From Solibacteraceae bacterium (GTDB taxonomy: Bacteria; Acidobacteriota; Terriglobia; Bryobacterales; Bryobacteraceae): a stretch of DNA of 64,000 bases. Both the position numbers and the translations under genes were made by a program. The notes under the pieces were generated by a model. It saw nothing but the letters and a program-made list of their open reading frames with translations. It made no database searches and was not told the DNA's origin. The stretch lies in the NCBI GenBank assembly GCA_021324015.1, contig JAJPJX010000214.1, positions 1-64,000 of the forward strand. The letters are read 5' to 3'. Positions 1 through 64,000 of this stretch are shown here, one piece after another. How positions within the stretch are numbered: the first letter of the stretch is position 1; every line of letters starts with the position of its first letter.

Positions 1-1
1 A

Positions 2-100
2 AGATCGTACGGCTTCCGTACCTTCCGCATCCTAGAACTCGCGCTCTACCACTCACTTGGCAAACTGCCCGAGCCGCAGCTTACCCATGAATTCTTCTGA
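2..100 (+). mobile_element. C-terminal end of a transposase (left-truncated by the window)
   Basis: An open frame enters from the left edge and stops at 98-100. Its last 32 residues include YGFRTFRILELALYH and LGKLPEPQLTH, which resemble the C-terminal tail of DDE transposases, probably the ISL3-like group. This is recognition from memory of the family, not a search. The catalytic part lies outside the window, so it cannot be said whether the element is intact. I could not identify a terminal inverted repeat in the bases that follow. Confidence 0.5.
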
Positions 101-504
101 CGAGTCCACTATTATGGCCGCCGGCCCTCTTTGCTAGCCGGCTCCGAACCGCCTGAAGCGCTATCAAGCGCCTGAGGGCTGCGACCCGCCCCCTCAGGTG
201 GCGTTGCGGCATTCTGTACTCTTAAGAACGCTCCTGCTTCTCCATAGACCTCGCCATCCCGGATAAAAATCAACAGATTCGCCACAAAGTAAGTATTCGG
301 TTGTACAATCGATGAAGCCAGAATCACGCGAGTGGTTCTGGGAAGACTTGCTGAAGGGTTACATCGTCTCGGAAGCTGAGGGGCGCTTTTTAAAAATCGG
401 AGCGTGTAAGGTTCGGGTCGGGCTCGGCATGCCGCGGCTTCCCGCCAGAGGACCGGTCTATCGGGCGACACGCTGCTCTTCCGAGGCGGGCGAAAGGTAT
501 GCGA
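101..504. other. Gene-poor stretch between transposase tail and first receptor
   Basis: About 400 bases without a gene I can support. Bases 230-400 are poorer in GC than the flanks. A frame starting at 312 opens with a protein-like run (MKPESREWFWEDLLKGY) and then degenerates into the shadow of the receptor frame, so it may be a relic. The receptor promoter must lie here, but I see no convincing -35/-10 pair. Confidence 0.35.
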
Positions 505-3500
505 ATGAGATTGATCCCACGTTGTGTATCAATTTTGTCTTTGGTCTGCATGACGGCGCTCTGGGTCGCCGCGCAGTCCACGTCGGGCTCCATGTCGGGC
601 ACGGTGACCGATCCCAACTCCGCCGTGGTGGCGGGGGCCAAGGTCACCGCCACGCACGAGCCCACCAACCGCCAGTTCAACGCCGTCACCACCGGCGCCG
701 GCCTCTATGTGTTTCCGGACCTGCCGGCCGGGCCCTACACGGTGACCGTGGAACAAACCGGCTTCAAGAAACTGGTGCAGTCCGGCGTCGAAGTGCGGGT
801 CGGCATCCGCCAGACCCTCGATTTGCAGTTGGAGGTCGGCAGCGTGCAACAGAGCGTCGAGGTGACCGCCGCCGCGCCGCTGCTCGAGACCGTCACCGCG
901 CAGCGGGGCGTCAACCTCAGTCCCCGCCTGCTCATGGACCTGCCGATCTACACCGGCGGCCTGCGCAGCGCGGAAGCTTTCCTGGGTTACATGCCGGGCG
1001 TCAATTCCGCTGCCGAGCTGAGCATCGACGGTTCCAATGGCCGCGCCCGCGACGTGATGATCGACGGCGCCAGCCTCACCATCCCGGAATCCGGCGGCAC
1101 CGTCTTCAATTTCCCCGGCTTTGAAGCCTACCAGGAGATGAGCCTGGTGACCGGCACCTATAACGCGGAGTACGGAAGGCTGGGAGGCGGCCTGGAGTTG
1201 ATGGTGAGTAAGTCGGGCACCAACGACGTCCACGGCGCGGCCTTCCTGAACATGCGCCGGGATATCTGGGAAGCCGCCGGCTGGAGCAGCAACTCCGTGC
1301 CCGGGCGGCCGCCCGGGTACCGCCTCAAGGAGCGGTATAACGAGGTCGGGGGAGCGGCGGGCGGCCCGGTCTACATTCCCAAGGTCTACGACGGGCGCAA
1401 CAAGACCTTCTTCTTTTTCAGCATCGCGGAAGATCTCCGGCCGGCCTCCATCCTGCTAGCCACCGGCGAGACGCTTCCCACCACGTTGATGAAGCAGGGC
1501 AATTTCTCGCAGGTGGCGCCCATCTACGATCCCAGCTCCACCGCGGTTGCGAACGGCGTGGCCACGCGCGTCCCGTTTGCCGGCAACCTGGTACCACAAA
1601 GCCGCTGGAGCGGCATCTCCAAGAACATCCTGTCCTACATCCCGGACCCCACCTCGTCGGCAGTGACCGGCAACTACCAGTTCCTGGGCAGCAGCGTGCA
1701 TAGCGACACCATCTGGACCCTGAAGCTGGATCACGCCATCACCCCCAACAACCGCGTGGCCTTCTTCATGACCAAGGAGAACCAGTCGGACAACTCCGTC
1801 GCCAACCTGCCCGGCCCGCTGAGCAACGGGTTGCAGTCTTACCAGCAGCCGGACAATTACCGCGCCAACCACGACCTGGTGATCCGTCCGAACCTCCTCC
1901 TGCACACCACCTTCGGTTTCAGCCGGACGCAGCAGTTCTGGAACAATCCGTTGCAAAACGGCTTCGCCTCCAAGATCGGCCTGCCGCTCAGCGGCGTGGC
2001 CGACGCCACCCCGGTGATCAACTTCGAAACCGACAACCTCACCGGGTGGGGCATGAACCAGGGCAAGGTGAACAACGGGGGCCAGTGGAACTGGACCACC
2101 GAGTTCAATCAGGGCCTGAGCTGGATTCGGGGCAAGCATGAGATCAAGATGGGCTATGACATCCGGCGCCTGCGCACCATTGGCGACGACTGGGCCGGCA
2201 CCAACGGCTTCTACTATTTCTCCCGCGCGCAAACCGCCCTGCCCACGGCTCTGACCACCACCGGAAATGCTTTCGCGAGCTTCCTGCTGGGCGCCGTGGA
2301 TCAGGCCAACGCCACAGCCCAGCCGGTGACCGGTGGGCAGATTCGCTATCAGTACTACGGCGGATACGTTCAGGACACCTGGAGGGTGACGCCTCGCCTG
2401 ACCCTGAATCTGGGCCTGCGCTACGAGGTCCCCGTCGGCTGGTACGACGCCCGCGGGAACTACACTTCACTGAGCCTGAGCATCCCCAACCCCAAGGCCG
2501 GCGGCCTTCCCGGCGCGCTCGAGTTCGCCGGCGCCGGGCCGGGCCGGCAGGGCACCCTGCACCTGTATCCCACCGATTTCTCCGACATTGGCCCGCGCGT
2601 GGGCTTCGCCTACCGCCTGGCCTCCAACACCACGCTGCGCGGCGGCTGGGGTATCTATTACCAGACCCTGGGCAACGGCGGGTGCGGTTGCACCGACGGC
2701 TTCAACGGCTCCTTCTCGCAGATCTCCAACGGCGTGGATGCCGCGTTCCTGTGGGACCAGGGAGGCGTGCAGCCGCCGCCGGGCTTCAAGCATCCTCCGG
2801 TGATCGATCCCAGCTACGATAACTTCAACAGCAACATCTACCGCATGGGTCCCAACTTCGGCAAGGCGCCCCGCGTGTACAACTACAGCTTCACCATCCA
2901 GCACGAGGTGCATCATTACCTCCTGGAGGCGGCCTGGGTCGGCATGCGCGGCAACGGCCTGGCTTCCACGGTGTTCCTCAACCAGTTGCCCACCAGCTAC
3001 CTGTCTCTAGGTCCGCTGCTCGCCAAAAACATCAACGACCCGGCGGTGGTGGCGGCCGGCTTCAAGGAGCCGTTCCCCGGCTTCGCCGCCGGCTGGAAGG
3101 GCGGCGCCACGCTGGCCCAGGCGCTGCGTCCCTACCCGCAGTTCGGCACCCTGTACGACGCCAACGCGGGCGTCGGCAAGCTCTGGTACGACTCACTGCA
3201 AACCAGCATCCAGCACCGCTTCGGCAACCTCACCCTCCAGGGCTCCTACGTATTCTCGAAGAACCTGGACCTGATGACGTACCGCCAGATCTTCACCAAC
3301 TCGCAGGTGAACGCGCAGGATTCCTACAACATCCCCGAAGCCAAGTCGTACTCGCCGTTCGACTACACGCACGTGTTCAACCTGCTGACCGCCTTCGAGC
3401 TGCCCTTCGGCCGCGGCAAGCGGTTTCTCAGTTCCGCCGGCCGGCTGACCAACCTGATCGTGGGTGGCTGGGTGCTCTCCGGCGCGCAGCAATACCGCAG

Positions 3501-3951
3501 CGGTTCGCTGGTTCAGGTCTCCACGCCGGGCAATCCGCTCGGGAACGGAGCGCTGTTCACCCCGCTGACCAAGGCGAACGTGACGGGCAACCCCATCCGC
3601 ACGGGCGTCTCGCGCACGGCTCTGGATCCGAACAATCCCAACGTGCGCTGGTTCAACTACGGCAGCAACGCTCCCTTCACAGTGGCGCCGGCCTACACGC
3701 TCGGCAACGCCGCCTTCTATTACGGCGATTTCCGGAACCCGCCCTTCCTGAACGAGAACCTGTCCATCCAGAAGAACTTCTTCATTTGGGAATCGGTGCG
3801 TTTCCAGTACCGCGCGGACATGATCAATCTGTTCAACCGCACGGATTTCGGCAACATCAACGGCGTGGTGGGCAGTCCCAACTTCGGCCGCGCGCAGGGC
3901 GTGCAGGACGGCCCGCGCCTCATCACCATGGGTCTCAGGCTGGAGTTCTAG
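505..3951 (+). CDS. Oar-like TonB-dependent outer-membrane receptor with carboxypeptidase-regulatory domain
   Basis: The product (about 1148 aa) has a signal peptide ending near WVAAQS. A carboxypeptidase regulatory-like beta-sandwich (about residues 27-105) follows, with the usual GTVTDPNSAVV and GLYVFPDLPAGPY stretches. Then come a plug-like region (ending near YNAEYGRLGGG) and a long beta-barrel. It ends in a terminal phenylalanine (GLRLEF), typical of outer-membrane barrels. Acidobacteria carry many such proteins, thought to import large ligands or oligosaccharides; the ligand is unknown. The ATG at 505 has AAAGG seven bases upstream and is preferred over the in-frame ATG at 499. No SusD or TonB partner is nearby. 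It sits just after a transposase remnant. Confidence 0.85.
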   Translation: MRLIPRCVSILSLVCMTALWVAAQSTSGSMSGTVTDPNSAVVAGAKVTATHEPTNRQFNAVTTGAGLYVFPDLPAGPYTVTVEQTGFKKLVQSGVEVRVGIRQTLDLQLEVGSVQQSVEVTAAAPLLETVTAQRGVNLSPRLLMDLPIYTGGLRSAEAFLGYMPGVNSAAELSIDGSNGRARDVMIDGASLTIPESGGTVFNFPGFEAYQEMSLVTGTYNAEYGRLGGGLELMVSKSGTNDVHGAAFLNMRRDIWEAAGWSSNSVPGRPPGYRLKERYNEVGGAAGGPVYIPKVYDGRNKTFFFFSIAEDLRPASILLATGETLPTTLMKQGNFSQVAPIYDPSSTAVANGVATRVPFAGNLVPQSRWSGISKNILSYIPDPTSSAVTGNYQFLGSSVHSDTIWTLKLDHAITPNNRVAFFMTKENQSDNSVANLPGPLSNGLQSYQQPDNYRANHDLVIRPNLLLHTTFGFSRTQQFWNNPLQNGFASKIGLPLSGVADATPVINFETDNLTGWGMNQGKVNNGGQWNWTTEFNQGLSWIRGKHEIKMGYDIRRLRTIGDDWAGTNGFYYFSRAQTALPTALTTTGNAFASFLLGAVDQANATAQPVTGGQIRYQYYGGYVQDTWRVTPRLTLNLGLRYEVPVGWYDARGNYTSLSLSIPNPKAGGLPGALEFAGAGPGRQGTLHLYPTDFSDIGPRVGFAYRLASNTTLRGGWGIYYQTLGNGGCGCTDGFNGSFSQISNGVDAAFLWDQGGVQPPPGFKHPPVIDPSYDNFNSNIYRMGPNFGKAPRVYNYSFTIQHEVHHYLLEAAWVGMRGNGLASTVFLNQLPTSYLSLGPLLAKNINDPAVVAAGFKEPFPGFAAGWKGGATLAQALRPYPQFGTLYDANAGVGKLWYDSLQTSIQHRFGNLTLQGSYVFSKNLDLMTYRQIFTNSQVNAQDSYNIPEAKSYSPFDYTHVFNLLTAFELPFGRGKRFLSSAGRLTNLIVGGWVLSGAQQYRSGSLVQVSTPGNPLGNGALFTPLTKANVTGNPIRTGVSRTALDPNNPNVRWFNYGSNAPFTVAPAYTLGNAAFYYGDFRNPPFLNENLSIQKNFFIWESVRFQYRADMINLFNRTDFGNINGVVGSPNFGRAQGVQDGPRLITMGLRLEF

Positions 3952-4016
3952 CGCGGAAACTCGCGGCCCGGTGCGTTGCCGGATCACCCCCGGCCATCAC
4001 CGGGCCGCCGCCCCGT

Positions 4017-4496
4017 TCACAAGGTCAGCCGAATATAGATCGCCCCTGCCGTGGCCGGCTCGGCGTAAGGTCCGGTGCGCTCGAACCCCATCCGCTCGTA
4101 CATCGCGACCGCCCGTTCCATCACAGGCATCGTGTCGCCCACCATCTCCGCGTATCCCGCGGAACGTGCTTCGGCGATCACCCATTCCAGGAGCGCCCTG
4201 CCTATACCTTGGCTACGGAACCGGGGCCTCACATACAGGCGTTTGGCTTCGCACCGCGTCGCGTCTATCGGGCGGAGCGCTACACATCCGGCAGGCGCAC
4301 CGCTGACGAGGGCCAATGCGAGGCGTCCTTGGGGCGGCGCGTACTTGCCGGGTAGGGTCGCCAACTCCGAATCGAAATTCTGGAAGCAGGGAGTGAAGCC
4401 GAATGAATCCCAATACTTCTGGAAAAGCGCCTTCACCGCGTCTAAGCCGTCTGCGCAGGTCACAGGCACGATCTTCAGGTCAGCAGGGACTGCCAT
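4017..4496 (-). CDS. GNAT-family N-acetyltransferase
   Basis: The 159-aa product is a single GNAT domain. The acetyl-CoA binding loop is seen as RSQGIGRALLEW (about residues 93-104), after the strand RLYVRP, and the C-terminal helix/strand reads AVAMYERMGF, as usual in the fold. It should transfer an acetyl group from acetyl-CoA to an amine; the substrate cannot be inferred. It lies downstream of the two ABC permeases on the same strand, but a 138-base gap with inverted repeats suggests its own transcript. Confidence 0.85.
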   Translation of the reverse strand: MAVPADLKIVPVTCADGLDAVKALFQKYWDSFGFTPCFQNFDSELATLPGKYAPPQGRLALALVSGAPAGCVALRPIDATRCEAKRLYVRPRFRSQGIGRALLEWVIAEARSAGYAEMVGDTMPVMERAVAMYERMGFERTGPYAEPATAGAIYIRLTL

Positions 4497-4570
4497 ATCG
4501 GTCTCGCTGAATCTCCTCTCGAATCACCCGCCGCGGCGTTTCCTGCGGCAACTCGCGCGTGCATGCAAAT

Positions 4571-4589
4571 TGTACAATTCGTTTGTACA
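4571..4589. promoter_or_regulatory. Inverted repeat upstream of the GNAT gene
   Basis: TGTACAA and TTGTACA form perfect 7-base arms separated by 5 bases, 75 bases upstream of the GNAT start. A second, shorter inverted repeat (TGTTCC-gcc-GGAACA) lies at 4614-4628, close to the end of the permease gene. The first has the size of a dimeric repressor site. No T-tract follows either, so neither looks like an intrinsic terminator. Their function is inference only. Confidence 0.35.
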
Positions 4590-4634
4590 TCCAAGGAGCG
4601 GCCGGCGGGGGCGTGTTCCGCCGGAACATATGTG

Positions 4635-5381
4635 TTAGAAGTCTTGCCTTTCGGTGAGCACGGCGGCGTAAGCGACCAAAGCCGCCGTGATCGCCACGGC
4701 CCCGGCCAGGACCGTCCAGGGCAAAGGCCCGACCAACAGATCGGTGCGCGGGTCGAAGTAGGCCATCCCGGTTCCATTCATGATGTAGTGTATGTGCAAG
4801 GGATATGGCCTGAGCGGGGGAAGGCGCGCGACCAAAGGGTAGATGAAAAACACCGCGAGGGAAACTGCCAGTGCCGAGTACTCGCTGGTGAAGATGACCG
4901 ATGACAGGAACGCGGCGGCAAATACAACCGATCCGAAACTTACCCAAAGCAGGCTGAACTGCAAGGATTGAGACAAAGGATAGGATTCTCCCACGAAAGG
5001 AGAAAGCCCAGGTACCAGAATCACGGGAAGCAGGGAAAGCGCCAGGATCTCAGCCAGGCCTACCGCCGCCCTGACTCCCGTGAGACGCCCTCGGCTGACC
5101 GGGAGCATCAGTGTGAAGCCCGTGGAGCCATGCGCCCGTTCCCGCTGCAACCCTCCCAACCCCAGCACGAGCGCGAGCACGAGGAACGTTCCTCTCGCGA
5201 AGCCTCCATAGATCCGCAGATAGATATAACCGGCGTATGAACTCAACGGAGCACTGGTTGCGTGCAGTTGGGCGCGGAACATCCTCTCGAAGAGGACGGC
5301 TGCGGTGCAAATTCCGCTCAACACGAGCGCACTGATCAGAAATCGCAGTTCGTTCTCGCGCCACGTTTTGTACCAGAGCAT
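4635..5381 (-). CDS. ABC-2 type transporter permease (second copy)
   Basis: The 248-aa product is a hydrophobic integral membrane protein with about six membrane segments. It opens with MLWYKTWRENELRFLIS, the same layout as its upstream neighbour (MLCYKMWRETRTRLLIS), so the two are tandem paralogues. The shared loop ERAHGS(T)GFTL(M)LPVSRGRLTGVRAAVGLAE is typical of ABC-2 permeases fed by a GntR-linked ATPase. It probably pairs with the upstream permease as a heterodimer driven by the ATPase at 6146-7057. The gap to the upstream gene is 27 bases. The substrate is unknown. Confidence 0.8.
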   Translation of the reverse strand: MLWYKTWRENELRFLISALVLSGICTAAVLFERMFRAQLHATSAPLSSYAGYIYLRIYGGFARGTFLVLALVLGLGGLQRERAHGSTGFTLMLPVSRGRLTGVRAAVGLAEILALSLLPVILVPGLSPFVGESYPLSQSLQFSLLWVSFGSVVFAAAFLSSVIFTSEYSALAVSLAVFFIYPLVARLPPLRPYPLHIHYIMNGTGMAYFDPRTDLLVGPLPWTVLAGAVAITAALVAYAAVLTERQDF

Positions 5382-5408
5382 CGAAACTTTCTCCTTTTTG
5401 CGCTGGAA

Positions 5409-6149
5409 TCAATAGTCCCGCCGCTGCGAGAGCCGGGCGGCGATGATCACAAATCCCACCGCAATCGCCGGCAAGATGAGCAGCGGCAGCCCGGGGAGCG
5501 GTCCTACCAGGAGGTGGTCGGCGGAGTTGAAATAGGGCATTTCCGCGCCGCTCATGATCTTGAAGAAGTTGAGCCACGGAATCCGCTGGAGCGGCGTGAT
5601 ATTGACCGCCGCCGAGTAGAACATCATGGAAAGAAAGCAGACGATCCAAGCGGAATATTCTTCGGCGCAGATGCCCGACAACAAAACGGACGTGCCGAAC
5701 AGGACTGCCCCGCCCATGGTCCAAAGAACGCTGAATCGCAGCGCCTGGGTCAGTTGGTAGGATTCACCCACCTGCGGCGACAAGGCCCCGAGCATGACGG
5801 CAGGCATAAGAGCCAGGAGAGCCACCTCGGCCAGCCCAACTGCGGCGCGCACGAACGTCAACCGGCAGCGGCTGACGGGTAGTGAAAGCGTGAATCCGGC
5901 TGTTCCATGCGCGCGCTCCTGCAAAATGCCGCCGCCCCCCAGCACGATCACCAGGATGAGAAAGAAATCCCGGACGTAGCCTTTGTAGACGGCCTTCCAG
6001 ATGTACGCGGCATAGCTGAGCGGCGGATCCGCGTGAGCGCGGTTGCCTTTCTGGGTGAGAACGATGGCCAAACACACCCAGGCCAGCGCGGTTGCGCTGA
6101 TCAGCAGGCGCGTGCGCGTCTCGCGCCACATCTTGTAGCAGAGCATCAC
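5409..6149 (-). CDS. ABC-2 type transporter permease (first copy)
   Basis: The 246-aa membrane protein has about six hydrophobic helices and is paralogous to the next gene. The cytoplasmic loop after the second helix reads GGGGILQERAHGTAGFTL, with LPVSRCRLTFVRA following. Its start overlaps the stop of the ATPase gene by four bases (ATGA), indicating translational coupling. With the neighbouring ATPase and repressor it forms a compact export or stress-response transporter. YtrA-type systems of this layout in Firmicutes respond to cell-wall-active compounds, but that role is only an analogy here. Confidence 0.82.
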   Translation of the reverse strand: MMLCYKMWRETRTRLLISATALAWVCLAIVLTQKGNRAHADPPLSYAAYIWKAVYKGYVRDFFLILVIVLGGGGILQERAHGTAGFTLSLPVSRCRLTFVRAAVGLAEVALLALMPAVMLGALSPQVGESYQLTQALRFSVLWTMGGAVLFGTSVLLSGICAEEYSAWIVCFLSMMFYSAAVNITPLQRIPWLNFFKIMSGAEMPYFNSADHLLVGPLPGLPLLILPAIAVGFVIIAARLSQRRDY

Positions 6150-7057
6150 CGTGCCTCCGCGGGCGCATCGGTTCGGACAGCATCCAGGAAGATCTCGCGC
6201 AAACTCACCGGTTCAACCTCAACCGAGACTGCGGAAAGGCTCCGCGCACGTTCCACGATAGCGTCCGCATTGCGGCTCGCGAGCACGGTGATCTGGCGTC
6301 CGCTGGCTCGCACCCTTTCCACCCCAGGGAGTCGAAATTCCGCTTCGGGCGGCCGCGCAGGAAAGCCGGCCGTGACGCGCCGGTAATTCTCCCGCAGATG
6401 GTCGAGCGAAACGTCGAGCACCAGCCTGCCGCGCTCGATAATGAGGATGGAATCGGCAATCCTTTCCACTTCGGCCAGTTGGTGAGAAGAGAAGAACACG
6501 GTAGTGCCCTCCGCGGCGATACCGGTCAACATTTGAAGCAGTTCTTCGATCGACACGGGATCCAGCCCTTCGGTGGGCTCGTCGAGAATCAGCAGCGCCG
6601 GCCTGCGGGAGAGCGCCAGCAACAGCGCCAGTTTGGTTCGCATGCCCTTGGAGAGCGCCTTCACTTTGCGGCGGAGCGGCAGTTGATACATCCTTAAAAG
6701 ACGCTGTTCGATGTCCGGCCGCCAATCGGGATAGAAAGAACTTGTGAATCGCACCAACTGCTCGACGGTCATGTAGGCGTACAATCCCTTTTCTTCTCCG
6801 ATATAGGCGGTCCGGCGGCGAATCAGAAGACTTTGCTTCGGATCGTCAATCCGGTGCCCAAGCACCATTCCGCTCCCAGCCGTTGGTTTGATCATGCCGA
6901 GCAGCATCCTGATCGTGCTGCTCTTGCCGGCGCCATTGCGCCCCAGGAATCCCGTGATGCTAGGCCCGCGTATCTGGAAACTGAGGGCATGAACGGCATC
7001 CACATCGCCATAGCGCTTGGCTAAGGCATGCGTCTCGATCACGTTGTCGCTGGTCAT
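6146..7057 (-). CDS. ABC transporter ATP-binding protein
   Basis: The product (303 aa from the chosen start) is a complete nucleotide-binding domain. It has Walker A GRNGAGKSS, a signature-like LSKGMRTKLALLLAL, Walker B LLILDEP and the switch histidine in FFSSHQLAEVE. A C-terminal extension of about 90 residues is common in ATPases paired with ABC-2 permeases. I chose the ATG giving MTSDNVIETHALAKRYG because the longer frame runs back into the repressor gene. The gap to the GntR stop is seven bases, so the four genes form one operon. Confidence 0.88.
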   Translation of the reverse strand: MTSDNVIETHALAKRYGDVDAVHALSFQIRGPSITGFLGRNGAGKSSTIRMLLGMIKPTAGSGMVLGHRIDDPKQSLLIRRRTAYIGEEKGLYAYMTVEQLVRFTSSFYPDWRPDIEQRLLRMYQLPLRRKVKALSKGMRTKLALLLALSRRPALLILDEPTEGLDPVSIEELLQMLTGIAAEGTTVFFSSHQLAEVERIADSILIIERGRLVLDVSLDHLRENYRRVTAGFPARPPEAEFRLPGVERVRASGRQITVLASRNADAIVERARSLSAVSVEVEPVSLREIFLDAVRTDAPAEAR

Positions 7058-7064
7058 CGTTTCC

Positions 7065-7460
7065 TCAGAGCCGCGGCGGAAGATCGTGCGGAAACAGGAC
7101 TTCCGCCTCAAAAAGGCGAAAGATCTCTTCGTTGGACAGGCCCTCCGCCTGCAAGCTGTTGACTAATTCCCGCACGCGCTGCTGCGCGGCGCGCACTCTG
7201 TCGGCGCGCGACTTCACGCCTCGCTTCGCCGAGATGTAAGCGCCGGAACCATGCCGCAATTCCAGCAAGCCTTCATGTTCGAGTTCGGTGTAAGCCTTGG
7301 CGACCGTATTGTGGCTGACGACGAGTTCTTCGGCGAGAGTCCGAATACCCGGCATGAGGTCGCCATCCTGGAGGACGCCGGTAGCGACCGCGTGCCGGAC
7401 CTGCTGCATCAACTGCAGGTACAACGGCTGTCCCGACGAAGGATTCAGTTTGAAAATCAC
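7065..7460 (-). CDS. GntR-family transcriptional repressor, short YtrA type
   Basis: The product is 131 aa with a GTG start (VIFKLNPSSGQPLYLQL). It has the winged-helix DNA-binding domain of GntR regulators: GDLMPGIRTLAEELVVSHNTVAKAY followed by the wing LLELRHGSGAYIS. A short helical C-terminal tail replaces a ligand-binding domain, as in the YtrA subgroup. The longer reading frame upstream is discarded because a promoter and operator overlap that region. As first gene of an ABC operon it should repress its own operon; the inducing signal cannot be inferred. Confidence 0.85.
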   Translation of the reverse strand: MIFKLNPSSGQPLYLQLMQQVRHAVATGVLQDGDLMPGIRTLAEELVVSHNTVAKAYTELEHEGLLELRHGSGAYISAKRGVKSRADRVRAAQQRVRELVNSLQAEGLSNEEIFRLFEAEVLFPHDLPPRL

Positions 7461-7462
7461 CG

Positions 7463-7507
7463 AACTGTACCACTGATAGGATACAGTTGTACTCTTCGGC
7501 TTGTCAA
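7463..7507 (-). promoter_or_regulatory. Promoter and palindromic operator of the GntR-ABC operon
   Basis: On the minus strand a perfect -35 (TTGACA, 7502-7507) is followed after 18 bases by TATCCT (-10, 7478-7483). A palindrome AACTGTA-12-TACAGTT (7463-7469 and 7482-7488) overlaps the -10 and the predicted transcription start. This position suits autorepression by the GntR protein. Transcription would begin only about ten bases before the GTG start, so the message is nearly leaderless. No Shine-Dalgarno sequence is evident. Confidence 0.65.
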
Positions 7508-7539
7508 GCCTGCAGCCCACACAGCGCCCTTGCCGGGCC

Positions 7540-7599
7540 CTATTCGTGCCGCAAAGCCACCACCGGTGTAACTTTGGTGGCGCGACGGGCGGGTAGCGC
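7540..7599 (-). pseudogene. Relic of the C-terminus of an ADOP/MacB-type permease
   Basis: On the minus strand the codons just before the stop at 7540-7542 read LPARRATKVTPVVALRHE. This is the hallmark end of the large MacB/FtsX-like ADOP permeases abundant in Acidobacteria. Upstream of these about 20 codons the frame no longer encodes the hydrophobic helix expected before this motif, so only the tail survives. It lies between the GntR operon promoter and the patatin gene, about 30 bases upstream of the -35 element. Confidence 0.6.
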
Positions 7600-7720
7600 A
7601 GGCCCTGGAACAGTACCGGCATGCCGCCTGCCTCCCGGCGCCGAGGCATGCCGGCCCGGCGCCTTGCAGAATAGCAGGGAAGCCGCCGGGGCGATGAACC
7701 CGGTTATCCTGATGCAGACG

Positions 7721-8689
7721 CTATGCGCGCAGGGGCTGCTCCTGCGGCGAGGCGTTGTGCGGAGGCAGGATCCGGGTGGCCTGCTCCAGAACCAGCCACT
7801 GCCGGATGGCGGGAAGCGCTGCCTGCGCCGCCTGCTCGCCGGCCTCGATCAGCCGGTCGGCACTCTCGAACCCGTCCCATCCCACGCCCTGTACGTGCGG
7901 CGTAATCACCACGTCGGACAGCCGGCGCCAATCTCCTTCGGCGCGCCGCTGCATGATCTGGAAGCAGCGGTTCACCACCGCGAACATGTTGGGAGGCGGG
8001 GCAGCGGCAACCTCGAGGGGCAGGTTTACCGCCACCACCCGAGTAGCCCCCAAGTCCCGCGTCATGGCCGCGGGAATTTCCATGCTCATGGCCCCATCCA
8101 CCAGCAGGCGGTTCTGATAAGGCACCGGCTGGAACAGCCCGGGGTAGGAACAACTGGCGCGGATCGGCAGAATCACGTCGCCGCTGTCCCGGAACAGTAC
8201 GGCTTCCCCGGAGAGCAGGTCGGTGGCCACCACCCCCAACGGAATGCGCATCTCCTCGAAGCGGTCATGCTTCAGCAGACGGCGCAGGAACTTGGCCATC
8301 CGGTCGCTCCCCGCGAAGCCCAGGCGCGCGATGGTCCAACGGGCCACGTCGCCGAAGCGCATGGAGCGCGCCATGGCGGCGATCTCTTCGGACGAGGCGC
8401 CGCTGGCATAGGCGGCGGCCACCATGGAGCCGGCGCTCACTCCGGCAATGCAAGCAATTGGAATTCCGGCACGCTCGAACGCCCGCAGCACTCCGATGTG
8501 CGCGATCCCGCGGGCAAATCCGCCCCCCAAAGCCAAACCGACGCGCGCAGCCCCTTCCTGTGGCGCTTGTGCGGGCGATCTCCACCGCCTGCGCAGCGCC
8601 GGCCACCATCCCGCCAGCCTCCGCCCGGTCTCCACGCCCCCTCCTCGGCGCCATTCTCCGTCAACCTCCGCGGAGGAATGGTCTACCAT
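7721..8689 (-). CDS. Patatin-like phospholipase (RssA/NTE type)
   Basis: The 322-aa product is a patatin-fold serine hydrolase. It has the oxyanion glycine loop LALGGGFARGIAHIGVL (about residues 52-68), the nucleophile elbow GVSAGS and the catalytic aspartate in LLVDGAMS. Such enzymes cleave acyl esters of phospholipids or lysophospholipids with a Ser-Asp dyad. The first 45 residues are arginine-rich and low-complexity, and no clear ribosome-binding site precedes the start, so translation may begin further in. Its start lies only eight bases from that of the divergent deacetylase gene. Confidence 0.85.
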   Translation of the reverse strand: MVDHSSAEVDGEWRRGGGVETGRRLAGWWPALRRRWRSPAQAPQEGAARVGLALGGGFARGIAHIGVLRAFERAGIPIACIAGVSAGSMVAAAYASGASSEEIAAMARSMRFGDVARWTIARLGFAGSDRMAKFLRRLLKHDRFEEMRIPLGVVATDLLSGEAVLFRDSGDVILPIRASCSYPGLFQPVPYQNRLLVDGAMSMEIPAAMTRDLGATRVVAVNLPLEVAAAPPPNMFAVVNRCFQIMQRRAEGDWRRLSDVVITPHVQGVGWDGFESADRLIEAGEQAAQAALPAIRQWLVLEQATRILPPHNASPQEQPLRA

Positions 8690-8697
8690 TAAGTCAG

Positions 8698-11184
8698 ATG
8701 TGCACTCAGTCGCGCCCGTTCCCTCTTTTTCTCCTTTCTTTGTGCCTTGCGGTACCAGCCGCGGCGTGGCAAAGTCTGTCCGGCACGCCGGAGATCGAAC
8801 AGCGGCTCAAACGGCTCGAGACCGCCGGCAGCGTGCTCATGATCGGAGCGCATCCAGATGATGAGAATACCGCTGTGTTGGCCTATTTCGCGCGTGGCCG
8901 GCACTTCCGCACAGGCTATCTTTCCTGCACACGGGGCGAGGGCGGCCAGAACCTCATCGGGTCAGAGCAGGGCGACCTGTTGGGCGTCATCCGCACCCAG
9001 GAGTTGCTGGCCGCCCGCAAAATCGACGGCGCTGAGCAGTTCTTCACCCGCGCCATCGACTTCGGCTTCTCCAAGTCTGCCGACGAGGCGCTCTCCAAAT
9101 GGGGGCGGGAAAAGATCCTCTCCGACATGGTCTGGGTGATCCGACGCTTCCGCCCGGACGTGATTATCCTGCGCTTCTCCGGCACGCCCCGCGACGGCCA
9201 CGGACAGCACCAGGCGTCCGCCATTTTGGGCAAGGAAGCGTATTTTGCCGCCGCCGATCCGCAGCGCTTCCCCGAGCAATTGCGCCGGGTGCGGCCCTGG
9301 CGGGCCCGGCGCCTGCTGTTTAACGTGTTCAGCTTCACCCGCGACCAGGAACGCGCCGCGGCTGCCACCCCCGGCCGCCTGGAAATCGATACCGGAGACT
9401 TCAACCCGGTGCTGGGTGAGTCCTACAACGAGATTGCCGGCCGCAGCCGCAGTATGCACCGCAGCCAGAGCATGGGCGCCCCCCGCCGGCGCGGCCCCTC
9501 CCGGAATTTCCTGGTGCCGGTAGCCGGCGATCCGGCCCGGAGCGACCCTTTCGAGGGCATCGACACCACCTGGAACCGTGTGCCCGGCGGCGCGGCGGTC
9601 GAACCGCTGCTCTCCCAGGCCCACCGCGAGTTCCGCCCCGAACACCCGGAGCGCATCATCCCGCTGCTGCTTCAGGCCCGCCGCCTGGCGGCGGACCTGA
9701 AGGACGCCTGGGCCGAGGCCAAGCTGCCGGAATTCGATGAGGCGATCGCCTCCTGCGCCGGCTTGTGGCTGGCCGCCGAAACCGGCCACCCCACCGCCGT
9801 CCCCGGCGCCGCCTTCCAGGTGCGCGTTACGGCTCTCAACCGGTCTTCCTACCCGCTCACGCTGGAGCGGGTCCGCCTGGAAGGGCTCGGCGAGACCACC
9901 AGCCTGGACCTCCAGCCGCGCCGGCTGGAATACAACCAGCCGTTTACCGGCAACCTGGAGCGCAAAGTGCCCGCGGACGAGCCGCCCTCGCAGCCCTTCT
10001 GGCTGCGCCAGGCGCGCGAGGGCGACACCTACGTCATCGGCAGCCAGGAGCTGATCGGCGTGCCCGATTCGCCGCCGCTGCTACAGGCCCGCTTCGAGTT
10101 GGCGGCCGGGGGCTCGCACCTGGTGCTGGTGCGCCCCGTCGATTACCGCTACGTGGACCGCGTGCTGGGCGAGCTCACCCGCCCCTTCATCGTGGTTCCT
10201 GAAGTAGTGGTGAATCCGGCCGAACGAGTGGTCATGTTTCCCGGTAACGGGCCGCGCACTTTGCAGGTCGCGGTGCAGGCCAATGCCCCGAACACGGCGG
10301 GCGAGCTGCGCCTGCAGTTGGACGGTGGCTGGCAGGCCGACCCGCCGACGCAGCCGTTCCACTTGGCCGGGAGCGGCCAGCAGCAGGACCTGACGTTCCG
10401 CGTGACGCCTCCGGCCGGAGCCTCCCGCGCAATGCTGCGTGCCGTGGCCCAGGTGGACGGCCACCGTATCGACTCCGGCATGCGCGTAATCTCCTATCCG
10501 CACATCCCCATTGAGACCGTGTTCCCGGAGGCCGCCTCGCAGCTGGTGCGCGCGGACATCCGGGTAACCGCGCACAAGGTAGGCTACATCATGGGTGCGG
10601 GGGACGAAATGCCCGACGCCCTACGCCAGCTTGGCTGCGAAGTCACCCTCCTGAGCGCCTCCGACCTGGAGCAGCGCAACCTGGCCGAGTTCGACGCTAT
10701 CGTCACCGGGGTTCGCGCCTATAACGTGCGCCCCGACCTGCGCGCCAACCAGAGCCGCCTGCTGGACTACGTGCAGAAGGGCGGCACCCTCATCGTGCAG
10801 TACAACACTGCCGATGGCACTCTGCCTGAACTGGGGCCCTATCCCTTTACCGAGGGACGCGGCCGCGTGGCCGTCGAGGATGCCCCCGTGAGCCTGCCCG
10901 ATCCCGGGCACCCCCTGCTCCAGACGCCCAACCGGATCACCGCCCAGGATTTCGAAGGCTGGGTGCAGGAGCGCGGCCTCTACTTCGCCGAAAAATGGGA
11001 CCCGCGCTACCAGACCGTGCTGGTCTGCCACGATCCCAACGAAAAATCCCTCGCTGGAGGCGTGCTCTACACGCGCTACGGCAAAGGCGTCTATATTTTC
11101 AGCGCTTACTCCTGGTTCCGCGAGCTTCCCGCAGGCGTCGCCGGCGCCTACCGCTTGTTCGCCAACATGCTCAGCGCGAAGTAG
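8698..11184 (+). CDS. Secreted PIG-L (LmbE) deacetylase fused to C-terminal domains
   Basis: The product (828 aa) begins with a signal peptide (MCTQSRPFPLFLLSLCLAVP). The PIG-L deacetylase domain follows, with the zinc motif AHPDDE (residues 51-56) and the distal histidine motif DGHGQHQAS. Family members remove N-acetyl groups from GlcNAc-type substrates with Zn2+. The middle (about 450-620) looks like a beta-sandwich of the alpha-galactosidase-associated NEW3 kind. The last 220 residues (from VGYIMGAGDEMPDALRQLG to YGKGVYIFSAYSWFREL) resemble a ThuA/class I glutamine-amidotransferase-like fold, without an evident catalytic cysteine. It is probably an extracytoplasmic enzyme acting on amino-sugar glycans. 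The start was chosen for the signal peptide. Confidence 0.82.
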   Translation: MCTQSRPFPLFLLSLCLAVPAAAWQSLSGTPEIEQRLKRLETAGSVLMIGAHPDDENTAVLAYFARGRHFRTGYLSCTRGEGGQNLIGSEQGDLLGVIRTQELLAARKIDGAEQFFTRAIDFGFSKSADEALSKWGREKILSDMVWVIRRFRPDVIILRFSGTPRDGHGQHQASAILGKEAYFAAADPQRFPEQLRRVRPWRARRLLFNVFSFTRDQERAAAATPGRLEIDTGDFNPVLGESYNEIAGRSRSMHRSQSMGAPRRRGPSRNFLVPVAGDPARSDPFEGIDTTWNRVPGGAAVEPLLSQAHREFRPEHPERIIPLLLQARRLAADLKDAWAEAKLPEFDEAIASCAGLWLAAETGHPTAVPGAAFQVRVTALNRSSYPLTLERVRLEGLGETTSLDLQPRRLEYNQPFTGNLERKVPADEPPSQPFWLRQAREGDTYVIGSQELIGVPDSPPLLQARFELAAGGSHLVLVRPVDYRYVDRVLGELTRPFIVVPEVVVNPAERVVMFPGNGPRTLQVAVQANAPNTAGELRLQLDGGWQADPPTQPFHLAGSGQQQDLTFRVTPPAGASRAMLRAVAQVDGHRIDSGMRVISYPHIPIETVFPEAASQLVRADIRVTAHKVGYIMGAGDEMPDALRQLGCEVTLLSASDLEQRNLAEFDAIVTGVRAYNVRPDLRANQSRLLDYVQKGGTLIVQYNTADGTLPELGPYPFTEGRGRVAVEDAPVSLPDPGHPLLQTPNRITAQDFEGWVQERGLYFAEKWDPRYQTVLVCHDPNEKSLAGGVLYTRYGKGVYIFSAYSWFRELPAGVAGAYRLFANMLSAK

Positions 11185-11217
11185 CCGGGCGGCGAGCCGC
11201 CAGGCGGTACCCGGCTA
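11182..11217. terminator. Strong hairpin between convergent genes
   Basis: TAGCCGGG (11182-11189) pairs with CCCGGCTA (11210-11217), and the interior can form further GC pairs. It overlaps the stop codon of the deacetylase gene and lies 34 bases from the end of the convergent receptor gene. It could terminate both transcripts. There is no T-tract, so it is not a classical intrinsic terminator. Confidence 0.45.
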
Positions 11218-11250
11218 GTGGCCTTGACGTGAAGGAGCGGATGCGCCTGC

Positions 11251-14200
11251 TCAGAAGAGCAGGCGCAATCCGAACTGGATCTGGCGGTTGCCGCCGCCTT
11301 CGGTGATTTGGCCGAAGGTCAGGCTGGTCACGTCCGCGCACGCCCCGCGGCAGTCGAACTGCGGGTGGTTGAAGATGTTGTAAAACTCCGCGCGGAACTG
11401 GAGGTTGTATCGCTCTTTGATCTGGTTGTTCTTGAAGAACGACCAGTTCCAGGCGTTGGTCCAGGGCGTGCGCAGGTCCGGCTGGCTCAGGCTGTCGTTC
11501 GGCATGGTGTAGCGCGGCGCCGCGATGAACGCTGTAGTGTCAAACCAATGTTGCAGCGTCGGGTTGCTGAGCACGCCGCTGTGCAGCCGGTCGGCCCGCC
11601 CGTTGGTGTAGTTGAAATCCGGGATGCTGGTGTTCTGCGGGCCGGTGATGAGAATGGGCCGTCCGGATTGCAGCACCGTGATTCCGGAGAACTGCCAGCC
11701 GCCTGCGATCCGCGAAAGGATGCCTTTCTGCGCGTAGGGTTTGCCGGGACCGAAGGGCAGATCCCAGACGTGCCCGATGACCAGGCGCTGCGGCGCGTCG
11801 TTGGCTTCGATGCTGCGATTGTAGTTCGGATTGTAGAGGGCGTCGGAGGGACCCACCACCCAGGAGTTGGATTCCGCGGTGGAGGCGATTAGCTTCGAAA
11901 GCGTGTACGCAACCGTCAGCGTGAACCCCTTGCTGTACCGCTTTTCGACGCGGACCGTCATGCTGTTGTACCGGGAGTCGCCATAGGGGCGGCGGACCGC
12001 CAGGATCTGCTGGTACTGCGGGAAGGGACGCAGGAGCTGACTCTGCACAACGGTCGAGAAAGCACCGATGCCACCCTGGATCACTCCATAATAGGGATTT
12101 GGCACAACCTTATCCACGTTGGGCCCGTAGGTATTGAGATTCAGAGGATCCACGGCATTGTCCATGCGGTTCCAGAACAGGTGCGTGGCCTTGCTGCCGA
12201 CATAGGCGATTTCCGCGAGTAGGTTCGGGTTGACCTGGCGCTGGATCGAGAAGTTCCAGTTGGCGATGTAGCAGGTGGGGTGGTCGGCGAAATCCACGCG
12301 AATGTTCTGGCCCAGGAAGTTGGTGACGCCCACCTGCGGCAGGACGAATCCGGCGGCGAAGGGGTTTGACCAGTTGCCGCCCACCGGGGGAGTGAACGGA
12401 ATGGGATTGGGTGCACCCAACGACACGGAGTTGCTGGTGAACAGGCCGGTCCCGAAGTCCGTGGCGGCTGCGTTCAGGCCGTTGTTGGCGGCATTGAAGA
12501 TGGCTCCGGCCATGCGAATGACCGTTTTGGAATCGACCTGGAACGCCAGGCCGACCCGGGGGCCGGGGGTGTTGTAATTCGGGTCACTGTGATAGCCGCC
12601 CGCCGGAACCCACTGGTACAGGCCCTTGATGTGGGTCACGGGATCGACGGCGTTGACGTTGAAGCGGCCGATCTGGCTGTACTTGTCACCATACGGAGAA
12701 ATGAACTCGTAGCGGTACCCGAGGTTCAGAGTGAGCCGGTTGGTGATCCGCCAGTCATCCTGGATGTAGCCCGAGTTGTAACGCTGGAACAAAGACATGA
12801 ACGGTGTGGTTTCCATGGCCCCGCCGATGGGGACGCCCAGCAGGAAGGTGGCAAATCCATTGCCCGCATTGGTGGCAGTCACCGCTGGATTGGGTCCGCC
12901 TGTATAGGTACGGTCGAAGACGAACTGGCCGCCCGAGTTGCGGGAAAGGAAGGCGTTCAGCTTCATGCGCTGGAAGTCCGCGCCAGCTTTGAGTTGGTGG
13001 CGCCCCTTGATCCAGGTAACCTGGTAGATTGCGTGCCAGGTGTCCTGCGGGTTGAGGCTGGCGGTGGACCCGCAGCCCTGCCCGCTGCCGATGCAGGTCA
13101 CTTCCGGAGCATTGTAAGTGGAGACGGTCAGGCCGCTGCTGGTGTAATACTGGTTGATGTCGATCTCGGGGAACTGCTTGTAGGTTACCTTGCTGGCGAC
13201 GCTGGCGGGAAAACCCAGGGTGGCCATGTCAAAACCTGCGCCCGCCGGCACTGAGGCGTTCTGCAGGCGGGTGTACGAGATACGGAACTCGCCCAGGAAG
13301 TTGGGCGTGAAATTGGAGACCAGGCTGATGCCGGCGTTGCGGACGGGGTTGGAACTAACGCCCGTGGCGGGGAAAGCTTTGTCGATCAGACCCAACGGGA
13401 AACTGTCATTCTGGTTGCCGGCGAAGTGGCCGAAGAGGCGGTGCTTGGCGCTGATGTAATGATCCAGCCGGGTGAACCAGCCGTCGATGTTGTTCACATT
13501 CTTGCCGGTTCTGAGGTAGTTGTTGATTTGGCCGAAAACCTGTCCCGGAACGTTAGGATCGGGATAATACTTGGCAATGTTGGCGGAAATCGGATCGATG
13601 CGGTTGGCCGGGATGACATTGTTGGGAAATGCGTCCCGGATATAGGTGCCCGGAGCCGCCGGGTTCGCGCGCGTGGTCAAATAGTCGTAAATCGCCACGG
13701 GGCGGCCCTGGGCATCGCGCGCGTTGCTGAAGTCGCCATTCTTCCACGCGGGCAGGGGCACGGAGGCGAGGAATTGGTTCGGGCTGCCCTGGCGGACCCC
13801 TTCGTAATTCATGAAGAAGAAGGTACGGTCGCGAATGATGCGTCCGCCGAGGGCCCCTCCAAACATGTCATATTGAAACTTGCCCTTAGGCACACTGGTC
13901 CGGTTGTTGGACCAGGAGTTGGCGTTAAGGATCTGGCTCTGCAGGAACAGGTAGGCGACGCCATGAAACTCGTTGGTGCCGGACTTGGAAGCCACGTTGA
14001 TGACCCCCCCTCCAGCGCGCCCGAACTCCGCGGAATAAGTGGCCGTCTGAATCTTGAATTCGGCCACGGATTCGATGGGATAGGTGTAGGACTGGCCGCC
14101 GGAAGTAAATCCGCGCGTGTCGCCGCCATCCATCAAGATGGCGTTCTGCATGGCCAGGCCCCCGGCAATGCGCGAATTGCCGGCGTATCCGATGGTCGAA

Positions 14201-14724
14201 CCGCCCGCGCCCACCTGTCCGCGCGTGGGGATCACGCCGGGAGCCAGAGCGGACAATTGGCGTGGATCGCGGCCCAGCAGCGGCAGTTCGGTAACCGCGC
14301 GCGTGCCTACCGTCTCACCCATGCCGGAGGTCTGCGCCTCCAATTGCACCGCCGAGGCGACCACCTGTACGGCCTCGGAAACCTGGCCGACTTCGAGTTT
14401 CACGTCCACGGTGGCCGTGAGGCCGACCGAGAGCGGGATCCCGGAAATTTTGAACGTGCGGAATCCCTGTTTTTCCGCCGTCAACTCGTAAGTGCCCGGC
14501 GGCAGCGCCGGCACCACGTAGAGCCCCGTGGCGTTGGACTCCGCTTTGTTGAGAATGTTGGTGGCTTCGTTGCGCACCGTGATGTTTACCTGGGGAACTA
14601 CGGCGCCGGTCGAATCCATGACCGTGCCGCTGATTGTGGCGCGCTCGCCTTGCGCGAAAAGTAATCCCGCGGCTAACCCCGCGGACAACACAAGTAGCCT
14701 GACACTTAGCCTGTCTTTCAACAT
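11251..14724 (-). CDS. Oar-like TonB-dependent outer-membrane receptor with carboxypeptidase-regulatory domain
   Basis: The product (1157 aa) begins MLKDRLSVRLLVLSAGLAAGLLFAQ, a signal peptide. A carboxypeptidase regulatory-like domain follows (ATISGTVMDSTGAVVPQV to LPPGTYELTAEKQGF), then a plug (ending near YSAEFGRAGGGVINV), then a large barrel finishing in FGLRLLF. AGGTGA lies five bases before the ATG at 14724, so this start is preferred over the in-frame GTG at 14733. It is the same architecture as the receptor at 505-3951, but the sequences differ strongly outside the domain hallmarks, so they are distant paralogues. The ligand is unknown. Confidence 0.87.
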   Translation of the reverse strand: MLKDRLSVRLLVLSAGLAAGLLFAQGERATISGTVMDSTGAVVPQVNITVRNEATNILNKAESNATGLYVVPALPPGTYELTAEKQGFRTFKISGIPLSVGLTATVDVKLEVGQVSEAVQVVASAVQLEAQTSGMGETVGTRAVTELPLLGRDPRQLSALAPGVIPTRGQVGAGGSTIGYAGNSRIAGGLAMQNAILMDGGDTRGFTSGGQSYTYPIESVAEFKIQTATYSAEFGRAGGGVINVASKSGTNEFHGVAYLFLQSQILNANSWSNNRTSVPKGKFQYDMFGGALGGRIIRDRTFFFMNYEGVRQGSPNQFLASVPLPAWKNGDFSNARDAQGRPVAIYDYLTTRANPAAPGTYIRDAFPNNVIPANRIDPISANIAKYYPDPNVPGQVFGQINNYLRTGKNVNNIDGWFTRLDHYISAKHRLFGHFAGNQNDSFPLGLIDKAFPATGVSSNPVRNAGISLVSNFTPNFLGEFRISYTRLQNASVPAGAGFDMATLGFPASVASKVTYKQFPEIDINQYYTSSGLTVSTYNAPEVTCIGSGQGCGSTASLNPQDTWHAIYQVTWIKGRHQLKAGADFQRMKLNAFLSRNSGGQFVFDRTYTGGPNPAVTATNAGNGFATFLLGVPIGGAMETTPFMSLFQRYNSGYIQDDWRITNRLTLNLGYRYEFISPYGDKYSQIGRFNVNAVDPVTHIKGLYQWVPAGGYHSDPNYNTPGPRVGLAFQVDSKTVIRMAGAIFNAANNGLNAAATDFGTGLFTSNSVSLGAPNPIPFTPPVGGNWSNPFAAGFVLPQVGVTNFLGQNIRVDFADHPTCYIANWNFSIQRQVNPNLLAEIAYVGSKATHLFWNRMDNAVDPLNLNTYGPNVDKVVPNPYYGVIQGGIGAFSTVVQSQLLRPFPQYQQILAVRRPYGDSRYNSMTVRVEKRYSKGFTLTVAYTLSKLIASTAESNSWVVGPSDALYNPNYNRSIEANDAPQRLVIGHVWDLPFGPGKPYAQKGILSRIAGGWQFSGITVLQSGRPILITGPQNTSIPDFNYTNGRADRLHSGVLSNPTLQHWFDTTAFIAAPRYTMPNDSLSQPDLRTPWTNAWNWSFFKNNQIKERYNLQFRAEFYNIFNHPQFDCRGACADVTSLTFGQITEGGGNRQIQFGLRLLF

Positions 14725-14971
14725 GGAAATCACCTGGCTCCGGCGCCCCTCGGTTTTGCCTGATGCCTTCCGCCCTGACTAAGGAAGGCTCCTCCCGAAG
14801 GGCCACAACGAGACCTGATTAGTATACAGCCGAATGGTCCCGAGCGCACCTTTTTTTTGAGATCCGCGCCCGCGTGGAAATTCGACGAAAAGCCCACCGC
14901 GTGGCGCGTGGCGGCAGTGGAGGCCCGTACAGGATGAAACCGCCCCCGGGAGGCCCCAGGGGTGGTTTCCG
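14725..14971 (-). promoter_or_regulatory. Upstream region of the second receptor
   Basis: About 250 bases without a gene. On the minus strand TATACT (14821-14826) is a good -10 candidate about 97 bases before the receptor ATG, but no matching -35 is seen. A run of eight T (+ strand, about 14851-14858) lies nearby. On the minus strand this is an A-tract upstream of the putative promoter, possibly an UP-like element. The rest holds nothing I can name. Confidence 0.35.
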
Positions 14972-16285
14972 CTACGCCGCGGTTGGCGCGGCCGTCACGC
15001 CGCGCTTCTCCAACGGCACAAAATCACGCGCCGCCTGTCCGGTGAATACCTGCCGGGGGCGGGCAATCTTTTGCTCGGCATCGCACAGCATCTCCTGCCA
15101 CTGGGCCAGCCAGCCCACGGTGCGGGGAATGGCGAACAGCACCGTTAACATCGCCGGCTGGAAGCCCATGGCCTGGTAGATGATCCCCGAGTAGAAATCC
15201 ACGTTCGGGTAGAGCTTGCGCTTGATGAAGTACTCGTCCTCGAGCGCGATGCGCTCCAACTCCAGCGCAATCTCCAGTTTCGGATTGCGGCCGGTGACCT
15301 CAAATACCTTATCCGCGGCCCACTTGATGATCCTGGCGCGAGGATCGTAGTTCTTGTAGATGCGGTGGCCGAAACCCATCAGCTTGAACTCGCCGGCCTT
15401 CACCTTGGCGATGTATGCCGGGACCTTGTCCTTGGAACCGATCTCGTCCAGCATCTTGAGGACTTCTTCGTTGGCCCCTCCGTGGAGAGGACCGGATAGC
15501 GCCGCCGCCGCTGCCGCGGTGGCCAGGAACGGATCCGCGTGCGAGCTGCCTACCGAGCGCATGGCGTTGGCGCTGCAGTTCTGCTCGTGGTCGGCGTGCA
15601 ATATAAACAGGATGTCCAGCGCCCGGGCCAAAACCGGATTGGCGATATACTTGGGCTCCACCATTTTCCACAGCATGTTCATGAAGTTTTCGGTGTAGCT
15701 CAGCTCGTTGTCCGGATAAACATAGGGGTAGCCGAGGCTGTGCCGGTAGGTGTACGCGGCGATGGTCGGCATTTTTCCGATTAGCCGCCGGATCTGCAGC
15801 GCTCTCACCTTGGGATCGAGCACCTCTCTCGACTCCGGGTAAACCGTAGAGAGCGCCGCTACCGTGCTGGCCAGCATCCCCATGGGATGCGCGTCATGGC
15901 GGAATCCCTCCAAAAACTTCTTGGTGGTCTCGTGCAGCATGGTGTGGTGGGTAATGTCGGCGACCCATTCCTTCAGTTGGGGCTCGGTCGGCAGTTCGCC
16001 GGACAACACCAGATAGGCCACTTCCAGAAAGCTGCACTTCTCCGCCAGTTGTTCGATGGGGTACCCGCGGTAGCGCAGGATACCTTTATCCCCATCGATG
16101 AACGTAATCGAACTTCGGCAGGACGCCGTGTTCATGAAAGCGGGGTCGTAGCTCATGAGCCCGAAATCCTCGGGTCCGGTCTTGATCTGCCGCAGGTCCA
16201 TGGCCCGGATGGTCCCATCATGGATCGGGATCTCATAGGCAGCCTGCGTGCGCTGGTCAACGATGCTTAAGGCTTCCTTTCCCAT
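14972..16285 (-). CDS. gltA: Citrate synthase
   Basis: The 437-aa enzyme condenses acetyl-CoA and oxaloacetate to citrate, the entry step of the TCA cycle. It has the hexameric type-II sequence. Catalytic histidines are seen in GPLHGGANE and GFGHRIYKNYDPRA, and the catalytic aspartate in YPNVDFYSG. The ATG at 16285 is chosen because AAGGGA lies just upstream and MGKEALSIVDQRT matches family N-termini; a longer in-frame start at 16357 is unlikely. It appears to be a single-gene transcript with its own promoter and a leader of about 140 bases. Confidence 0.95.
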   Translation of the reverse strand: MGKEALSIVDQRTQAAYEIPIHDGTIRAMDLRQIKTGPEDFGLMSYDPAFMNTASCRSSITFIDGDKGILRYRGYPIEQLAEKCSFLEVAYLVLSGELPTEPQLKEWVADITHHTMLHETTKKFLEGFRHDAHPMGMLASTVAALSTVYPESREVLDPKVRALQIRRLIGKMPTIAAYTYRHSLGYPYVYPDNELSYTENFMNMLWKMVEPKYIANPVLARALDILFILHADHEQNCSANAMRSVGSSHADPFLATAAAAAALSGPLHGGANEEVLKMLDEIGSKDKVPAYIAKVKAGEFKLMGFGHRIYKNYDPRARIIKWAADKVFEVTGRNPKLEIALELERIALEDEYFIKRKLYPNVDFYSGIIYQAMGFQPAMLTVLFAIPRTVGWLAQWQEMLCDAEQKIARPRQVFTGQAARDFVPLEKRGVTAAPTAA

Positions 16286-16431
16286 AGTTCCCTTCCCAAG
16301 ATTGTCCGCGGCGATACCCTTGTTCTCGCCGCCTTCTGGCCATCGTGCGCCCGGCACGACGGCGCCGCTCCTCGTGCAAACGAGACGAGGGCGGTTTCGC
16401 TTGCATGCCTTCTGTTTCGCTTCCCACGGCC

Positions 16432-16460
16432 ATCATAGTGCAAACCGTGGCGCCTGTTAA
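16432..16460 (-). promoter_or_regulatory. Sigma-70-type promoter of the citrate synthase gene
   Basis: On the minus strand TTAACA (16455-16460) and TATGAT (16432-16437) are separated by exactly 17 bases, each five of six to consensus. The start would fall near 16425, giving a leader of about 140 bases before the ATG at 16285. I see no known riboswitch in the leader. Confidence 0.6.
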
Positions 16461-16505
16461 GCTATTTTTAGGTCCTTATATCTGCTGTAATTGCAGGAGT
16501 TTGCC

Positions 16506-16799
16506 CTACGGCAGTTTTTCTACCAGCTTGGCAAACTCCACCAGCGGGAAGGCCCGCATCGTCGCCGTCTTGATATGCTCACGGGCGCTCACCGCCAGGC
16601 TGGCCGTGACAGCGGCTTCGTCGTCCGGACATTCCGTGATGGCTACGTAGTCGTACTCCCCCATCACGAAGTAACTGGCCAACACCTTGCCGCCCATCAG
16701 TTCCCAGTCCTTGATCGCCGATTCGATGCGTTTAGGTGCACCTTTCAAGTCTTTGGTTCCCTGCGCGGTGAATTTCATGAGGATGATGTAGGTCGCCAT
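16506..16799 (-). CDS. GYD-domain protein
   Basis: The 97-aa product matches the small GYD family by its N-terminal MATYIILMKFTAQGTKDLK and the GEYDYVAI segment that stands in for the name motif. Members are alpha/beta dimeric-barrel-like proteins of unknown function. A clear GGGAGGA precedes the ATG. It stands alone between the citrate synthase promoter region and a GC-rich hairpin. No catalytic residue can be assigned. Confidence 0.8.
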   Translation of the reverse strand: MATYIILMKFTAQGTKDLKGAPKRIESAIKDWELMGGKVLASYFVMGEYDYVAITECPDDEAAVTASLAVSAREHIKTATMRAFPLVEFAKLVEKLP

Positions 16800-16870
16800 G
16801 CAGTCCTCCCTGCGTGGAACCCTCGGATGAGTTTGGCATCTCTGCCCCGCCCAGTAAAGATTCGCAACCA

Positions 16871-16897
16871 GCGCGGCCCTTCTCCTTGCGGCCGCGC
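16871..16897. other. GC-rich hairpin upstream of the GYD gene
   Basis: GCGCGGCC (16871-16878) and GGCCGCGC (16890-16897) form a perfect 8-base stem with an 11-base loop, 70 bases upstream of the GYD gene start. It may be part of that gene's leader or a structured spacer; no T-tract follows on either strand. The 313 bases between the GYD and lyase genes otherwise hold the lyase promoter elements listed separately. Confidence 0.4.
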
Positions 16898-17005
16898 AGC
16901 GACATCAGGTGTGTCGGAGCCCGGGGCCTGCCCCGATATTCGATGGGAGCAGCCTTCGTCCCTTCGTTAGTGTACTCCCTGATCCGGTCTCTCAGCGCAT
17001 CATTT

Positions 17006-17037
17006 TGAGGGAAAGCCGGAATGAGGGAAAGCCGGGA
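17006..17037 (+). repeat. Tandem 16-base direct repeat abutting the lyase promoter
   Basis: Two adjacent copies, TGAGGGAAAGCCGGAA (17006-17021) and TGAGGGAAAGCCGGGA (17022-17037), differ at one base. The second copy ends directly at the -35 hexamer at 17038. Tandem sites abutting a -35 are a common arrangement for activator binding, but this role is inferred. Confidence 0.6.
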
Positions 17038-17066
17038 TTGACAGTCGATGCGGATGGTGGCATACT
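17038..17066 (+). promoter_or_regulatory. Promoter of the aromatic amino-acid lyase gene
   Basis: A perfect -35 TTGACA (17038-17043) is followed after 17 bases by CATACT (17061-17066), four of six to the -10 consensus. Transcription would start near 17073, just before a leader hairpin, 40 bases from the ATG. Confidence 0.6.
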
Positions 17067-17074
17067 CTTGAATA

Positions 17075-17103
17075 GAAAGACACCACATGCAAGTGGTGCT
17101 TTC
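17075..17103 (+). promoter_or_regulatory. Leader hairpin directly before the lyase ribosome-binding site
   Basis: GAAAG-a-CACCAC (17075-17086) pairs with GTGGTG-CTTTC (17093-17103): 11 base pairs, one bulged A, a 6-base loop. It would occupy the very 5' end of the message and finishes two bases before the GAGGG Shine-Dalgarno (17105-17109). It could modulate translation or stabilise the transcript. Confidence 0.5.
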
Positions 17104-17112
17104 TGAGGGTCC

Positions 17113-18714
17113 ATGGCAACCGTTACCGCGTCATCTACGGCCATTCAGCTTTCTCTTCATTCTCTTACCCTCGAAGATATCATCGCGATTTCCCGGCACT
17201 ACCGGCACGTCGAATTGAGCGCCGAGGAGGAGTTCCGGCGGAACATTGCGCGCGGGCGCGAGACCTTGGAGCGTAAGCTCACCCAGGGTGAAGTGGTCTA
17301 TGGCGTCAACACGGGATTCGGCGGCAATGCTCGATTCGTGATTCCGGAAGACGAACTGGCGCACCACCAGCAGAACCTGCTGGAGTTCCTCTCCTGCGGC
17401 GTGGGCGAACCGCTTCCGGAGGAAGCCGTGCGGGCAGCCATCCTGCTGCGCGCGAACGCGCTGGCGCGCGGACTTTCGGCCGTGCGCCTGGTGGTGATCG
17501 AAAAACTGTTGGACCTGCTGAACCGCCGCATCACGCCGGTGGTGCCACGGTTCGGTTCGGTGGGCGCGAGCGGCGATTTATGCCCTTCCGCGTACATTGC
17601 GCGGGCTATGGCCGGGCGTGGCGAAGTCTTCTACCACGGCCGGCGCGTGCACGCCGCCGAAGCGCTGGCGCAGGAGAAACTCGAGCCGTTGCGATTGGAG
17701 GCCAAGGAAGGCCTGGCATTGCTGAACGGCACCACGGTGATGACCGGCGTGGCGTGCATGGTGGTGGACGAGGCGTCCTACCTGTTCCGGCTCTCCCTCG
17801 GGGCCATGGCGATGGCCGTGGAGGCGCTGCGCTCCTCGCCGGACTACTACCACCCGGCCATTCACATGGCCAAGCATCATCCCGGACAGGTGGCCGTGGC
17901 GGAGATGCTGAATTCGCTACTGTTCGATTCCAAGCTGGCCATTCCGCTCGACGACATCCGCCACCGGGTGGCCGAAGCCGAACGGCAGGCCCAGGCGCGG
18001 CACGACGTGGTCGCGGCCGGCGAATCGATCCAGAGCCCCTATTCCCTGCGCTGCGTGCCGCAAGGCCTGGGTCCCATGCAGGAGACGTTGCTCGAAGCGC
18101 GCACGGTGGTGGAGCGGGAGGCCAATTCAGTGAACGACAACCCGCTCATCGATCCGGTTTCCGACCGGGTGTATCACACCGGCAACTTTTACGGGGGGCA
18201 CATCGCGCGGGCGATGGACGGCCTGAAGCTGGACCTGACCAACCTGGCGAACTGGCTGCACTCGGTGCTGGCACTGCTGATGGACGAACGCTTCTCCAAC
18301 GGCCTGCCGCCGTCGCTGAGCCCGCATCCGGGCGTGTACCAGGGCTTCAAAGGGATGCAAATCGTGCATTCCAGCCTGGTCACGGCGATCCGCCACTGGA
18401 GCGCTCCCAGCCTGGTGCACACGCTGCCCACCGAGCAATTCAACCAGGACATCGTGAGCTTGGGGACCCACGCCGCGCTCACGGCCATGGACATCACGCG
18501 GCTGCTGCGTGACGCGGTGGCCATCACGCTGCTTTCGACCGCCCAGGCTGTGGATTTGCGGCAAGGAGGCGGACGGCTGGGCGCGGGTACACGGCCCATC
18601 TACCGGGCGATCCGTTCCGTGAGTCCTTTCGTCGAAGCCGACCGGGCGCTCGATAAGGATATCGCTGCGGTCGCCAGGCTGATTGAGGCACGGGAACTCC
18701 CGGTGCTGATCTGA
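17113..18714 (+). CDS. MIO-type aromatic amino-acid lyase, predicted phenylalanine-type (HutH superfamily)
   Basis: The 533-aa enzyme has the Ala-Ser-Gly triad (A152-S153-G154, in GSVGASGDL) that cyclises to the MIO electrophile, the catalytic Tyr63 (VVYGVNTGFGG) and N205 (LLNGT). The family deaminates His, Tyr or Phe, or moves the amino group to the beta carbon. Three features point away from histidine. The selectivity pair is F92-L93 (PAL-like; TAL has His-Leu, HAL has Ser-His). The C-terminal motif is EQFNQD (N444-Q445-D446), as in PAL/TAL, where HAL has an NQED-type sequence. KHHPGQ (around 254-259) matches plant-type PAL. No other hut genes are nearby. Predicted product is cinnamate, or beta-phenylalanine if it is a mutase. 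Confidence 0.85.
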   Translation: MATVTASSTAIQLSLHSLTLEDIIAISRHYRHVELSAEEEFRRNIARGRETLERKLTQGEVVYGVNTGFGGNARFVIPEDELAHHQQNLLEFLSCGVGEPLPEEAVRAAILLRANALARGLSAVRLVVIEKLLDLLNRRITPVVPRFGSVGASGDLCPSAYIARAMAGRGEVFYHGRRVHAAEALAQEKLEPLRLEAKEGLALLNGTTVMTGVACMVVDEASYLFRLSLGAMAMAVEALRSSPDYYHPAIHMAKHHPGQVAVAEMLNSLLFDSKLAIPLDDIRHRVAEAERQAQARHDVVAAGESIQSPYSLRCVPQGLGPMQETLLEARTVVEREANSVNDNPLIDPVSDRVYHTGNFYGGHIARAMDGLKLDLTNLANWLHSVLALLMDERFSNGLPPSLSPHPGVYQGFKGMQIVHSSLVTAIRHWSAPSLVHTLPTEQFNQDIVSLGTHAALTAMDITRLLRDAVAITLLSTAQAVDLRQGGGRLGAGTRPIYRAIRSVSPFVEADRALDKDIAAVARLIEARELPVLI

Positions 18715-18732
18715 GCCGCCCGCGGCGTCGGC

Positions 18733-20199
18733 CTACCTCACGAAGACCGAAGACCTGCCGGCGAAATCGAGCACCCAGCCGGGGAAGATTCCGAGAACCA
18801 GGGTGCCGAGGGCTGGCAGAACCAGGGCAGCGCGCAGGCCCGGGGTGAGGGGTTGTATGCGGCTGGCGGCTTCGCCGGGTTCGCGCATGTACATCATCAC
18901 CAAGATGCGCAAGTAGTAGTAGGCCGCCACCGCACTGTTCAGCAGGCCCAGCACGGTCAGCCAGACCAGGTGCGAATCGAGCGCCGCCTTGAAGATATAG
19001 AACTTGCCGAAAAAGCCGCCGGTCAGGGGCACGCCGATCAGCGAGAGCAGGAAGATGGAGAGCAGCGCCGCAGTGCCGGGTTGCTTGGCGCCGAGGCCAG
19101 CGAAGTCCTCCACCTTGAGGTAGCGCTCGCCCTTGCCGGAGAGGTGGCTGACCACGGCAAATGCGCCGATGTTCATGAAGGCGTAGGCGGCCATGTAGAA
19201 CATGGCGGCTGCCGTGCCGACATTGGAGCGCGCCGCCAGGGCCACGAGCACGTAGCCGGCGTGCGCAATCGAGCTATAGGCCAGCAGGCGCTTGATGTTG
19301 GATTGGGTGAGGGCCGCGAAATTGCCGAGGGTCATGGAAGCCAGCGCGCTGACCCACACCAGCGGTTCCCAGCCGGGGCCGATGGGTTGGAAAGCAGTCA
19401 GGAAAATGCGCAGGAAAATGGCGAAGGCAGCGGCCTTCGGCCCGGCCGAGAGGAAGGCGGCCACCGGCGTGGGAGCGCCCTGGTAAACATCCGGGGCCCA
19501 GATTTGGAATGGCGCGCCGGAGACCTTGAAACCCAGGCCCACAAACATGAGCGCGGCGGCGACGCCGATGAAGATGGGAGCCGAACCCAGAGAACCGCCC
19601 AGGATGGCACGCCGCACCGTGGCCAGGTTGGTACTGCCCGTCATGCCGTAAATCAGGGCCACCCCATAGAGGAAGAAGGCCGTGGCGAAGGAGCCCAACA
19701 GGAAATACTTGAGCGCCGCCTCATTGGCGCGCCGGTCGTCTCGCAGATATCCGGCCAGCACATAGCTGGCGATGGAGGAGATCTCCAGGCCGATGAAGAT
19801 CATGATGAGCTCGTTGGCCGTCACCATGACGCACTGGCCCACGATGGAAAAAAGCAGGAGGGCGTGGTACTCGCCGGTCTCGGCATCTTCGCGGTCCAGG
19901 TAGCGGTACGACGGCAGAACGGTCAGAATGCCCACGCCGATTACCACCACCCGGAAAAACGTGGCGAAGCCATCCACCATCAGCATGCCCGAGAACGCGG
20001 CGCCGGGGTCGCGGTAAACGTAGACGGCCGCCGCCATGGCGCCCAGCAGGGCCAGGATGGAGAAGTGCCCGTAGACGTGGCGCGACTGGCGCCCCAGCAG
20101 GGGGTCCAGCACCATGAACAGCGTGGCCACCACGGTCAGAATCAATTCCGGCAGGAACCGGATCATCTCCGCCGAGGTGGGAACCAGACTAGCGTACAC
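18733..20199 (-). CDS. nuoN: NADH-quinone oxidoreductase subunit N
   Basis: The 488-aa integral membrane protein of the Mrp-antiporter type is the most quinone-module-proximal of the three large proton-pumping subunits. It has about 14 helices with the family hallmarks GLEISSIASYVLAGY and the GAPTPVAAFLSAGPKAAAF helix. It begins with GTG, supported by GGAGGTG four to five bases upstream, and overlaps the end of nuoM by 11 bases. It is the last gene of the complex I operon. Confidence 0.95.
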   Translation of the reverse strand: MYASLVPTSAEMIRFLPELILTVVATLFMVLDPLLGRQSRHVYGHFSILALLGAMAAAVYVYRDPGAAFSGMLMVDGFATFFRVVVIGVGILTVLPSYRYLDREDAETGEYHALLLFSIVGQCVMVTANELIMIFIGLEISSIASYVLAGYLRDDRRANEAALKYFLLGSFATAFFLYGVALIYGMTGSTNLATVRRAILGGSLGSAPIFIGVAAALMFVGLGFKVSGAPFQIWAPDVYQGAPTPVAAFLSAGPKAAAFAIFLRIFLTAFQPIGPGWEPLVWVSALASMTLGNFAALTQSNIKRLLAYSSIAHAGYVLVALAARSNVGTAAAMFYMAAYAFMNIGAFAVVSHLSGKGERYLKVEDFAGLGAKQPGTAALLSIFLLSLIGVPLTGGFFGKFYIFKAALDSHLVWLTVLGLLNSAVAAYYYLRILVMMYMREPGEAASRIQPLTPGLRAALVLPALGTLVLGIFPGWVLDFAGRSSVFVR

Positions 20200-21721
20200 G
20201 GGCCACCTCCGCCGTCTGGGACTTGAGGGCCGGGGTTTTCACCTGGAATCGCACGTTTACCTTGGTTTGATCGAGGACCCGCCCGTCGGCCACGCTCACC
20301 GGGGGCAGGAAGCTTTGCGAATAAACGCCCATCCACACCATCATCACTACCAGCGGGATAATGCCGGCAAACTCGCGGGCGCTCAAGTCGTGGACGTGGC
20401 TGCTCACCTCCTGGCCGGCCGCGCCGTAGAATACGCGCTGGTACAGCCACAGCATGTAGCAGGCCGAGAGAATCACCCCCAGGGCGGCGAATACCGTCCA
20501 GGTGTAATTGGCCTGGGCTGAGCCTTGCAAGACCATGAATTCTCCGACGAAGTTGTTGAGGATCGGAAGACCGATGCTGGCGAGAGTGGTCACCAGGAAG
20601 ATGGCGGAGAGCCAGGGCGCGGGCGTGGCCACGCCTCCGAAATCCTTGATGAACAGGGAGTGCCGGCGCTCGTACAGATACCCCACCAGGATGAATAAGG
20701 CGCCGGTCGAAATGCCGTGGTTGAGCATCTGGTAGACCGCGCCGTCCAGGCCGATCTGCGTAAACGAAAAGATTCCCAGGACGACGAAGCCCAGGTGACT
20801 CACCGACGAATAGGCCACCAGTTTCTTCATGTTGGGCTGGACCATGGCCACCAGCGCTCCGTAGATGATGCCGATGATAGCCAGCACCGCGATCCAGGGG
20901 GCGCAGGAGCGCGCCGCCCCTGGGAACATCGGCAGACAGAAGCGCACCAGGCCGTAGCAGCCCATCTTCAGCATGACGGAGGCCAGCATCACCGAACCGG
21001 CTGTCGGCGCTTCCACGTGGGCGTCCGGCAGCCAGGTGTGCAGCGGGAACAACGGCACCTTGATAGCAAAAGCGATGAAGAAGGCCAGGAACAGCAGCAT
21101 CTGCTCGCCGCCGGACAGCGAGAGCCTGCCGCTGGAGAGCATTTCCATCAGCCCGGGGTAATCAAAGGTCCCCGTCCGGTTGTACAGGAAGATGATGGCG
21201 GCGAGCATCAGCATCGAGCCCGCCATGGTGTAAAGGAAAAACTTCACCGCCGCGTAGATGCGCCGCTCGTGCCCCCAGATGCCGATCAGGAAGTACATGG
21301 GGACCAGCGAGATCTCCCAGAACACGTAGAACAGGAACAGATCCTGGGCAGCAAACACACCTACCAGTCCGAGTTCCAGCAGCAGCAGGAAGGCGTAGAA
21401 CTCCTTGACGCGGCTTTGAATGTACTTCCAGGAAATCGCGACGCAGATAGGCGTGAGGAACGTGGAGAGAATGATCAGCCAGACGCTCAAGCCATCCACG
21501 CTCACGTGATAGTGGATGTTGGGCGAACGGATCCAGGGGACGTCGGTCACAAACTGCTCGCCGGCCCGGACACCGAAGCCCAAGCCCACGGAAACCCCGA
21601 AAGTCACCAGCGAGAAGACCAGCGCGCTGACTCGGATGAGGTGCTCGCTGGCCCGGGGCAGCACAAGCCCGGCCAGGAACCCCACCAGTGGCAAGAGCAG
21701 GACCAGGTCCAGCAAGTTCAT
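20189..21721 (-). CDS. nuoM: NADH-quinone oxidoreductase subunit M
   Basis: The 510-aa proton-pumping membrane subunit is of usual family length. The key glutamate helix (ELGLVGVFAAQDLFLFYVFWE), the lysine segment after FPLHTWLPDAHVEAPT and the VAYSSVSHLGFV helix are all present. Its ATG overlaps the nuoL stop (ATGA), so the two are translationally coupled. Sits in the membrane arm between NuoL and NuoN. Confidence 0.96.
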   Translation of the reverse strand: MNLLDLVLLLPLVGFLAGLVLPRASEHLIRVSALVFSLVTFGVSVGLGFGVRAGEQFVTDVPWIRSPNIHYHVSVDGLSVWLIILSTFLTPICVAISWKYIQSRVKEFYAFLLLLELGLVGVFAAQDLFLFYVFWEISLVPMYFLIGIWGHERRIYAAVKFFLYTMAGSMLMLAAIIFLYNRTGTFDYPGLMEMLSSGRLSLSGGEQMLLFLAFFIAFAIKVPLFPLHTWLPDAHVEAPTAGSVMLASVMLKMGCYGLVRFCLPMFPGAARSCAPWIAVLAIIGIIYGALVAMVQPNMKKLVAYSSVSHLGFVVLGIFSFTQIGLDGAVYQMLNHGISTGALFILVGYLYERRHSLFIKDFGGVATPAPWLSAIFLVTTLASIGLPILNNFVGEFMVLQGSAQANYTWTVFAALGVILSACYMLWLYQRVFYGAAGQEVSSHVHDLSAREFAGIIPLVVMMVWMGVYSQSFLPPVSVADGRVLDQTKVNVRFQVKTPALKSQTAEVARVR

Positions 21722-23556
21722 CGGACGCCTCCTGCCATGGCCATGGCCACCATCAGGACGACGGAACCGAAAACCACCCAGGTGGCGTAACTGCGAATGC
21801 TCCCAGATTGCAGCAGGCGGAGGATGCCGCCGATGCCGCGCGCGCTCCAGCCCAGCCCGTTGACCCCGGCATCAATGAGGCCCACATCTACTCCCTTCCA
21901 GAGCAGGCTGCGCGATCCGTTGACCACCGGCTTAACCACCGCGGCGTCATAGATCTCATCCACGAAGTACTTGTTGTAAATCAGCTTGTACACGCCGCTG
22001 AAGCTGGCTGCCAGGGAATCCGGCAAGCTCGGTTTGACTACGTAGAACAGCGCCGCGAGGCCTATGCCGGCAAGGCCGATGGCCACCGAGACAGCCACCA
22101 GGGTGACGTCGTGCGATTCCTCGATGGGCGGGAACAGCCGCTCCAGGAACTGGGGCACGTCGAACAGAAACCCGCCGGCCAGGGAGAGGAATGCCAGCGC
22201 CGCCAGCGGGAGAATCATCACCGGCGGCGATTCATGGGGATGCTCGTGGCCGCGGTAGGCGCCGAAGAACGCCAGGAAGATGGCGCGGAAGACATAGAAC
22301 GCGGTCAGGCCGGCGGTGATAGCGCCCACCCAATAGATCCACGGGGCCCGCTGGTACGCCGCGGCCAGAATCATATCCTTGCTGTAGAACCCGGAAAAGG
22401 GAGGAACTCCGGCGATGGCTACGGCGGCACACAGCATAGTCCAGAAGGTCCAGGGGATTTTCTTAGCAAGGCCGCCCATGCGGCGCACGTCCTGCTCCCC
22501 GGAGAGGGCATGAATCACGCTGCCCGAACCGAGGAAGAGCAGGGCCTTGAAGAAGGCGTGCGTCACCAGGTGGTAGATGCCGGCCGAAAACGCCCCCACG
22601 CCGGCACCCACGAACATGTAGCCTAACTGCGAGACCGTGGAGTAGGCGAATATCTTCTTGATATCGTTCTGCAGCAGGCCGATGGTGGCGGAGAAGAAGG
22701 CGGTGGCCAGGCCAATGAGGGCCACGGCCTCCTGCGCGACCGGCGCGTGGATGTAGATCACGTTGGATCGCGCCACCATGTACACCCCGGCGGTCACCAT
22801 GGTGGCGGCGTGGATGAGGGCGGAGACCGGCGTGGGACCTTCCATGGCGTCCGGCAGCCAGACGTAAAGTGGAATCTGCGCCGACTTGCCGCAAGCGCCC
22901 ACCAGCAGCAGCAGGCCGATGGTGTTGAGCAACGTTTCCGGCTTGCCGGGCACATTGGCGAAGACTCCGCCGAAATCCAGGGTGCCGAAATTCAGGAAGA
23001 CCAGAAAAATGGCCAAAGAGAAGCCGAAGTCGCCGATACGGTTGACGATGAAAGCCTTGTTGCCGGCGTTGGTGGCGCTCTGCCGGAGGAAATAGAAGCC
23101 GATCAGCAGGTAGCTGCACAGGCCCACGCCTTCCCAGCCCACGAACAGCACCAGGTAGTTGGCGGCCAGCACCAGCGTGAGCATGAAGAACATGAACAGG
23201 TTCAGGTACGCGAAGAAGCGATAGTACCCGCCCTCATGCCCCATGTAGCCGACCGAGTAGATATGGATCAGCGCGCCAACGCCCGTGACCACAAGCAGCA
23301 TGACAACGGTGAGGCGATCGACGGCGAAATCAAAATTCACCTGGAGGGCGCCGCTCTGGATCCAGGTGAAGTAGTGCTCCACATAGCGCGAACTGACGTC
23401 GCCCAGGCCCATGATGGTCTTGAGGACCCAGGCGAAGGAGAGTAGCACGGAGCCGATGGCTACCGCATTGATGAAGCCTTTCGAGGCGCGGCGGCCCAGC
23501 AGGCCGTTGATCAGGAAACCCGCCAGGGGGAATGCAGGGATGAGCCAGAGTTGCAT
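21718..23556 (-). CDS. nuoL: NADH-quinone oxidoreductase subunit L
   Basis: The 612-aa distal proton-pumping subunit carries GWEGVGLCSYLLIGFY, VWLPDAMEGPTPVSALIHAATMV and the AYSTVSQLGYMF helix. After the antiporter core, the C-terminal region provides the long lateral helix that ties the membrane arm together. It lies 25 bases after nuoK. All expected features are present and it looks intact. Confidence 0.96.
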   Translation of the reverse strand: MQLWLIPAFPLAGFLINGLLGRRASKGFINAVAIGSVLLSFAWVLKTIMGLGDVSSRYVEHYFTWIQSGALQVNFDFAVDRLTVVMLLVVTGVGALIHIYSVGYMGHEGGYYRFFAYLNLFMFFMLTLVLAANYLVLFVGWEGVGLCSYLLIGFYFLRQSATNAGNKAFIVNRIGDFGFSLAIFLVFLNFGTLDFGGVFANVPGKPETLLNTIGLLLLVGACGKSAQIPLYVWLPDAMEGPTPVSALIHAATMVTAGVYMVARSNVIYIHAPVAQEAVALIGLATAFFSATIGLLQNDIKKIFAYSTVSQLGYMFVGAGVGAFSAGIYHLVTHAFFKALLFLGSGSVIHALSGEQDVRRMGGLAKKIPWTFWTMLCAAVAIAGVPPFSGFYSKDMILAAAYQRAPWIYWVGAITAGLTAFYVFRAIFLAFFGAYRGHEHPHESPPVMILPLAALAFLSLAGGFLFDVPQFLERLFPPIEESHDVTLVAVSVAIGLAGIGLAALFYVVKPSLPDSLAASFSGVYKLIYNKYFVDEIYDAAVVKPVVNGSRSLLWKGVDVGLIDAGVNGLGWSARGIGGILRLLQSGSIRSYATWVVFGSVVLMVAMAMAGGVR

Positions 23557-23581
23557 CTCGGGTATATCTTTCCGGCGGCCT

Positions 23582-23947
23582 TCAGGGCACGCTCACCGGG
23601 GCCGTTTCGGAGGCCTCCTCCGGTTGCGCCGGCTGGTATTCGTCCTTCATGGAGTTGAGGTCGTCGATGTTGAGCGTGTTGCGGTTCTTGAACACGGTCA
23701 GGATGATGGCCAGTCCCACGGCGGCCTCCGCGGCGGCCACCACCATGACGAAGAAGGTGAAGATCTGGCCGTCGACCCTGCGGAACGCATACGAAAAGGA
23801 AATGAAGCTCAGGTTCACGGCGTTGAGCATCAGTTCGATGGACATGAACACCGTGATGATGTTGCGCCGGAACAGAAAACCGGCGGCGCCCAGCGTAAAG
23901 AGCACGCCGCTGAGCGTGAGGTACCAGGAAAGGGGGACCGCATTCAT
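23582..23947 (-). CDS. nuoK: NADH-quinone oxidoreductase subunit K
   Basis: The 121-aa three-helix subunit has the conserved membrane glutamates in [18 protein letters not shown] and [12 protein letters not shown]. The start [10 protein letters not shown] at 23947 is chosen on family length; its ATG lies one base before the nuoJ stop, so the two overlap. A C-terminal tail of about 20 hydrophilic residues (from [10 protein letters not shown]) is longer than in E. coli. Confidence 0.95.
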
Positions 23948-23948
23948 T

Positions 23949-24449
23949 TCAGTCGAGCTCCTTTCGCGCCAGCACGATGGCCCCAAGGATGGCGATCAGG
24001 ATGAGCACCGAGGTGACCTCGAAGGGCAGCAGGTATTGGGTGAAGAGCGCGCGGCCGACGGCCACCGCCGTGCCGCCACGGAAGGCTCCGAAACGCACCA
24101 TGGGGGCGCCCGGAAAGAGCCGCTGGGCGAAGTAGACCAGCAGCCCCAGCAGGGCGATCAGCAGCGGGGCGCCCAGCACCTGGACCACGAAGGAGCGGCC
24201 GCGATGCACCTCCTCGCCCGCGTTGAGCAGCATGATCACGAACACGAACAAAACCATCACGGCGCCGGCGTACACGATGACCTGCGCGGCGGCGATGAAC
24301 TCGGCGCCCAGCAGCAGGTACAGCACAGCCAGCGAGCCCATCACGCCGATCAGGGAAAGGGCGCTCGCGATGGGGTGGGTCTGCACCACGACGTTGATGG
24401 CGCAGAGCACCGCGATGATAGCGAAAACCAAAAACAGAATGACGTCCAT
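23949..24449 (-). CDS. nuoJ: NADH-quinone oxidoreductase subunit J
   Basis: The 166-aa membrane subunit starts [17 protein letters not shown] and shows the conserved [28 protein letters not shown] helix pair, whose pi-bulge transmits conformational change. The true start is at 24449; the longer frame reads into the end of nuoH. Only 14 bases separate it from nuoH, leaving no room for nuoI, which normally sits here. Confidence 0.95.
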
Positions 24450-24463
24450 CTCAGGAGTCCATC

Positions 24464-25654
24464 TCAGGGAACCAGGGCCACCAGAAGTCCGGTGACCAGC
24501 AGGTTCAGGACGGCCACCGGGAAAAGGAACTTCCAGGTGAAAGCCATCAATTGGTCGTATCGGAAGCGCGGCAGCGTGCCGCGGATCCAGATGAACACGA
24601 ACAACAGGAAGCCGGTCTTGGCCGCGAACCAGAACAGCGGCAGGATGGCCTCCCGCGCGGCCGGGAGCAGGAAGACCGCCGCCAGCGCGAAGAAGACCAC
24701 CGCGAACACGGGCAGGGTGAAGCGATCCTTGCGCCGCGCCGGATTCAGGCCGTGGTACAGCGCAACCAGGCCGGCCAGCACGAAAATCACTGGCGGCACG
24801 AGATTCGAGCCCATGCTTGCGGGAAACAGCGGCTGCCACCCGCCCAGAAACAGGATGGTGGTCAGGCAAGTAACCGTAATCATGTTGGCGTATTCGGCCA
24901 TGAAGAACGCCGCGAATTTCATGCTGCTGTATTCGGTGTGGAAACCGGCCACCAGTTCGTTTTCCGCCTCCGGCAGGTCAAAGGGCACGCGGTTGGTCTC
25001 GGCAAATCCGGCGATGACGAAGATCAGAAAACTGATGATCTGCGGCCAAGGCCCTTGAAAGATGTTCCAGCGGGGCAGGAAGCCGAACTCGAAGCCTCCC
25101 TGCTTCTGCACCAGTTCACGCAGGCTCAGGGTGTTGGCGAGCAGCAGCGGCGAGGCGATGGCCAGGCTCAGGGGTAGCTCGTAACTGATCATCTGAGCCG
25201 AGCTGCGCAAGCCCCCCAGCAGCGAATACTTGTTGTTGGAAGCCCACCCGGCCAGGGCGATTCCGTAGACCCCCATGGAGGAGACCGCCAGGATGAACAG
25301 CACGCCGATGTTCAGATCGGTAAGCTGCATCCACGTGGTCTGTCCCAGCACCCGCACTTCGGAGCCGAACGGGATGACGGAAATCGACAGCAGCGACATG
25401 GTGATGGCCAGGAACGGCGCGGCCAGGTAAAAAAACTTGTTGACGTGCGGCGGAATGAGGTCTTCTTTGGTGATCAGCTTGATCACGTCCGCCAAAGGCT
25501 GCAGCAGGCCGTGCGGACCTACGCGCGAGGGTCCCAGCCGCACCTGGATGTGCGCAATCACCTTGCGCTCCACCCACTGCAGGTAGGCCAGCGTGGTCAG
25601 CAGCACGGCAGCGACCACCGCAGCCTTAATCAGGCTCAGGAGGAGGAAGTCCAT
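24464..25654 (-). CDS. nuoH: NADH-quinone oxidoreductase subunit H
   Basis: The 396-aa membrane subunit forms the quinone-access chamber with NuoB and NuoD. Family hallmarks are RKVIAHIQVRLGPSRVGPHG, SLLGGLRSSAQMISYELPL and FAETNRVPFDLPEAENELVAG. Length is slightly above the usual. The ATG shares bases with the nuoG stop. The charged loops that face the quinone site are present. Confidence 0.95.
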   Translation of the reverse strand: MDFLLLSLIKAAVVAAVLLTTLAYLQWVERKVIAHIQVRLGPSRVGPHGLLQPLADVIKLITKEDLIPPHVNKFFYLAAPFLAITMSLLSISVIPFGSEVRVLGQTTWMQLTDLNIGVLFILAVSSMGVYGIALAGWASNNKYSLLGGLRSSAQMISYELPLSLAIASPLLLANTLSLRELVQKQGGFEFGFLPRWNIFQGPWPQIISFLIFVIAGFAETNRVPFDLPEAENELVAGFHTEYSSMKFAAFFMAEYANMITVTCLTTILFLGGWQPLFPASMGSNLVPPVIFVLAGLVALYHGLNPARRKDRFTLPVFAVVFFALAAVFLLPAAREAILPLFWFAAKTGFLLFVFIWIRGTLPRFRYDQLMAFTWKFLFPVAVLNLLVTGLLVALVP

Positions 25655-27705
25655 CAGCGGTTATTGCGACTTTCTACGACGGAGTTCAGTACTTTAGAAT
25701 AGCGCCCCAGCGTACCGGAGGTGAACAGACTATCCCTTGCGGACCGGATCAGATCAGGCCGGCCATCCAGCGGGATACGGCCGTTCACCGGCATGGTTTG
25801 GGCGGCTCCGCCGGCGGCGACCACCGGCACCGGGATGTCGTATCCCCGCACGCTTCTGCGAATCTCGTCGAACACTTTTTCCGCGGTCCAGGGGCCCATT
25901 ACCGGGGCGGCGCCCATTTCCCGGGCGATCAGCCCGATGATCTCCAGATCCGGCTTGGTGCCCATAGTGCCCAGGGCTTTCTTGAGCTTCTGTACTTCGC
26001 CGCACACATTGGTCACCGTGCCGTTCTTTTCGTAGGCGCAGGCGGCCGGCAGGACCACGTCCGCAGCCCTCGCGGTCTCGGTGAGGAACATGTCCTGGAC
26101 CACCACAAACGCGCTCCGCGAGCGCAGTTCGCCGGCCTTCAGCGGATTGGCGCCCACCACCCAGAACGCGTCCAGGTCCCCGGCCGCCAGCATCTCCGGC
26201 AAGGCCAGCCCGCCGGCATCCGGCAACAGGCCCATATCCACCGCGCCGCGAGAATTCGAATAGTCCACCAGGGCGACGTATTTTACGGGGATGCCCAACG
26301 ACTCGCCGAAATCCACCAGCCGGCGGACCGCCTCGCCCTTGACCACATCGCCAAAGACGATGACCAGTTCCGGTTCGGCGGCGAGTTTGGCGCGCAGGGA
26401 CTCCAGGGGACCGAAAACATCCGCGCAGGCGTCGCGCAGGCTGACCGCGGCCACCGCGTCCTCGCGCACGGGGCGCGGCGTGACCACGTAGACATGCGCC
26501 TGGTGATGGCGGTAGTTGGCGCGGATCTGGAAGGACAGGAAGGGGTGCTCCAGCGCCAGGTCAGCGCCGACCACCAGCACGGCCTTGCGCTGGTACAGAT
26601 CGGCCGAGACGGCGAGTTTGCCGGTCTTGCCGCTGAGCGCATCCAGTAGCGCCGGCACATCGCCGGTGCGGTGATGATCGATGTTGCCTGTCCCCAGCAC
26701 CTGGCGCCCGAACTTTTGCAGGTAGAAGTCCTCTTCGTTGCTGGTGTGGTTAGAGCCCACGACGGCGAACTTCCCGCCCGCCTCGCGGACCTGCTGGAAC
26801 TTCTTCGCCACCGTCTCGATGGCCTGCGACCAGGAGACCGGCTCGAGCTTGCCGTCAACCTTCAAAAGCGGCGATTGCAGACGCTCGGGGTGATTGTAGA
26901 AATCGAAGGCGTAACGCCCCTTCACGCACAGGAATTCGTCGTTGATGCCCGAGCGGTCGCGGTTATTGCCGCGGATGATCTGGTTGTTCCGCACGCCCAG
27001 CGTGGTCTTGCAGCCGTCGGCGCAGTGTGCGCAGATGGTGCCGACGTGCTCCATCTCCCAGGGGCGGGTATGGTAGCGGTACGCGCCGCTGGTCAGAGCG
27101 CCCACCGGGCAGATGTCGATGCACATGCCGCACTCATCGCACTCCAGGTGGTCCTGCTTGTTGGGCGCGATTTCGGAAACCACCCCGCGGTTCACGATCC
27201 CCAGGGCGTTGACGCCCATGCCCTCGTTGCAGATGCGCACGCAGCGGTAGCACAGAATGCAGCGCGGCATGTCATAGAAGACCACCGGCGACCACTGCTT
27301 CTCCGGTTTGTGGACCTTGTTCTCGCTGAAGCGGCTCTCTCCGGCGCCGTACCGGAAAGTCATGTCCTGCAACTCGCACTCGCCGCCCTTGTCGCACACC
27401 GGACAATCCAGTGGATGGTTGGCCAGCAGGAACTCCAGCATGGATTTGCGCGCGGCGGCGACCGTGGGCGTCTCCGTGCGCACCACCATGCCTTCCGCCA
27501 CCGGCAGCGTGCAGGAAGTCATCAGCTTCGGCATCTTCTCCACTTCCACCAGGCACATGCGGCAGGCGGCCTGAAGCGAAAGCCCTTCGTAGTAGCAGAA
27601 GGCCGGCACCTCGATGCCGGCGCGCTTGGCCGCATCGATGACCAGCGTGCCCGGAGGGGCCTGCACCGGCTTCCCATCAATCGTCAGATTTACCAAATCA
27701 GCCAT
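25654..27705 (-). CDS. nuoG: NADH-quinone oxidoreductase subunit G (Fe-S, molybdopterin-like fold)
   Basis: The 683-aa peripheral subunit carries the electron path. The N1b 2Fe-2S ligands are C37, C48, C51, C65. The N5 ligands are H97, C101, C104, C110. The N4 cysteines lie in CILCYRC (C149, C152, C155) with C199, and the second CxxCxxC segment is at 189-195. The optional N7 cluster motif is complete (C225, C228, C232 and C260 after 27 residues), as in E. coli. A molybdopterin-oxidoreductase-like domain without the cofactor follows. Eleven bases after nuoF. Confidence 0.94.
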   Translation of the reverse strand: MADLVNLTIDGKPVQAPPGTLVIDAAKRAGIEVPAFCYYEGLSLQAACRMCLVEVEKMPKLMTSCTLPVAEGMVVRTETPTVAAARKSMLEFLLANHPLDCPVCDKGGECELQDMTFRYGAGESRFSENKVHKPEKQWSPVVFYDMPRCILCYRCVRICNEGMGVNALGIVNRGVVSEIAPNKQDHLECDECGMCIDICPVGALTSGAYRYHTRPWEMEHVGTICAHCADGCKTTLGVRNNQIIRGNNRDRSGINDEFLCVKGRYAFDFYNHPERLQSPLLKVDGKLEPVSWSQAIETVAKKFQQVREAGGKFAVVGSNHTSNEEDFYLQKFGRQVLGTGNIDHHRTGDVPALLDALSGKTGKLAVSADLYQRKAVLVVGADLALEHPFLSFQIRANYRHHQAHVYVVTPRPVREDAVAAVSLRDACADVFGPLESLRAKLAAEPELVIVFGDVVKGEAVRRLVDFGESLGIPVKYVALVDYSNSRGAVDMGLLPDAGGLALPEMLAAGDLDAFWVVGANPLKAGELRSRSAFVVVQDMFLTETARAADVVLPAACAYEKNGTVTNVCGEVQKLKKALGTMGTKPDLEIIGLIAREMGAAPVMGPWTAEKVFDEIRRSVRGYDIPVPVVAAGGAAQTMPVNGRIPLDGRPDLIRSARDSLFTSGTLGRYSKVLNSVVESRNNR

Positions 27706-27715
27706 GGAAAGACTT

Positions 27716-29029
27716 TCACGCCATCACGAGCTGGCGGGCCTTCTCGTACGGGCAGGGCTTGCCGTCCAGATGGTCCTCGAACTCGTGGTAAAACTTCTCC
27801 ACAATCGACATCGTGGGCATGGCCGCGGCGTCGCCCAGCGGGCAGAAGGTCCGGCCGAACATGTTCTTGGCCAGGTCGCCGATCAGCGCGATATCGCTCC
27901 GCTGGCCCATGCCGTCGTGGAAGCGTTGGAGCAGTTTGCGGATCCAGGTAGTGCCCTCGCGGCAGGGAATGCACCAGCCGCAGCTTTCGTGGGCGTAAAA
28001 CCGCATAATGCGCAGCGCCGCCCTCACCATGCAGGTGTCTTCGTCCATGATCACCACGCCGCCGGAGCCCAGCATGGTCTTCTTCCGGGCCATGGCGTCG
28101 TAGTCCATGGTCAGGTCCTGGCATTCTTCGGCCGTCAGCACGGGGCAGGAAGAGCCCCCGGGAATGAAGGCCTTGAGCTTCTTGCCGCCGCGTATACCGC
28201 CGCCCACCTCTTCGATCATCTTCATGACCGGGAACCCCAGCGGCAGTTCGTAGACGCCCGGTTTGTTGATATGCCCGCTCAGGCAGGTGAGCTTGGTGCC
28301 GCCGGCCTTGGGCACGCCCAGGGCGGCGAAGGCCGCGCCGCCATCCCGGATGATGGCCGGCACGGCGCAGTAGGTCTCCACGTTGTTCAGCACCGTGGGG
28401 CACTGGAAGGCGCCCACCACGGCCGGAAACGGGGGCCGGATGCGGGGCACGCCACGCTTGCCTTCGAGCGACTCGAGCAGGGCCGATTCCTCGCCGCATT
28501 CGTAGGCGCCCGCGCCGGTGTGCGTGTACAGGTCAAAGTGGAAGTTCGAGCCCAGGATATTCTTGCCCAGGTAGCCGCAGGAATAGGCCTCGGCGATGGC
28601 CCGGTCCATGATCTCGATGAGGTAGCGATACTCCCCGCGGATGTAGATGTAGCCGGCATGCGCGTCGACCGCGAGGCCGGCGATTAGCACGCCTTCGATC
28701 AACTGGTGCGGATCGTTCTCCATCAGCAGGCGGTCCTTGCACGTGCCGGGCTCGCTTTCGTCGGCGTTGACCACGATGTATTTCGGCTTGGGCGAGTTGC
28801 GCGGCACGAAGCTCCACTTCAAGCCGGCGGGGAATCCGGCGCCGCCGCGCCCGCGCAGGTTCGAGATCTTGACCTCCTCGATGATCTGTTCGGGCGTCAT
28901 CTCCAGCGCTTTTTTGAAGGCTTTGAAACCGTCCGTGGCCAGGTAGGTGTCCAACGATGCCGAGTTCTCCAGGCCGAACCGGCGCGTCAGGACTTTGACT
29001 TCATGCGGGCTGGGTTCGTTGTAGAGCAT
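27716..29029 (-). CDS. nuoF: NADH-quinone oxidoreductase subunit F (NADH/FMN site)
   Basis: The 437-aa NADH dehydrogenase subunit binds NADH, FMN and cluster N3. The glycine-rich NADH/FMN loop is GRGGAGFPAGLKW. The N3 4Fe-4S ligands are in SCGWCIPCREGT plus the distal cysteine in TFCPLGDAA. It lies six bases after nuoE. Everything needed for NADH oxidation is present, so the encoded complex is an NADH-type complex I rather than the ferredoxin- or F420-dependent kind. Confidence 0.96.
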   Translation of the reverse strand: MLYNEPSPHEVKVLTRRFGLENSASLDTYLATDGFKAFKKALEMTPEQIIEEVKISNLRGRGGAGFPAGLKWSFVPRNSPKPKYIVVNADESEPGTCKDRLLMENDPHQLIEGVLIAGLAVDAHAGYIYIRGEYRYLIEIMDRAIAEAYSCGYLGKNILGSNFHFDLYTHTGAGAYECGEESALLESLEGKRGVPRIRPPFPAVVGAFQCPTVLNNVETYCAVPAIIRDGGAAFAALGVPKAGGTKLTCLSGHINKPGVYELPLGFPVMKMIEEVGGGIRGGKKLKAFIPGGSSCPVLTAEECQDLTMDYDAMARKKTMLGSGGVVIMDEDTCMVRAALRIMRFYAHESCGWCIPCREGTTWIRKLLQRFHDGMGQRSDIALIGDLAKNMFGRTFCPLGDAAAMPTMSIVEKFYHEFEDHLDGKPCPYEKARQLVMA

Positions 29030-29035
29030 GCTCGG

Positions 29036-29518
29036 TTATTGGGCCTTTCTCAGGCTGTCGAGGAGCCGGTCGAGCTTCTCGGGGGTCATCTGGTGATGGA
29101 AGGCATAGTTCACCTGGAGCGCGGGAGCCCAAGAACAGGCGCCGATGCATTCCACCTCTTCGAGCGAAACCTGCCCGTCGGCGGTGACCTCTTTGTGGCC
29201 GATGCCCAGCTTCTTGCAGGCGTGCTGCCAGAGTTCTTCGCCCCCGGTGAGCAGGCAACTGATGTTGGTGCAGATCTGCACGTGGTAGCGGCCGAGGGGC
29301 TTGCGGTGCAGCATGGAGTAGTAGCTCATGACCTCCTCCACCTGCAGTGGTTCGACGCCCACGCGCCGCGCCACCTCCTCTACCAGTTCCGGGGTGACCG
29401 ACCCCAGTTCGTCCTGCGCGTACAGCAGCATGGGGATCATCGCCGAACGCTGCCGTCCCGGCGGATAGCTTTTCAGAAGCTTGTCAAACCGCGCTTCCAG
29501 CTCAGCAGAAAGAGTCAT
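29036..29518 (-). CDS. nuoE: NADH-quinone oxidoreductase subunit E (2Fe-2S)
   Basis: The 160-aa thioredoxin-fold subunit holds the N1a 2Fe-2S cluster. Ligands are in ICTNISCLL and ECIGACSWAP, followed by the family VNYAFH segment. The start MTLSAELEARFDKLL at 29518 is chosen on homology to family N-termini; a longer frame overlaps nuoD. The 77 bases between nuoD and nuoE are the largest gap in the upstream half of the operon. Confidence 0.94.
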   Translation of the reverse strand: MTLSAELEARFDKLLKSYPPGRQRSAMIPMLLYAQDELGSVTPELVEEVARRVGVEPLQVEEVMSYYSMLHRKPLGRYHVQICTNISCLLTGGEELWQHACKKLGIGHKEVTADGQVSLEEVECIGACSWAPALQVNYAFHHQMTPEKLDRLLDSLRKAQ

Positions 29519-29595
29519 TGGTTTCGCAAAAGAGCGGCAGAGCACAACCCGGTTGCAGTGCCGCATTCGGACCGAATCGCTTGCATCCCGGCCCC

Positions 29596-30825
29596 TTACC
29601 TGTCGCAATCTCCCAGCACGAAATCCATGCTGCCGATGGAAGCGATCACATCCGCGATCAGCGTGCCCGCCACCATCCGGGGCACCGCCTGCAGGTTGCC
29701 GAAACTCGGCGATCGCACGTGCACGCGGTAGGGGTGGGCGGTGCCGTCGCTGACTACGTAATAGCCCACTTCGCCACGGGGCGACTCGATCACCTGGTAG
29801 ACCTCCCCCTCCGGAACCCGGAAGCCTTCGGTCACGATCTTGAAGTGATAGATCAGCGCCTCCATCTGGGTCTTCATTTTCTCCCGCTCGGGCAGCACCA
29901 CGTGCGGCGCGTCCGCAGTCCAGCGCCCGGAGGGCATGCCTTCCAGCGCCTGCCGGATAATGCGGGCGCTCTGGCGCATCTCCTCGATGCGCACCTGGTA
30001 GCGGGCGTAGACGTCGCCTTCCGTGCGGGTGGGTACTTCGAAATCAAACTGATCGTAGCTGGAATAAGGCTGGTCCTTGCGCGTGTCCCACTTGACCCCG
30101 GCGGCGCGCAGCATCGGCCCGGTCACGCCCAGGTCCAGCATGTCCTCGACGGAAAGGTAGCCCACGCCCTGCGTGCGGCCAATCCAGATCCGGTTCGCGG
30201 TGAGCAGCTCCTCGTATTCGTCCACACGGCTGGAGAACACGTCAATAAACTTCCGGACCTCGTGCTGCCAGCCGCGAGGAGGTTCCAGCGCCAGACCGCC
30301 GACGCGGAAGTAGCTGGTCATCATGCGCTGCCCGGAGAACCTCTCGAAGATGCGCAGGATCTCTTCACGCTCGCGGAAACAGTACAGGAACACGCTCATC
30401 GCGCCGATATCGATGGCGTGCGTCCCGAGCCACACCAGGTGGCTGTTCAGCCGCGTGAACTCCGTGAGCATCACGCGCATCCACTGCGCCAGCGGCGGGA
30501 TCTCCAGCCCCAGCAGCTTTTCCACCCCCAGGCAGTAACACAGGTTGTTGGACAGCGGCGCCAGATAGTCGATCCGGTCGGTGAGGGTCACCGCCTGCTG
30601 ATAGGTTTTGACCTCGAACTCTTTTTCAATGCCGGTGTGCAGGTAGCCGATGTCCGGCCGGCAGGAGATGATGGTCTCGCCGTCCAGTTCCAGCTGCAGG
30701 CGCAACACCCCGTGGGTGGAGGGGTGCTGCGGCCCCATGTTGAGCGTCATGCTCCGGGGCTTCGCGGTTTGTTGTTCCTGTTCCGGAGCGGTGGTGCTTA
30801 CGTCGGGTGTTGCCGTATCGCTCAC
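29596..30825 (-). CDS. nuoD: NADH-quinone oxidoreductase subunit D (49 kDa)
   Basis: The 409-aa subunit lines the quinone pocket. It shows GPQHPSTHGVLRL near residue 31, with the quinone-binding histidine, then GYLHTGIEKE and the LCYCLGVEKLLG helix. The C-terminus ends in the usual DFVLGDCDR. About 25 extra residues rich in Thr/Glu/Gln precede the conserved start. Twelve bases after nuoC. In complex I it packs on NuoB, which is not encoded here. Confidence 0.96.
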   Translation of the reverse strand: MSDTATPDVSTTAPEQEQQTAKPRSMTLNMGPQHPSTHGVLRLQLELDGETIISCRPDIGYLHTGIEKEFEVKTYQQAVTLTDRIDYLAPLSNNLCYCLGVEKLLGLEIPPLAQWMRVMLTEFTRLNSHLVWLGTHAIDIGAMSVFLYCFREREEILRIFERFSGQRMMTSYFRVGGLALEPPRGWQHEVRKFIDVFSSRVDEYEELLTANRIWIGRTQGVGYLSVEDMLDLGVTGPMLRAAGVKWDTRKDQPYSSYDQFDFEVPTRTEGDVYARYQVRIEEMRQSARIIRQALEGMPSGRWTADAPHVVLPEREKMKTQMEALIYHFKIVTEGFRVPEGEVYQVIESPRGEVGYYVVSDGTAHPYRVHVRSPSFGNLQAVPRMVAGTLIADVIASIGSMDFVLGDCDR

Positions 30826-30837
30826 GATCTTTCCTGT

Positions 30838-31311
30838 CTAAACCCGGCTGCCGGTCACCGGGTAGTCCTTGCGCAGGGGATGGCCTTCCCAATCCTCCGG
30901 CAGCATGATACGCCGGAGATCGGGGTGATTGCGGAAATGAATCCCGAACAAATCGAAGGTCTCACGTTCGAACCAGTTGGCCGAACGCCACACGGAAGTC
31001 ACCGAATCGATGACCGGCTGATCGCCGGGCAGGCGGCACTTGACGCGTAAGCGCTGGTTTCGCTCGAGGGAATGAAGGTGGTAGACCACTTCGAAGCGGG
31101 GCTCCGCGGGATACCGGTCCACGCCGGTCACCGTGCTCAAACGTACAAACTGCTGATCGTATTTCAGGAAACCGCACACGCTGACGATCTTTTCCGGGGC
31201 GATCTCCAACGTGAGTTCCTGCCGGTCGAACTTGCCTCCCACCAATGCATCCGGATCAAACTGTTCGACGGCGGCCGCTACGGAGTGTTCTTTGAGGCGT
31301 TCGGGAAGCAT
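30838..31311 (-). CDS. nuoC: NADH-quinone oxidoreductase subunit C (30 kDa)
   Basis: The 157-aa peripheral subunit has the family signature WFERETFDLFGIHFRNHPDLRRIM and LPEDWEGHPLRKDYP. It is a stand-alone NuoC, neither fused to NuoD nor carrying NuoB sequence. Only nine bases separate it from nuoA, so the usual nuoB position is empty. Confidence 0.95.
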   Translation of the reverse strand: MLPERLKEHSVAAAVEQFDPDALVGGKFDRQELTLEIAPEKIVSVCGFLKYDQQFVRLSTVTGVDRYPAEPRFEVVYHLHSLERNQRLRVKCRLPGDQPVIDSVTSVWRSANWFERETFDLFGIHFRNHPDLRRIMLPEDWEGHPLRKDYPVTGSRV

Positions 31312-31320
31312 GCGATCTCG

Positions 31321-31719
31321 CTAGGGTTTACGGAAGCGCCGTTCGCCCGTCTCTCCCCAATCCAGGGCCCCCTTCTTCCAGATGTAGAAAAACCCGGAGA
31401 GGATAAGAACAATGAACACCAGCATCTCCAGGAAGGCGAACATCTTCAGTTCCCGGTAGACCACTGCCCAGGGATACAGGAAAATGGCTTCGATGTCGAA
31501 CAGAATGAAGAGCATGCCCACGAGGTAGAACTTCACGCTGAAGCGCTCGCGCGCGCTGCCGGTGGGCTCGATCCCGCATTCGTACGGCATGTCCTTGACG
31601 CGGTTGCGCACGCGCTTCCCCAGTAGGTAGGAGGCCCCCAACATGCCGGCTGCGACCGCCATCGCGATGACGGCTTGCAGCAGAACAGGGAAGTAAGTTT
31701 CAGCGTACGAAGTGGGCAT
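31321..31719 (-). CDS. nuoA: NADH-quinone oxidoreductase subunit A
   Basis: The 132-aa three-helix membrane subunit has the conserved loop MPYECGIEPTGSARERFSVKFYLVGMLFILFDIEAIFLYPW, which includes the quinone-site cysteine. First gene of the complex I operon, expressed from the promoter at 31758-31787 with a leader of about 30 bases. The Shine-Dalgarno (GGTAAGAAA) is weak. Confidence 0.95.
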   Translation of the reverse strand: MPTSYAETYFPVLLQAVIAMAVAAGMLGASYLLGKRVRNRVKDMPYECGIEPTGSARERFSVKFYLVGMLFILFDIEAIFLYPWAVVYRELKMFAFLEMLVFIVLILSGFFYIWKKGALDWGETGERRFRKP

Positions 31720-31757
31720 TCAAATTTCTTACCGGGATCGGGAGGACCTTAAATTTG

Positions 31758-31787
31758 ACTATAATGGTTGACAAATCGGGGTGTCAA
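31758..31787 (-). promoter_or_regulatory. Promoter of the nuo operon
   Basis: On the minus strand a perfect -35 TTGACA (31782-31787) and a -10 TATAGT (31758-31763, five of six) are separated by 18 bases. The start is expected near 31751, giving a 31-base leader to the nuoA ATG. The -35 hexamer is inside one arm of a perfect palindrome, so a regulator binding there would directly compete with RNA polymerase. Confidence 0.65.
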
Positions 31788-31789
31788 CC
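31766..31789. promoter_or_regulatory. Perfect 8-base-arm palindrome in the nuoA-thiS intergenic region
   Basis: GGTTGACA (31766-31773) and TGTCAACC (31782-31789) are perfect inverted arms with an 8-base spacer. It lies between the divergent nuoA and thiS genes, covers the nuo -35 element and ends 14 bases before the thiS ATG. A TATAAT at 31760-31765 on the plus strand may be the thiS -10. A shared operator is plausible; a hairpin in the thiS leader is the alternative. Confidence 0.5.
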
Positions 31790-31803
31790 GAGCGGAAACT
31801 CCC

Positions 31804-32028
31804 ATGCCATCGAGCGACAGCGCACTGATCGAGATCGTCGTCAACGGAGAGACGCACACGGTTCCGCGGGGCCTGAACATCTCAGGCTTGCTGGAGTTGC
31901 TGGGATTGGAGCCTGGCCGCGTCGCGGTCGAGTTGGACCGGCGGATCGTGCGTCAACCAGAATGGGCCGGAACACGCTTCGAAGCCGGCGCGAAGCTGGA
32001 AATCGTACAGTTCGTGGGAGGGGGCTGA
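31804..32028 (+). CDS. thiS: ThiS-family sulfur carrier protein
   Basis: The 74-aa beta-grasp protein has the ThiS pattern: IEIVVNGETHTVPRGLNISGLL at the N-terminus and the C-terminal IVQFVGGG, whose terminal Gly-Gly is adenylated and thiocarboxylated. In thiamine synthesis it donates sulfur to the thiazole. No thiG, thiF or other thiamine gene is in the window, so it is an orphan here and could serve another sulfur-transfer route. The ATG at 31804 is chosen; a longer frame overlaps the promoter region. Confidence 0.85.
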   Translation: MPSSDSALIEIVVNGETHTVPRGLNISGLLELLGLEPGRVAVELDRRIVRQPEWAGTRFEAGAKLEIVQFVGGG

Positions 32029-32046
32029 CCGGCAGCCCCGCTCCTT

Positions 32047-32391
32047 CTAGCTGAAACTGCGCACGGCCCCGGCTTCGTCGTCGTGGACGTCGAAGACCGT
32101 GTACAGCTTGGTGATTTGCAGCAGGTCCTTGACCCGCTTGGTCAGGTTAAGCAGCTTCAATTGGCCGCCCTGGTTGGTCACTGTAGTGAAGCCGGACACC
32201 AGTTCGCCAATCCCTGAGCTGTCGATGTAGGAAACCTCGCCGAGGTTCAGCAGGATCTTTTTCTGATTGCTGGCCACCATCTCGCGCAGGGTGTCGCGCA
32301 GCGTGCTGGACCCCTCACCCAAGGTAATCCTTCCGGCCACATCCACTACCGTCACGTCGCCTACTTGCCTTGTGCTCAACTTCACGCTCAC
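32047..32391 (-). CDS. STAS-domain anti-anti-sigma factor
   Basis: The 114-aa product is a single STAS domain of the SpoIIAA/RsbV kind. The phosphorylatable serine is S58 in YIDSSGIGEL. In such partner-switching pairs, the unphosphorylated form binds the kinase anti-sigma factor and frees its target. The anti-sigma kinase is encoded immediately upstream on the same strand (49 bases apart). No sigma factor or PP2C phosphatase is adjacent. Confidence 0.88.
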   Translation of the reverse strand: MSVKLSTRQVGDVTVVDVAGRITLGEGSSTLRDTLREMVASNQKKILLNLGEVSYIDSSGIGELVSGFTTVTNQGGQLKLLNLTKRVKDLLQITKLYTVFDVHDDEAGAVRSFS

Positions 32392-32440
32392 TGGATTATG
32401 CCTCCTGGCTTCTCGCTGTCTGAAACTTTGAAACTGGATC

Positions 32441-32881
32441 TTACTTGGGCGCCCGGTACTTGATCAACGTCACTTCAATCCCCGCAGGCGCCAACCGCCG
32501 GATCGCAAACTCGTCCATGAAGGCGCGCATCAGAAAAATGCCGCGGCCGGAGTGGCGCAGCAGATTTTCCTCGGCCAGGGGGTCCGGAAGGTTCTCGTAA
32601 TCGAAGCCTTCCCCCTCGTCGGCCACCTTCACCGTCAACCGGTCCGAGTTCTGAGTCACCGAAAAGCGCACCCGCTTGCGCTTGTTGTAGCGGTTGCCGT
32701 GCACCACCGCGTTGACCATCGACTCCCGGACGGCCATCGCGATTTTGTTCAGATCGTCCTCGTCGAATCCTGCCTTTTGGCCCACCTGGACCGCGATCTC
32801 TTCAGCAGTGTCCACGCTCTCCAAAGTCGAATCCAGAAACTGATCGACAGTTTCGGTTTCGCCGTGCGCGTTGTTCCCCAT
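32441..32881 (-). CDS. Serine-protein kinase / anti-sigma factor (RsbW/SpoIIAB-like)
   Basis: The product is 146 aa from the ATG. It is a GHKL ATPase with the N box ESMVNAVVHGNRYN (N57), the G1 box DEGEGFD and the G2 box RHSGRGIFLM. It should phosphorylate the STAS protein encoded downstream and bind a target, classically a sigma factor. An upstream TTG at 32908 is in frame, but the ATG at 32881 is preferred; neither has a strong Shine-Dalgarno. The two genes form a minimal partner-switching module. Confidence 0.85.
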   Translation of the reverse strand: MGNNAHGETETVDQFLDSTLESVDTAEEIAVQVGQKAGFDEDDLNKIAMAVRESMVNAVVHGNRYNKRKRVRFSVTQNSDRLTVKVADEGEGFDYENLPDPLAEENLLRHSGRGIFLMRAFMDEFAIRRLAPAGIEVTLIKYRAPK

Positions 32882-32988
32882 AACTAGACCGGTCTCAGGC
32901 GTGGCCAAAACGAATCGCTAGAATAAATTACCGCCACCGCCAATGTCAAGAAGCCGCCGGCTGCATCGGCCGCATCAGGCCGCTGCGG

Positions 32989-33558
32989 TCATTTTCCGGC
33001 GTGCCCTTTCATGGCGGCGCGCAACCGCTGTTCCGAGTCTGCACTCCAATAGCCACAGTCGAGTTGCAGAAACACCGAGGTGTACGGAATCGTCAGATTC
33101 GTCTTCAGGATCAGTACGCGAAACGTCTTGGCCGCCTCGTCCAGCCTGGCGATGATCTGTTCGTGCGGCAGTTGCCGGGGCTTCTGAGCGGAAAAGAGCC
33201 CGGCCAGCATCTGCCGGTAGGCCGACACGCCGGGGGCTTCCTGCTCCGGTACATATCTTAGCTCCGCATCGGTGTAGACGATAGGGCGGACGTGCTTCGC
33301 CGCCGAGAGGCTCTCCAGCACGGTCTTCAACACCTCGGCCTGGCCCGCGCCGCTAACGATGGTCTCAATTCCCTCCCGGGCCTGTTCCGGATAGGCGGAA
33401 TCCGCCACCACGATCCAATTGCGGTGGCCGTACAACGGGATCAGTTCCCGCAGCCGCTCCTTCCAGTGCGGATTCGGGCCCGCGGCCAGCAAGGGATTAC
33501 CGGCCAGCACTCCTGCCAGCAGCGCGCAGCCCAGCATTGTCCAATATCGAATTTCCAT
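32989..33558 (-). CDS. Secreted RbsD/FucU-like sugar mutarotase candidate
   Basis: The product (189 aa) begins with a signal peptide (MEIRYWTMLGCALLAGVLAG, cleavage near LLAAG). The mature part resembles the RbsD/FucU fold. LIPLYGHRNWIVVADSAYP places His45 and Asp53 eight residues apart, as in the LGHTDxIxIAD motif of ribose pyranase. A C-terminal IPYTSVFLQLDCGYW resembles the PYANIIL...G ending. The family interconverts anomers of ribose or fucose and is normally cytoplasmic, so a secretion signal is unusual. AAGGAA supports the start. It is divergent from a glycosidase gene. The fold assignment is from motif spacing only. Confidence 0.6.
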   Translation of the reverse strand: MEIRYWTMLGCALLAGVLAGNPLLAAGPNPHWKERLRELIPLYGHRNWIVVADSAYPEQAREGIETIVSGAGQAEVLKTVLESLSAAKHVRPIVYTDAELRYVPEQEAPGVSAYRQMLAGLFSAQKPRQLPHEQIIARLDEAAKTFRVLILKTNLTIPYTSVFLQLDCGYWSADSEQRLRAAMKGHAGK

Positions 33559-33665
33559 GGTGTTCCTTCCTCGGACCATCTTCTGTCACCGCGTCGACAG
33601 CGTTTGCTCTGAAACTGGTGTTTTAATTGTAGAGCGGAAAACCACAGAAGATCGGGCAGGAGCGC

Positions 33666-36380
33666 ATGCGCGAACCACAGAACACCGGCCGGCGCGAGTT
33701 CATGAAATCGGTGGCCCTGGCAGCCGGGGCCACCTCCCCGGGGCAGGGAGGAGACACGGCGCGCGAAGCGTCCCCACAGGCTACGCCAACCGCGGGCGGA
33801 GGGCCGGAGCCCGCCTACCCCCGCGTGTTCACCGGGGCGGCCCTGGAAATGATTTGTTTCCCGCTGGGCGGCATCGGCGCCGGCAGCATCGGGCTGGGCG
33901 GACGCGGGCAGCTTCGGGATTGGGAGATCTTCAACCGCGCCGACAAGGGAAACTCGCCAGCCTACGCGTTCCCCAGCATCTGGGTCCAGGAATCCGGGAA
34001 AGCTCCCGTCGCCCACGTTTTGGAGTCCCGGATCGAGCCGCCTTATGAAGGCCAGGACGGCTTAGGCTCGCGGAATGCCCCGGGGCTGTCGCGGCTGGAG
34101 CGGGCGGTGTTCACCGGCGAGTTCCCGCGCGCCCGCATCGAGTTTCACGACCGCACTCTGCCAGTCGAAGTCTCGCTCGAAGCCGGCACGCCCTTCATCC
34201 CCCTGGATGCGGACGAATCCGGCCTGCCCGTGGCGGTGCTGCGCTACCGTGTGAAGAACACAGGCAAAGCCGCCGCGTCGGTTTCCATCGCCTTCAGCAT
34301 CGAGAACCCAGTGCACTCCCTGGAGGCGGCTGCCCGCCAGGCCGTTCCGGCCGACACACGGGTGAACGAGGCGCGCCGCGAAGACGGCCTCGTGGGCCTG
34401 CTCATGCACAACCCGGGATTGGAGAAGAGCGACCCAGGGTCCGGCAGTTTCGCCCTCGTGGTCCTGCCCGAAGGCGATGGAGAGGTGACGCTGCTGCGCG
34501 GCTGGCCGGCCGGCCGCTGGTGGAACAGCCCACTGCTCTTCTGGGACGACTTCACCGCCGACGGTTCGCTGGGCCCGGAGGCTCCCCGGATCGGCCCGGT
34601 GGGGTCCGTGTGTTTCCAGCGCAAGCTGGCCCCCGGCGGCGAGGGCCGGTTTGTGTTTCTGCTGGCCTGGCATTTCCCCAACCGCACGCCGGAGCGCTGC
34701 GGCTGGCGCGCGCCCAAGGGGTCCGAGAAGACCATCATCGGCAACTGGTACGCCACCCGGTTTCCGGACGCATGGACGGCGGCGCAATACGCGGCCCGCA
34801 ACCTGGCGCGCCTGGAGGAACGCACCGGCCGCTTTGTGGCCGCCATCCGCGAAACCACCCTTCCCGGCGCGGTCAAGGAAGCGGCCATGTCCAATCTCTC
34901 GACTCTGGCCAGCACCACGTGCTTCCGTACCGCGGACGGCGAGTTCCACGCCTTCGAGGGAGTGAACGATCACATCGGCTGCTGCTACGGCAACTGCACG
35001 CACGTCTGGAACTACGAGACCGCGACGGCGCACCTGTTTCCCGCGCTTTCCCATTCCCTGCGCCGCAGCGCCTTCGGATATTCCATGGACGAGCGGGGCG
35101 CCATGCATTTCCGGCAGGTGCTGCCCGACGGCGTGGAGCGCTCCGGTTTTGCCGCCGCCGACGCGCAGATGGGCCAGATCATCAAGGTCTATCTGGATTG
35201 GCAGCTTTCCGGGGACGCGGATTTTCTGCGGCAGTTTTGGCCCAAGGCCAGGCGGGCGCTCGAATTCGCCTGGGTGCCCGGCGGCTGGGATGCCGACCGC
35301 GACGGCGTGCTCGAAGGCGTCCAGCATAACACCTACGACGTGGAGTTCTACGGGCCGAATCCCCTCTGCGGCATCTACTACCTGGGCGCCCTCCGCGCCG
35401 CCGAAGAGATGGCGCGCGCGGCCGGGGAGCCGCAAACCGCGGCGCAATACCGGCAACTGTTTGAGAACGGCAGCCGCTGGATGGACGCGCACCTGTTCAA
35501 CGGGGAGTATTACATTCAGCAGATCCGCGGCTACCCGGCGGCCAAAATCGCGGATCACCTGCGCAGCGGGATGGGCGCCGACGATCCTGAGCACCCGCAG
35601 TATCAGCTCGGCGACGGATGCCTGGTGGATCAGCTCGTAGGGCAGTATCTCGCCGAAGTCGCCGGGCTGGGATCTCTGCTTTCTCCCGCGAATGTCCGCA
35701 AGGCGCTGGAGTCCATCTATCGTTACAACCACAAAGCCCGGCTCGCTCAGCACGACTGCGTGCAGCGCACTTTCGCCCTGAACGACGAAGCGGCCCTGGT
35801 AATTTGCGACTACGGCAAAGGCAAGCGGCCCCGGATTCCCTTCCCCTACTACGCCGAAGTGATGACCGGGTTCGAGTATTCGGCCGCCGCCCTGATGCTC
35901 TACTCCGGCATGATTCCACAAGGGTTGGAGTGCATTGCCGATATTCGCCGCCGCTACGACGGCATCCGCCGCAATCCCTGGGACGAAGCCGAATGCGGCC
36001 ATCATTACGCGCGCGCCATGGCTTCGTGGTCCGGCTTGCTGGCCCTGAGCGGATTTCGCTATCGCGGGCCGGAACGGCACGTGGTGGCGGCGCCGCCTGT
36101 CCATGTCGGGGAGTTTCGCTCGTTCTGGTCGGCCGGCTCCGGCTGGGGCAGCTTCGCCCTCTCCCGTGCGCCGCGCAGCCGCCTGAGGGTGTCGGTAAGC
36201 GAGGGATCTCTGGGGGTGCGGCATGTGGAGTTCCCCGCACCGGGGAAAGGCACCTCGCGGGTGACGCTGGGATCGGCTCCAGTGAAACACGAGCGGCACG
36301 GCCAGAACGGGCTCGCGCTGCTTACCCTCGCGCAGGAGGTGCGCGTGGGGCCCGGGCGCAGCCTGGTGGCGGAGATCTGA
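33666..36380 (+). CDS. GH116-like (GBA2-type) glycoside hydrolase with Tat-like signal
   Basis: The 904-aa product begins with a Tat-like signal (RREFMKS near residue 9, though the hydrophobic part is short). The N-terminal beta domain carries FPLGGIGAGSIGLGGRGQLRDWEIFNR, typical of GH116 proteins. The C-terminal alpha/alpha barrel (about 390-800) contains FEGVND (E431, candidate nucleophile by comparison with human GBA2) and HNTYD (D558, candidate acid/base). GH116 enzymes cleave beta-glucosides or beta-xylosides, including glucosylceramide; the substrate here is unknown. Its stop lies two bases before a CobW-family gene, implying co-expression. Confidence 0.8.
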   Translation: MREPQNTGRREFMKSVALAAGATSPGQGGDTAREASPQATPTAGGGPEPAYPRVFTGAALEMICFPLGGIGAGSIGLGGRGQLRDWEIFNRADKGNSPAYAFPSIWVQESGKAPVAHVLESRIEPPYEGQDGLGSRNAPGLSRLERAVFTGEFPRARIEFHDRTLPVEVSLEAGTPFIPLDADESGLPVAVLRYRVKNTGKAAASVSIAFSIENPVHSLEAAARQAVPADTRVNEARREDGLVGLLMHNPGLEKSDPGSGSFALVVLPEGDGEVTLLRGWPAGRWWNSPLLFWDDFTADGSLGPEAPRIGPVGSVCFQRKLAPGGEGRFVFLLAWHFPNRTPERCGWRAPKGSEKTIIGNWYATRFPDAWTAAQYAARNLARLEERTGRFVAAIRETTLPGAVKEAAMSNLSTLASTTCFRTADGEFHAFEGVNDHIGCCYGNCTHVWNYETATAHLFPALSHSLRRSAFGYSMDERGAMHFRQVLPDGVERSGFAAADAQMGQIIKVYLDWQLSGDADFLRQFWPKARRALEFAWVPGGWDADRDGVLEGVQHNTYDVEFYGPNPLCGIYYLGALRAAEEMARAAGEPQTAAQYRQLFENGSRWMDAHLFNGEYYIQQIRGYPAAKIADHLRSGMGADDPEHPQYQLGDGCLVDQLVGQYLAEVAGLGSLLSPANVRKALESIYRYNHKARLAQHDCVQRTFALNDEAALVICDYGKGKRPRIPFPYYAEVMTGFEYSAAALMLYSGMIPQGLECIADIRRRYDGIRRNPWDEAECGHHYARAMASWSGLLALSGFRYRGPERHVVAAPPVHVGEFRSFWSAGSGWGSFALSRAPRSRLRVSVSEGSLGVRHVEFPAPGKGTSRVTLGSAPVKHERHGQNGLALLTLAQEVRVGPGRSLVAEI

Positions 36381-36382
36381 TC

Positions 36383-37441
36383 TTGCAGAGGCCCCATCTG
36401 GTGCTCGTGGGGGGATTTCTGGGGGCCGGAAAGACCACTCTGATCCTCCGCGCATCCGCTCTGCTGCGCCGGCGAAACCTGCGCGTCGGAGTCATCCTGA
36501 ATGACCAGGACGGCGGGCTAGTGGACACCGGCGCCGCGCGTGCCGAGGGGCTGGAGGCGCGCGAGGTGGCGGGCGGCTGCTTCTGCTGCCGGTTTTCGGA
36601 TCTGATGGCCGCGGCTGGGGAACTGGCGGCCTACGATCCCGACGTGATCTTCGCTGAGCCGGTGGGGAGCTGCATGGATCTCTCGGCCACCATCCTGCAG
36701 CCCCTGAAGGTTCTTCACGGCGCGCGGTACCGGCTGTCGCCTCTCACCGTGCTGCTGGACCCAGTGGCCGCACAGCGATGGGCCGGCGGCCATATGGACG
36801 CCGATGTCCGTTACCTGTTCCAGAACCAGTTGGCGGAGGCAGACCTGGTCTGCCTGACCAAACAGGACCTGTTCCCGGACCCGTGCCCGCTGCCCATTCC
36901 GGTGGACTTCCGGCTCTGCGCCGCAATCGGTGAAGGCGTAGCGGAGTGGCTGCGCGAAGTGCTGGAAGGCCGCCGCGCCGCCGGAGCACGCATCCTGGAC
37001 ATCGACTATGACCGGTACGCGGAGGCGGAAGCGGCGCTGGGCTGGCTGAATCTGCAGGCCGAGGTGGAACTCCACGAGGCGCGCAGTCCCGCTGCGCTGG
37101 CCGGTCCCCTGCTCGACGAACTCGAGGAACGCCTTACGCGTGCGCAGATTCAGATCGCGCACCTGAAGATTTTCGATCGGACCGCCTCCGGCTGGCTGAA
37201 AGTGGGCATCTGCACGAACGGCGCCCTTCCCGTCCCCACGGGAGATTTGCTGGCGGACCCGGAGAGGTTCCACGAATTGGCCGTCAACCTGCGCGCCCTC
37301 GCGGCGCCCGAGCATCTGGAAGAGGTCGCCCGCCGCGCCCTGAAAGAAATTCCCGGAACTGTGCGCCTGCGCTACGCCCGCGCCTTCCGCCCCACGCCGC
37401 CGAAACCGGAATACCGGTTCGGTAACATCGCCGGCCACTGA
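36383..37441 (+). CDS. CobW/COG0523-family metal-chaperone GTPase
   Basis: The product (352 aa from the TTG) has a G3E-type GTPase domain: Walker A VGGFLGAGKTT, the metal-binding CxCC motif in GGCFCCRF and a TKQD G4 motif. COG0523 proteins deliver Zn2+ or Co2+ to client enzymes. The C-terminal part is diverged and lacks a histidine-rich stretch. TTG at 36383 is the first plausible start, with GGCGGAG upstream; a GTG a few codons in is the alternative. It is almost certainly translated with the upstream GH116 gene, which suggests a metal-dependent client nearby, but none is obvious. Confidence 0.8.
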   Translation: MQRPHLVLVGGFLGAGKTTLILRASALLRRRNLRVGVILNDQDGGLVDTGAARAEGLEAREVAGGCFCCRFSDLMAAAGELAAYDPDVIFAEPVGSCMDLSATILQPLKVLHGARYRLSPLTVLLDPVAAQRWAGGHMDADVRYLFQNQLAEADLVCLTKQDLFPDPCPLPIPVDFRLCAAIGEGVAEWLREVLEGRRAAGARILDIDYDRYAEAEAALGWLNLQAEVELHEARSPAALAGPLLDELEERLTRAQIQIAHLKIFDRTASGWLKVGICTNGALPVPTGDLLADPERFHELAVNLRALAAPEHLEEVARRALKEIPGTVRLRYARAFRPTPPKPEYRFGNIAGH

Positions 37442-37451
37442 GGCCCGCGGC

Positions 37452-38780
37452 TTACTGCTGCGGAGCAGCCTTTGCAGTGGGGTTCGACAGCTTTTCGAGT
37501 TCCGCGAGCTGGCCTTTGACCGTGGTGGCGTCCTGCGCTTCCGGAGCGAATTTCAGGTAGCTGCGCATCTGCTCGGCGGCGCCGGCGAAATCGCGCTTTT
37601 CGGCCAGAATCACGCCCAGAACCTGGTTGACCTTGGGGAAGCGGTGCTGGGAATCCAGCTTCTCGGCTTCCCGCGCGCTCTTTTCCGCGGCGTCCAGGCG
37701 GTGCAGGTAGTAGTTGGCGACGGAGTTGAAGAAATAGGCCTGCGGGAAATCCACCGGATCGAGCCGGATGGCCCGGTTGGTGGTGTCCACGACCTCCTCC
37801 CACTTCTTCTCCTGGACGGCAATCAGCGACAACTGCAAATAAGGGCTGACAAACTTGCTGTCCGCCGCAAGCGCCTGCTGGTAGGACTTGCGAGCCTCAT
37901 CCATTTTCTGATCCCGCTGCTGCAAGGCGCCCAGTTCGTACCAGGCAGCTGCGTACTTGGGATACGCATCCACGGCCTTCTGGAAGTTCTTTTCGGCATC
38001 GGCCGCCTTACCCTTCTTCAACGCCTCCCGGCCCTTCTCGTAAAACTTCTTGGCGTCTTTGGGTGCCTGCAGACTGGTGGCGCTAATGGTTGTGCCTTCC
38101 ACATTGCCCATGCGGTGCAGGATGATGGTTCCCACGTTGGGGTCGTCGAAAGTCTTCCGGTTGGACAGGTTGATGCTTTCCGAGCGATAGCCGGCAAGCG
38201 ACGCGCGCAGTTCGCAGCCCATGAGGTCCCGCTCGCCTATCATGCGCCCCCCGGGAGTCTGGCCCATCGTACTGCCGCCCAGGTTGCCGGCACCGCTGCG
38301 TGACATGCCGCCGTAGCCGTATCCCGGAATGCCGGCTCCGGGGTTCACGGAGTCATAACTGGCGTCCGGAATCATGGAGGGGTTCTGGCCTAACTGGAAG
38401 CTGAACCGGCCCTTGGAATCCGTATAGCCTTCCGGACGCGCCACGCCGTTGCAGACGCGCTCCACCACCACCGAGTCCGGCGGCGCGGTGCCGTCGTCCA
38501 GCATCACTTTCCCGCTGAGATAAATGGGCCGCTGCATTCCCGGGTAGGTCTGGTTTCCTGGATACTGGCCAGGCTGCTGCTGTCCTGGCTGCTGCCCGGG
38601 AATCGGCGTATTTCCCTGGCCGGGTCCCGGACGGGTGATGCCACCCCCACCGGCCCCAGGGCTGGGCGTCGAAGTCGCCGGCGGGCCCTGGCTGCCTCGC
38701 TGGCTGAATGCTGGGGAAAGAGTCATGGCGATACCGACCGCCAGCCCCGTTACGGATCGAAAGCGGATGCTCGGGAACAT
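37452..38780 (-). CDS. Secreted TPR-repeat protein with Pro/Gly/Gln-rich N-terminus
   Basis: The 442-aa product has a signal peptide (ending near LSPAFSQ). A low-complexity linker of Gly, Pro and Gln repeats (GQQPGQQQPGQYPGN) occupies about residues 30-85. Next is a beta-sandwich reminiscent of carboxypeptidase regulatory domains (ISLSGKV-like YLSGKVMLDDG, YTDSKGRFSF). Several tetratricopeptide repeats fill about 235-425 (KFYEKGREALKKGKAADAE, AAWYELGALQQRD). It is probably a periplasmic or surface scaffold. It ends ten bases from the convergent CobW gene. The function is unknown. Confidence 0.8.
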   Translation of the reverse strand: MFPSIRFRSVTGLAVGIAMTLSPAFSQRGSQGPPATSTPSPGAGGGGITRPGPGQGNTPIPGQQPGQQQPGQYPGNQTYPGMQRPIYLSGKVMLDDGTAPPDSVVVERVCNGVARPEGYTDSKGRFSFQLGQNPSMIPDASYDSVNPGAGIPGYGYGGMSRSGAGNLGGSTMGQTPGGRMIGERDLMGCELRASLAGYRSESINLSNRKTFDDPNVGTIILHRMGNVEGTTISATSLQAPKDAKKFYEKGREALKKGKAADAEKNFQKAVDAYPKYAAAWYELGALQQRDQKMDEARKSYQQALAADSKFVSPYLQLSLIAVQEKKWEEVVDTTNRAIRLDPVDFPQAYFFNSVANYYLHRLDAAEKSAREAEKLDSQHRFPKVNQVLGVILAEKRDFAGAAEQMRSYLKFAPEAQDATTVKGQLAELEKLSNPTAKAAPQQ

Positions 38781-38862
38781 GAAAGCACCTCCCGGTTGTC
38801 AGCCTATTATGGCATGGGCGCGGGGGGTTCGCTAGAATGGGGGTCGCAGGACTCCTTTAGAT

Positions 38863-39483
38863 ATGAAAAAGTTCACGCTCTTTACGGCTTGCGCCTGTTT
38901 CCTACTCCTCGCCGCCTGCTCTTCGGAGACCCCGCAACCGGCTACGAAAAAGGCCGAGGAAAAGCCCGCGGAGCCCGTGACCGGGCAGCGGGCACTGTAC
39001 CAGATGTACACGGCTGCCAGGGGATGGTCCGCGGACATCCAACCCTTGCGCATGAACAGTATCCTCCTCCAGGAAGTGAAGGCGGAGCCGGGCAAGGCGG
39101 CGGCGTGGGAAGTCACCTTCACCTCTCAACGGTTGAGTAAGGCCCGCAACTATACCTACTCGGTCATTGAAGCCCAGGGGAATCTTCACAAGGGCGTGTT
39201 TGCGGGCCTGGACCAGGGCTGGTCCGGCCCCTCACGCACCAACAAGCCGTTCCTGATGGCCGCGGTAAAGATCGACACGGACGCAGCTTATCAGACAGCC
39301 CTGAAAAAAGGCGCCGACTACGACAAAAAGAATCCCGGAAAGCCCATCACCTTCGTCCTGGAGAAGACCGACAAGTATCCCGACCCTGCCTGGCGCGTGG
39401 TCTGGGGAGAGTCGGTGGGTACCAGCAATTTCTCCGTGTACGTGGACGCGAGCACCGGAGAATACCTGGAGACCATGCGGTAG
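38863..39483 (+). CDS. Lipoprotein of unknown function
   Basis: The 206-aa product has a lipoprotein signal with lipobox LLAAC (Cys around residue 19), followed by a charged, Lys/Glu/Pro-rich linker. The mature domain includes WSADIQPLRMNSILLQEV and ends in WRVVWGESVGTSNFSVYVDASTGEYLE, which resembles the strand-turn pattern of PepSY-like domains. It should be anchored in a membrane on the periplasmic side. It is divergent from the TPR gene (82-base gap). I do not recognise a specific family. Confidence 0.75.
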   Translation: MKKFTLFTACACFLLLAACSSETPQPATKKAEEKPAEPVTGQRALYQMYTAARGWSADIQPLRMNSILLQEVKAEPGKAAAWEVTFTSQRLSKARNYTYSVIEAQGNLHKGVFAGLDQGWSGPSRTNKPFLMAAVKIDTDAAYQTALKKGADYDKKNPGKPITFVLEKTDKYPDPAWRVVWGESVGTSNFSVYVDASTGEYLETMR

Positions 39484-39510
39484 TACGCCCGGGCACGGCG
39501 GCGGCCGCGG

Positions 39511-40365
39511 CTACTTCATGATTCCGTGCCTTTTCAAGAACGGCCAGATCTGCTGGTCGTAGAGCTCCTGCATCTTCTCTTTGGGGAAGCCGTGCCGGCC
39601 GCCCGGCACCGTCACCAGTTCGGCATCCGCGCCCGCATCCCGAAGTGCCTTGGTCAGCTTCACGCCTTGTTCGTACGGCACCGTCTGGTCGGCATCGCCG
39701 TGCAGCGTGAGGATGGGCGGCGCGTTTTTCCGCACATACGTCATGGGGGAGACCCGCCGGGCGAGTTCCATGCGCCCGGGTTGCTCGGGCAGCCAGGTTA
39801 CGGCGTACGTCCGCTTGTTCGGGCCGTCCAACTGATCGCCCACGTCCGTGATCCCGTAAAAATTCACCACTGCGGCCACATGCGCGGGCGGGCCCAGCTT
39901 GGCGGACTTGGGCGTCAGCCCGACCATCAGGGCCAGGTGCCCGCCTGCGGAGCCGCCCGTCACCACGATCCGCTTGGTGTCCACGTTGTACTTCTTAGCG
40001 TTCTTGAAAAACCATTGCGCCGCGTCGAGCGAATCGGTCACGGCAGCGGGTGCCAGAGCCGCCTTGGCCAGGCGGTATTCCACGTTGGCGCAGACGAAAC
40101 CTTTTTCCACGTAGGGGAGACAGAAATTCTGAAAGACTCCTTCTTTGGTGCCGTTCACCCAGCCGCCCCCATGGATCACCAGCACGCCGGGCCGTTTGCC
40201 CGCGGCGGGCTCCTTGGGCTGCACGATATCCAGCACCGTCTCGGGGTAGCGGTCATAGGCGATGTTCTTCTGGATCGTGACGTTGTCCGGAATCGGGGGC
40301 GCGGGGGCTTGCGCGAACGCTGCCGCGGCCAGCGCCAGGGAAAATAGGGATCTCTGCCAGTACAT
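39511..40365 (-). CDS. Secreted alpha/beta-hydrolase esterase (BD-FAE/acetylesterase-like)
   Basis: The product (284 aa from the chosen ATG) has a signal peptide (MYWQRSLFSLALAAAAFAQ). The hydrolase core shows the oxyanion motif VIHGGGWVNG, the nucleophile elbow VTGGSAGGH, the aspartate in LHGDADQTVPYEQG and the histidine in GGRHGF. This arrangement is common in polysaccharide esterases of the hormone-sensitive-lipase/BD-FAE group. The longer upstream frame is rejected because the signal peptide begins at 40365. Its start is 24 bases from that of the divergent CBM9-like gene. Confidence 0.85.
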   Translation of the reverse strand: MYWQRSLFSLALAAAAFAQAPAPPIPDNVTIQKNIAYDRYPETVLDIVQPKEPAAGKRPGVLVIHGGGWVNGTKEGVFQNFCLPYVEKGFVCANVEYRLAKAALAPAAVTDSLDAAQWFFKNAKKYNVDTKRIVVTGGSAGGHLALMVGLTPKSAKLGPPAHVAAVVNFYGITDVGDQLDGPNKRTYAVTWLPEQPGRMELARRVSPMTYVRKNAPPILTLHGDADQTVPYEQGVKLTKALRDAGADAELVTVPGGRHGFPKEKMQELYDQQIWPFLKRHGIMK

Positions 40366-40389
40366 GTCCGACAGTATAGTAGAGGAAGA

Positions 40390-41085
40390 ATGAAGAGTTT
40401 CCTCCTGCTGTTTCTCGCCGCTTCGACGGCCGCTCTGGCGGATGGGCCGGGCGTCATCCTGAGCCACTACTCCAAGTCCGACTTCGAGCTAACCACGGAC
40501 CCCGACGCCAAGCCATGGAAAGGCATTCAGGGCGTGTTTGCCGATCGCAGTTCGCTGGACCGGCCCTTGCCGGCCTACCGGACGGAGATCCGCTCCCGCT
40601 GGACGGACAGGAATCTCTATCTGTTGTTCATCTGCCCCTACGAGACCCTTCACTTGAAGCCCAACCCCTCCACCACGGCCGAAACCAACAATCTCTGGAA
40701 TTGGGATGTGGCGGAGTTCTTTGTCGGCACGGACTTCCAGAACATCCGCCGCTACAAGGAATTTGAGATCTCGCCGCAGGCCGAGTGGGTGGACCTGGAT
40801 ATTGACAAGGATTCGCCGCACATGGAAGCCGGCATCAAGTGGGATTCGGGAATCCGGGCCGCCGCGCGCATCGATGCGCAGAAGAAGATCTGGTACGGGG
40901 TGATGCGCATTCCGCTGGCCTCCATCGATTCGCGCCCGCCGGCGAACGGTCTGGAGATGCGTGCGAATCTGTACCGCTGCCAGGGGGCCGATCCGAACCG
41001 GAAGTACATTGCCTGGCAACCCACGCACTCGCCTTCGTTTCACGAGCCCGAGGCCTTCGGCCGGCTGCGGCTGGTAGGGAAATAA
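40390..41085 (+). CDS. Secreted CBM9-like (DOMON-like) carbohydrate-binding protein
   Basis: The 231-aa product has a signal peptide (MKSFLLLFLAASTAALA) and a single beta-sandwich of the family 9 carbohydrate-binding-like type. WTDRNLYLLFICPYE, LWNWDVAEFFVG and YKEFEISPQAEWVDLDID are the characteristic strands. AGAGGAAGA gives a strong ribosome-binding site. The stop overlaps the start of the phosphohexomutase gene by one base, linking it to that operon. The bound sugar is unknown. Confidence 0.8.
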   Translation: MKSFLLLFLAASTAALADGPGVILSHYSKSDFELTTDPDAKPWKGIQGVFADRSSLDRPLPAYRTEIRSRWTDRNLYLLFICPYETLHLKPNPSTTAETNNLWNWDVAEFFVGTDFQNIRRYKEFEISPQAEWVDLDIDKDSPHMEAGIKWDSGIRAAARIDAQKKIWYGVMRIPLASIDSRPPANGLEMRANLYRCQGADPNRKYIAWQPTHSPSFHEPEAFGRLRLVGK

Positions 41086-42452
41086 TGGACGCCGGCGGCT
41101 CGCTGCGCATCTCGCACGTGGGTTTGCGCGGAGTGGTTGGCGCGGCGCTCACCGCCGGGCACGTCCTGGACTTCGCTTCCGCTTTCGGCACGTTTTTGGA
41201 ACCGGGCGGCGCCGTGGTCATCGGCCGCGACCCCCGCGCCAGCGGGCTGATGCTGCGGGAGGGCGTGGTGGCCGGCCTAGAGGCCTGCGGGCGGGATGTG
41301 GTCGACCTGGGGATCGTGCCCACGCCGGTGATCCAGCACGCCATCCGGCGCCTGGATGCCGCCGGGGGCGTTTCCATCGGCGCCAGCCACAATAACGCTG
41401 AGTGGAATGCGCTCAAGTTTCTCGGCCGTCAGGGCACCTATCTCTCGACCGCGGAGGCGAGCGAACTGCTGGACATCTACCACCTCAAGAAGTTCGATTT
41501 CGTGGAGTGGCGCCGTATCGGCAAGCTGCGCCTCGAGAGTGGCGCTATTGATTCCTACCTGGACGAACTGGCGTCGGTGTACGACTTCACCTCGCTGCGC
41601 TCCTTCCGCGTGGTGGTGGACTGCTGCAACGGCACTTCTTCGCTGATCCTGCGGCGCGTGAACGAGCGCTTCGGCACGGAATTCATCCTGATCAACGAGA
41701 AGATCGAAGGCGTCCGGTTCGCGCACGAGCCTTCCACCACGCGGGACGCGGTGGCCCTGCAACTGGCGCCCCTGATGAAACCGCTGAGCGCCGACGCCGG
41801 CTTCCTGTTCGACGTGGACTCCGACCGCGTAGCCCTGGCCGCCGAGGACGGCACGCCCGTCTCCGAGGAATTGGTGCTGCCAATGCTGGCGGATTACCTG
41901 CTGCCCCGGGGACCGGGCAAACTGGTGATCACGAACCTCTCCTCGACTGCGCTCCTGGAAGAGGTGGCCGCGCGGCACGGCGGCCGAGTGGTGCGCGTGC
42001 CGGTGGGGCGCCAGGCGGCCATCGACGCGCTCTCCGGCTATCGCCCGGAACAGATTGCGCTGGCCGGCGAAGGCACCGGAGCGGTGATGATGCCGCAGTT
42101 CCGCTTCGTCTACGACGGGATCGCTTCGATGCTGGCCATCCTGGCGATGATGCGGGAGCACGGCCAGAGCCTGGGCGGGATCCTGGCGGCTTATCCCCGG
42201 TATCACATCCTCAAGGGCCAAGTGCCGCTGGTCACGCAGCGCGTCCCGGCCCTGCTGATGGAGTTGCAAGAGCGCTACCGCGACGGCCGCGCGAACGTGG
42301 TCGACGGGCTGCGGGTGGATTGGCCCGGACGATGGTTCCACGTGCGGGTCAGCCAGACCGAACCCATCGTGCGTGTGATCTGCGAGCAGCGCGGCGAACC
42401 GCCGCGGGACCTGTTTGAAGCCCTCATGGAACTGGTGAGGAGCTATGCGTAG
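41085..42452 (+). CDS. Phosphohexomutase-family protein with altered active-site motifs
   Basis: The product (455 aa) has the four-domain phosphoglucosamine/phosphomannomutase fold. Compared with functional enzymes the key loops are changed but not lost. The phosphoserine loop is GASHNNAEW (S101) instead of TASHNPxxxN. The metal loop is FDVDSDR (D243, D245, D247) instead of DPDGDR. The sugar loop is GEGTGAVM, and the phosphate loop VSQTEP replaces SNTEP. It may have shifted substrate or reduced activity. It overlaps the upstream gene by one base and is followed six bases later by a canonical paralogue. Confidence 0.82.
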   Translation: MDAGGSLRISHVGLRGVVGAALTAGHVLDFASAFGTFLEPGGAVVIGRDPRASGLMLREGVVAGLEACGRDVVDLGIVPTPVIQHAIRRLDAAGGVSIGASHNNAEWNALKFLGRQGTYLSTAEASELLDIYHLKKFDFVEWRRIGKLRLESGAIDSYLDELASVYDFTSLRSFRVVVDCCNGTSSLILRRVNERFGTEFILINEKIEGVRFAHEPSTTRDAVALQLAPLMKPLSADAGFLFDVDSDRVALAAEDGTPVSEELVLPMLADYLLPRGPGKLVITNLSSTALLEEVAARHGGRVVRVPVGRQAAIDALSGYRPEQIALAGEGTGAVMMPQFRFVYDGIASMLAILAMMREHGQSLGGILAAYPRYHILKGQVPLVTQRVPALLMELQERYRDGRANVVDGLRVDWPGRWFHVRVSQTEPIVRVICEQRGEPPRDLFEALMELVRSYA

Positions 42453-42458
42453 GAGCGT

Positions 42459-43820
42459 ATGCCCCGCGAACACCTGCTAAAAATCGGCGTTTCCGGCATT
42501 CGCGGCGTGGTGGGCGAATTTCTGACCCCATCGCTGGCGTGCGCGTTCGCGCAGGCGTTCGCGACTTACGTGGGCGCCGGACGCGTGGTGGTGGGGCGCG
42601 ACACCCGCGCCAGCGGCGAAATGTTACAGCACGCCGTGACCTGCGGCCTGCTGGCCGCGGGTTGCGAAGTGGTGGACGTGGGGATTCTGCCTACCCCGAC
42701 CATCCAGATCTACGTGGGAGCGAGCCACGCGCGCGGCGGGATTGCTTTGACCGCCTCACACAATCCGTCCGAATACAACGCCCTCAAGCTGTTTAACCCC
42801 CAGGGCCTATTTTTCAACAACTACGAGCGCTCCGAGCTTCTGGACCTGTACCACCAAAGCGATTTCCGCCGGGCGGTCAACGCCGAGATGCGGCGCGTCT
42901 CCCGGGATTACGAGACGCCGCCGCGGCTGCACATCGAGCGGGTTCTACGCCACGTGGACGTGGAGCGCATCCGCCGCCGGCGTTTTCGCGTGGCGCTGGA
43001 CGCGGTCAACGGCGCCGGGTCGCTGGTGACCTCGGCGTTCCTGCGGGACACCCTGGGCTGCGAGCTGTACGCCATCTCCGTGGACCCCACCAAGCCGTTT
43101 CCGCGCGTCGCTGAACCGCGGCCGGATACGCTGGGAGACCTGGCGGAACTGGTTCGCGCCAACGCCTGCGAGATCGGCATCGGCCAGGATCCCGACGGAG
43201 ACCGTTTGGCGGTAGCCGACGAGACCGGCCGTGTTTTGGATAACGACGATGTGCTGGCCCTGGCGGTGGATGTGGCTCTCCGCCGCCTGCCAGGGGATGT
43301 CGTGGTGAATCTGACCACCTCGGCGGTGATCGACGACGTGGCTTCCGCGCACGGCCGCCGGGTCTTCCGCACGCCGGTGGGCGAGGCCAACGTCGTGGAG
43401 ATGATGCGGGCCACCAAGGCAGCGATCGGCGGCGAGGGATCCAACGGCGGCATCATTTTCCCGGCCGTGCACCTATGCCGGGACAGCTACACGGGCATGG
43501 CGTTTCTGCTGGACCGCATGGCGGAGACCGGGGAGTCCGTCTCCGCGCTGGCCGGGCGTCTGCCGCGTTTCTACCGCAAGCTGGGCACGGTGGCTTACGG
43601 GCATGGCCGATTGGGCTCGCTGATGCAGGCGCTGGAAGAGGCCTTCCCGGATGCCCAGACGGACCGCTCCGACGGTCTCAAGCTCCTCCTCCCGGAGAGT
43701 TGGATCCACGTGCGCGCCTCCAACACCGAACCGCTGCTGCGCCTGGCCGCCGAAGCCCGCACGGAAGCGCAAGTGGAAGAACTATACGGGCGCGTCCTGC
43801 GCCTGTTCGAGTCTGAATGA
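42459..43820 (+). CDS. Phosphoglucosamine/phosphomannomutase (canonical motifs)
   Basis: The 453-aa enzyme has the complete motif set: TASHNPSEYNALK with phosphoserine S100, DPDGDR for Mg2+, GEGSNGG for the sugar and ASNTEPLLR for the phosphate. It interconverts hexose 1- and 6-phosphates, feeding UDP-GlcNAc or GDP-mannose synthesis. The sequence alone does not separate GlmM from ManB/AlgC. AGGAG lies eight to ten bases upstream of the ATG. Its stop overlaps the alcohol dehydrogenase start (ATGA). Confidence 0.9.
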   Translation: MPREHLLKIGVSGIRGVVGEFLTPSLACAFAQAFATYVGAGRVVVGRDTRASGEMLQHAVTCGLLAAGCEVVDVGILPTPTIQIYVGASHARGGIALTASHNPSEYNALKLFNPQGLFFNNYERSELLDLYHQSDFRRAVNAEMRRVSRDYETPPRLHIERVLRHVDVERIRRRRFRVALDAVNGAGSLVTSAFLRDTLGCELYAISVDPTKPFPRVAEPRPDTLGDLAELVRANACEIGIGQDPDGDRLAVADETGRVLDNDDVLALAVDVALRRLPGDVVVNLTTSAVIDDVASAHGRRVFRTPVGEANVVEMMRATKAAIGGEGSNGGIIFPAVHLCRDSYTGMAFLLDRMAETGESVSALAGRLPRFYRKLGTVAYGHGRLGSLMQALEEAFPDAQTDRSDGLKLLLPESWIHVRASNTEPLLRLAAEARTEAQVEELYGRVLRLFESE

Positions 43821-44836
43821 TGCCCCCCATCGCTACCCAAGCCGTGGTCCTGGCGGAGGCCCGCGGCCCCGTTACGGTGAGGACATTTGCCGTCCCGGAG
43901 CCCGGTCCCGGCCAGGCGCTGGTCAAGATGGAGGCCTGCGGGCTGTGCCATTCGGATCTTTTCGTATCGGGCCTGGAAAAGTTGCCCTTGGCGCCGCTGA
44001 TTCTGGGCCACGAAGGAATCGGGCGCATCGCGGCGCTTGGGCCGGGGGTGGGGGGATGGCCCGCCGGCCAGCGGGTGGGCCTGACTTTTCTGGCCTCCAC
44101 CTGCGGGAACTGCGAATGGTGCCGCTCCGGCCGCGAGCGCTTCTGCGCCCGGCAACTCAACTTCGGCTACAGCATGCACGGCGCTCTGGCGGGCTACGCT
44201 GTGGCGCCCGTTGAGCACCTGGTCCGCGTGTCCGAGGCGCTCCCGGCGGAGGCCGCCGCACCCCTGTGTTGCGCCGGATGGACGGCGTACGGGGCATTGC
44301 GGGAGACGGGTCTCTCGGCCGGGCAGTCGATCGCGCTGTTCGGCATGGGTGGGCTGGGGCACCTGGCCGTGCAGTTCGCTCGCCACCGGGGCCTGCGGGT
44401 GGCCGCCGTGGACGTTTCCGCCGAAAAACTGGGCCTAGCCCGCGCCTGCGGGGCGGAAGCCGAAGTCCCGGCGGACAACGCGGGCAGGGCCCTGCAAAAG
44501 GAATGGGGTGGCGTGGACGCCGCGGTGGTGTTCACGGCCTCCCCGGCGGCCATCCAGCAGGCTTTCCGAGGGCTGAAGCGCAACGCGACCCTGGTGCTGG
44601 TGGGACTCTCCACCACCCAGTACGAACTTGCCATCACGGACACTGTGCTCAAAGGCCTGACCGTGCGCGGCAGCTACCTGGGCACGCGCCGGGACCTGGA
44701 GGAGGTCTTCCGGCTGGCGGAGCAAGGCGTGGTGCGCACGCACACGGAGACCCACGCGCTCGCGGAGACGCCTGAACTGCTCGAAAAGATGCGCCGCGGG
44801 GAACTTCTGGGGCGCGCCGTAGTCTCCTGCGCATAG
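43817..44836 (+). CDS. Zinc-dependent alcohol dehydrogenase (AdhP-like)
   Basis: The 339-aa medium-chain dehydrogenase has catalytic zinc ligands in CGLCHSD and GHEG, the four structural-zinc cysteines in STCGNCEWCRSGRERFC, and the dinucleotide loop GMGGLGHLAVQFA. It oxidises alcohols or reduces aldehydes with NAD(P). The start overlaps the preceding mutase gene by four bases, so it is the fourth gene of a CBM9-mutase-mutase-dehydrogenase operon. The functional link between these is unclear. Confidence 0.9.
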   Translation: MMPPIATQAVVLAEARGPVTVRTFAVPEPGPGQALVKMEACGLCHSDLFVSGLEKLPLAPLILGHEGIGRIAALGPGVGGWPAGQRVGLTFLASTCGNCEWCRSGRERFCARQLNFGYSMHGALAGYAVAPVEHLVRVSEALPAEAAAPLCCAGWTAYGALRETGLSAGQSIALFGMGGLGHLAVQFARHRGLRVAAVDVSAEKLGLARACGAEAEVPADNAGRALQKEWGGVDAAVVFTASPAAIQQAFRGLKRNATLVLVGLSTTQYELAITDTVLKGLTVRGSYLGTRRDLEEVFRLAEQGVVRTHTETHALAETPELLEKMRRGELLGRAVVSCA

Positions 44837-44877
44837 GCCTTGGCTGCTTGGCGTGTTAGAATCCGGGAGCGGAACTG

Positions 44878-45153
44878 ATGAGCCTCGACGAACGCCTGGA
44901 AGCTCTCACACATAGTCTGGAGCTGCTGGCCCAGATTCAGGCGGATTGCGAAGCGCGGCACGACCGAGAAATGGCGGAGATCCGCGCGGAACTGCGGCGC
45001 GGGATCCGGCTGGGGATCGAAGCGGCCATCCGCGAGCGCAGGGAGCGGCACGCGGTGGAGTTGCGGCAAGCGGCTACCGAAGAGAAGCTCGAGAAGTTGA
45101 TCGAAGCGCTGCTGCGCGGTCGAAGCGGCAACGGAGGAGAGACTCGCTCATGA
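44878..45153 (+). CDS. Small coiled-coil protein, unknown
   Basis: The 91-aa product is almost entirely helical and highly charged ([14 protein letters not shown]-like stretches, [11 protein letters not shown]), predicting a coiled coil. GGAG ends about nine bases before the ATG, so translation is plausible. There is no signal peptide and no recognisable domain. It sits between the dehydrogenase and acetyl-CoA synthetase genes. Confidence 0.55.
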
Positions 45154-45265
45154 AACGTGGCCCCGCCTCCGGGCCCATTTCGTGCCGGTGCGCTCCGGCG
45201 CCCTCTGCCAGGGCCGGCGTCGGGCCGCTCTCGCGCCGAGTCTTGATAAGATAAAGGCCGTCGCT

Positions 45266-47178
<1,913 letters not shown>

Positions 47179-47200
<22 letters not shown>

Positions 47201-48579
47201 GAGCGGTGCGAGCGGGGCCTGACCTTTCGCAACAGCCACGTGCCCGCCAGAAGCGCGAAGACGGGCACATACTCGTACCATCGCACCCAGGTGGACCCGC
47301 GCCATTCGCCGAGGATGGACCAGTCGATCACGGCAGCGTAAGCCAGCGGAACCAGCGCGCTCCAGAGCAGCAAGGCGGGGACTGGGAGGAACGCCAGAAG
47401 CGGGAGGATCCAGGTGAGATACCAGGGGTGGCAGTTGGCCGAGACCATCAGCGTCAGCAAGAGCAGCGCCAGGGCGGCTCGCTCCCGCTTCAACGCGCCG
47501 GATTGACGCGCGGTCCACGCGGCGGCCGCCAGCATTCCGCCGAGAATGATCGCACCCGCGATTTTCTTTGCGATGTAAGGATCCCCGGCCAGCCACAAAA
47601 CTAGGCTGTAGAAGCTGTCGTTGTTGCGCCAGCCGCTCACAAAGCCGCTCAGGAAGCGGGCGTTTTCCCACACGTTGCTGCGGTAGGGCCAGGCCAGCAA
47701 ACCGGCCACCGGCAGGAATATCAGTGCCTGCCGCCAGCGCCGCGGCCGCCAGCCCTCCCAGTCCAGGAAGAGCGGCAACAGAAGGGCCGGCCACAGCTTG
47801 GCGGCAGCCGCCAGCGACAGCCACAAAAACGCCCAGGTCCAGCGGTGGCGGCGGGCGGCCAGGAAGGCGCCAGCCACCAGCAGGACCGCGAGCGAATCGT
47901 TATGCCCGGCGGCCCAGAATTCCAGAACCGGCAGCGGTGACCAGGCATACAACAGAATGCGCTCGCGCGGCAATCCCGCGCTCGGGAGCCAGAACCAAAG
48001 CACGGCCAGCACGCCGATATCGCAGGCCGCGAAGGGCAGCTTGAACCAGAAGACCTGGCGCTCCGGGCCGGTCACCCGCGCCGAGACCGCCCGGTAAGTC
48101 CACAGTTCCGCCTGCTCCACCAGCGGCCCGTAAACCGCTTTGAAGTCCTTGCCCACGACTCGAGGAAAGGCGCTGTCCCGCAGGGCCGCCCAGGCCGCAT
48201 CAGCCGGCCGCGCCTGGTATGGATTTCCGCCGGCAGCCTGGAGCTCGCCTTCCCAGCGGTAGCGATAGGGGTCGTCGCTGAGCGACGGGGGCAGAGGCCA
48301 GACGGTCAGGCGGAACAATATACCCGCCGCCAGGATCCATCCTGCCGCCCGCAGCCTGTCCCCTCCCCCAGCGAACGATTTGGTACCATGAGAATGCTTG
48401 ATTGAGAAGTGGCAGGAGACTAGGTAGAAAGCCCCTCCAAGCAAGAGGGCGGCGATGGTCTCCACAACGTGTTCGCGGAGGTCTCCGTACCAGCGCAGGC
48501 GGAGAAAGATGGCCTCCAGGACACCGGCCGGCACTGCGAGCCATACAGTTTCCGTTCGGCAGTGTGGGAGCAGCTGCAT
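47179..48579 (-). CDS. GT-C type membrane glycosyltransferase (GT87/DUF2029-like)
   Basis: The product (466 aa from the ATG at 48579) is a polytopic membrane protein with about 10-12 helices. After the first segments it shows [23 protein letters not shown], the typical luminal/periplasmic acidic motif of GT-C enzymes that use polyprenyl-phosphate sugars. Later, [14 protein letters not shown] is common in the same group. It probably adds mannose or another hexose to a lipid-linked or surface glycan. The first 30 residues are uncertain because its start codon abuts the start of the divergent gene; an internal start is possible. Confidence 0.72.
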
Positions 48580-50193
48580 ATGATCTCTGTTCCGGTTCCC
48601 GTGGCGTTCCTGGCGGCGAACACGCCCGCCGCACGATTCGTGCGCAGCCTGTTTGACGACACCTTCGCCGGAATTCACCAACTCGGCTGGTTCGACTGGT
48701 CCATGCTGATCCCCTACTTCGGGGTTCTTCTCATTCTTTCCGTGTACGGCCTGCACCGCTACGATATCATCCGCACTTATTTCAAGCATCGCGCCAACGC
48801 CACCGGCGATCCGCCGAAGCGATTTGCAGACCTCCCCCCGGTCACCATCCAGTTGCCGATCTATAACGAACGCTACGTGGTCGAGCGCCTGATCGACGAA
48901 GTGGCCAAGATCGAGTACCCCCGCGAACTGCTCCAGATCCAGGTGTTGGACGATTCCACCGACGACACGCACCCGTTCGCCGAAGCCCTGGTGGAGCGCT
49001 ATCGCGCCCTGGGTTATCCGATCGAGTACCACCACCGCAAGAACCGTGAAGGTTTCAAGGCGGGCGCGTTGCAGGAAGGGCTCAAAACCGCCACCGGAGA
49101 GTTCGTAGCCATCTTTGACGCGGATTTCATCCCACCCCCCGGCTTCCTTACCCGCACCATCCACTATTTCGCCGATCCCCGCGTCGGGGTGGTGCAGACC
49201 CGCTGGAGCTATCTGAACCGGGACTACAACTTCCTCACCGAAGTGGAGGCCATGCTCCTCGACGGGCATTTCATCCTGGAGCACGGCGCGCGCTCGCGGG
49301 CGGGCTACTTCTTCAACTTCAACGGCACCGCGGGCATCCTGCGCAGGACGATGATCGAAGATGCCGGCGGCTGGCAGCACGATACCCTCACCGAGGATTC
49401 CGACCTGAGCTACCGCGCGCAGCTACGGGGCTGGCGCTTCGTCTACATTCCCGGCCTGGACTGCCCGTCGGAGCTTCCCGTGGAAATGCACGGCTTCCAG
49501 GTGCAACAGTCGCGCTGGGCCAAGGGCTTGACGCAGTGCGCCAGGAAACTGCTGCCCTCCATCCTGCGCGCCAGGCTGCCGTGGCGCGTGAAGGCCGAGG
49601 CCTTCCTGCACCTGACCCCGAACATCTCCTACCCGCTCATGATCGTCGTCTCGGCGCTGATGCTGCCGGTCATGATCGTGCGCTTTTATATGGGCGTGTG
49701 GCAGATGGTGTTTTTGGACCTGCCCCTGATCGCGGCGTCCTTCTGGTCGATTTCCGCCTTCTACGTGATCGCCTACCGCGAGTTGTATCCGCACACCTGG
49801 AAGCGCTCCCTGTTTCTTCTGCCCATGCTCATGGCCGTAGGAGTAGGGCTGACGGTGATCAACACGCGCGCCGTGCTGGAAGCCCTGTTCGGCATCCAGA
49901 CCAGCTTCGTGCGCACCCCCAAGTACGCCATCGGACAGGGGCCGGTCAACCTCGAGACCAAGAAGTACCGCCGCAAAAGCGGTTGGCTGCCCTACATCGA
50001 AATCGGCATCGGTACATACTTCGTGGGCATGATCCTGTTCGCCATCGATACCAACAATTTTCTGTCGATTCCGTTTCTGCTGTTGTTCGTCTTCGGGTAT
50101 TACTGGGCTGGTTTCGGCACCCTGTATCAGGAACAACAGGGCCGCCTGCGCTGGCTCAAGCAGCGCCGCCTGGAGCTCGAAGCCGCCCGTTAA
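48580..50193 (+). CDS. Processive GT2 glycosyltransferase (CESA/mannan-synthase-like)
   Basis: The product (537 aa from the ATG at 48580) has an N-terminal hydrophobic segment, a GT2 domain and three or four C-terminal membrane helices. The catalytic motifs are DDSTDD, DADF, TEDSDLSYR and QQSRWAKG (QxxRW), the D,D,D,QxxRW set of processive beta-glycosyltransferases. Such enzymes make cellulose-, mannan- or glucan-like polymers, or transfer single sugars to lipids. GGGAG upstream supports the start although it lies inside the divergent gene's reading frame. The product polymer is unknown. Confidence 0.85.
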   Translation: MISVPVPVAFLAANTPAARFVRSLFDDTFAGIHQLGWFDWSMLIPYFGVLLILSVYGLHRYDIIRTYFKHRANATGDPPKRFADLPPVTIQLPIYNERYVVERLIDEVAKIEYPRELLQIQVLDDSTDDTHPFAEALVERYRALGYPIEYHHRKNREGFKAGALQEGLKTATGEFVAIFDADFIPPPGFLTRTIHYFADPRVGVVQTRWSYLNRDYNFLTEVEAMLLDGHFILEHGARSRAGYFFNFNGTAGILRRTMIEDAGGWQHDTLTEDSDLSYRAQLRGWRFVYIPGLDCPSELPVEMHGFQVQQSRWAKGLTQCARKLLPSILRARLPWRVKAEAFLHLTPNISYPLMIVVSALMLPVMIVRFYMGVWQMVFLDLPLIAASFWSISAFYVIAYRELYPHTWKRSLFLLPMLMAVGVGLTVINTRAVLEALFGIQTSFVRTPKYAIGQGPVNLETKKYRRKSGWLPYIEIGIGTYFVGMILFAIDTNNFLSIPFLLLFVFGYYWAGFGTLYQEQQGRLRWLKQRRLELEAAR

Positions 50194-50196
50194 AGA

Positions 50197-51147
50197 ATGC
50201 ATCCTCCAACTCCTGCCGACATTCGCGCCGCCGCGGAGCGTATCCGCCCTCTGGCGCAGCGGACTCCTGTGCTGACCTGCGCGAGTTTCGACACGCAAGC
50301 GGGTACGCACGCCGTGTTCAAGTGCGAGAATTTCCAGAAGGGCGGCGCCTTCAAGATCCGGGGCGCCTCCAACCTGGTTCTGTCCATCCCCAAGGAGGAG
50401 CTGGGGCGCGGGGTGATCACCTATTCCTCCGGCAACCACGCGCAGGCCACCGCCATTGCGGCGCGCCACGTGGGGACTATGGCCACGATCGTCATGCCGG
50501 AAGACGCACCGCGCTCGAAGCTGGAGGCCACCCGCGCGCAGGGCGCCCGCGTGGTCACGTACAACCGTTTTCAGGAGAGCCGGGAAGCTATCGCCGCGCG
50601 GCTGCTGGAAGAGACCCGGGCCACGCTGGTGCCGCCGTTCGATCATCCGCTGACGATCGCCGGGCAAGGCACCGTCGCGCTGGAACTCCTGGAACAGGCG
50701 CAGGCTCTCGATGCCCTCATCACCCCGGTGGGCGGCGGCGGCCTGCTGTCCGGCTGCGCCATCATGGCCAAGGAGATCAACGCCCGGATCCGGGTTTTCG
50801 GGGCCGAGCCCGCCCGGGCCAACGACACGTATCTCTCATTTCAGGCCGGTCAGCGCGTCTCCATCCCTCTGCCCGACACCATCGCGGACGGACTGCGCTC
50901 CCAGCAGCCCGGAGAAATCACCTTCTCGGTCGTCCGGCGGCTGGCCGAAGCCATCCTGCTGGTCTCCGAAGAAGAAATCCGAGCGGCCGTCAAATTCCTG
51001 CTGCTGCGACTGAAGATCCTGGTGGAGCCAAGCGGCGCGGTGGCAGCGGCGGCGGTACTCTTCGGCAAGCTCCCCGCCGGCATCCGATCGATCGGCGTGG
51101 TGCTCTCGGGGGGCAATCTTGACTTCGAGCAGTTGGCGAACTTCTAA
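50197..51147 (+). CDS. PLP-dependent threonine/serine dehydratase or serine racemase
   Basis: The 316-aa fold-type II enzyme has the PLP lysine in GGAFKIRGA (K53), the phosphate/substrate loop SSGNHAQA and the glycine-rich PVGGGGLLSG. It lacks a C-terminal ACT domain, so it resembles the catabolic dehydratase/serine-racemase group rather than biosynthetic IlvA. It converts Thr or Ser to 2-oxo acids and ammonia, or racemises Ser. It starts three bases after the glycosyltransferase stop, suggesting co-transcription without an obvious shared pathway. Confidence 0.85.
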   Translation: MHPPTPADIRAAAERIRPLAQRTPVLTCASFDTQAGTHAVFKCENFQKGGAFKIRGASNLVLSIPKEELGRGVITYSSGNHAQATAIAARHVGTMATIVMPEDAPRSKLEATRAQGARVVTYNRFQESREAIAARLLEETRATLVPPFDHPLTIAGQGTVALELLEQAQALDALITPVGGGGLLSGCAIMAKEINARIRVFGAEPARANDTYLSFQAGQRVSIPLPDTIADGLRSQQPGEITFSVVRRLAEAILLVSEEEIRAAVKFLLLRLKILVEPSGAVAAAAVLFGKLPAGIRSIGVVLSGGNLDFEQLANF

Positions 51148-51179
51148 CATGAGGATGGCTTTTGCGCTGTAATTGAATC

Positions 51180-51608
51180 ATGAAGCGTCGCGTGTTGTGC
51201 TCCCTCGCGTTCATCCTGATTTTTGGCGTTGCCGCTGCCGCTCAAGGGAAAGGCCAGGGTAAGGGCCATGGAAAAGGCGCTGCAGGTGATTCGAGCCAGG
51301 CCGCTATTCGTTTCGGCAGTGGAGAGGCGCGTATGATTGTGGACTATTTCCACCCAGCGAGCGGGCTCCCGCCCGGACTCGCGAAACGGGCTGGCGATCT
51401 GCCCCCAGGTTTGCAGAAGCAGTTGCGTCGGAATGGTGCCTTGCCGCCAGGACTTCAGAAAAAGCTTGTGCCGTTCCCCGTGGACCTCGAGAGGCGTTTG
51501 TCGCCTGTTCCGGCCGGCTGCCGCCGCGTGACGGCAGGCACCTGGGCTTTGCTCGTCGCGGATGCAACCAATACGGTCCTGGACGTGATTGACCTGACCA
51601 GGCGCTGA
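51180..51608 (+). CDS. Small secreted protein with three PPGL repeats
   Basis: The 142-aa product has a signal peptide (LCSLAFILIFGVAAAAQ) followed by a Gly/Lys/His-rich segment (GKGQGKGHGKG). Three tandem motifs then appear: GLPPGLAKR, DLPPGLQKQ and ALPPGLQKK, then VPFPVDLERRLSPVPAG. This repeat is reminiscent of RcnB/CigR-like small exported proteins that contain PPG[IL]xK. The glycine-histidine stretch could bind metal. It starts 33 bases after the dehydratase gene and no strong ribosome-binding site is seen. Confidence 0.65.
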   Translation: MKRRVLCSLAFILIFGVAAAAQGKGQGKGHGKGAAGDSSQAAIRFGSGEARMIVDYFHPASGLPPGLAKRAGDLPPGLQKQLRRNGALPPGLQKKLVPFPVDLERRLSPVPAGCRRVTAGTWALLVADATNTVLDVIDLTRR

Positions 51609-51641
51609 CGCGCCGAGTCTCACGAGCGCATCGCCCTCGGG

Positions 51642-52772
51642 CTATACGTATACGCGCTTTACGCGCCCGCTGATCCCGCACAAAATGTTGTAGGAAATCG
51701 TGCCCGCCACCTTGGCGATCTGCTGCGCGTCGAGGCTCACTTCGCCCTCGCGGCCCAGCAGGGTCACCTCATTCCCGGGCCCCAGCGCGGTCGTGTGGCT
51801 GATATCGACGGTGGTCAGGTCCATGGAAACAGTCCCGAGGATGGAAGTCAGCTTCCCGGCGGCGATCACTTTGCCGCGGTTCGAGAGCCGGTGAAAGACA
51901 CCATCCGCGTATCCCGCGCCCAGCACGGCGATGCGCATAGGCCGCGGTGCGCGAAAGCTGCCGCCGTAGCCAACGAGCGCGCCCTCGGGGAGATCCTTCA
52001 CCGCCAGAATCTTAGCCTTCCAGGTGAGGGCCGGCCGCACCTCCAGGATGCGCGGCGGCGCCTCTCCGCGCGCCGGCGAAACGTATCCATAGAGCGCGTG
52101 GCCGGCCCGCACGAGGTTCTGCCAAGCCTCGCGACGGCCATATCCGACGGCGTTGGTGCTCGCCATGTGCACGTACGGGATGCGTAGTCCGGCGCTCACC
52201 AGTTCCCTCCGGATGGCTTCAAAACGCGCGATCTGCTCGCCGGTTTGCTGAGAGGTGTAATCGGCCGCTGAAGCAAAGTGCGTCATCAGGCCCTCGAACC
52301 GCGCGTGCCGCGTGCGGTCCAGCGCGGCGAGGATCTCCGCCGCCTCGGCGCGCGTACCCAGCCGCCCCATCCCGCTGTCGATTTTCAAATGGTAGGCGAG
52401 GGGCTTTCCGGATTGCCGCGCCAGTTCGTCCACCGCAGCGATGTCCTCCAGGGAGTGCACCGCGGGCGTGAGACCGTATTCCGCCACCGCCGGGCCCTCG
52501 TAGCGCAGAAACCCGGCCATCACCAGGATACGGGTATTAATCCCGGCGGTGCGCAGGTTCACGCCTTCCTCCACCGAGCTGACCGCCAGCCATCGGGCCC
52601 CTTCGGCCACCAGGACGCGCGCCACTTCCAGCGCACCGTGGCCGTAGGCATCGGCTTTGACCACTCCCAACACCTCGACGCCAGGCCCCACGGCCGCACG
52701 CACGCTGCGATAGTTGAGCGCGATCTGCTCCTGTGAAATCAGAGCGTAGGAGCGATGCGGAATGGTCTGCAT
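51642..52772 (-). CDS. alr: Alanine racemase
   Basis: The 376-aa PLP enzyme makes D-alanine for peptidoglycan. The cofactor lysine is K39 in VVKADAYGHGA. The second catalytic base is the tyrosine of VGYGGSFRA. The C-terminal beta domain carries ILGTVSMDLTTVDI and a CGISGRVKRVYV ending. It lies nine bases after a glycosyltransferase gene and is the last member of a six-gene operon, an unusual location for this housekeeping gene. Confidence 0.93.
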   Translation of the reverse strand: MQTIPHRSYALISQEQIALNYRSVRAAVGPGVEVLGVVKADAYGHGALEVARVLVAEGARWLAVSSVEEGVNLRTAGINTRILVMAGFLRYEGPAVAEYGLTPAVHSLEDIAAVDELARQSGKPLAYHLKIDSGMGRLGTRAEAAEILAALDRTRHARFEGLMTHFASAADYTSQQTGEQIARFEAIRRELVSAGLRIPYVHMASTNAVGYGRREAWQNLVRAGHALYGYVSPARGEAPPRILEVRPALTWKAKILAVKDLPEGALVGYGGSFRAPRPMRIAVLGAGYADGVFHRLSNRGKVIAAGKLTSILGTVSMDLTTVDISHTTALGPGNEVTLLGREGEVSLDAQQIAKVAGTISYNILCGISGRVKRVYV

Positions 52773-52781
52773 GTCTTCCCT

Positions 52782-53873
52782 TTATACCCTGTTGCCGCCC
52801 GCCAGCCGGACAAGCAGGCGCTCATAGGCGTCCGTGACGGCGTCCCAGGAGTAATGCTCGCGCACTCGCTGCTCGGCCTTGCAGCGTAGCTCGTCGCGTT
52901 CTCCGCCGGACATGGACAGCGCCAGCTCGACCTTTTCCGCCAGGTCATGCTCCTCGAATGGGATTCCGGCGTCGCCCACCACCTCCGTGTTCTCCGCGGT
53001 CTTGCGATAGAGCACCAGCGCTCCGCGGCCCATGGCCTCGATCAAGGCGGGATGCGTGCCCCCGACTTCCGTGGCGTGGATATAGGCGAAACAATGCGAG
53101 CCCAACTCGTGGTAGCCGGCGCCGTACACCGCGCCGGGGAAGAGAATGCGGGGGTCGCACGTGTCCTTCACCCGGCGAATATACCCGGCGGCATACGGCG
53201 CATCGCCCACCAGGGCCAGCTTCATTTCCGTCCGCACGCGCTCGAAAGCCTCCCGCACCAGCAGAGCGTGATTTTCCGGCTCCAGCCGGCTGACATACAG
53301 GAAATACCGGCCCGGCTCGAGCCCCAGTTGCTGCAGCGCCTTGCCGGCGGGGACCTTCCCGGTCTCGGCGCCGTAAGGAATAAAAACACTCTCCTGGTGC
53401 CAGCGCAGCCGGTAGTACCGCTGGATGGCCTCGGCATCCGTGACCACGACACTCGGGCAAAACGTGGCCAGCCACTCGGAGATCAGGTACCAGCTCTTGG
53501 CCAGACGGTTCCACTTCCTGCGCTTGCGCTCCAGGCCGTCCACGTTCAGCGCGGTAGGCATCCCGAACAAGCGGGGCAGGGCGGCGAACAAGGCATTAGC
53601 GCCATTACAGTACAAGGCCACATCGCAGCGTCGCCCCAAAAGATGCAGGGTGGAAAGAAACGTGTGCGCCAGCGTGTCCAGATATTTGTGCCGGATGGTG
53701 GGCAGGTAAACCAGGCATGCGCCCTGGTGTTGCGGCTCTGGATGGCGGGCGCGGCAGTAGACGGTTACTCTGTGGCCGCGCCGTACGAGCCGTGCCGAGA
53801 GTTCCTCCGCGAATGTTTCAAAGCCGCCGTACCTGGCCGGAATCCCGCGAGTGCCAAGAATGGCGATGCGCAC
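52782..53873 (-). CDS. GT4 glycosyltransferase with N-terminal DUF1972
   Basis: The 363-aa product has GT-B architecture. The N-terminal domain starts MRIAILGTRGIPARYGGFETFAEEL, the hallmark of DUF1972 rhamnosyl/galactosyl transferases. The C-terminal donor-binding domain includes YFLYVSRLEPENH and a catalytic acidic motif near EVGGTHPALIEAMGRG. It transfers a nucleotide-activated sugar to a growing surface polysaccharide. Seven bases separate it from the upstream GT2 gene. Confidence 0.88.
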   Translation of the reverse strand: MRIAILGTRGIPARYGGFETFAEELSARLVRRGHRVTVYCRARHPEPQHQGACLVYLPTIRHKYLDTLAHTFLSTLHLLGRRCDVALYCNGANALFAALPRLFGMPTALNVDGLERKRRKWNRLAKSWYLISEWLATFCPSVVVTDAEAIQRYYRLRWHQESVFIPYGAETGKVPAGKALQQLGLEPGRYFLYVSRLEPENHALLVREAFERVRTEMKLALVGDAPYAAGYIRRVKDTCDPRILFPGAVYGAGYHELGSHCFAYIHATEVGGTHPALIEAMGRGALVLYRKTAENTEVVGDAGIPFEEHDLAEKVELALSMSGGERDELRCKAEQRVREHYSWDAVTDAYERLLVRLAGGNRV

Positions 53874-53879
53874 GTACCC

Positions 53880-54932
53880 CTACGTCTTCGCCGTCTGGGA
53901 GCGGGAAACCAGGCGGGACACCACTTTCTTGGGGGCTTGCTTGCTGACCGGCTTGTACTTGAACCAACTGGCCATGTATTCGGAGTCCACGCGGCGGCGG
54001 CGTTGAATCTCGCGGCGCTTGACCAGTACGCGTTTCCAGTTCCGCCCCAGAAACCAGAAGGCGCGCAGCGAATGGTGCTCCCAGAGGAGGCAGCAGAGCA
54101 CCACAGTAATGTCCCGCGCGGTGATGGAGAACCAGTTGCGCCAATAGATATCCGGGGAAATGTTCTTGATGCGCATCAGGAAGCGGTTCTTCACCGAATG
54201 CATATTGATTTCGGGCGGCAGCGCCCGGCGATTCCCCGGCAGCACCTTGCGCACGTGATAGCCCCGCGCAAACGGCGCGTAGATGCAGCGCCAGCCCATC
54301 AACTGAGCGCGCCAGGCCACGTCCGCGTCTTCGCGGTAGACAAAGAAATCGGAATCGAAGAATTCCCCATCCAGCGCCACATCGTCGATCATCTCGCGCC
54401 GGTACAGCGCCGCGGCAGCCGTCGCTCCGAACACGTACTCATATTGCCGGTAATGTCCGTTATCCACCTCCTGGCTGCCCCGGTCCAGGTGCCGCAACAT
54501 GGGGTTGAAGTAAATCCCGGTCGAATCCACCACTGGCCTCGCCGGAATCTCGAAGGTGGCGCTCATGGTCAGGAGTTTGCCGCACACCGTCCCCACCTTG
54601 GGGTCGATGTGCCCGGCCTCCACCAGCGCGGAGATGAAGTTTGGGAGCAGCAGGACGTCCGGATTCAACGTTAGCACCCAGTCGCCGCCGGAGATGGCGA
54701 TGGCTTGATTCTGAGCCGCGGCGAATCCCAGGTTCTCCTGGTTGTAGACCACCTGGCACCGGTCTTCAAACTGTTCCAGGATATCCGTCGTGCCGTCCGT
54801 GGAGGCGTTGTCGACGACAATCACCTCCTTGTTCGGATACTGTTGGGCCAGTACCGACTCCAGGCATCGCTTGATAAACCGGCCGCTATTGAATGTAACT
54901 ATCGTGACGGATACGAAGTCGTTGTGCGACAT
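53880..54932 (-). CDS. GT2 family glycosyltransferase (rhamnosyltransferase-like)
   Basis: The 350-aa product is a GT-A enzyme. The N-terminus VSVTIVTFNSGRFIKRCLES, then VVDNASTDGT and LGFAAAQNQAI and the donor-metal LNPDVLLLPNF motif (DxD equivalent) are those of rhamnosyltransferases such as WbbL. The acceptor-side acidic segment is YREDADVAWR. A basic C-terminal tail (KYKPVSKQAPKKVVSRLVSR) could bind the membrane. Part of the glycan operon; the gap to the upstream gene is 67 bases. Confidence 0.87.
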   Translation of the reverse strand: MSHNDFVSVTIVTFNSGRFIKRCLESVLAQQYPNKEVIVVDNASTDGTTDILEQFEDRCQVVYNQENLGFAAAQNQAIAISGGDWVLTLNPDVLLLPNFISALVEAGHIDPKVGTVCGKLLTMSATFEIPARPVVDSTGIYFNPMLRHLDRGSQEVDNGHYRQYEYVFGATAAAALYRREMIDDVALDGEFFDSDFFVYREDADVAWRAQLMGWRCIYAPFARGYHVRKVLPGNRRALPPEINMHSVKNRFLMRIKNISPDIYWRNWFSITARDITVVLCCLLWEHHSLRAFWFLGRNWKRVLVKRREIQRRRRVDSEYMASWFKYKPVSKQAPKKVVSRLVSRSQTAKT

Positions 54933-54999
54933 GAACTCGAACCTGAACTAACGCCGATCGGTCTGAACATCCGTGCACCCGAAAAACTATAGGAAAGCG

Positions 55000-55962
55000 C
55001 TATTCGCCCACCTGTCCCGCCTCGCCGGCCGAAAAACCGCGGCGGGACAGAAAGCACAAGCTCGCGAGCCTGATTACTTCACCGTAGACAGCGATGGGCC
55101 TTAGAGTCCTGCTGGTGACAATTCCCGCCAACATTCGTGGGGCGGCTCCGAAGATCACGCCCAAGCTCACCAGCCGCCGCTGCCACGGCCGGAAGTGCTT
55201 GGCAGCGTACCTCAGAAAACTACGATACCAATAAAGTGTCCGGATCTCCAGTGTGACCGCCCGCAGGGAATGCCCCCCTGTGTGTTTGGCTACAGCCTCC
55301 GGAACGTACCGAATGGCATATCCCGCGCTCCTGGCTCTCCGGCAAAAATCGACATCTTCGAACCACAAAGGATAGAAGCCTTCGTCAAAACCACCCAATT
55401 GCTGCCAAACGCTGCGGCGGATCATCAGGAACGCTCCCGCGGGCTGGTCCACCTCCGCCTTGCGGTTAAGGTCGAGATCGTAGCAACGGTAGTGCCAATT
55501 CACAGGATTGCACGGCCAGAGCCGGTTCAATAGTATTGCTTCACACACCAGCGCGGCGGGCGTCGGGAATCGCCGCACCGCGAACCCCGCTTGCGGCCGC
55601 CCGCCGGCATCTACGAGTTTCCCGCCGGCCAGCCCGGTTCCTGGTTCGGCGCAGGAGCGCCACAGCGCCGGCAGCCCCTCCAGGATCACCGCATCGGGGT
55701 TCAGCAGCAGGAAAAAGGGCACCTGAAGCGCGGAAATCCCCTGATTTGCCGCTGCGGCGAACCCGCGGTTGGCGGTGTTGGCAATCAGCCGCACGCCCCG
55801 GCGAAGCACCTCTTCCCGCGTGCCGTCGCCGGAGGCGTTATCCACTACGACGACCTCGGCGCCCGTGGCACGGGCGGCGTCCAGGCACGCGCCGATTTCT
55901 GGCTCCGAATTATGCGTCACAATGACGATTCCGACCGGCAGCGCGTCCGTTTCCCCGGCCAT
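55000..55962 (-). CDS. GT2 family glycosyltransferase
   Basis: The 320-aa product is a GT-A enzyme with GIVIVTHNSEPEIGACLDA, VVVDNASGDGT and LNPDAVI (DxD-like) motifs, and the acceptor segment WFEDVDFCRRARSAG. It is similar in plan to the neighbouring two enzymes, so the three probably arose by duplication and add successive sugars. Three bases after the upstream GT2 gene. Confidence 0.87.
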   Translation of the reverse strand: MAGETDALPVGIVIVTHNSEPEIGACLDAARATGAEVVVVDNASGDGTREEVLRRGVRLIANTANRGFAAAANQGISALQVPFFLLLNPDAVILEGLPALWRSCAEPGTGLAGGKLVDAGGRPQAGFAVRRFPTPAALVCEAILLNRLWPCNPVNWHYRCYDLDLNRKAEVDQPAGAFLMIRRSVWQQLGGFDEGFYPLWFEDVDFCRRARSAGYAIRYVPEAVAKHTGGHSLRAVTLEIRTLYWYRSFLRYAAKHFRPWQRRLVSLGVIFGAAPRMLAGIVTSRTLRPIAVYGEVIRLASLCFLSRRGFSAGEAGQVGE

Positions 55963-55965
55963 GTG

Positions 55966-56973
55966 TCAGATTGCCCCACTCGCTGTAAGCAAAAAGTACA
56001 CACGCCAATAGAGATCCATTCCCGTCTCCCGCTGGATTTTACATACCTCCCGTTCTCCCTGCTCGAGAATTTCCGCGAGCGCCGCCGCCCCCGGCCGCGT
56101 GGCGGCTCTGCGGGCGCTCCGGAATAGCCGCAGGCCGGCGGCCTTGCCGCGCAGAAAGCTCCATCCGGCGCCGTGCCGGGCAGCGGTGAGACCCCAGAGT
56201 CCTTGTCCCGCCAGGATGGCCCAGGCGTAACGCGCCAGCAACTCAGCGGGGTAATGCCGCGCCACGAGCAGAACCTGGTTTCGCGCAATCCGCCGCACCA
56301 CCTCGGCATTCCATCGCCCCAGGGTGGCGCTTCCGTGGTGCCAGGCTCGCGCCTGAGGCGCGTACCAGCCACTTAACCCCTGGCAGGCGCAGCGGACCCC
56401 GAAATCGACGTCTTCCAGATAGGACTCGAAGGACTCCTCGAGCAGGCCCACGCGGCGGAACAACTCGGTCCGGAACAGAGCGGCGGTTCCGGGCGCGGAG
56501 CGGATCATGCGCGGGACCGAAAGCACGGAGGCGGGTCTCCCTGCTCCGGCACGCCACGCACAGCCGCTGCGGGCCATGAGGTCAAACGTCCCGTCGATGC
56601 GGTCCCGTTCCCGAGCGTGCAGGATCTTCCCGCAGACGAACCATGCCTCGGGATGTTCCCCGGCCGCGCGGCAGAGCTGTTCCAGCCAGTCCGCGGCGGG
56701 TTCCACGTCGTTATTCACTACCGCCAGAAACGGGGTGCGGCACGCGCGAATCGCGCGATTCACCGCCGCGCTGAAGCCGGCATTCCGGCCCATCCGGATC
56801 ACCATCGCGCCTCGCCGCTCGGCCAGTTCCGCCGCACCATCCTCGGAGCCGTTATCCACCACCAGGATCTCGCCGGGCGGCCAACTCTGTGCTGCCAGGC
56901 AGTCCAGCAGCCGGTCCAGCAGTTCCCGCCGGTTCCAGACCGGCACGATCACGGTGACATCGTCCGCTTTCAT
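55966..56973 (-). CDS. GT2 family glycosyltransferase
   Basis: The product is 335 aa from the ATG at 56973, where MKADDVTVIVPVWNRREL begins; the longer frame runs into the upstream gene. GT-A motifs: VVDNGSEDGA, NNDVEPAADWL (DxD) and YLEDVDFGVRCACQG. The ATG overlaps the upstream stop by ATGA. It likely transfers a sugar in the same glycan as its neighbours; donor and acceptor are unknown. Confidence 0.87.
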   Translation of the reverse strand: MKADDVTVIVPVWNRRELLDRLLDCLAAQSWPPGEILVVDNGSEDGAAELAERRGAMVIRMGRNAGFSAAVNRAIRACRTPFLAVVNNDVEPAADWLEQLCRAAGEHPEAWFVCGKILHARERDRIDGTFDLMARSGCAWRAGAGRPASVLSVPRMIRSAPGTAALFRTELFRRVGLLEESFESYLEDVDFGVRCACQGLSGWYAPQARAWHHGSATLGRWNAEVVRRIARNQVLLVARHYPAELLARYAWAILAGQGLWGLTAARHGAGWSFLRGKAAGLRLFRSARRAATRPGAAALAEILEQGEREVCKIQRETGMDLYWRVYFLLTASGAI

Positions 56974-57647
56974 CGCCTGCCGAAGCGCTTCCGCACCAGG
57001 AACAGCAGGTTTTGGAAGCCATCGCGCCACGGGCTCAGCTTTTTCTCCCCCAGCCGTGACGAGTAGAGGATGGAGATCTCGCCGAAGCGCACATGCGGGT
57101 TCCGCAGCGCCTCGATCTTGATCTCCTCGGAGAAGGCCATACCGTCCGATTCGAGCCGCATGTCTTGCAGAATGGAGCGGCGTAGCACCCACATGCCCGA
57201 CTGCGAATCCCGCACCCAGCGGAAAAACAGCAGGGACATGGCCAGGGAAAGGATCAGGTTGCCCACGTGATGCTTGAGACTCATGGCCCGCGGGTCGCGC
57301 ACGGGGAAGCGCGAGGCGTTCAGGAAGTCGACCTCCAGGTGCAGGAAAGCTTCCAGCAGATACGAGAGCGCGTCCACCGGATAGCTGTGATCGCCGTCCA
57401 GCGTGACGATGAGGTCGCCGGTGGCGCAGGCAAACCCGCGCCTGTAGCTGCGCCCGTAGCCGCGAACCTCTTCCCGGATCACTTTGGCTCCCAGGGAGGC
57501 GGCCACCTCGCTGGTGCGGTCGGTCGAGTTGTTGTCCACCACGATGACCTCGTCCACGAAGTCCGGCATGCTCTCGAGCACCCGTGCAATGCCCTGCTCT
57601 TCGTTCAGGCAGGGAATGATCACCGTGATGCTTCGTCCCTTATACAT
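56970..57647 (-). CDS. GT2 glycosyltransferase, polyprenyl-phosphate-sugar-synthase-like
   Basis: The 225-aa product resembles the dolichol-phosphate mannosyltransferase group (DPM1-like). It has VIIPCLNEEQGIARVL, VVDNNSTDRTSEVA, LDGDHSYP (DxD) and GMWVLRRSIL motifs, and a hydrophobic stretch NLILSLAMSLLFF that may dip into the membrane. It could charge polyprenyl phosphate with a sugar, providing donors for GT-C enzymes such as the one at 47179-48579; that link is inferred. First gene of the five-GT-plus-alr operon. Confidence 0.85.
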   Translation of the reverse strand: MYKGRSITVIIPCLNEEQGIARVLESMPDFVDEVIVVDNNSTDRTSEVAASLGAKVIREEVRGYGRSYRRGFACATGDLIVTLDGDHSYPVDALSYLLEAFLHLEVDFLNASRFPVRDPRAMSLKHHVGNLILSLAMSLLFFRWVRDSQSGMWVLRRSILQDMRLESDGMAFSEEIKIEALRNPHVRFGEISILYSSRLGEKKLSPWRDGFQNLLFLVRKRFGRR

Positions 57648-57688
57648 GCGTGGCCTCGGCCGGCTCCCCTGGTATCATGGTGAATGCA

Positions 57689-58228
57689 ATGAAGCGGTTT
57701 TTGTTTTGGTTGTCCTGCCTGGCCCTGCCGCTTTCGGCGGCGGAACTGGCGAGCCTGCATTCCGTGTATCTGCTTCCCATGGCCAACGGCATGGACCAGT
57801 ATCTCGCCAACCGGCTGACCAACCTGCACGTGCTCCAGGTGGTGACGGATCCGCAGCGCGCCGAAGCCGTGCTGACCGACCGGATCGGGCAGCCGCTGGA
57901 AGACCGCTTGCAGGATCTGTACCCACCACCGCCAGACAAGGAAGCCAAGCAGAAGCAAAAGGAGAAGCAGGCGGAAAAGGAGCAGGACAGCCAGGGACCT
58001 TCTCCGATTTTCGGCGACGTGGCCAATAAGCTCGCCACACCGGGAACGAACTCTTCGTTCGGGCGCGCCAAGGGCACCATCTTTCTGGTCGAAGTCAAAA
58101 CGCGGAAGATTCTGTGGTCCACGTACCAAAGACCCAAAGACACCACTTCCCACCAACTGGATCGCACAGCCACGCAAATCGTCAACCAATTGAAACTGGA
58201 CATGGCGGGCACCCAGACGCAACCGTAA
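57689..58228 (+). CDS. Secreted protein of unknown function within the glycan region
   Basis: The product (179 aa) has a signal peptide (MKRFLFWLSCLALPLSAAE). A compact N-terminal domain (SVYLLPMANGMDQYLANRL, VVTDPQRAEAVLTDRIG) looks like the nucleotide-free alpha/beta start of periplasmic LpoB/TolB-N-like proteins. A proline patch and a very lysine/glutamine-rich linker (EAKQKQKEKQAEKEQ) split the protein. It is on the plus strand between two minus-strand glycan operons and ends one base before the converging gene. GGTGA precedes the ATG at 57689; an ATG at 57677 is an alternative. Its family is not known to me. Confidence 0.65.
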   Translation: MKRFLFWLSCLALPLSAAELASLHSVYLLPMANGMDQYLANRLTNLHVLQVVTDPQRAEAVLTDRIGQPLEDRLQDLYPPPPDKEAKQKQKEKQAEKEQDSQGPSPIFGDVANKLATPGTNSSFGRAKGTIFLVEVKTRKILWSTYQRPKDTTSHQLDRTATQIVNQLKLDMAGTQTQP

Positions 58229-58229
58229 G

Positions 58230-60578
58230 TCATCCGTCTGCGGCGGCCCGCTTGCGCAGCAGCAGCTCCGCATAGCCTGCCGCCAGTTCCGCCGTGCGCT
58301 CGGCCATATCCCAATTCAACACCACTTCGTTTCGTGCCCGCGCAGCCATCTCCGCCGCTTTTTCGGGGTTCTCAAACACCTCCAGCACGCGGGCGGCGAA
58401 TTCTGCCGGGTCGTCGGCCAGGCGGCAGAATTCTCCGTCGCGGCTGCCCAGGCCTTCCGCTCCCACCCAGGTCGAGACCACCGGGATGCCGCTGGCGTAG
58501 GCCTCCAGCAGCTTCACCCGCACCCCGGAACCACTGCGGATTGGGCAAACGAAAACCGCACAGGTTTCCAGCAGCGTGCGGATATCGTCCACGAATCCCC
58601 GGAACTCGATGGCGGCGGACAGACCCTCGTACGTGTGCCGCGGGGGAGGATCCGACCCCACCACGATGAGCTGCGCCGCGGGTTGCCGCGCCAGCACCTG
58701 GGGCAGCACCTCCCCCACGAACCAGTCCAGGGCCACGCGGTTCGGCTCGTGCCGGAAGCTGCCCAGGAACAGCATGGTGTGCGGCCGGCGGCCGCGAGGC
58801 TGGAACCGGTACCGGGATGTGTCGATTCCCGCGCGCAATCCCTCGCGAATCCGATCTTTGAGGCGCGGCAGCAAGGACAGAAGGTAAGCCCGGTTCTCGC
58901 GCGTACAGACCTGCACCTGGTCCAGGCGCGGCAGCAGGCGCAGTTCGTACCGCAGCGCCCGCAGGTATTCGAATCGCGCCTTGATCCGCTCCAGAGGCCC
59001 GGCCAGGTATTCCAGGCCGCGCGCCACCGACTGGAAGTACACGTCGTGCTCGAAGATCGCCGTCGCCAGCCGCCGGTAGCTGCCGGCATACTGGCCCATG
59101 TGCGTGTATTCGAGTTGCAGGACGTCGATGCGTTGCTGGTAGATCTGCCGGTGGATGCGCCACGCGAGTTCGTCGCTTTCGAACTCCCGCACAGCGTGCG
59201 GCGCCAGCGAGCCCACCGCGCGCGAGGCGGGCTCCATCCGTGCCAGGAATTCGGCAGATGCGCAAAACTCGCGCAGTTCCTGGTTGGCCGCCTCCTGCCC
59301 GGGATGGTCCAGCAGCGCCAGCACGTGCACCTCGCAGAGCTTGCTCAACTCGCGCAGCGTCTGGTACATGAACACGCCGCCGCCGTGCACCGGCGGGCAG
59401 ATGGGATAGGGCGAAACAAACAGCACGTGGGGCCGCTCCGGCGCGCGCGGCAGGTTGTCGAACCGGTCGCGGAAATATCCGCCCAGCGGCCGGCGGAAGG
59501 TTTCAGTGTCGCTCACTACGGCCAGGCTGCGCGCCATCCAGCGGGACCGCGCCGCTCGCCCCATTTGCCGCGAGGCGCGCCACAAACCCGTCAGGTTGGC
59601 CCGGCCAGGCTCGTCGCCGAACACCACGCTGAGCAGCACGCCGGCATAGGTGAAAAACAGATGCGAAATCAGACGGGGCCACTCGTGCATGTTTTTCCAG
59701 CAGAAGAGGATGAAATTCTTCGTTAGCACGGCCTGGATTTCTTCGGGGCGGAAACGCCTCCCGATGGTGCCGCGGTGCTCGTGGTAAACGATGCTGCGGG
59801 GCTGGTAGAAGACCTTCCAGCCGCGCTTCCAGGCCAGGTATCCGATATCGGTGTCCTCGAGGTAGAACGGCGCCAGCAACTCGTCGAAGCCGCCCAGTTC
59901 GAGAAATTTGCGCCGATCGTAGGCGCACGAGCCGCCGCCACCGTAAAAACACGGATACAGGTCCCGCACCTCCGAATCGATGCGATGCCGCACCCGCAGC
60001 GAGCCATCCTGCCACCAGCCTTCGGTCAGTCCGGTCTCTTCGCGCCTTCTGTCCGGATCGCTGAAGAAAATCTGGCACGAGACGGAAAAAACCTCGCCAT
60101 CGGCGAAGCCCTGGAGGAGCGGCGCCAGGAAGCCGGGGTCCACGCGCATGTCGTTGTTCAACAGCACGACGATGTCGTTTTTCGCCGCGCGAAACCCCGC
60201 GTTCGATCCGCCTCCGAAGCCCAGGTTCTGCTCCAGCGCCAGCACCTGCACGCCGGGGAAGTTCTGCCGCACGAACGCGGCGCTGCCATCCGTGGAACCG
60301 TTGTCCACCACGACGATTTCGTTTTCCGGATTCCCCGCGAGCGCCGCGACCACCGTGGGAAGGTACTTCTCCAGCAGGTCGCGCCCGTTCCAGTTGGGAA
60401 TCACCACGCTGGCCGCTTTACGGGAGACGCCTTCCGGCCCCTGCCCGCTCTTTTTCCTGCGTCCGAAGAGGAGCCAGAGCAAGTCCGTGGCCGCCAGGGT
60501 AAGCGTGCTGGCCGCCAGCAGGAAGGGAGAAATCAACAGCAGGGGTAACGCCCGGATCAGGCGCCGCAGCAAGGCCAT
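58230..60578 (-). CDS. Bifunctional GT2-GT4 glycosyltransferase
   Basis: The 782-aa product starts with a membrane segment (residues 10-35: LPLLLISPFLLAASTLTLA). A GT2 domain follows (about 57-290), with VVIPNWNGRDLLEKYLP, VVDNGSTDGSAAF, LLNNDMRVDPGF and YLEDTDIGYLAWKRGW. A second, GT4-type GT-B domain (about 395-780) has HVLFVSPYPICPPVHGGGVFM and the donor motif SGSGVRVKLLEAYASGIPVVST. The fusion would add two different sugars in succession at the membrane. One base after the methyltransferase gene; last gene of the operon. Confidence 0.85.
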   Translation of the reverse strand: MALLRRLIRALPLLLISPFLLAASTLTLAATDLLWLLFGRRKKSGQGPEGVSRKAASVVIPNWNGRDLLEKYLPTVVAALAGNPENEIVVVDNGSTDGSAAFVRQNFPGVQVLALEQNLGFGGGSNAGFRAAKNDIVVLLNNDMRVDPGFLAPLLQGFADGEVFSVSCQIFFSDPDRRREETGLTEGWWQDGSLRVRHRIDSEVRDLYPCFYGGGGSCAYDRRKFLELGGFDELLAPFYLEDTDIGYLAWKRGWKVFYQPRSIVYHEHRGTIGRRFRPEEIQAVLTKNFILFCWKNMHEWPRLISHLFFTYAGVLLSVVFGDEPGRANLTGLWRASRQMGRAARSRWMARSLAVVSDTETFRRPLGGYFRDRFDNLPRAPERPHVLFVSPYPICPPVHGGGVFMYQTLRELSKLCEVHVLALLDHPGQEAANQELREFCASAEFLARMEPASRAVGSLAPHAVREFESDELAWRIHRQIYQQRIDVLQLEYTHMGQYAGSYRRLATAIFEHDVYFQSVARGLEYLAGPLERIKARFEYLRALRYELRLLPRLDQVQVCTRENRAYLLSLLPRLKDRIREGLRAGIDTSRYRFQPRGRRPHTMLFLGSFRHEPNRVALDWFVGEVLPQVLARQPAAQLIVVGSDPPPRHTYEGLSAAIEFRGFVDDIRTLLETCAVFVCPIRSGSGVRVKLLEAYASGIPVVSTWVGAEGLGSRDGEFCRLADDPAEFAARVLEVFENPEKAAEMAARARNEVVLNWDMAERTAELAAGYAELLLRKRAAADG

Positions 60579-60579
60579 A

Positions 60580-61815
60580 TCAGCTCTCGGGGAGCGTGGG
60601 ACCCAGTCCGAGCTTGCGGCCCGTTCTCACCCAGCGGGAGGCCCGCACCATCGCCAGTTGGGCCTGTAGGTGCTGGAGTTCGGCCTCCAGCCGCTGCGCC
60701 CACTCGGTGCGCTCTACGACGGTTTGCTCGGCGGCGGTCAGATGCTCCACGCACCGCGCCAGCTCCTGGAGTTTCTCGTCCAGTTCGTGTCTGGTGCGCT
60801 GTGCCCACTCCGCGGCGTTCCGGCATTCCTGCTCGAGGGCAGCGATTTTCACCTCGTAGCCTTCCACGACCGCCTGCGCCGCGGCTTGCTCCCGCACGAC
60901 CTCCTCCTGAAGTTCCAGGATGCGGGCGCCCTTCTCCTCCAGCTTGCGGTTCTGCTCCTCGGCCCAGCGGTTGCTGCGCTCGAGTTCGTCTTTCTGGAGG
61001 CGAAACAGGTCCACCAGTTCCTGATGCTCCTGCCGGGACCGAGCCAGCCAATCGTTTTTCGTCCGCAGTTCCTCCTCCAGAAGCCGGATATGCCGCTCGC
61101 GCTCGCGCAGCACATTCGCCGTGCCGGGAATGTAGACGTACGCCGGGTTGCCGGTTTGCGGCCGATGCGCGCAGACCGCAACGAAAAAGTGCGCATCCCG
61201 CGGCTCGGCCGCGACGCCATCCACGCGGACTTCGGCCGTGCCCCCCGGCTCCACCGGCTGGAACACCACGCCTTCGGTGTGATTCTCGATGAACAGCGAA
61301 ATGTAGGGGAACACCGCGGATAATTCCCCGCGAAACTCCTCGTAGTCGAACTCGTGCTGATGAAACGGATTCGCCACCCCGCCCCGCGATTCGCCGTAAT
61401 ACAGGCGGTTCGGTGTGGAGACAATGAACTGGCCGTTCGGCGCCAGGACTCGCCGCGCCTCGATCAGGAAGCCCCGCCAGTCCGTCAGGTGTTCGATCAC
61501 TTCAAACCCCACCACCAGGTCGAAGCTCGCGTCCGGATAGGGCAGCGCTCCGCAGGAGGCTTGCGCGAAGAACAGGTTGGGGAAACGGTAATGCTCACGG
61601 GCGTAGGCCACGGCCTCTGCGGAAATGTCCGCGCCGGCGACGCAAACCGCAGTTCTGGCCAGTTCGGCCGCTCCGTAGCCCGCGCCGCAGCCCGCGTCCA
61701 GCACCCGCTTGCCGCGCACCAGCCGCGCGGCAAAGGCGTATCGCGCCAGGTGCTCGTTGAGCAGATCCGGATCCACCTCGTCCGGAATCACGCGTTCGCC
61801 GGTGAACTCAGCCAA
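60580..61815 (-). CDS. SAM methyltransferase with long C-terminal coiled coil
   Basis: The 411-aa product has a class I methyltransferase domain: motif I VLDAGCGAGYG (about residues 38-48), the acidic post-I segment AGADIS and VVGFEVIEHL. From about residue 225 to 395 it is a continuous heptad-rich coiled coil (RLLEEELRTK, ELVDLFRLQKDELER, KIAALEQECRNA, RLEAELQHLQAQ). It ends in a basic amphipathic tail (RASRWVRTGRKLGLG) suited to membrane contact. A methyltransferase plus coiled coil next to a Wzt-type ATPase recalls WbdD of E. coli O9a, which caps and measures the O-polysaccharide; the WbdD kinase domain is absent. TTG start with GGAG upstream. It overlaps the ATPase gene by eight bases. 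Confidence 0.85.
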   Translation of the reverse strand: MAEFTGERVIPDEVDPDLLNEHLARYAFAARLVRGKRVLDAGCGAGYGAAELARTAVCVAGADISAEAVAYAREHYRFPNLFFAQASCGALPYPDASFDLVVGFEVIEHLTDWRGFLIEARRVLAPNGQFIVSTPNRLYYGESRGGVANPFHQHEFDYEEFRGELSAVFPYISLFIENHTEGVVFQPVEPGGTAEVRVDGVAAEPRDAHFFVAVCAHRPQTGNPAYVYIPGTANVLRERERHIRLLEEELRTKNDWLARSRQEHQELVDLFRLQKDELERSNRWAEEQNRKLEEKGARILELQEEVVREQAAAQAVVEGYEVKIAALEQECRNAAEWAQRTRHELDEKLQELARCVEHLTAAEQTVVERTEWAQRLEAELQHLQAQLAMVRASRWVRTGRKLGLGPTLPES

Positions 61816-63139
61816 TCCTGCTCTCCGCCAGACCGGCGCTCCGCGCCTCCGGTTCCGCCGGACTCAGGCGGGAGTTCACCTCTACGCGGCAGGGCAGATG
61901 CAGATAGCCGTATATCTGCCCTTCGGAGTGGCCCATCTGCAGCGCCATGGCGTTATCGATCCAGTCGCACATCTTGTAGCCCAGCAGGGTGCCGTCGGCG
62001 ATGGCCGGGGAAAGGGAGAAAGAGGCCGGATACAGTTCCGGAAGATCCACGTGAAAATCCACGGTGTAGATTTCGCCCGCGCGCATGGCCGGCAGTTCGT
62101 GCCCCTCGCGCGCCGTGTTGGTGCCGGCAAAGTCGACCCCCAGGTGATTGCGCATCATGAACCCCACGATGGGCATGGGCACTTCCTCTTTGGCGCGCAC
62201 GCTGATGCGCACGACCAGCCGTGAGTTCGGCTCGAGCAAGTGCACGGGCTGGCCATGTTCGTCGAGCGCCGTGATGCCCAGCACCTCCGCCCGCCCGTCG
62301 CCATAGCGGTGATCGATATTCGGGATGTGCTCCGCCACTTCCGGGGCTCGCACCAGTGCTTCCGGGTGGGGCGCTTCCGGGCGCGCCTTCAGGAGCAGAT
62401 AGGCGGAATCCTTCTTCACCATGGCCGCCAGGTATTTGGCCACCACGCGATCCGTATCGCCGAGTTCCATCCTGCGTCCCTGCTCCAGCCACAAGGCCCG
62501 GTCTCCGATGGCTTTGACGTCGCCCACGGCGTGCGAGACGAACAGGATGGTGACGCCGCGCTGCCGCAGTTCGTGCACCTTGCGCATGCAGCGCTGCCGG
62601 AAATAGATGTCGCCCACCGCCAGCGCCTCGTCCACCAGAAGGATCTCCGGATCCACGCTGATGGCCACGGCGAACGCCAGCCGCACGACCATGCCGCTCG
62701 AATAGGTCTTTACCGGCTGGAGAATGAAGTCGCCGATTTCGGCGAAGTCCGTGATCTCTTTGTAGCGCTCATCGATCTGCCGGGTGGTGAGCCCCAGAAT
62801 CGATCCATTCAGGTACACGTTGTCCCGGCCACTGAACTCCGGATTGAAGCCTGCCCCCAGTTCCAACAGGGCGGAAACCCGTCCGCGAACCGACACCGTA
62901 CCCGCGCTGGGCTGCAGGATTCCGGCCACCAGTTGCAGCAGCGTGCTCTTTCCCGACCCGTTCTCCCCCACGATGCAGAAGGTTTCGCCGCGCTTCACCT
63001 CGAAACTGAGGTCCCGCAGCGCCCAGAAGTCCTTGTGGCACTGACGCCGGTTGAGAGTCAGTAATTCTTTTAGCCGGTCGCCCGGAGCCGCATAGATCGG
63101 GTAACTTTTGGAAACACCCTGGAATTCGACGGCGTTCAC
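61808..63139 (-). CDS. wzt: O-antigen/teichoic-acid-type ABC transporter ATPase with Wzt glycan-recognition domain
   Basis: The product (443 aa) has a nucleotide-binding domain with Walker A GENGSGKSTLL, the Tag/Wzt signature TYSSGMVVRLAFAVA and Walker B ILLVDEALAVGD. After residue 245 follows a C-terminal beta-sandwich typical of Wzt_C (IPNIDHRYGDGRAEVLGI, GFMMRNHLGVDFAGTNT). In E. coli O9a that domain recognises the methylated end of the polymer before export. Begins with GTG. The partner permease (Wzm) normally precedes this gene but is not present; a 460-base gene-free region lies upstream. First gene of the operon. Confidence 0.92.
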   Translation of the reverse strand: MNAVEFQGVSKSYPIYAAPGDRLKELLTLNRRQCHKDFWALRDLSFEVKRGETFCIVGENGSGKSTLLQLVAGILQPSAGTVSVRGRVSALLELGAGFNPEFSGRDNVYLNGSILGLTTRQIDERYKEITDFAEIGDFILQPVKTYSSGMVVRLAFAVAISVDPEILLVDEALAVGDIYFRQRCMRKVHELRQRGVTILFVSHAVGDVKAIGDRALWLEQGRRMELGDTDRVVAKYLAAMVKKDSAYLLLKARPEAPHPEALVRAPEVAEHIPNIDHRYGDGRAEVLGITALDEHGQPVHLLEPNSRLVVRISVRAKEEVPMPIVGFMMRNHLGVDFAGTNTAREGHELPAMRAGEIYTVDFHVDLPELYPASFSLSPAIADGTLLGYKMCDWIDNAMALQMGHSEGQIYGYLHLPCRVEVNSRLSPAEPEARSAGLAESRIG

Positions 63140-63599
63140 GAAACCACTAGTTTAGCGGAACTGGAAGGGCTGGAAAGGGAAGGCTTACGGAGGAGTTACA
63201 AACGAAAAGGGCAGCCGCCGAATCCTCCTGAGAAACTGCGCTCACTCCGCACCGGCCGTCGCAGCTCAAAATGACTGCGGTGCATGTACCGCGGCGCCTG
63301 CCGATAATTCGTTGCGGCGCGTCAGGCTCAACAGCCGGCCAGCCGAGGAAGTCGGTAGCCGCCCTTCATGTGGACTGGTTCTATGTAACTTCCTCCTTTT
63401 AAGAACTCCCTCGTACGAGGGATCGCCCCCTTAAGAAAGGGGGATTCCCGGAGGGAAGGCCCTTTCAAACCTCCGTCTCCACTCTCAATATGCACCTGCG
63501 TCTGCGGCCTGTCAAGCGCTCGATTGCAGATTCGCAGATCGAAAATGCTATGTGGAAATTGACAATACCGGGCTGTGGATTCGCGCCACGATTTTGGCC
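63140..63599. other. Gene-free region upstream of wzt
   Basis: 460 bases without a supportable gene, holding the wzt promoter region (no clear hexamers seen), downstream sequence of the E2 gene and a cluster of palindromes. No tRNA-like or riboswitch-like fold was recognised. The expected wzm permease gene is not here. Confidence 0.5.
63408..63457. repeat. Cluster of three small palindromes (REP/MITE-like)
   Basis: Within 50 bases: CCCTCGTACGAGGG (63408-63421), a perfect 14-base palindrome; CCCCCTT-aaga-AAGGGGG (63426-63443); and TTCCC-gga-GGGAA (63445-63457). Such stacked inverted repeats with C- and G-runs around TTAAG resemble the ends of dispersed palindromic elements. They do not look like a T-tailed terminator. 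Whether copies exist elsewhere cannot be seen in this window. Confidence 0.5.
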
Positions 63600-64000
63600 T
63601 CAGGCGAGCAGTGCCCCGGGGTTTTCGAGCATGTCCGCCAGCGTTCCCAGGAAGCGTGCTGCCTGTGCCCCGTCGAGCACACGGTGGTCCACCGAGATGC
63701 TGCAATGCAGCGTGGGGCGCACGGCCGCCGCGCCGTGGACCGCGCAGACCCGCTCCCGGATTCGGCCGGCACCCAGAATCAAACTTTCCGGCGAATTGAG
63801 GATCGCCTGAAACTGATCCACCCCGTACATCCCGAGATTCGAGAGCGTAGCACAGGTCTCGCCAAAGTCCTGCGTTCTCAGGTGTCCCGACCGCACCCGT
63901 TCCACCAGAGCTTGGCGTTCGCGCGCCAGTTCCAGGATGGGGAGCGCGTCGGCGCCCTGGATGGCCGGAACGATCAGCCCTGCGTCCTGCGCCACCGCCA
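63600..64000 (-). CDS. 2-oxoacid dehydrogenase E2 acyltransferase, C-terminal catalytic part (runs off the right edge)
   Basis: The last 133 or so residues of an E2 core are visible; the lipoyl and subunit-binding domains lie beyond the window. The segment starts at VAQDAGLIVPAIQGAD and includes GTFTISNLG-like CATLSNLGMYGVDQF. The catalytic motif SVDHRVLDG holds the active-site histidine and aspartate. E2 transfers acyl groups from lipoyl to CoA in pyruvate, 2-oxoglutarate or branched-chain dehydrogenase complexes; which one cannot be decided here. Confidence 0.88.
   Translation of the reverse strand, partial: AVAQDAGLIVPAIQGADALPILELARERQALVERVRSGHLRTQDFGETCATLSNLGMYGVDQFQAILNSPESLILGAGRIRERVCAVHGAAAVRPTLHCSISVDHRVLDGAQAARFLGTLADMLENPGALLA

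Follow-up and report, generated by a model that had tools for sequence, protein, structure and literature searches.

Bacterial phenylalanine ammonia-lyases (PALs) are rare according to the available parts of PMC5651878 and PMC3903478, as had also been held in the first-pass annotation of the DNA analysed here. The roles given for them in the accessible text of these two papers and of PMC8773403 are the making of antibiotics, stilbenes and similar products. In the EncP route of Streptomyces maritimus, as outlined in the portion of PMC8773403 at hand, phenylalanine is converted via cinnamate to benzoyl-CoA, the starter unit of enterocin. A pair of selectivity residues distinguishes the enzymes: F-L is found in PALs, S-H in histidine ammonia-lyases (HALs) and H-L or H-Q in tyrosine ammonia-lyases (TALs) (PMC3903478, in part), while in the accessible part of PMC5651878 F-L is set against Y-H and F-H and several Phe/Tyr switches are reported. 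The exchange His89Phe turns RsTAL to phenylalanine, as recounted in an excerpt of PMC9002059. RxPAL of Rubrobacter xylanophilus and the PALs of PMC5651878 (in part) are bacterial enzymes recognised by F-L. Among the titles and abstract openings listed in a literature search, which mostly covered papers outside subscription, none described a PAL from Acidobacteriota or a bacterial one whose gene adjoins box genes or genes of benzoyl-CoA reductase.

The gene described here lies in the window, the whole stretch of 64,000 nucleotides that was analysed, in the genome (G000; 8.23 Mb, 98.8% complete) of a soil acidobacterium. Its features are the following:

17038..17043, plus strand: -35 box TTGACA, with a spacing of 17 bp to the -10 box; four relatives have similar boxes
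17061..17066, plus strand: -10 box CATACT
17081..17098, plus strand: palindrome CACCAC-N6-GTGGTG, candidate operator, near the expected transcription start
17105..17109, plus strand: GAGGG, Shine-Dalgarno-like, preceding the ATG
17113..18714, plus strand: MIO-dependent aromatic ammonia-lyase gene, predicted PAL
17386..17391, plus strand: TTC CTC codons of F92-L93, the substrate selectivity pair, equivalent to AvPAL F107-L108 and to F-L of PcPAL
17566..17574, plus strand: codons of A152-S153-G154, the MIO cofactor precursor
17872..17889, plus strand: KHHPGQ (K254-Q259); K254 and H256-Q259 invariant in 18 clade sequences, H255 variable
18433..18450, plus strand: EQFNQD (E441-D446); E441/Q445 equivalent to AvPAL E448/Q452, with S and E in crystallised HALs

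The open reading frame is intact from ATG to stop, encodes 533 aa and is under purifying selection (dN 0.13, dS 1.14 against the 81% identical orthologue L177). Residues 18-501 match PF00221 with 541.6 bits at a curated cut-off of 27.3, and together with the A-S-G tripeptide this makes the protein a full-length member of the MIO superfamily. Like AvPAL (PDB 2nyn, 3czo, 5ltm), it has F-L, K, E and N-Q and stands on the same side of the tree; it differs in overall sequence (39.8% identity over 462 columns), in FNQD for FNQN and in some twelve additional residues near 277-300. Parsley PcPAL (1w27) shares F-L, KHHPGQ and EQ[HF]NQD, but its identity is 33% (462 columns) and its length 716 aa. Fold, MIO tripeptide and PF00221 are common to HutH as well.

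In the NCBIfam scan the protein scored below the respective cut-off of all eight models listed. The highest score was that of PRK09367 (HAL; 442 bits, cut-off 524); the other models were TIGR01225 (hutH; 426, cut-off 539), the aminomutase models TIGR04475/TIGR04473 (D-beta-Phe mutase 406, cut-off 800; L-beta-Phe mutase 247, cut-off 1250), FlxA TAL (374, cut-off 700), Tyr mutase (353, cut-off 501), BagA (352, cut-off 1000) and the PAL model TIGR01226 (350, cut-off 519). The latter has 680 positions and the match to the window protein ends at 502, so the shortfall is put down to the model itself; as the score is below the cut-off, "PAL" is used here for a predicted function and not for a filed membership. 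In the first-pass annotation it was expected that an automatic pipeline would call the gene a HAL. A HAL model does top the scores but stays below its cut-off, and since the same applies to every model, such a label would come from the top raw score only.

F92-L93, EQFNQD and KHHPGQ are located where the first-pass annotation had placed them, and had been read there as three independent positions against a HAL. At the positions of AvPAL K419, E448 and N451-Q452 the window protein has K413, E441, N444 and Q445, as PALs do, although these residues are also common to the tyrosine-type relative L178. Its selectivity pair is the hydrophobic F-L of PALs and not a TAL pair (H-L, H-Q or Y-H); in place of the S-H pair and the E-D motif [NQK]-E-D of HutH proteins, F-L and N-Q-D are present. 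Among the references, S-H occurs in the three crystallised HALs and in SgTAM, H-L in RsTAL, A-V in AdmH and C-L in the yew phenylalanine aminomutase TcPAM.

Additionally, 24 positions around the active site were compared with AvPAL, and the window protein was identical at 21. The counts were 22 for PcPAL, 18 for RsTAL, 17 for SgTAM, 15 for AdmH and 14, 14 and 13 for the crystallised HALs; among relatives, L177 and L002 reached 21, L139 22, L062 20 and the HutH-type L001 14, and the 19 members of the clade described below ranged from 16 to 21. Four of the positions, Y78, Q311, R317 and H359, are named in the available part of PMC5651878, from whose 19-residue motif the set of 24 differs. As a decisive measure the match count was rejected, because the paralogue L002 with its F-H pair also reaches 21 of 24.

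Within the clade, F-L is carried by the window gene, L177, L062, L011, L065 and L066. The other close relatives have V-L (L016), Y-L (L020), S-L (L063), M-L (L067) and Y-H (L178), and the eight members of a deeper branch have E-L (one), Q-L (two), H-L (four) and H-M (one), so that the switch residue is F, V, Y, S or M in close relatives and E, Q or H in the deeper branch. KHHPGQ and EQFNQD were considered as evidence for Phe over Tyr and rejected, since the Y-H relative L178 carries both. Two of the three positions named in the first-pass annotation thus argue against HAL only and do not tell Phe from Tyr; F-L alone would argue for Phe over Tyr.

L178 (72% identical to the window protein) bears on the possibility that the window gene encodes an ammonia-lyase acting on tyrosine, or on both Phe and Tyr, with p-coumarate as product. 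The start codon of L178 overlaps the stop codon of a phenylalanine 4-monooxygenase gene (ATGA; 318 bits, cut-off 247), whose product would supply the lyase with tyrosine; this Y-H enzyme and the H-L pairs of the deeper branch suggest that changes of substrate come readily to the clade. For the window protein itself this reading is unlikely, given that F92-L93 is the PAL pair in the accessible parts of PMC3903478 and PMC5651878, that the RsTAL exchange recounted in the excerpt of PMC9002059 points the same way, and that cinnamate agrees better than p-coumarate with the box genes found near L062.

The phylogenetic tree comprised 83 rows, made up of 19 members of the clade, 8 references and 56 further sequences, which were picked from 131 aligned sequences plus two later additions; partial sequences were excluded and the remainder was thinned by hand. 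HAL and FlxA labels of unnamed rows were assigned from motif and host. The PAL references were AvPAL and PcPAL; EncP, StlA, RxPAL, BlPAL, SrPAL, PbPAL and TcPAM were absent from the tree. The 19-gene clade was recovered with a support of 99/96*. A further split (97/91*) places the clade, PcPAL, AvPAL, an AvPAL-like Desulfovibrio protein and three candidate-phylum or unnamed bacterial sequences on one side, and HALs, RsTAL, SgTAM, AdmH, FlxA-like (flexirubin-type) and other lyases on the other. The window protein thereby groups with the characterised PALs AvPAL and PcPAL and not with the HAL, TAL and aminomutase references. The branches of PcPAL, RsTAL, AdmH and L079 are long and their placement is therefore less sure. 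When the 19 clade rows and 23 HAL rows (including L043 and L048, both inside the HALs) were forced into one clade, the tree was worse by 114 log units and was rejected by the AU test (p-AU 1.0e-5). On the phylogeny that the first-pass annotation had suggested as a check, the window protein thus stands outside the HALs and on the PAL side.

The host genome carries three PF00221 genes, namely a HutH type (L001, contig C210; S-H, NKED), an F-H paralogue and the window gene. The absence of hutU from the window, pointed out in the first-pass annotation, holds, as the only urocanase match of the genome lies on another contig (C214). A divergent HAL, for which the top NCBIfam score could be cited, is thus opposed by the scores below both HAL cut-offs, the lack of S-H and of the E-D motif, the tree and AU test, and the separate HutH-type gene and urocanase of the genome. 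Its probability is minimal, and it is close to certain that the window protein is not a HAL. The F-H paralogue (G000:C4:51771-53126; L002, L061) has ECHNQD and adjoins an AMP-ligase gene whose product is 46% identical to the ligase beside L063; a nearby ORF resembles a thioesterase by eye, and the locus is perhaps a natural-product locus.

A sequence search of the PDB gave the aminomutase AdmH as best match (299 bits), with AvPAL at 290 and PbPAL (9eq5) at 254 bits. The clade may be nearer kin to RxPAL or another PAL of PMC5651878 (in part), since of these enzymes, which come from other source lineages and are set apart here by description, PbPAL alone was compared by sequence. An AlphaFold2 model built with 18 clade sequences had a mean pLDDT of 85.7 and a pTM of 0.88, and in a VIA-align comparison AvPAL ranked first (Z 42.6, 2.0 A, 479 residues), tied with AdmH (42.1) and HAL (41.9). 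Fold comparison was therefore rejected as a means of separating PAL from HAL (Z 42.6 vs 41.9).

PAL or aminomutase had been the alternatives proposed in the first-pass annotation, and of these the PAL is supported by F-L and the side of the tree. A phenylalanine 2,3-aminomutase, whose product would be beta-phenylalanine, would have the same fold and the same cofactor, and AdmH is the best PDB match. It shares, however, only 15 of the 24 positions and lies on the opposite side of the tree, on a long branch; the pairs of TcPAM (C-L) and AdmH (A-V) are not F-L, the scores for TIGR04475 and TIGR04473 are below the cut-offs, and the window genes scanned included none for a peptide or polyketide synthase. 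We regard an aminomutase as improbable.

The window gene is accordingly predicted, with a probability of roughly 75%, to encode a Phe-preferring ammonia-lyase. The PAL reading is supported, not proven, by the F-L pair, the side of the tree and the gene neighbours of some relatives. The enzyme would convert L-phenylalanine to ammonia and trans-cinnamate, with MIO presumably formed from A152-S153-G154, Y63, N205, R313 and Q445 expected to hold the amino acid, and F92-L93 likely to hold the unsubstituted phenyl ring.

The gene neighbours of the relatives differ between loci. L062 (F-L, 74% identical; it matches genome G411, of the same family as the window genome) has a convergent enoyl-CoA hydratase gene followed by boxC, boxB and a benzoate-CoA ligase gene, which exceed the curated cut-offs (BoxC 876 bits, cut-off 712; BoxB 803, cut-off 499; benzoate-CoA ligase 558, cut-off 375). 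No lyase was found in five further box loci from the order (G399, G419, G421, G391 and G439; G400 and G462 not included) or at the box locus of G021, and the only L062-type hydratase in the five was one 37% partial match, in L190. L020 (Y-L) starts 54 bp behind a Dch-like gene, itself behind a Had-like gene, upstream of which BcrB- and BcrC-like genes lie on the same strand across a gap of about 1.2 kb; all four matches are below the equivalog cut-offs (Dch 182/293, Had 252/339, BcrB 379/487 and BcrC 333/421 bits). The MIO tripeptide of L020 (L143:3-1397) is A-G-G (codon GGC) instead of A-S-G; this copy may be inactive or the assembly may contain an error at that base.

The lyase genes of L065 and L066 (both F-L) overlap an acyl-CoA ligase gene by ATGA, with thiolase-type genes behind, and L063 (S-L) is followed after 8 bp by an 80% identical ligase homologue and then by thiolase-type genes. 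L065 and L066 have nearly the same sequence and were counted once; their near-identical loci are filed under the names Deltaproteobacteria and Nitrospirae, through a mistake in binning or through recent transfer. A nearby AMP-ligase gene is no hallmark of the clade, as several control loci carry one too. At the other clade loci no such pathway genes were present in the flanks examined, some of which were short. Directly upstream of four deeper-branch lyases lies a conserved gene of about 280 aa (L068:2602-3450, L071:5750-6577, L072:1164-2021 and L073:8864-9703); two copies were scanned, one having no Pfam match and the other weak Ig-like matches below the cut-offs. In L199 (G411:C95), pieces of a phenylalanine-hydroxylase-like gene occur in two frames, which indicates a broken gene or an assembly error.

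As a control, 64 other lyase loci (L077-L141 except L086; 18 kb on average) were searched by tblastn for BoxB, BoxC, BcrB, BcrC and the monooxygenase, and no match was obtained at 1e-15. Box or Bcr genes are in the flanks of 2 of 19 clade genes versus 0 of 64 controls (Fisher p 0.05), and with the monooxygenase included the numbers are 3 of 19 versus 0 of 64 (p 0.01), in comparisons whose groups were named after seeing the data and whose flanks are unequal in length. Co-occurrence within the order is weak, the lyase being present in 7 and BoxB in 9 of 257 genomes and both in two (G411 and G021; hypergeometric p 0.02).

A promoter layout is common to several of the genes. Upstream of L177, L062, L011 and L016, as in the window, TTGAC is followed after 17-18 bp by CATACT or CATAAT, and the exact palindrome CACCAC-N6-GTGGTG lies 7-14 bp past the -10 box. 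The palindrome in the window (CACCACATGCAAGTGGTG) ends 14 bp before the ATG. In 2.06 Mb of loci and window, some loci overlapping, exact matches occur at these five sites only (13 locus rows, copies of the five); at up to one mismatch the window has a single match, compared with 0.14 in shuffled sequences. L067 has the palindrome with one mismatch. L178 and L020, which alone in the eight-gene subclade lack it, both lie behind other genes of their groups. Ten remaining clade members (300 bp upstream; L069 not included) gave no match with fewer than three mismatches. The palindrome is read as a putative operator. An RNA hairpin was considered as an alternative: the arms are constant in the five sites while loop and flanks vary, and the change in L067 is uncompensated, so that a protein-binding site fits better. 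It may bind a repressor answering to phenylalanine or cinnamate.

In the relatives, cinnamate could pass by way of cinnamoyl-CoA and a shortening of the side chain to benzoyl-CoA, and this would be opened by the box or the benzoyl-CoA reductase route. PAL plus enoyl-CoA hydration and side-chain shortening to benzoyl-CoA is also the pattern of the EncP route in the available part of PMC8773403; EncP, likened here by description and not by sequence, serves antibiotic synthesis, whereas some relatives adjoin benzoyl-CoA degradation genes. A wider reading, which we offer tentatively and hold to be somewhat doubtful, is that the clade forms a dedicated catabolic PAL branch, in which phenylalanine would be degraded via cinnamate to benzoyl-CoA with ring opening by the oxygen-dependent box or the benzoyl-CoA reductase route, a shared repressor would act on CACCAC-N6-GTGGTG, and switching from F-L to Y-H together with a phenylalanine hydroxylase would give a parallel tyrosine route.

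A search for an operon around the window gene found none. Upstream lie a citrate synthase gene on the opposite strand (14972-16357) and a gene for a large outer-membrane protein, and the nuo genes (N, M, L, H, G, F and 49-kDa subunit; 18733-30825, minus strand) are convergent with the lyase. No pathway neighbours were present at the window gene or on the 9.8-kb contig of L177, with which the window has only the lyase and a PIG-L deacetylase-like gene (window 8458-11184; L177:1447-4356) in common. A row of glycosyltransferase-like genes (52782-60578, minus strand) adjoins an alanine racemase gene (51642-52772).

Searches of the window genome returned no BoxB, BcrB, ring-hydroxylating dioxygenase PF00848 or PF00351, for BoxC only weak crotonase matches (best 38 bits), and for benzoate-CoA ligase at best 254 bits (cut-off 375); enoyl-CoA hydratase and AMP-ligase genes are present, but general ones. 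As this genome lacks the ring-degradation markers searched, the benzoyl-CoA reading draws on the relatives only. The orphan position of the gene, the lack of these markers and the variable switch residue would also suit an ammonia-lyase that acts on some other aromatic amino acid or on a modified one and supplies an as yet undescribed pathway. The pocket equals that of a PAL at 21 of 24 positions and has no new charged group there, and we consider such a substrate very improbable, slightly more so than an aminomutase. The preferred reading remains a Phe-preferring lyase.

Named genomes were scanned for further relatives with the window protein aligned to four of its relatives, which yielded at least 80 loci. 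A close group of at least 16 was 47-74% identical and the next at most 42%; two of the 16 are incomplete and four coincide with genes found in G003, G019 and G021. In the order, the gene is present in 7 of 257 genomes including that of the window (E 1e-105 or better), the nearest being 81% identical. In a sample of the phylum, 109 of 199 genomes had matches at E 1e-60 or better; among the matches listed, the window's own aside, all were at most 40% identical except one (48% over 267 residues). Of 395 genomes from the phylum to which the L065 genome belongs, one had a clade member, the one already known. As far as sequence can place it, the clade is a rare, little-known new branch on the side of plant and cyanobacterial PALs.

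If the wider reading is true, soil bacteria would have a further way of breaking down phenylalanine, through a PAL branch connected with ring degradation, and cinnamate and benzoyl-CoA would join amino acid catabolism to that of aromatics. Nature also provides a test of the selectivity pair within the branch, since close relatives with F-L and Y-H adjoin genes that predict different substrates. PALs are described, in the accessible parts of the sources, as being used in phenylketonuria therapy and amino acid synthesis, and a new branch would therefore be of practical interest.
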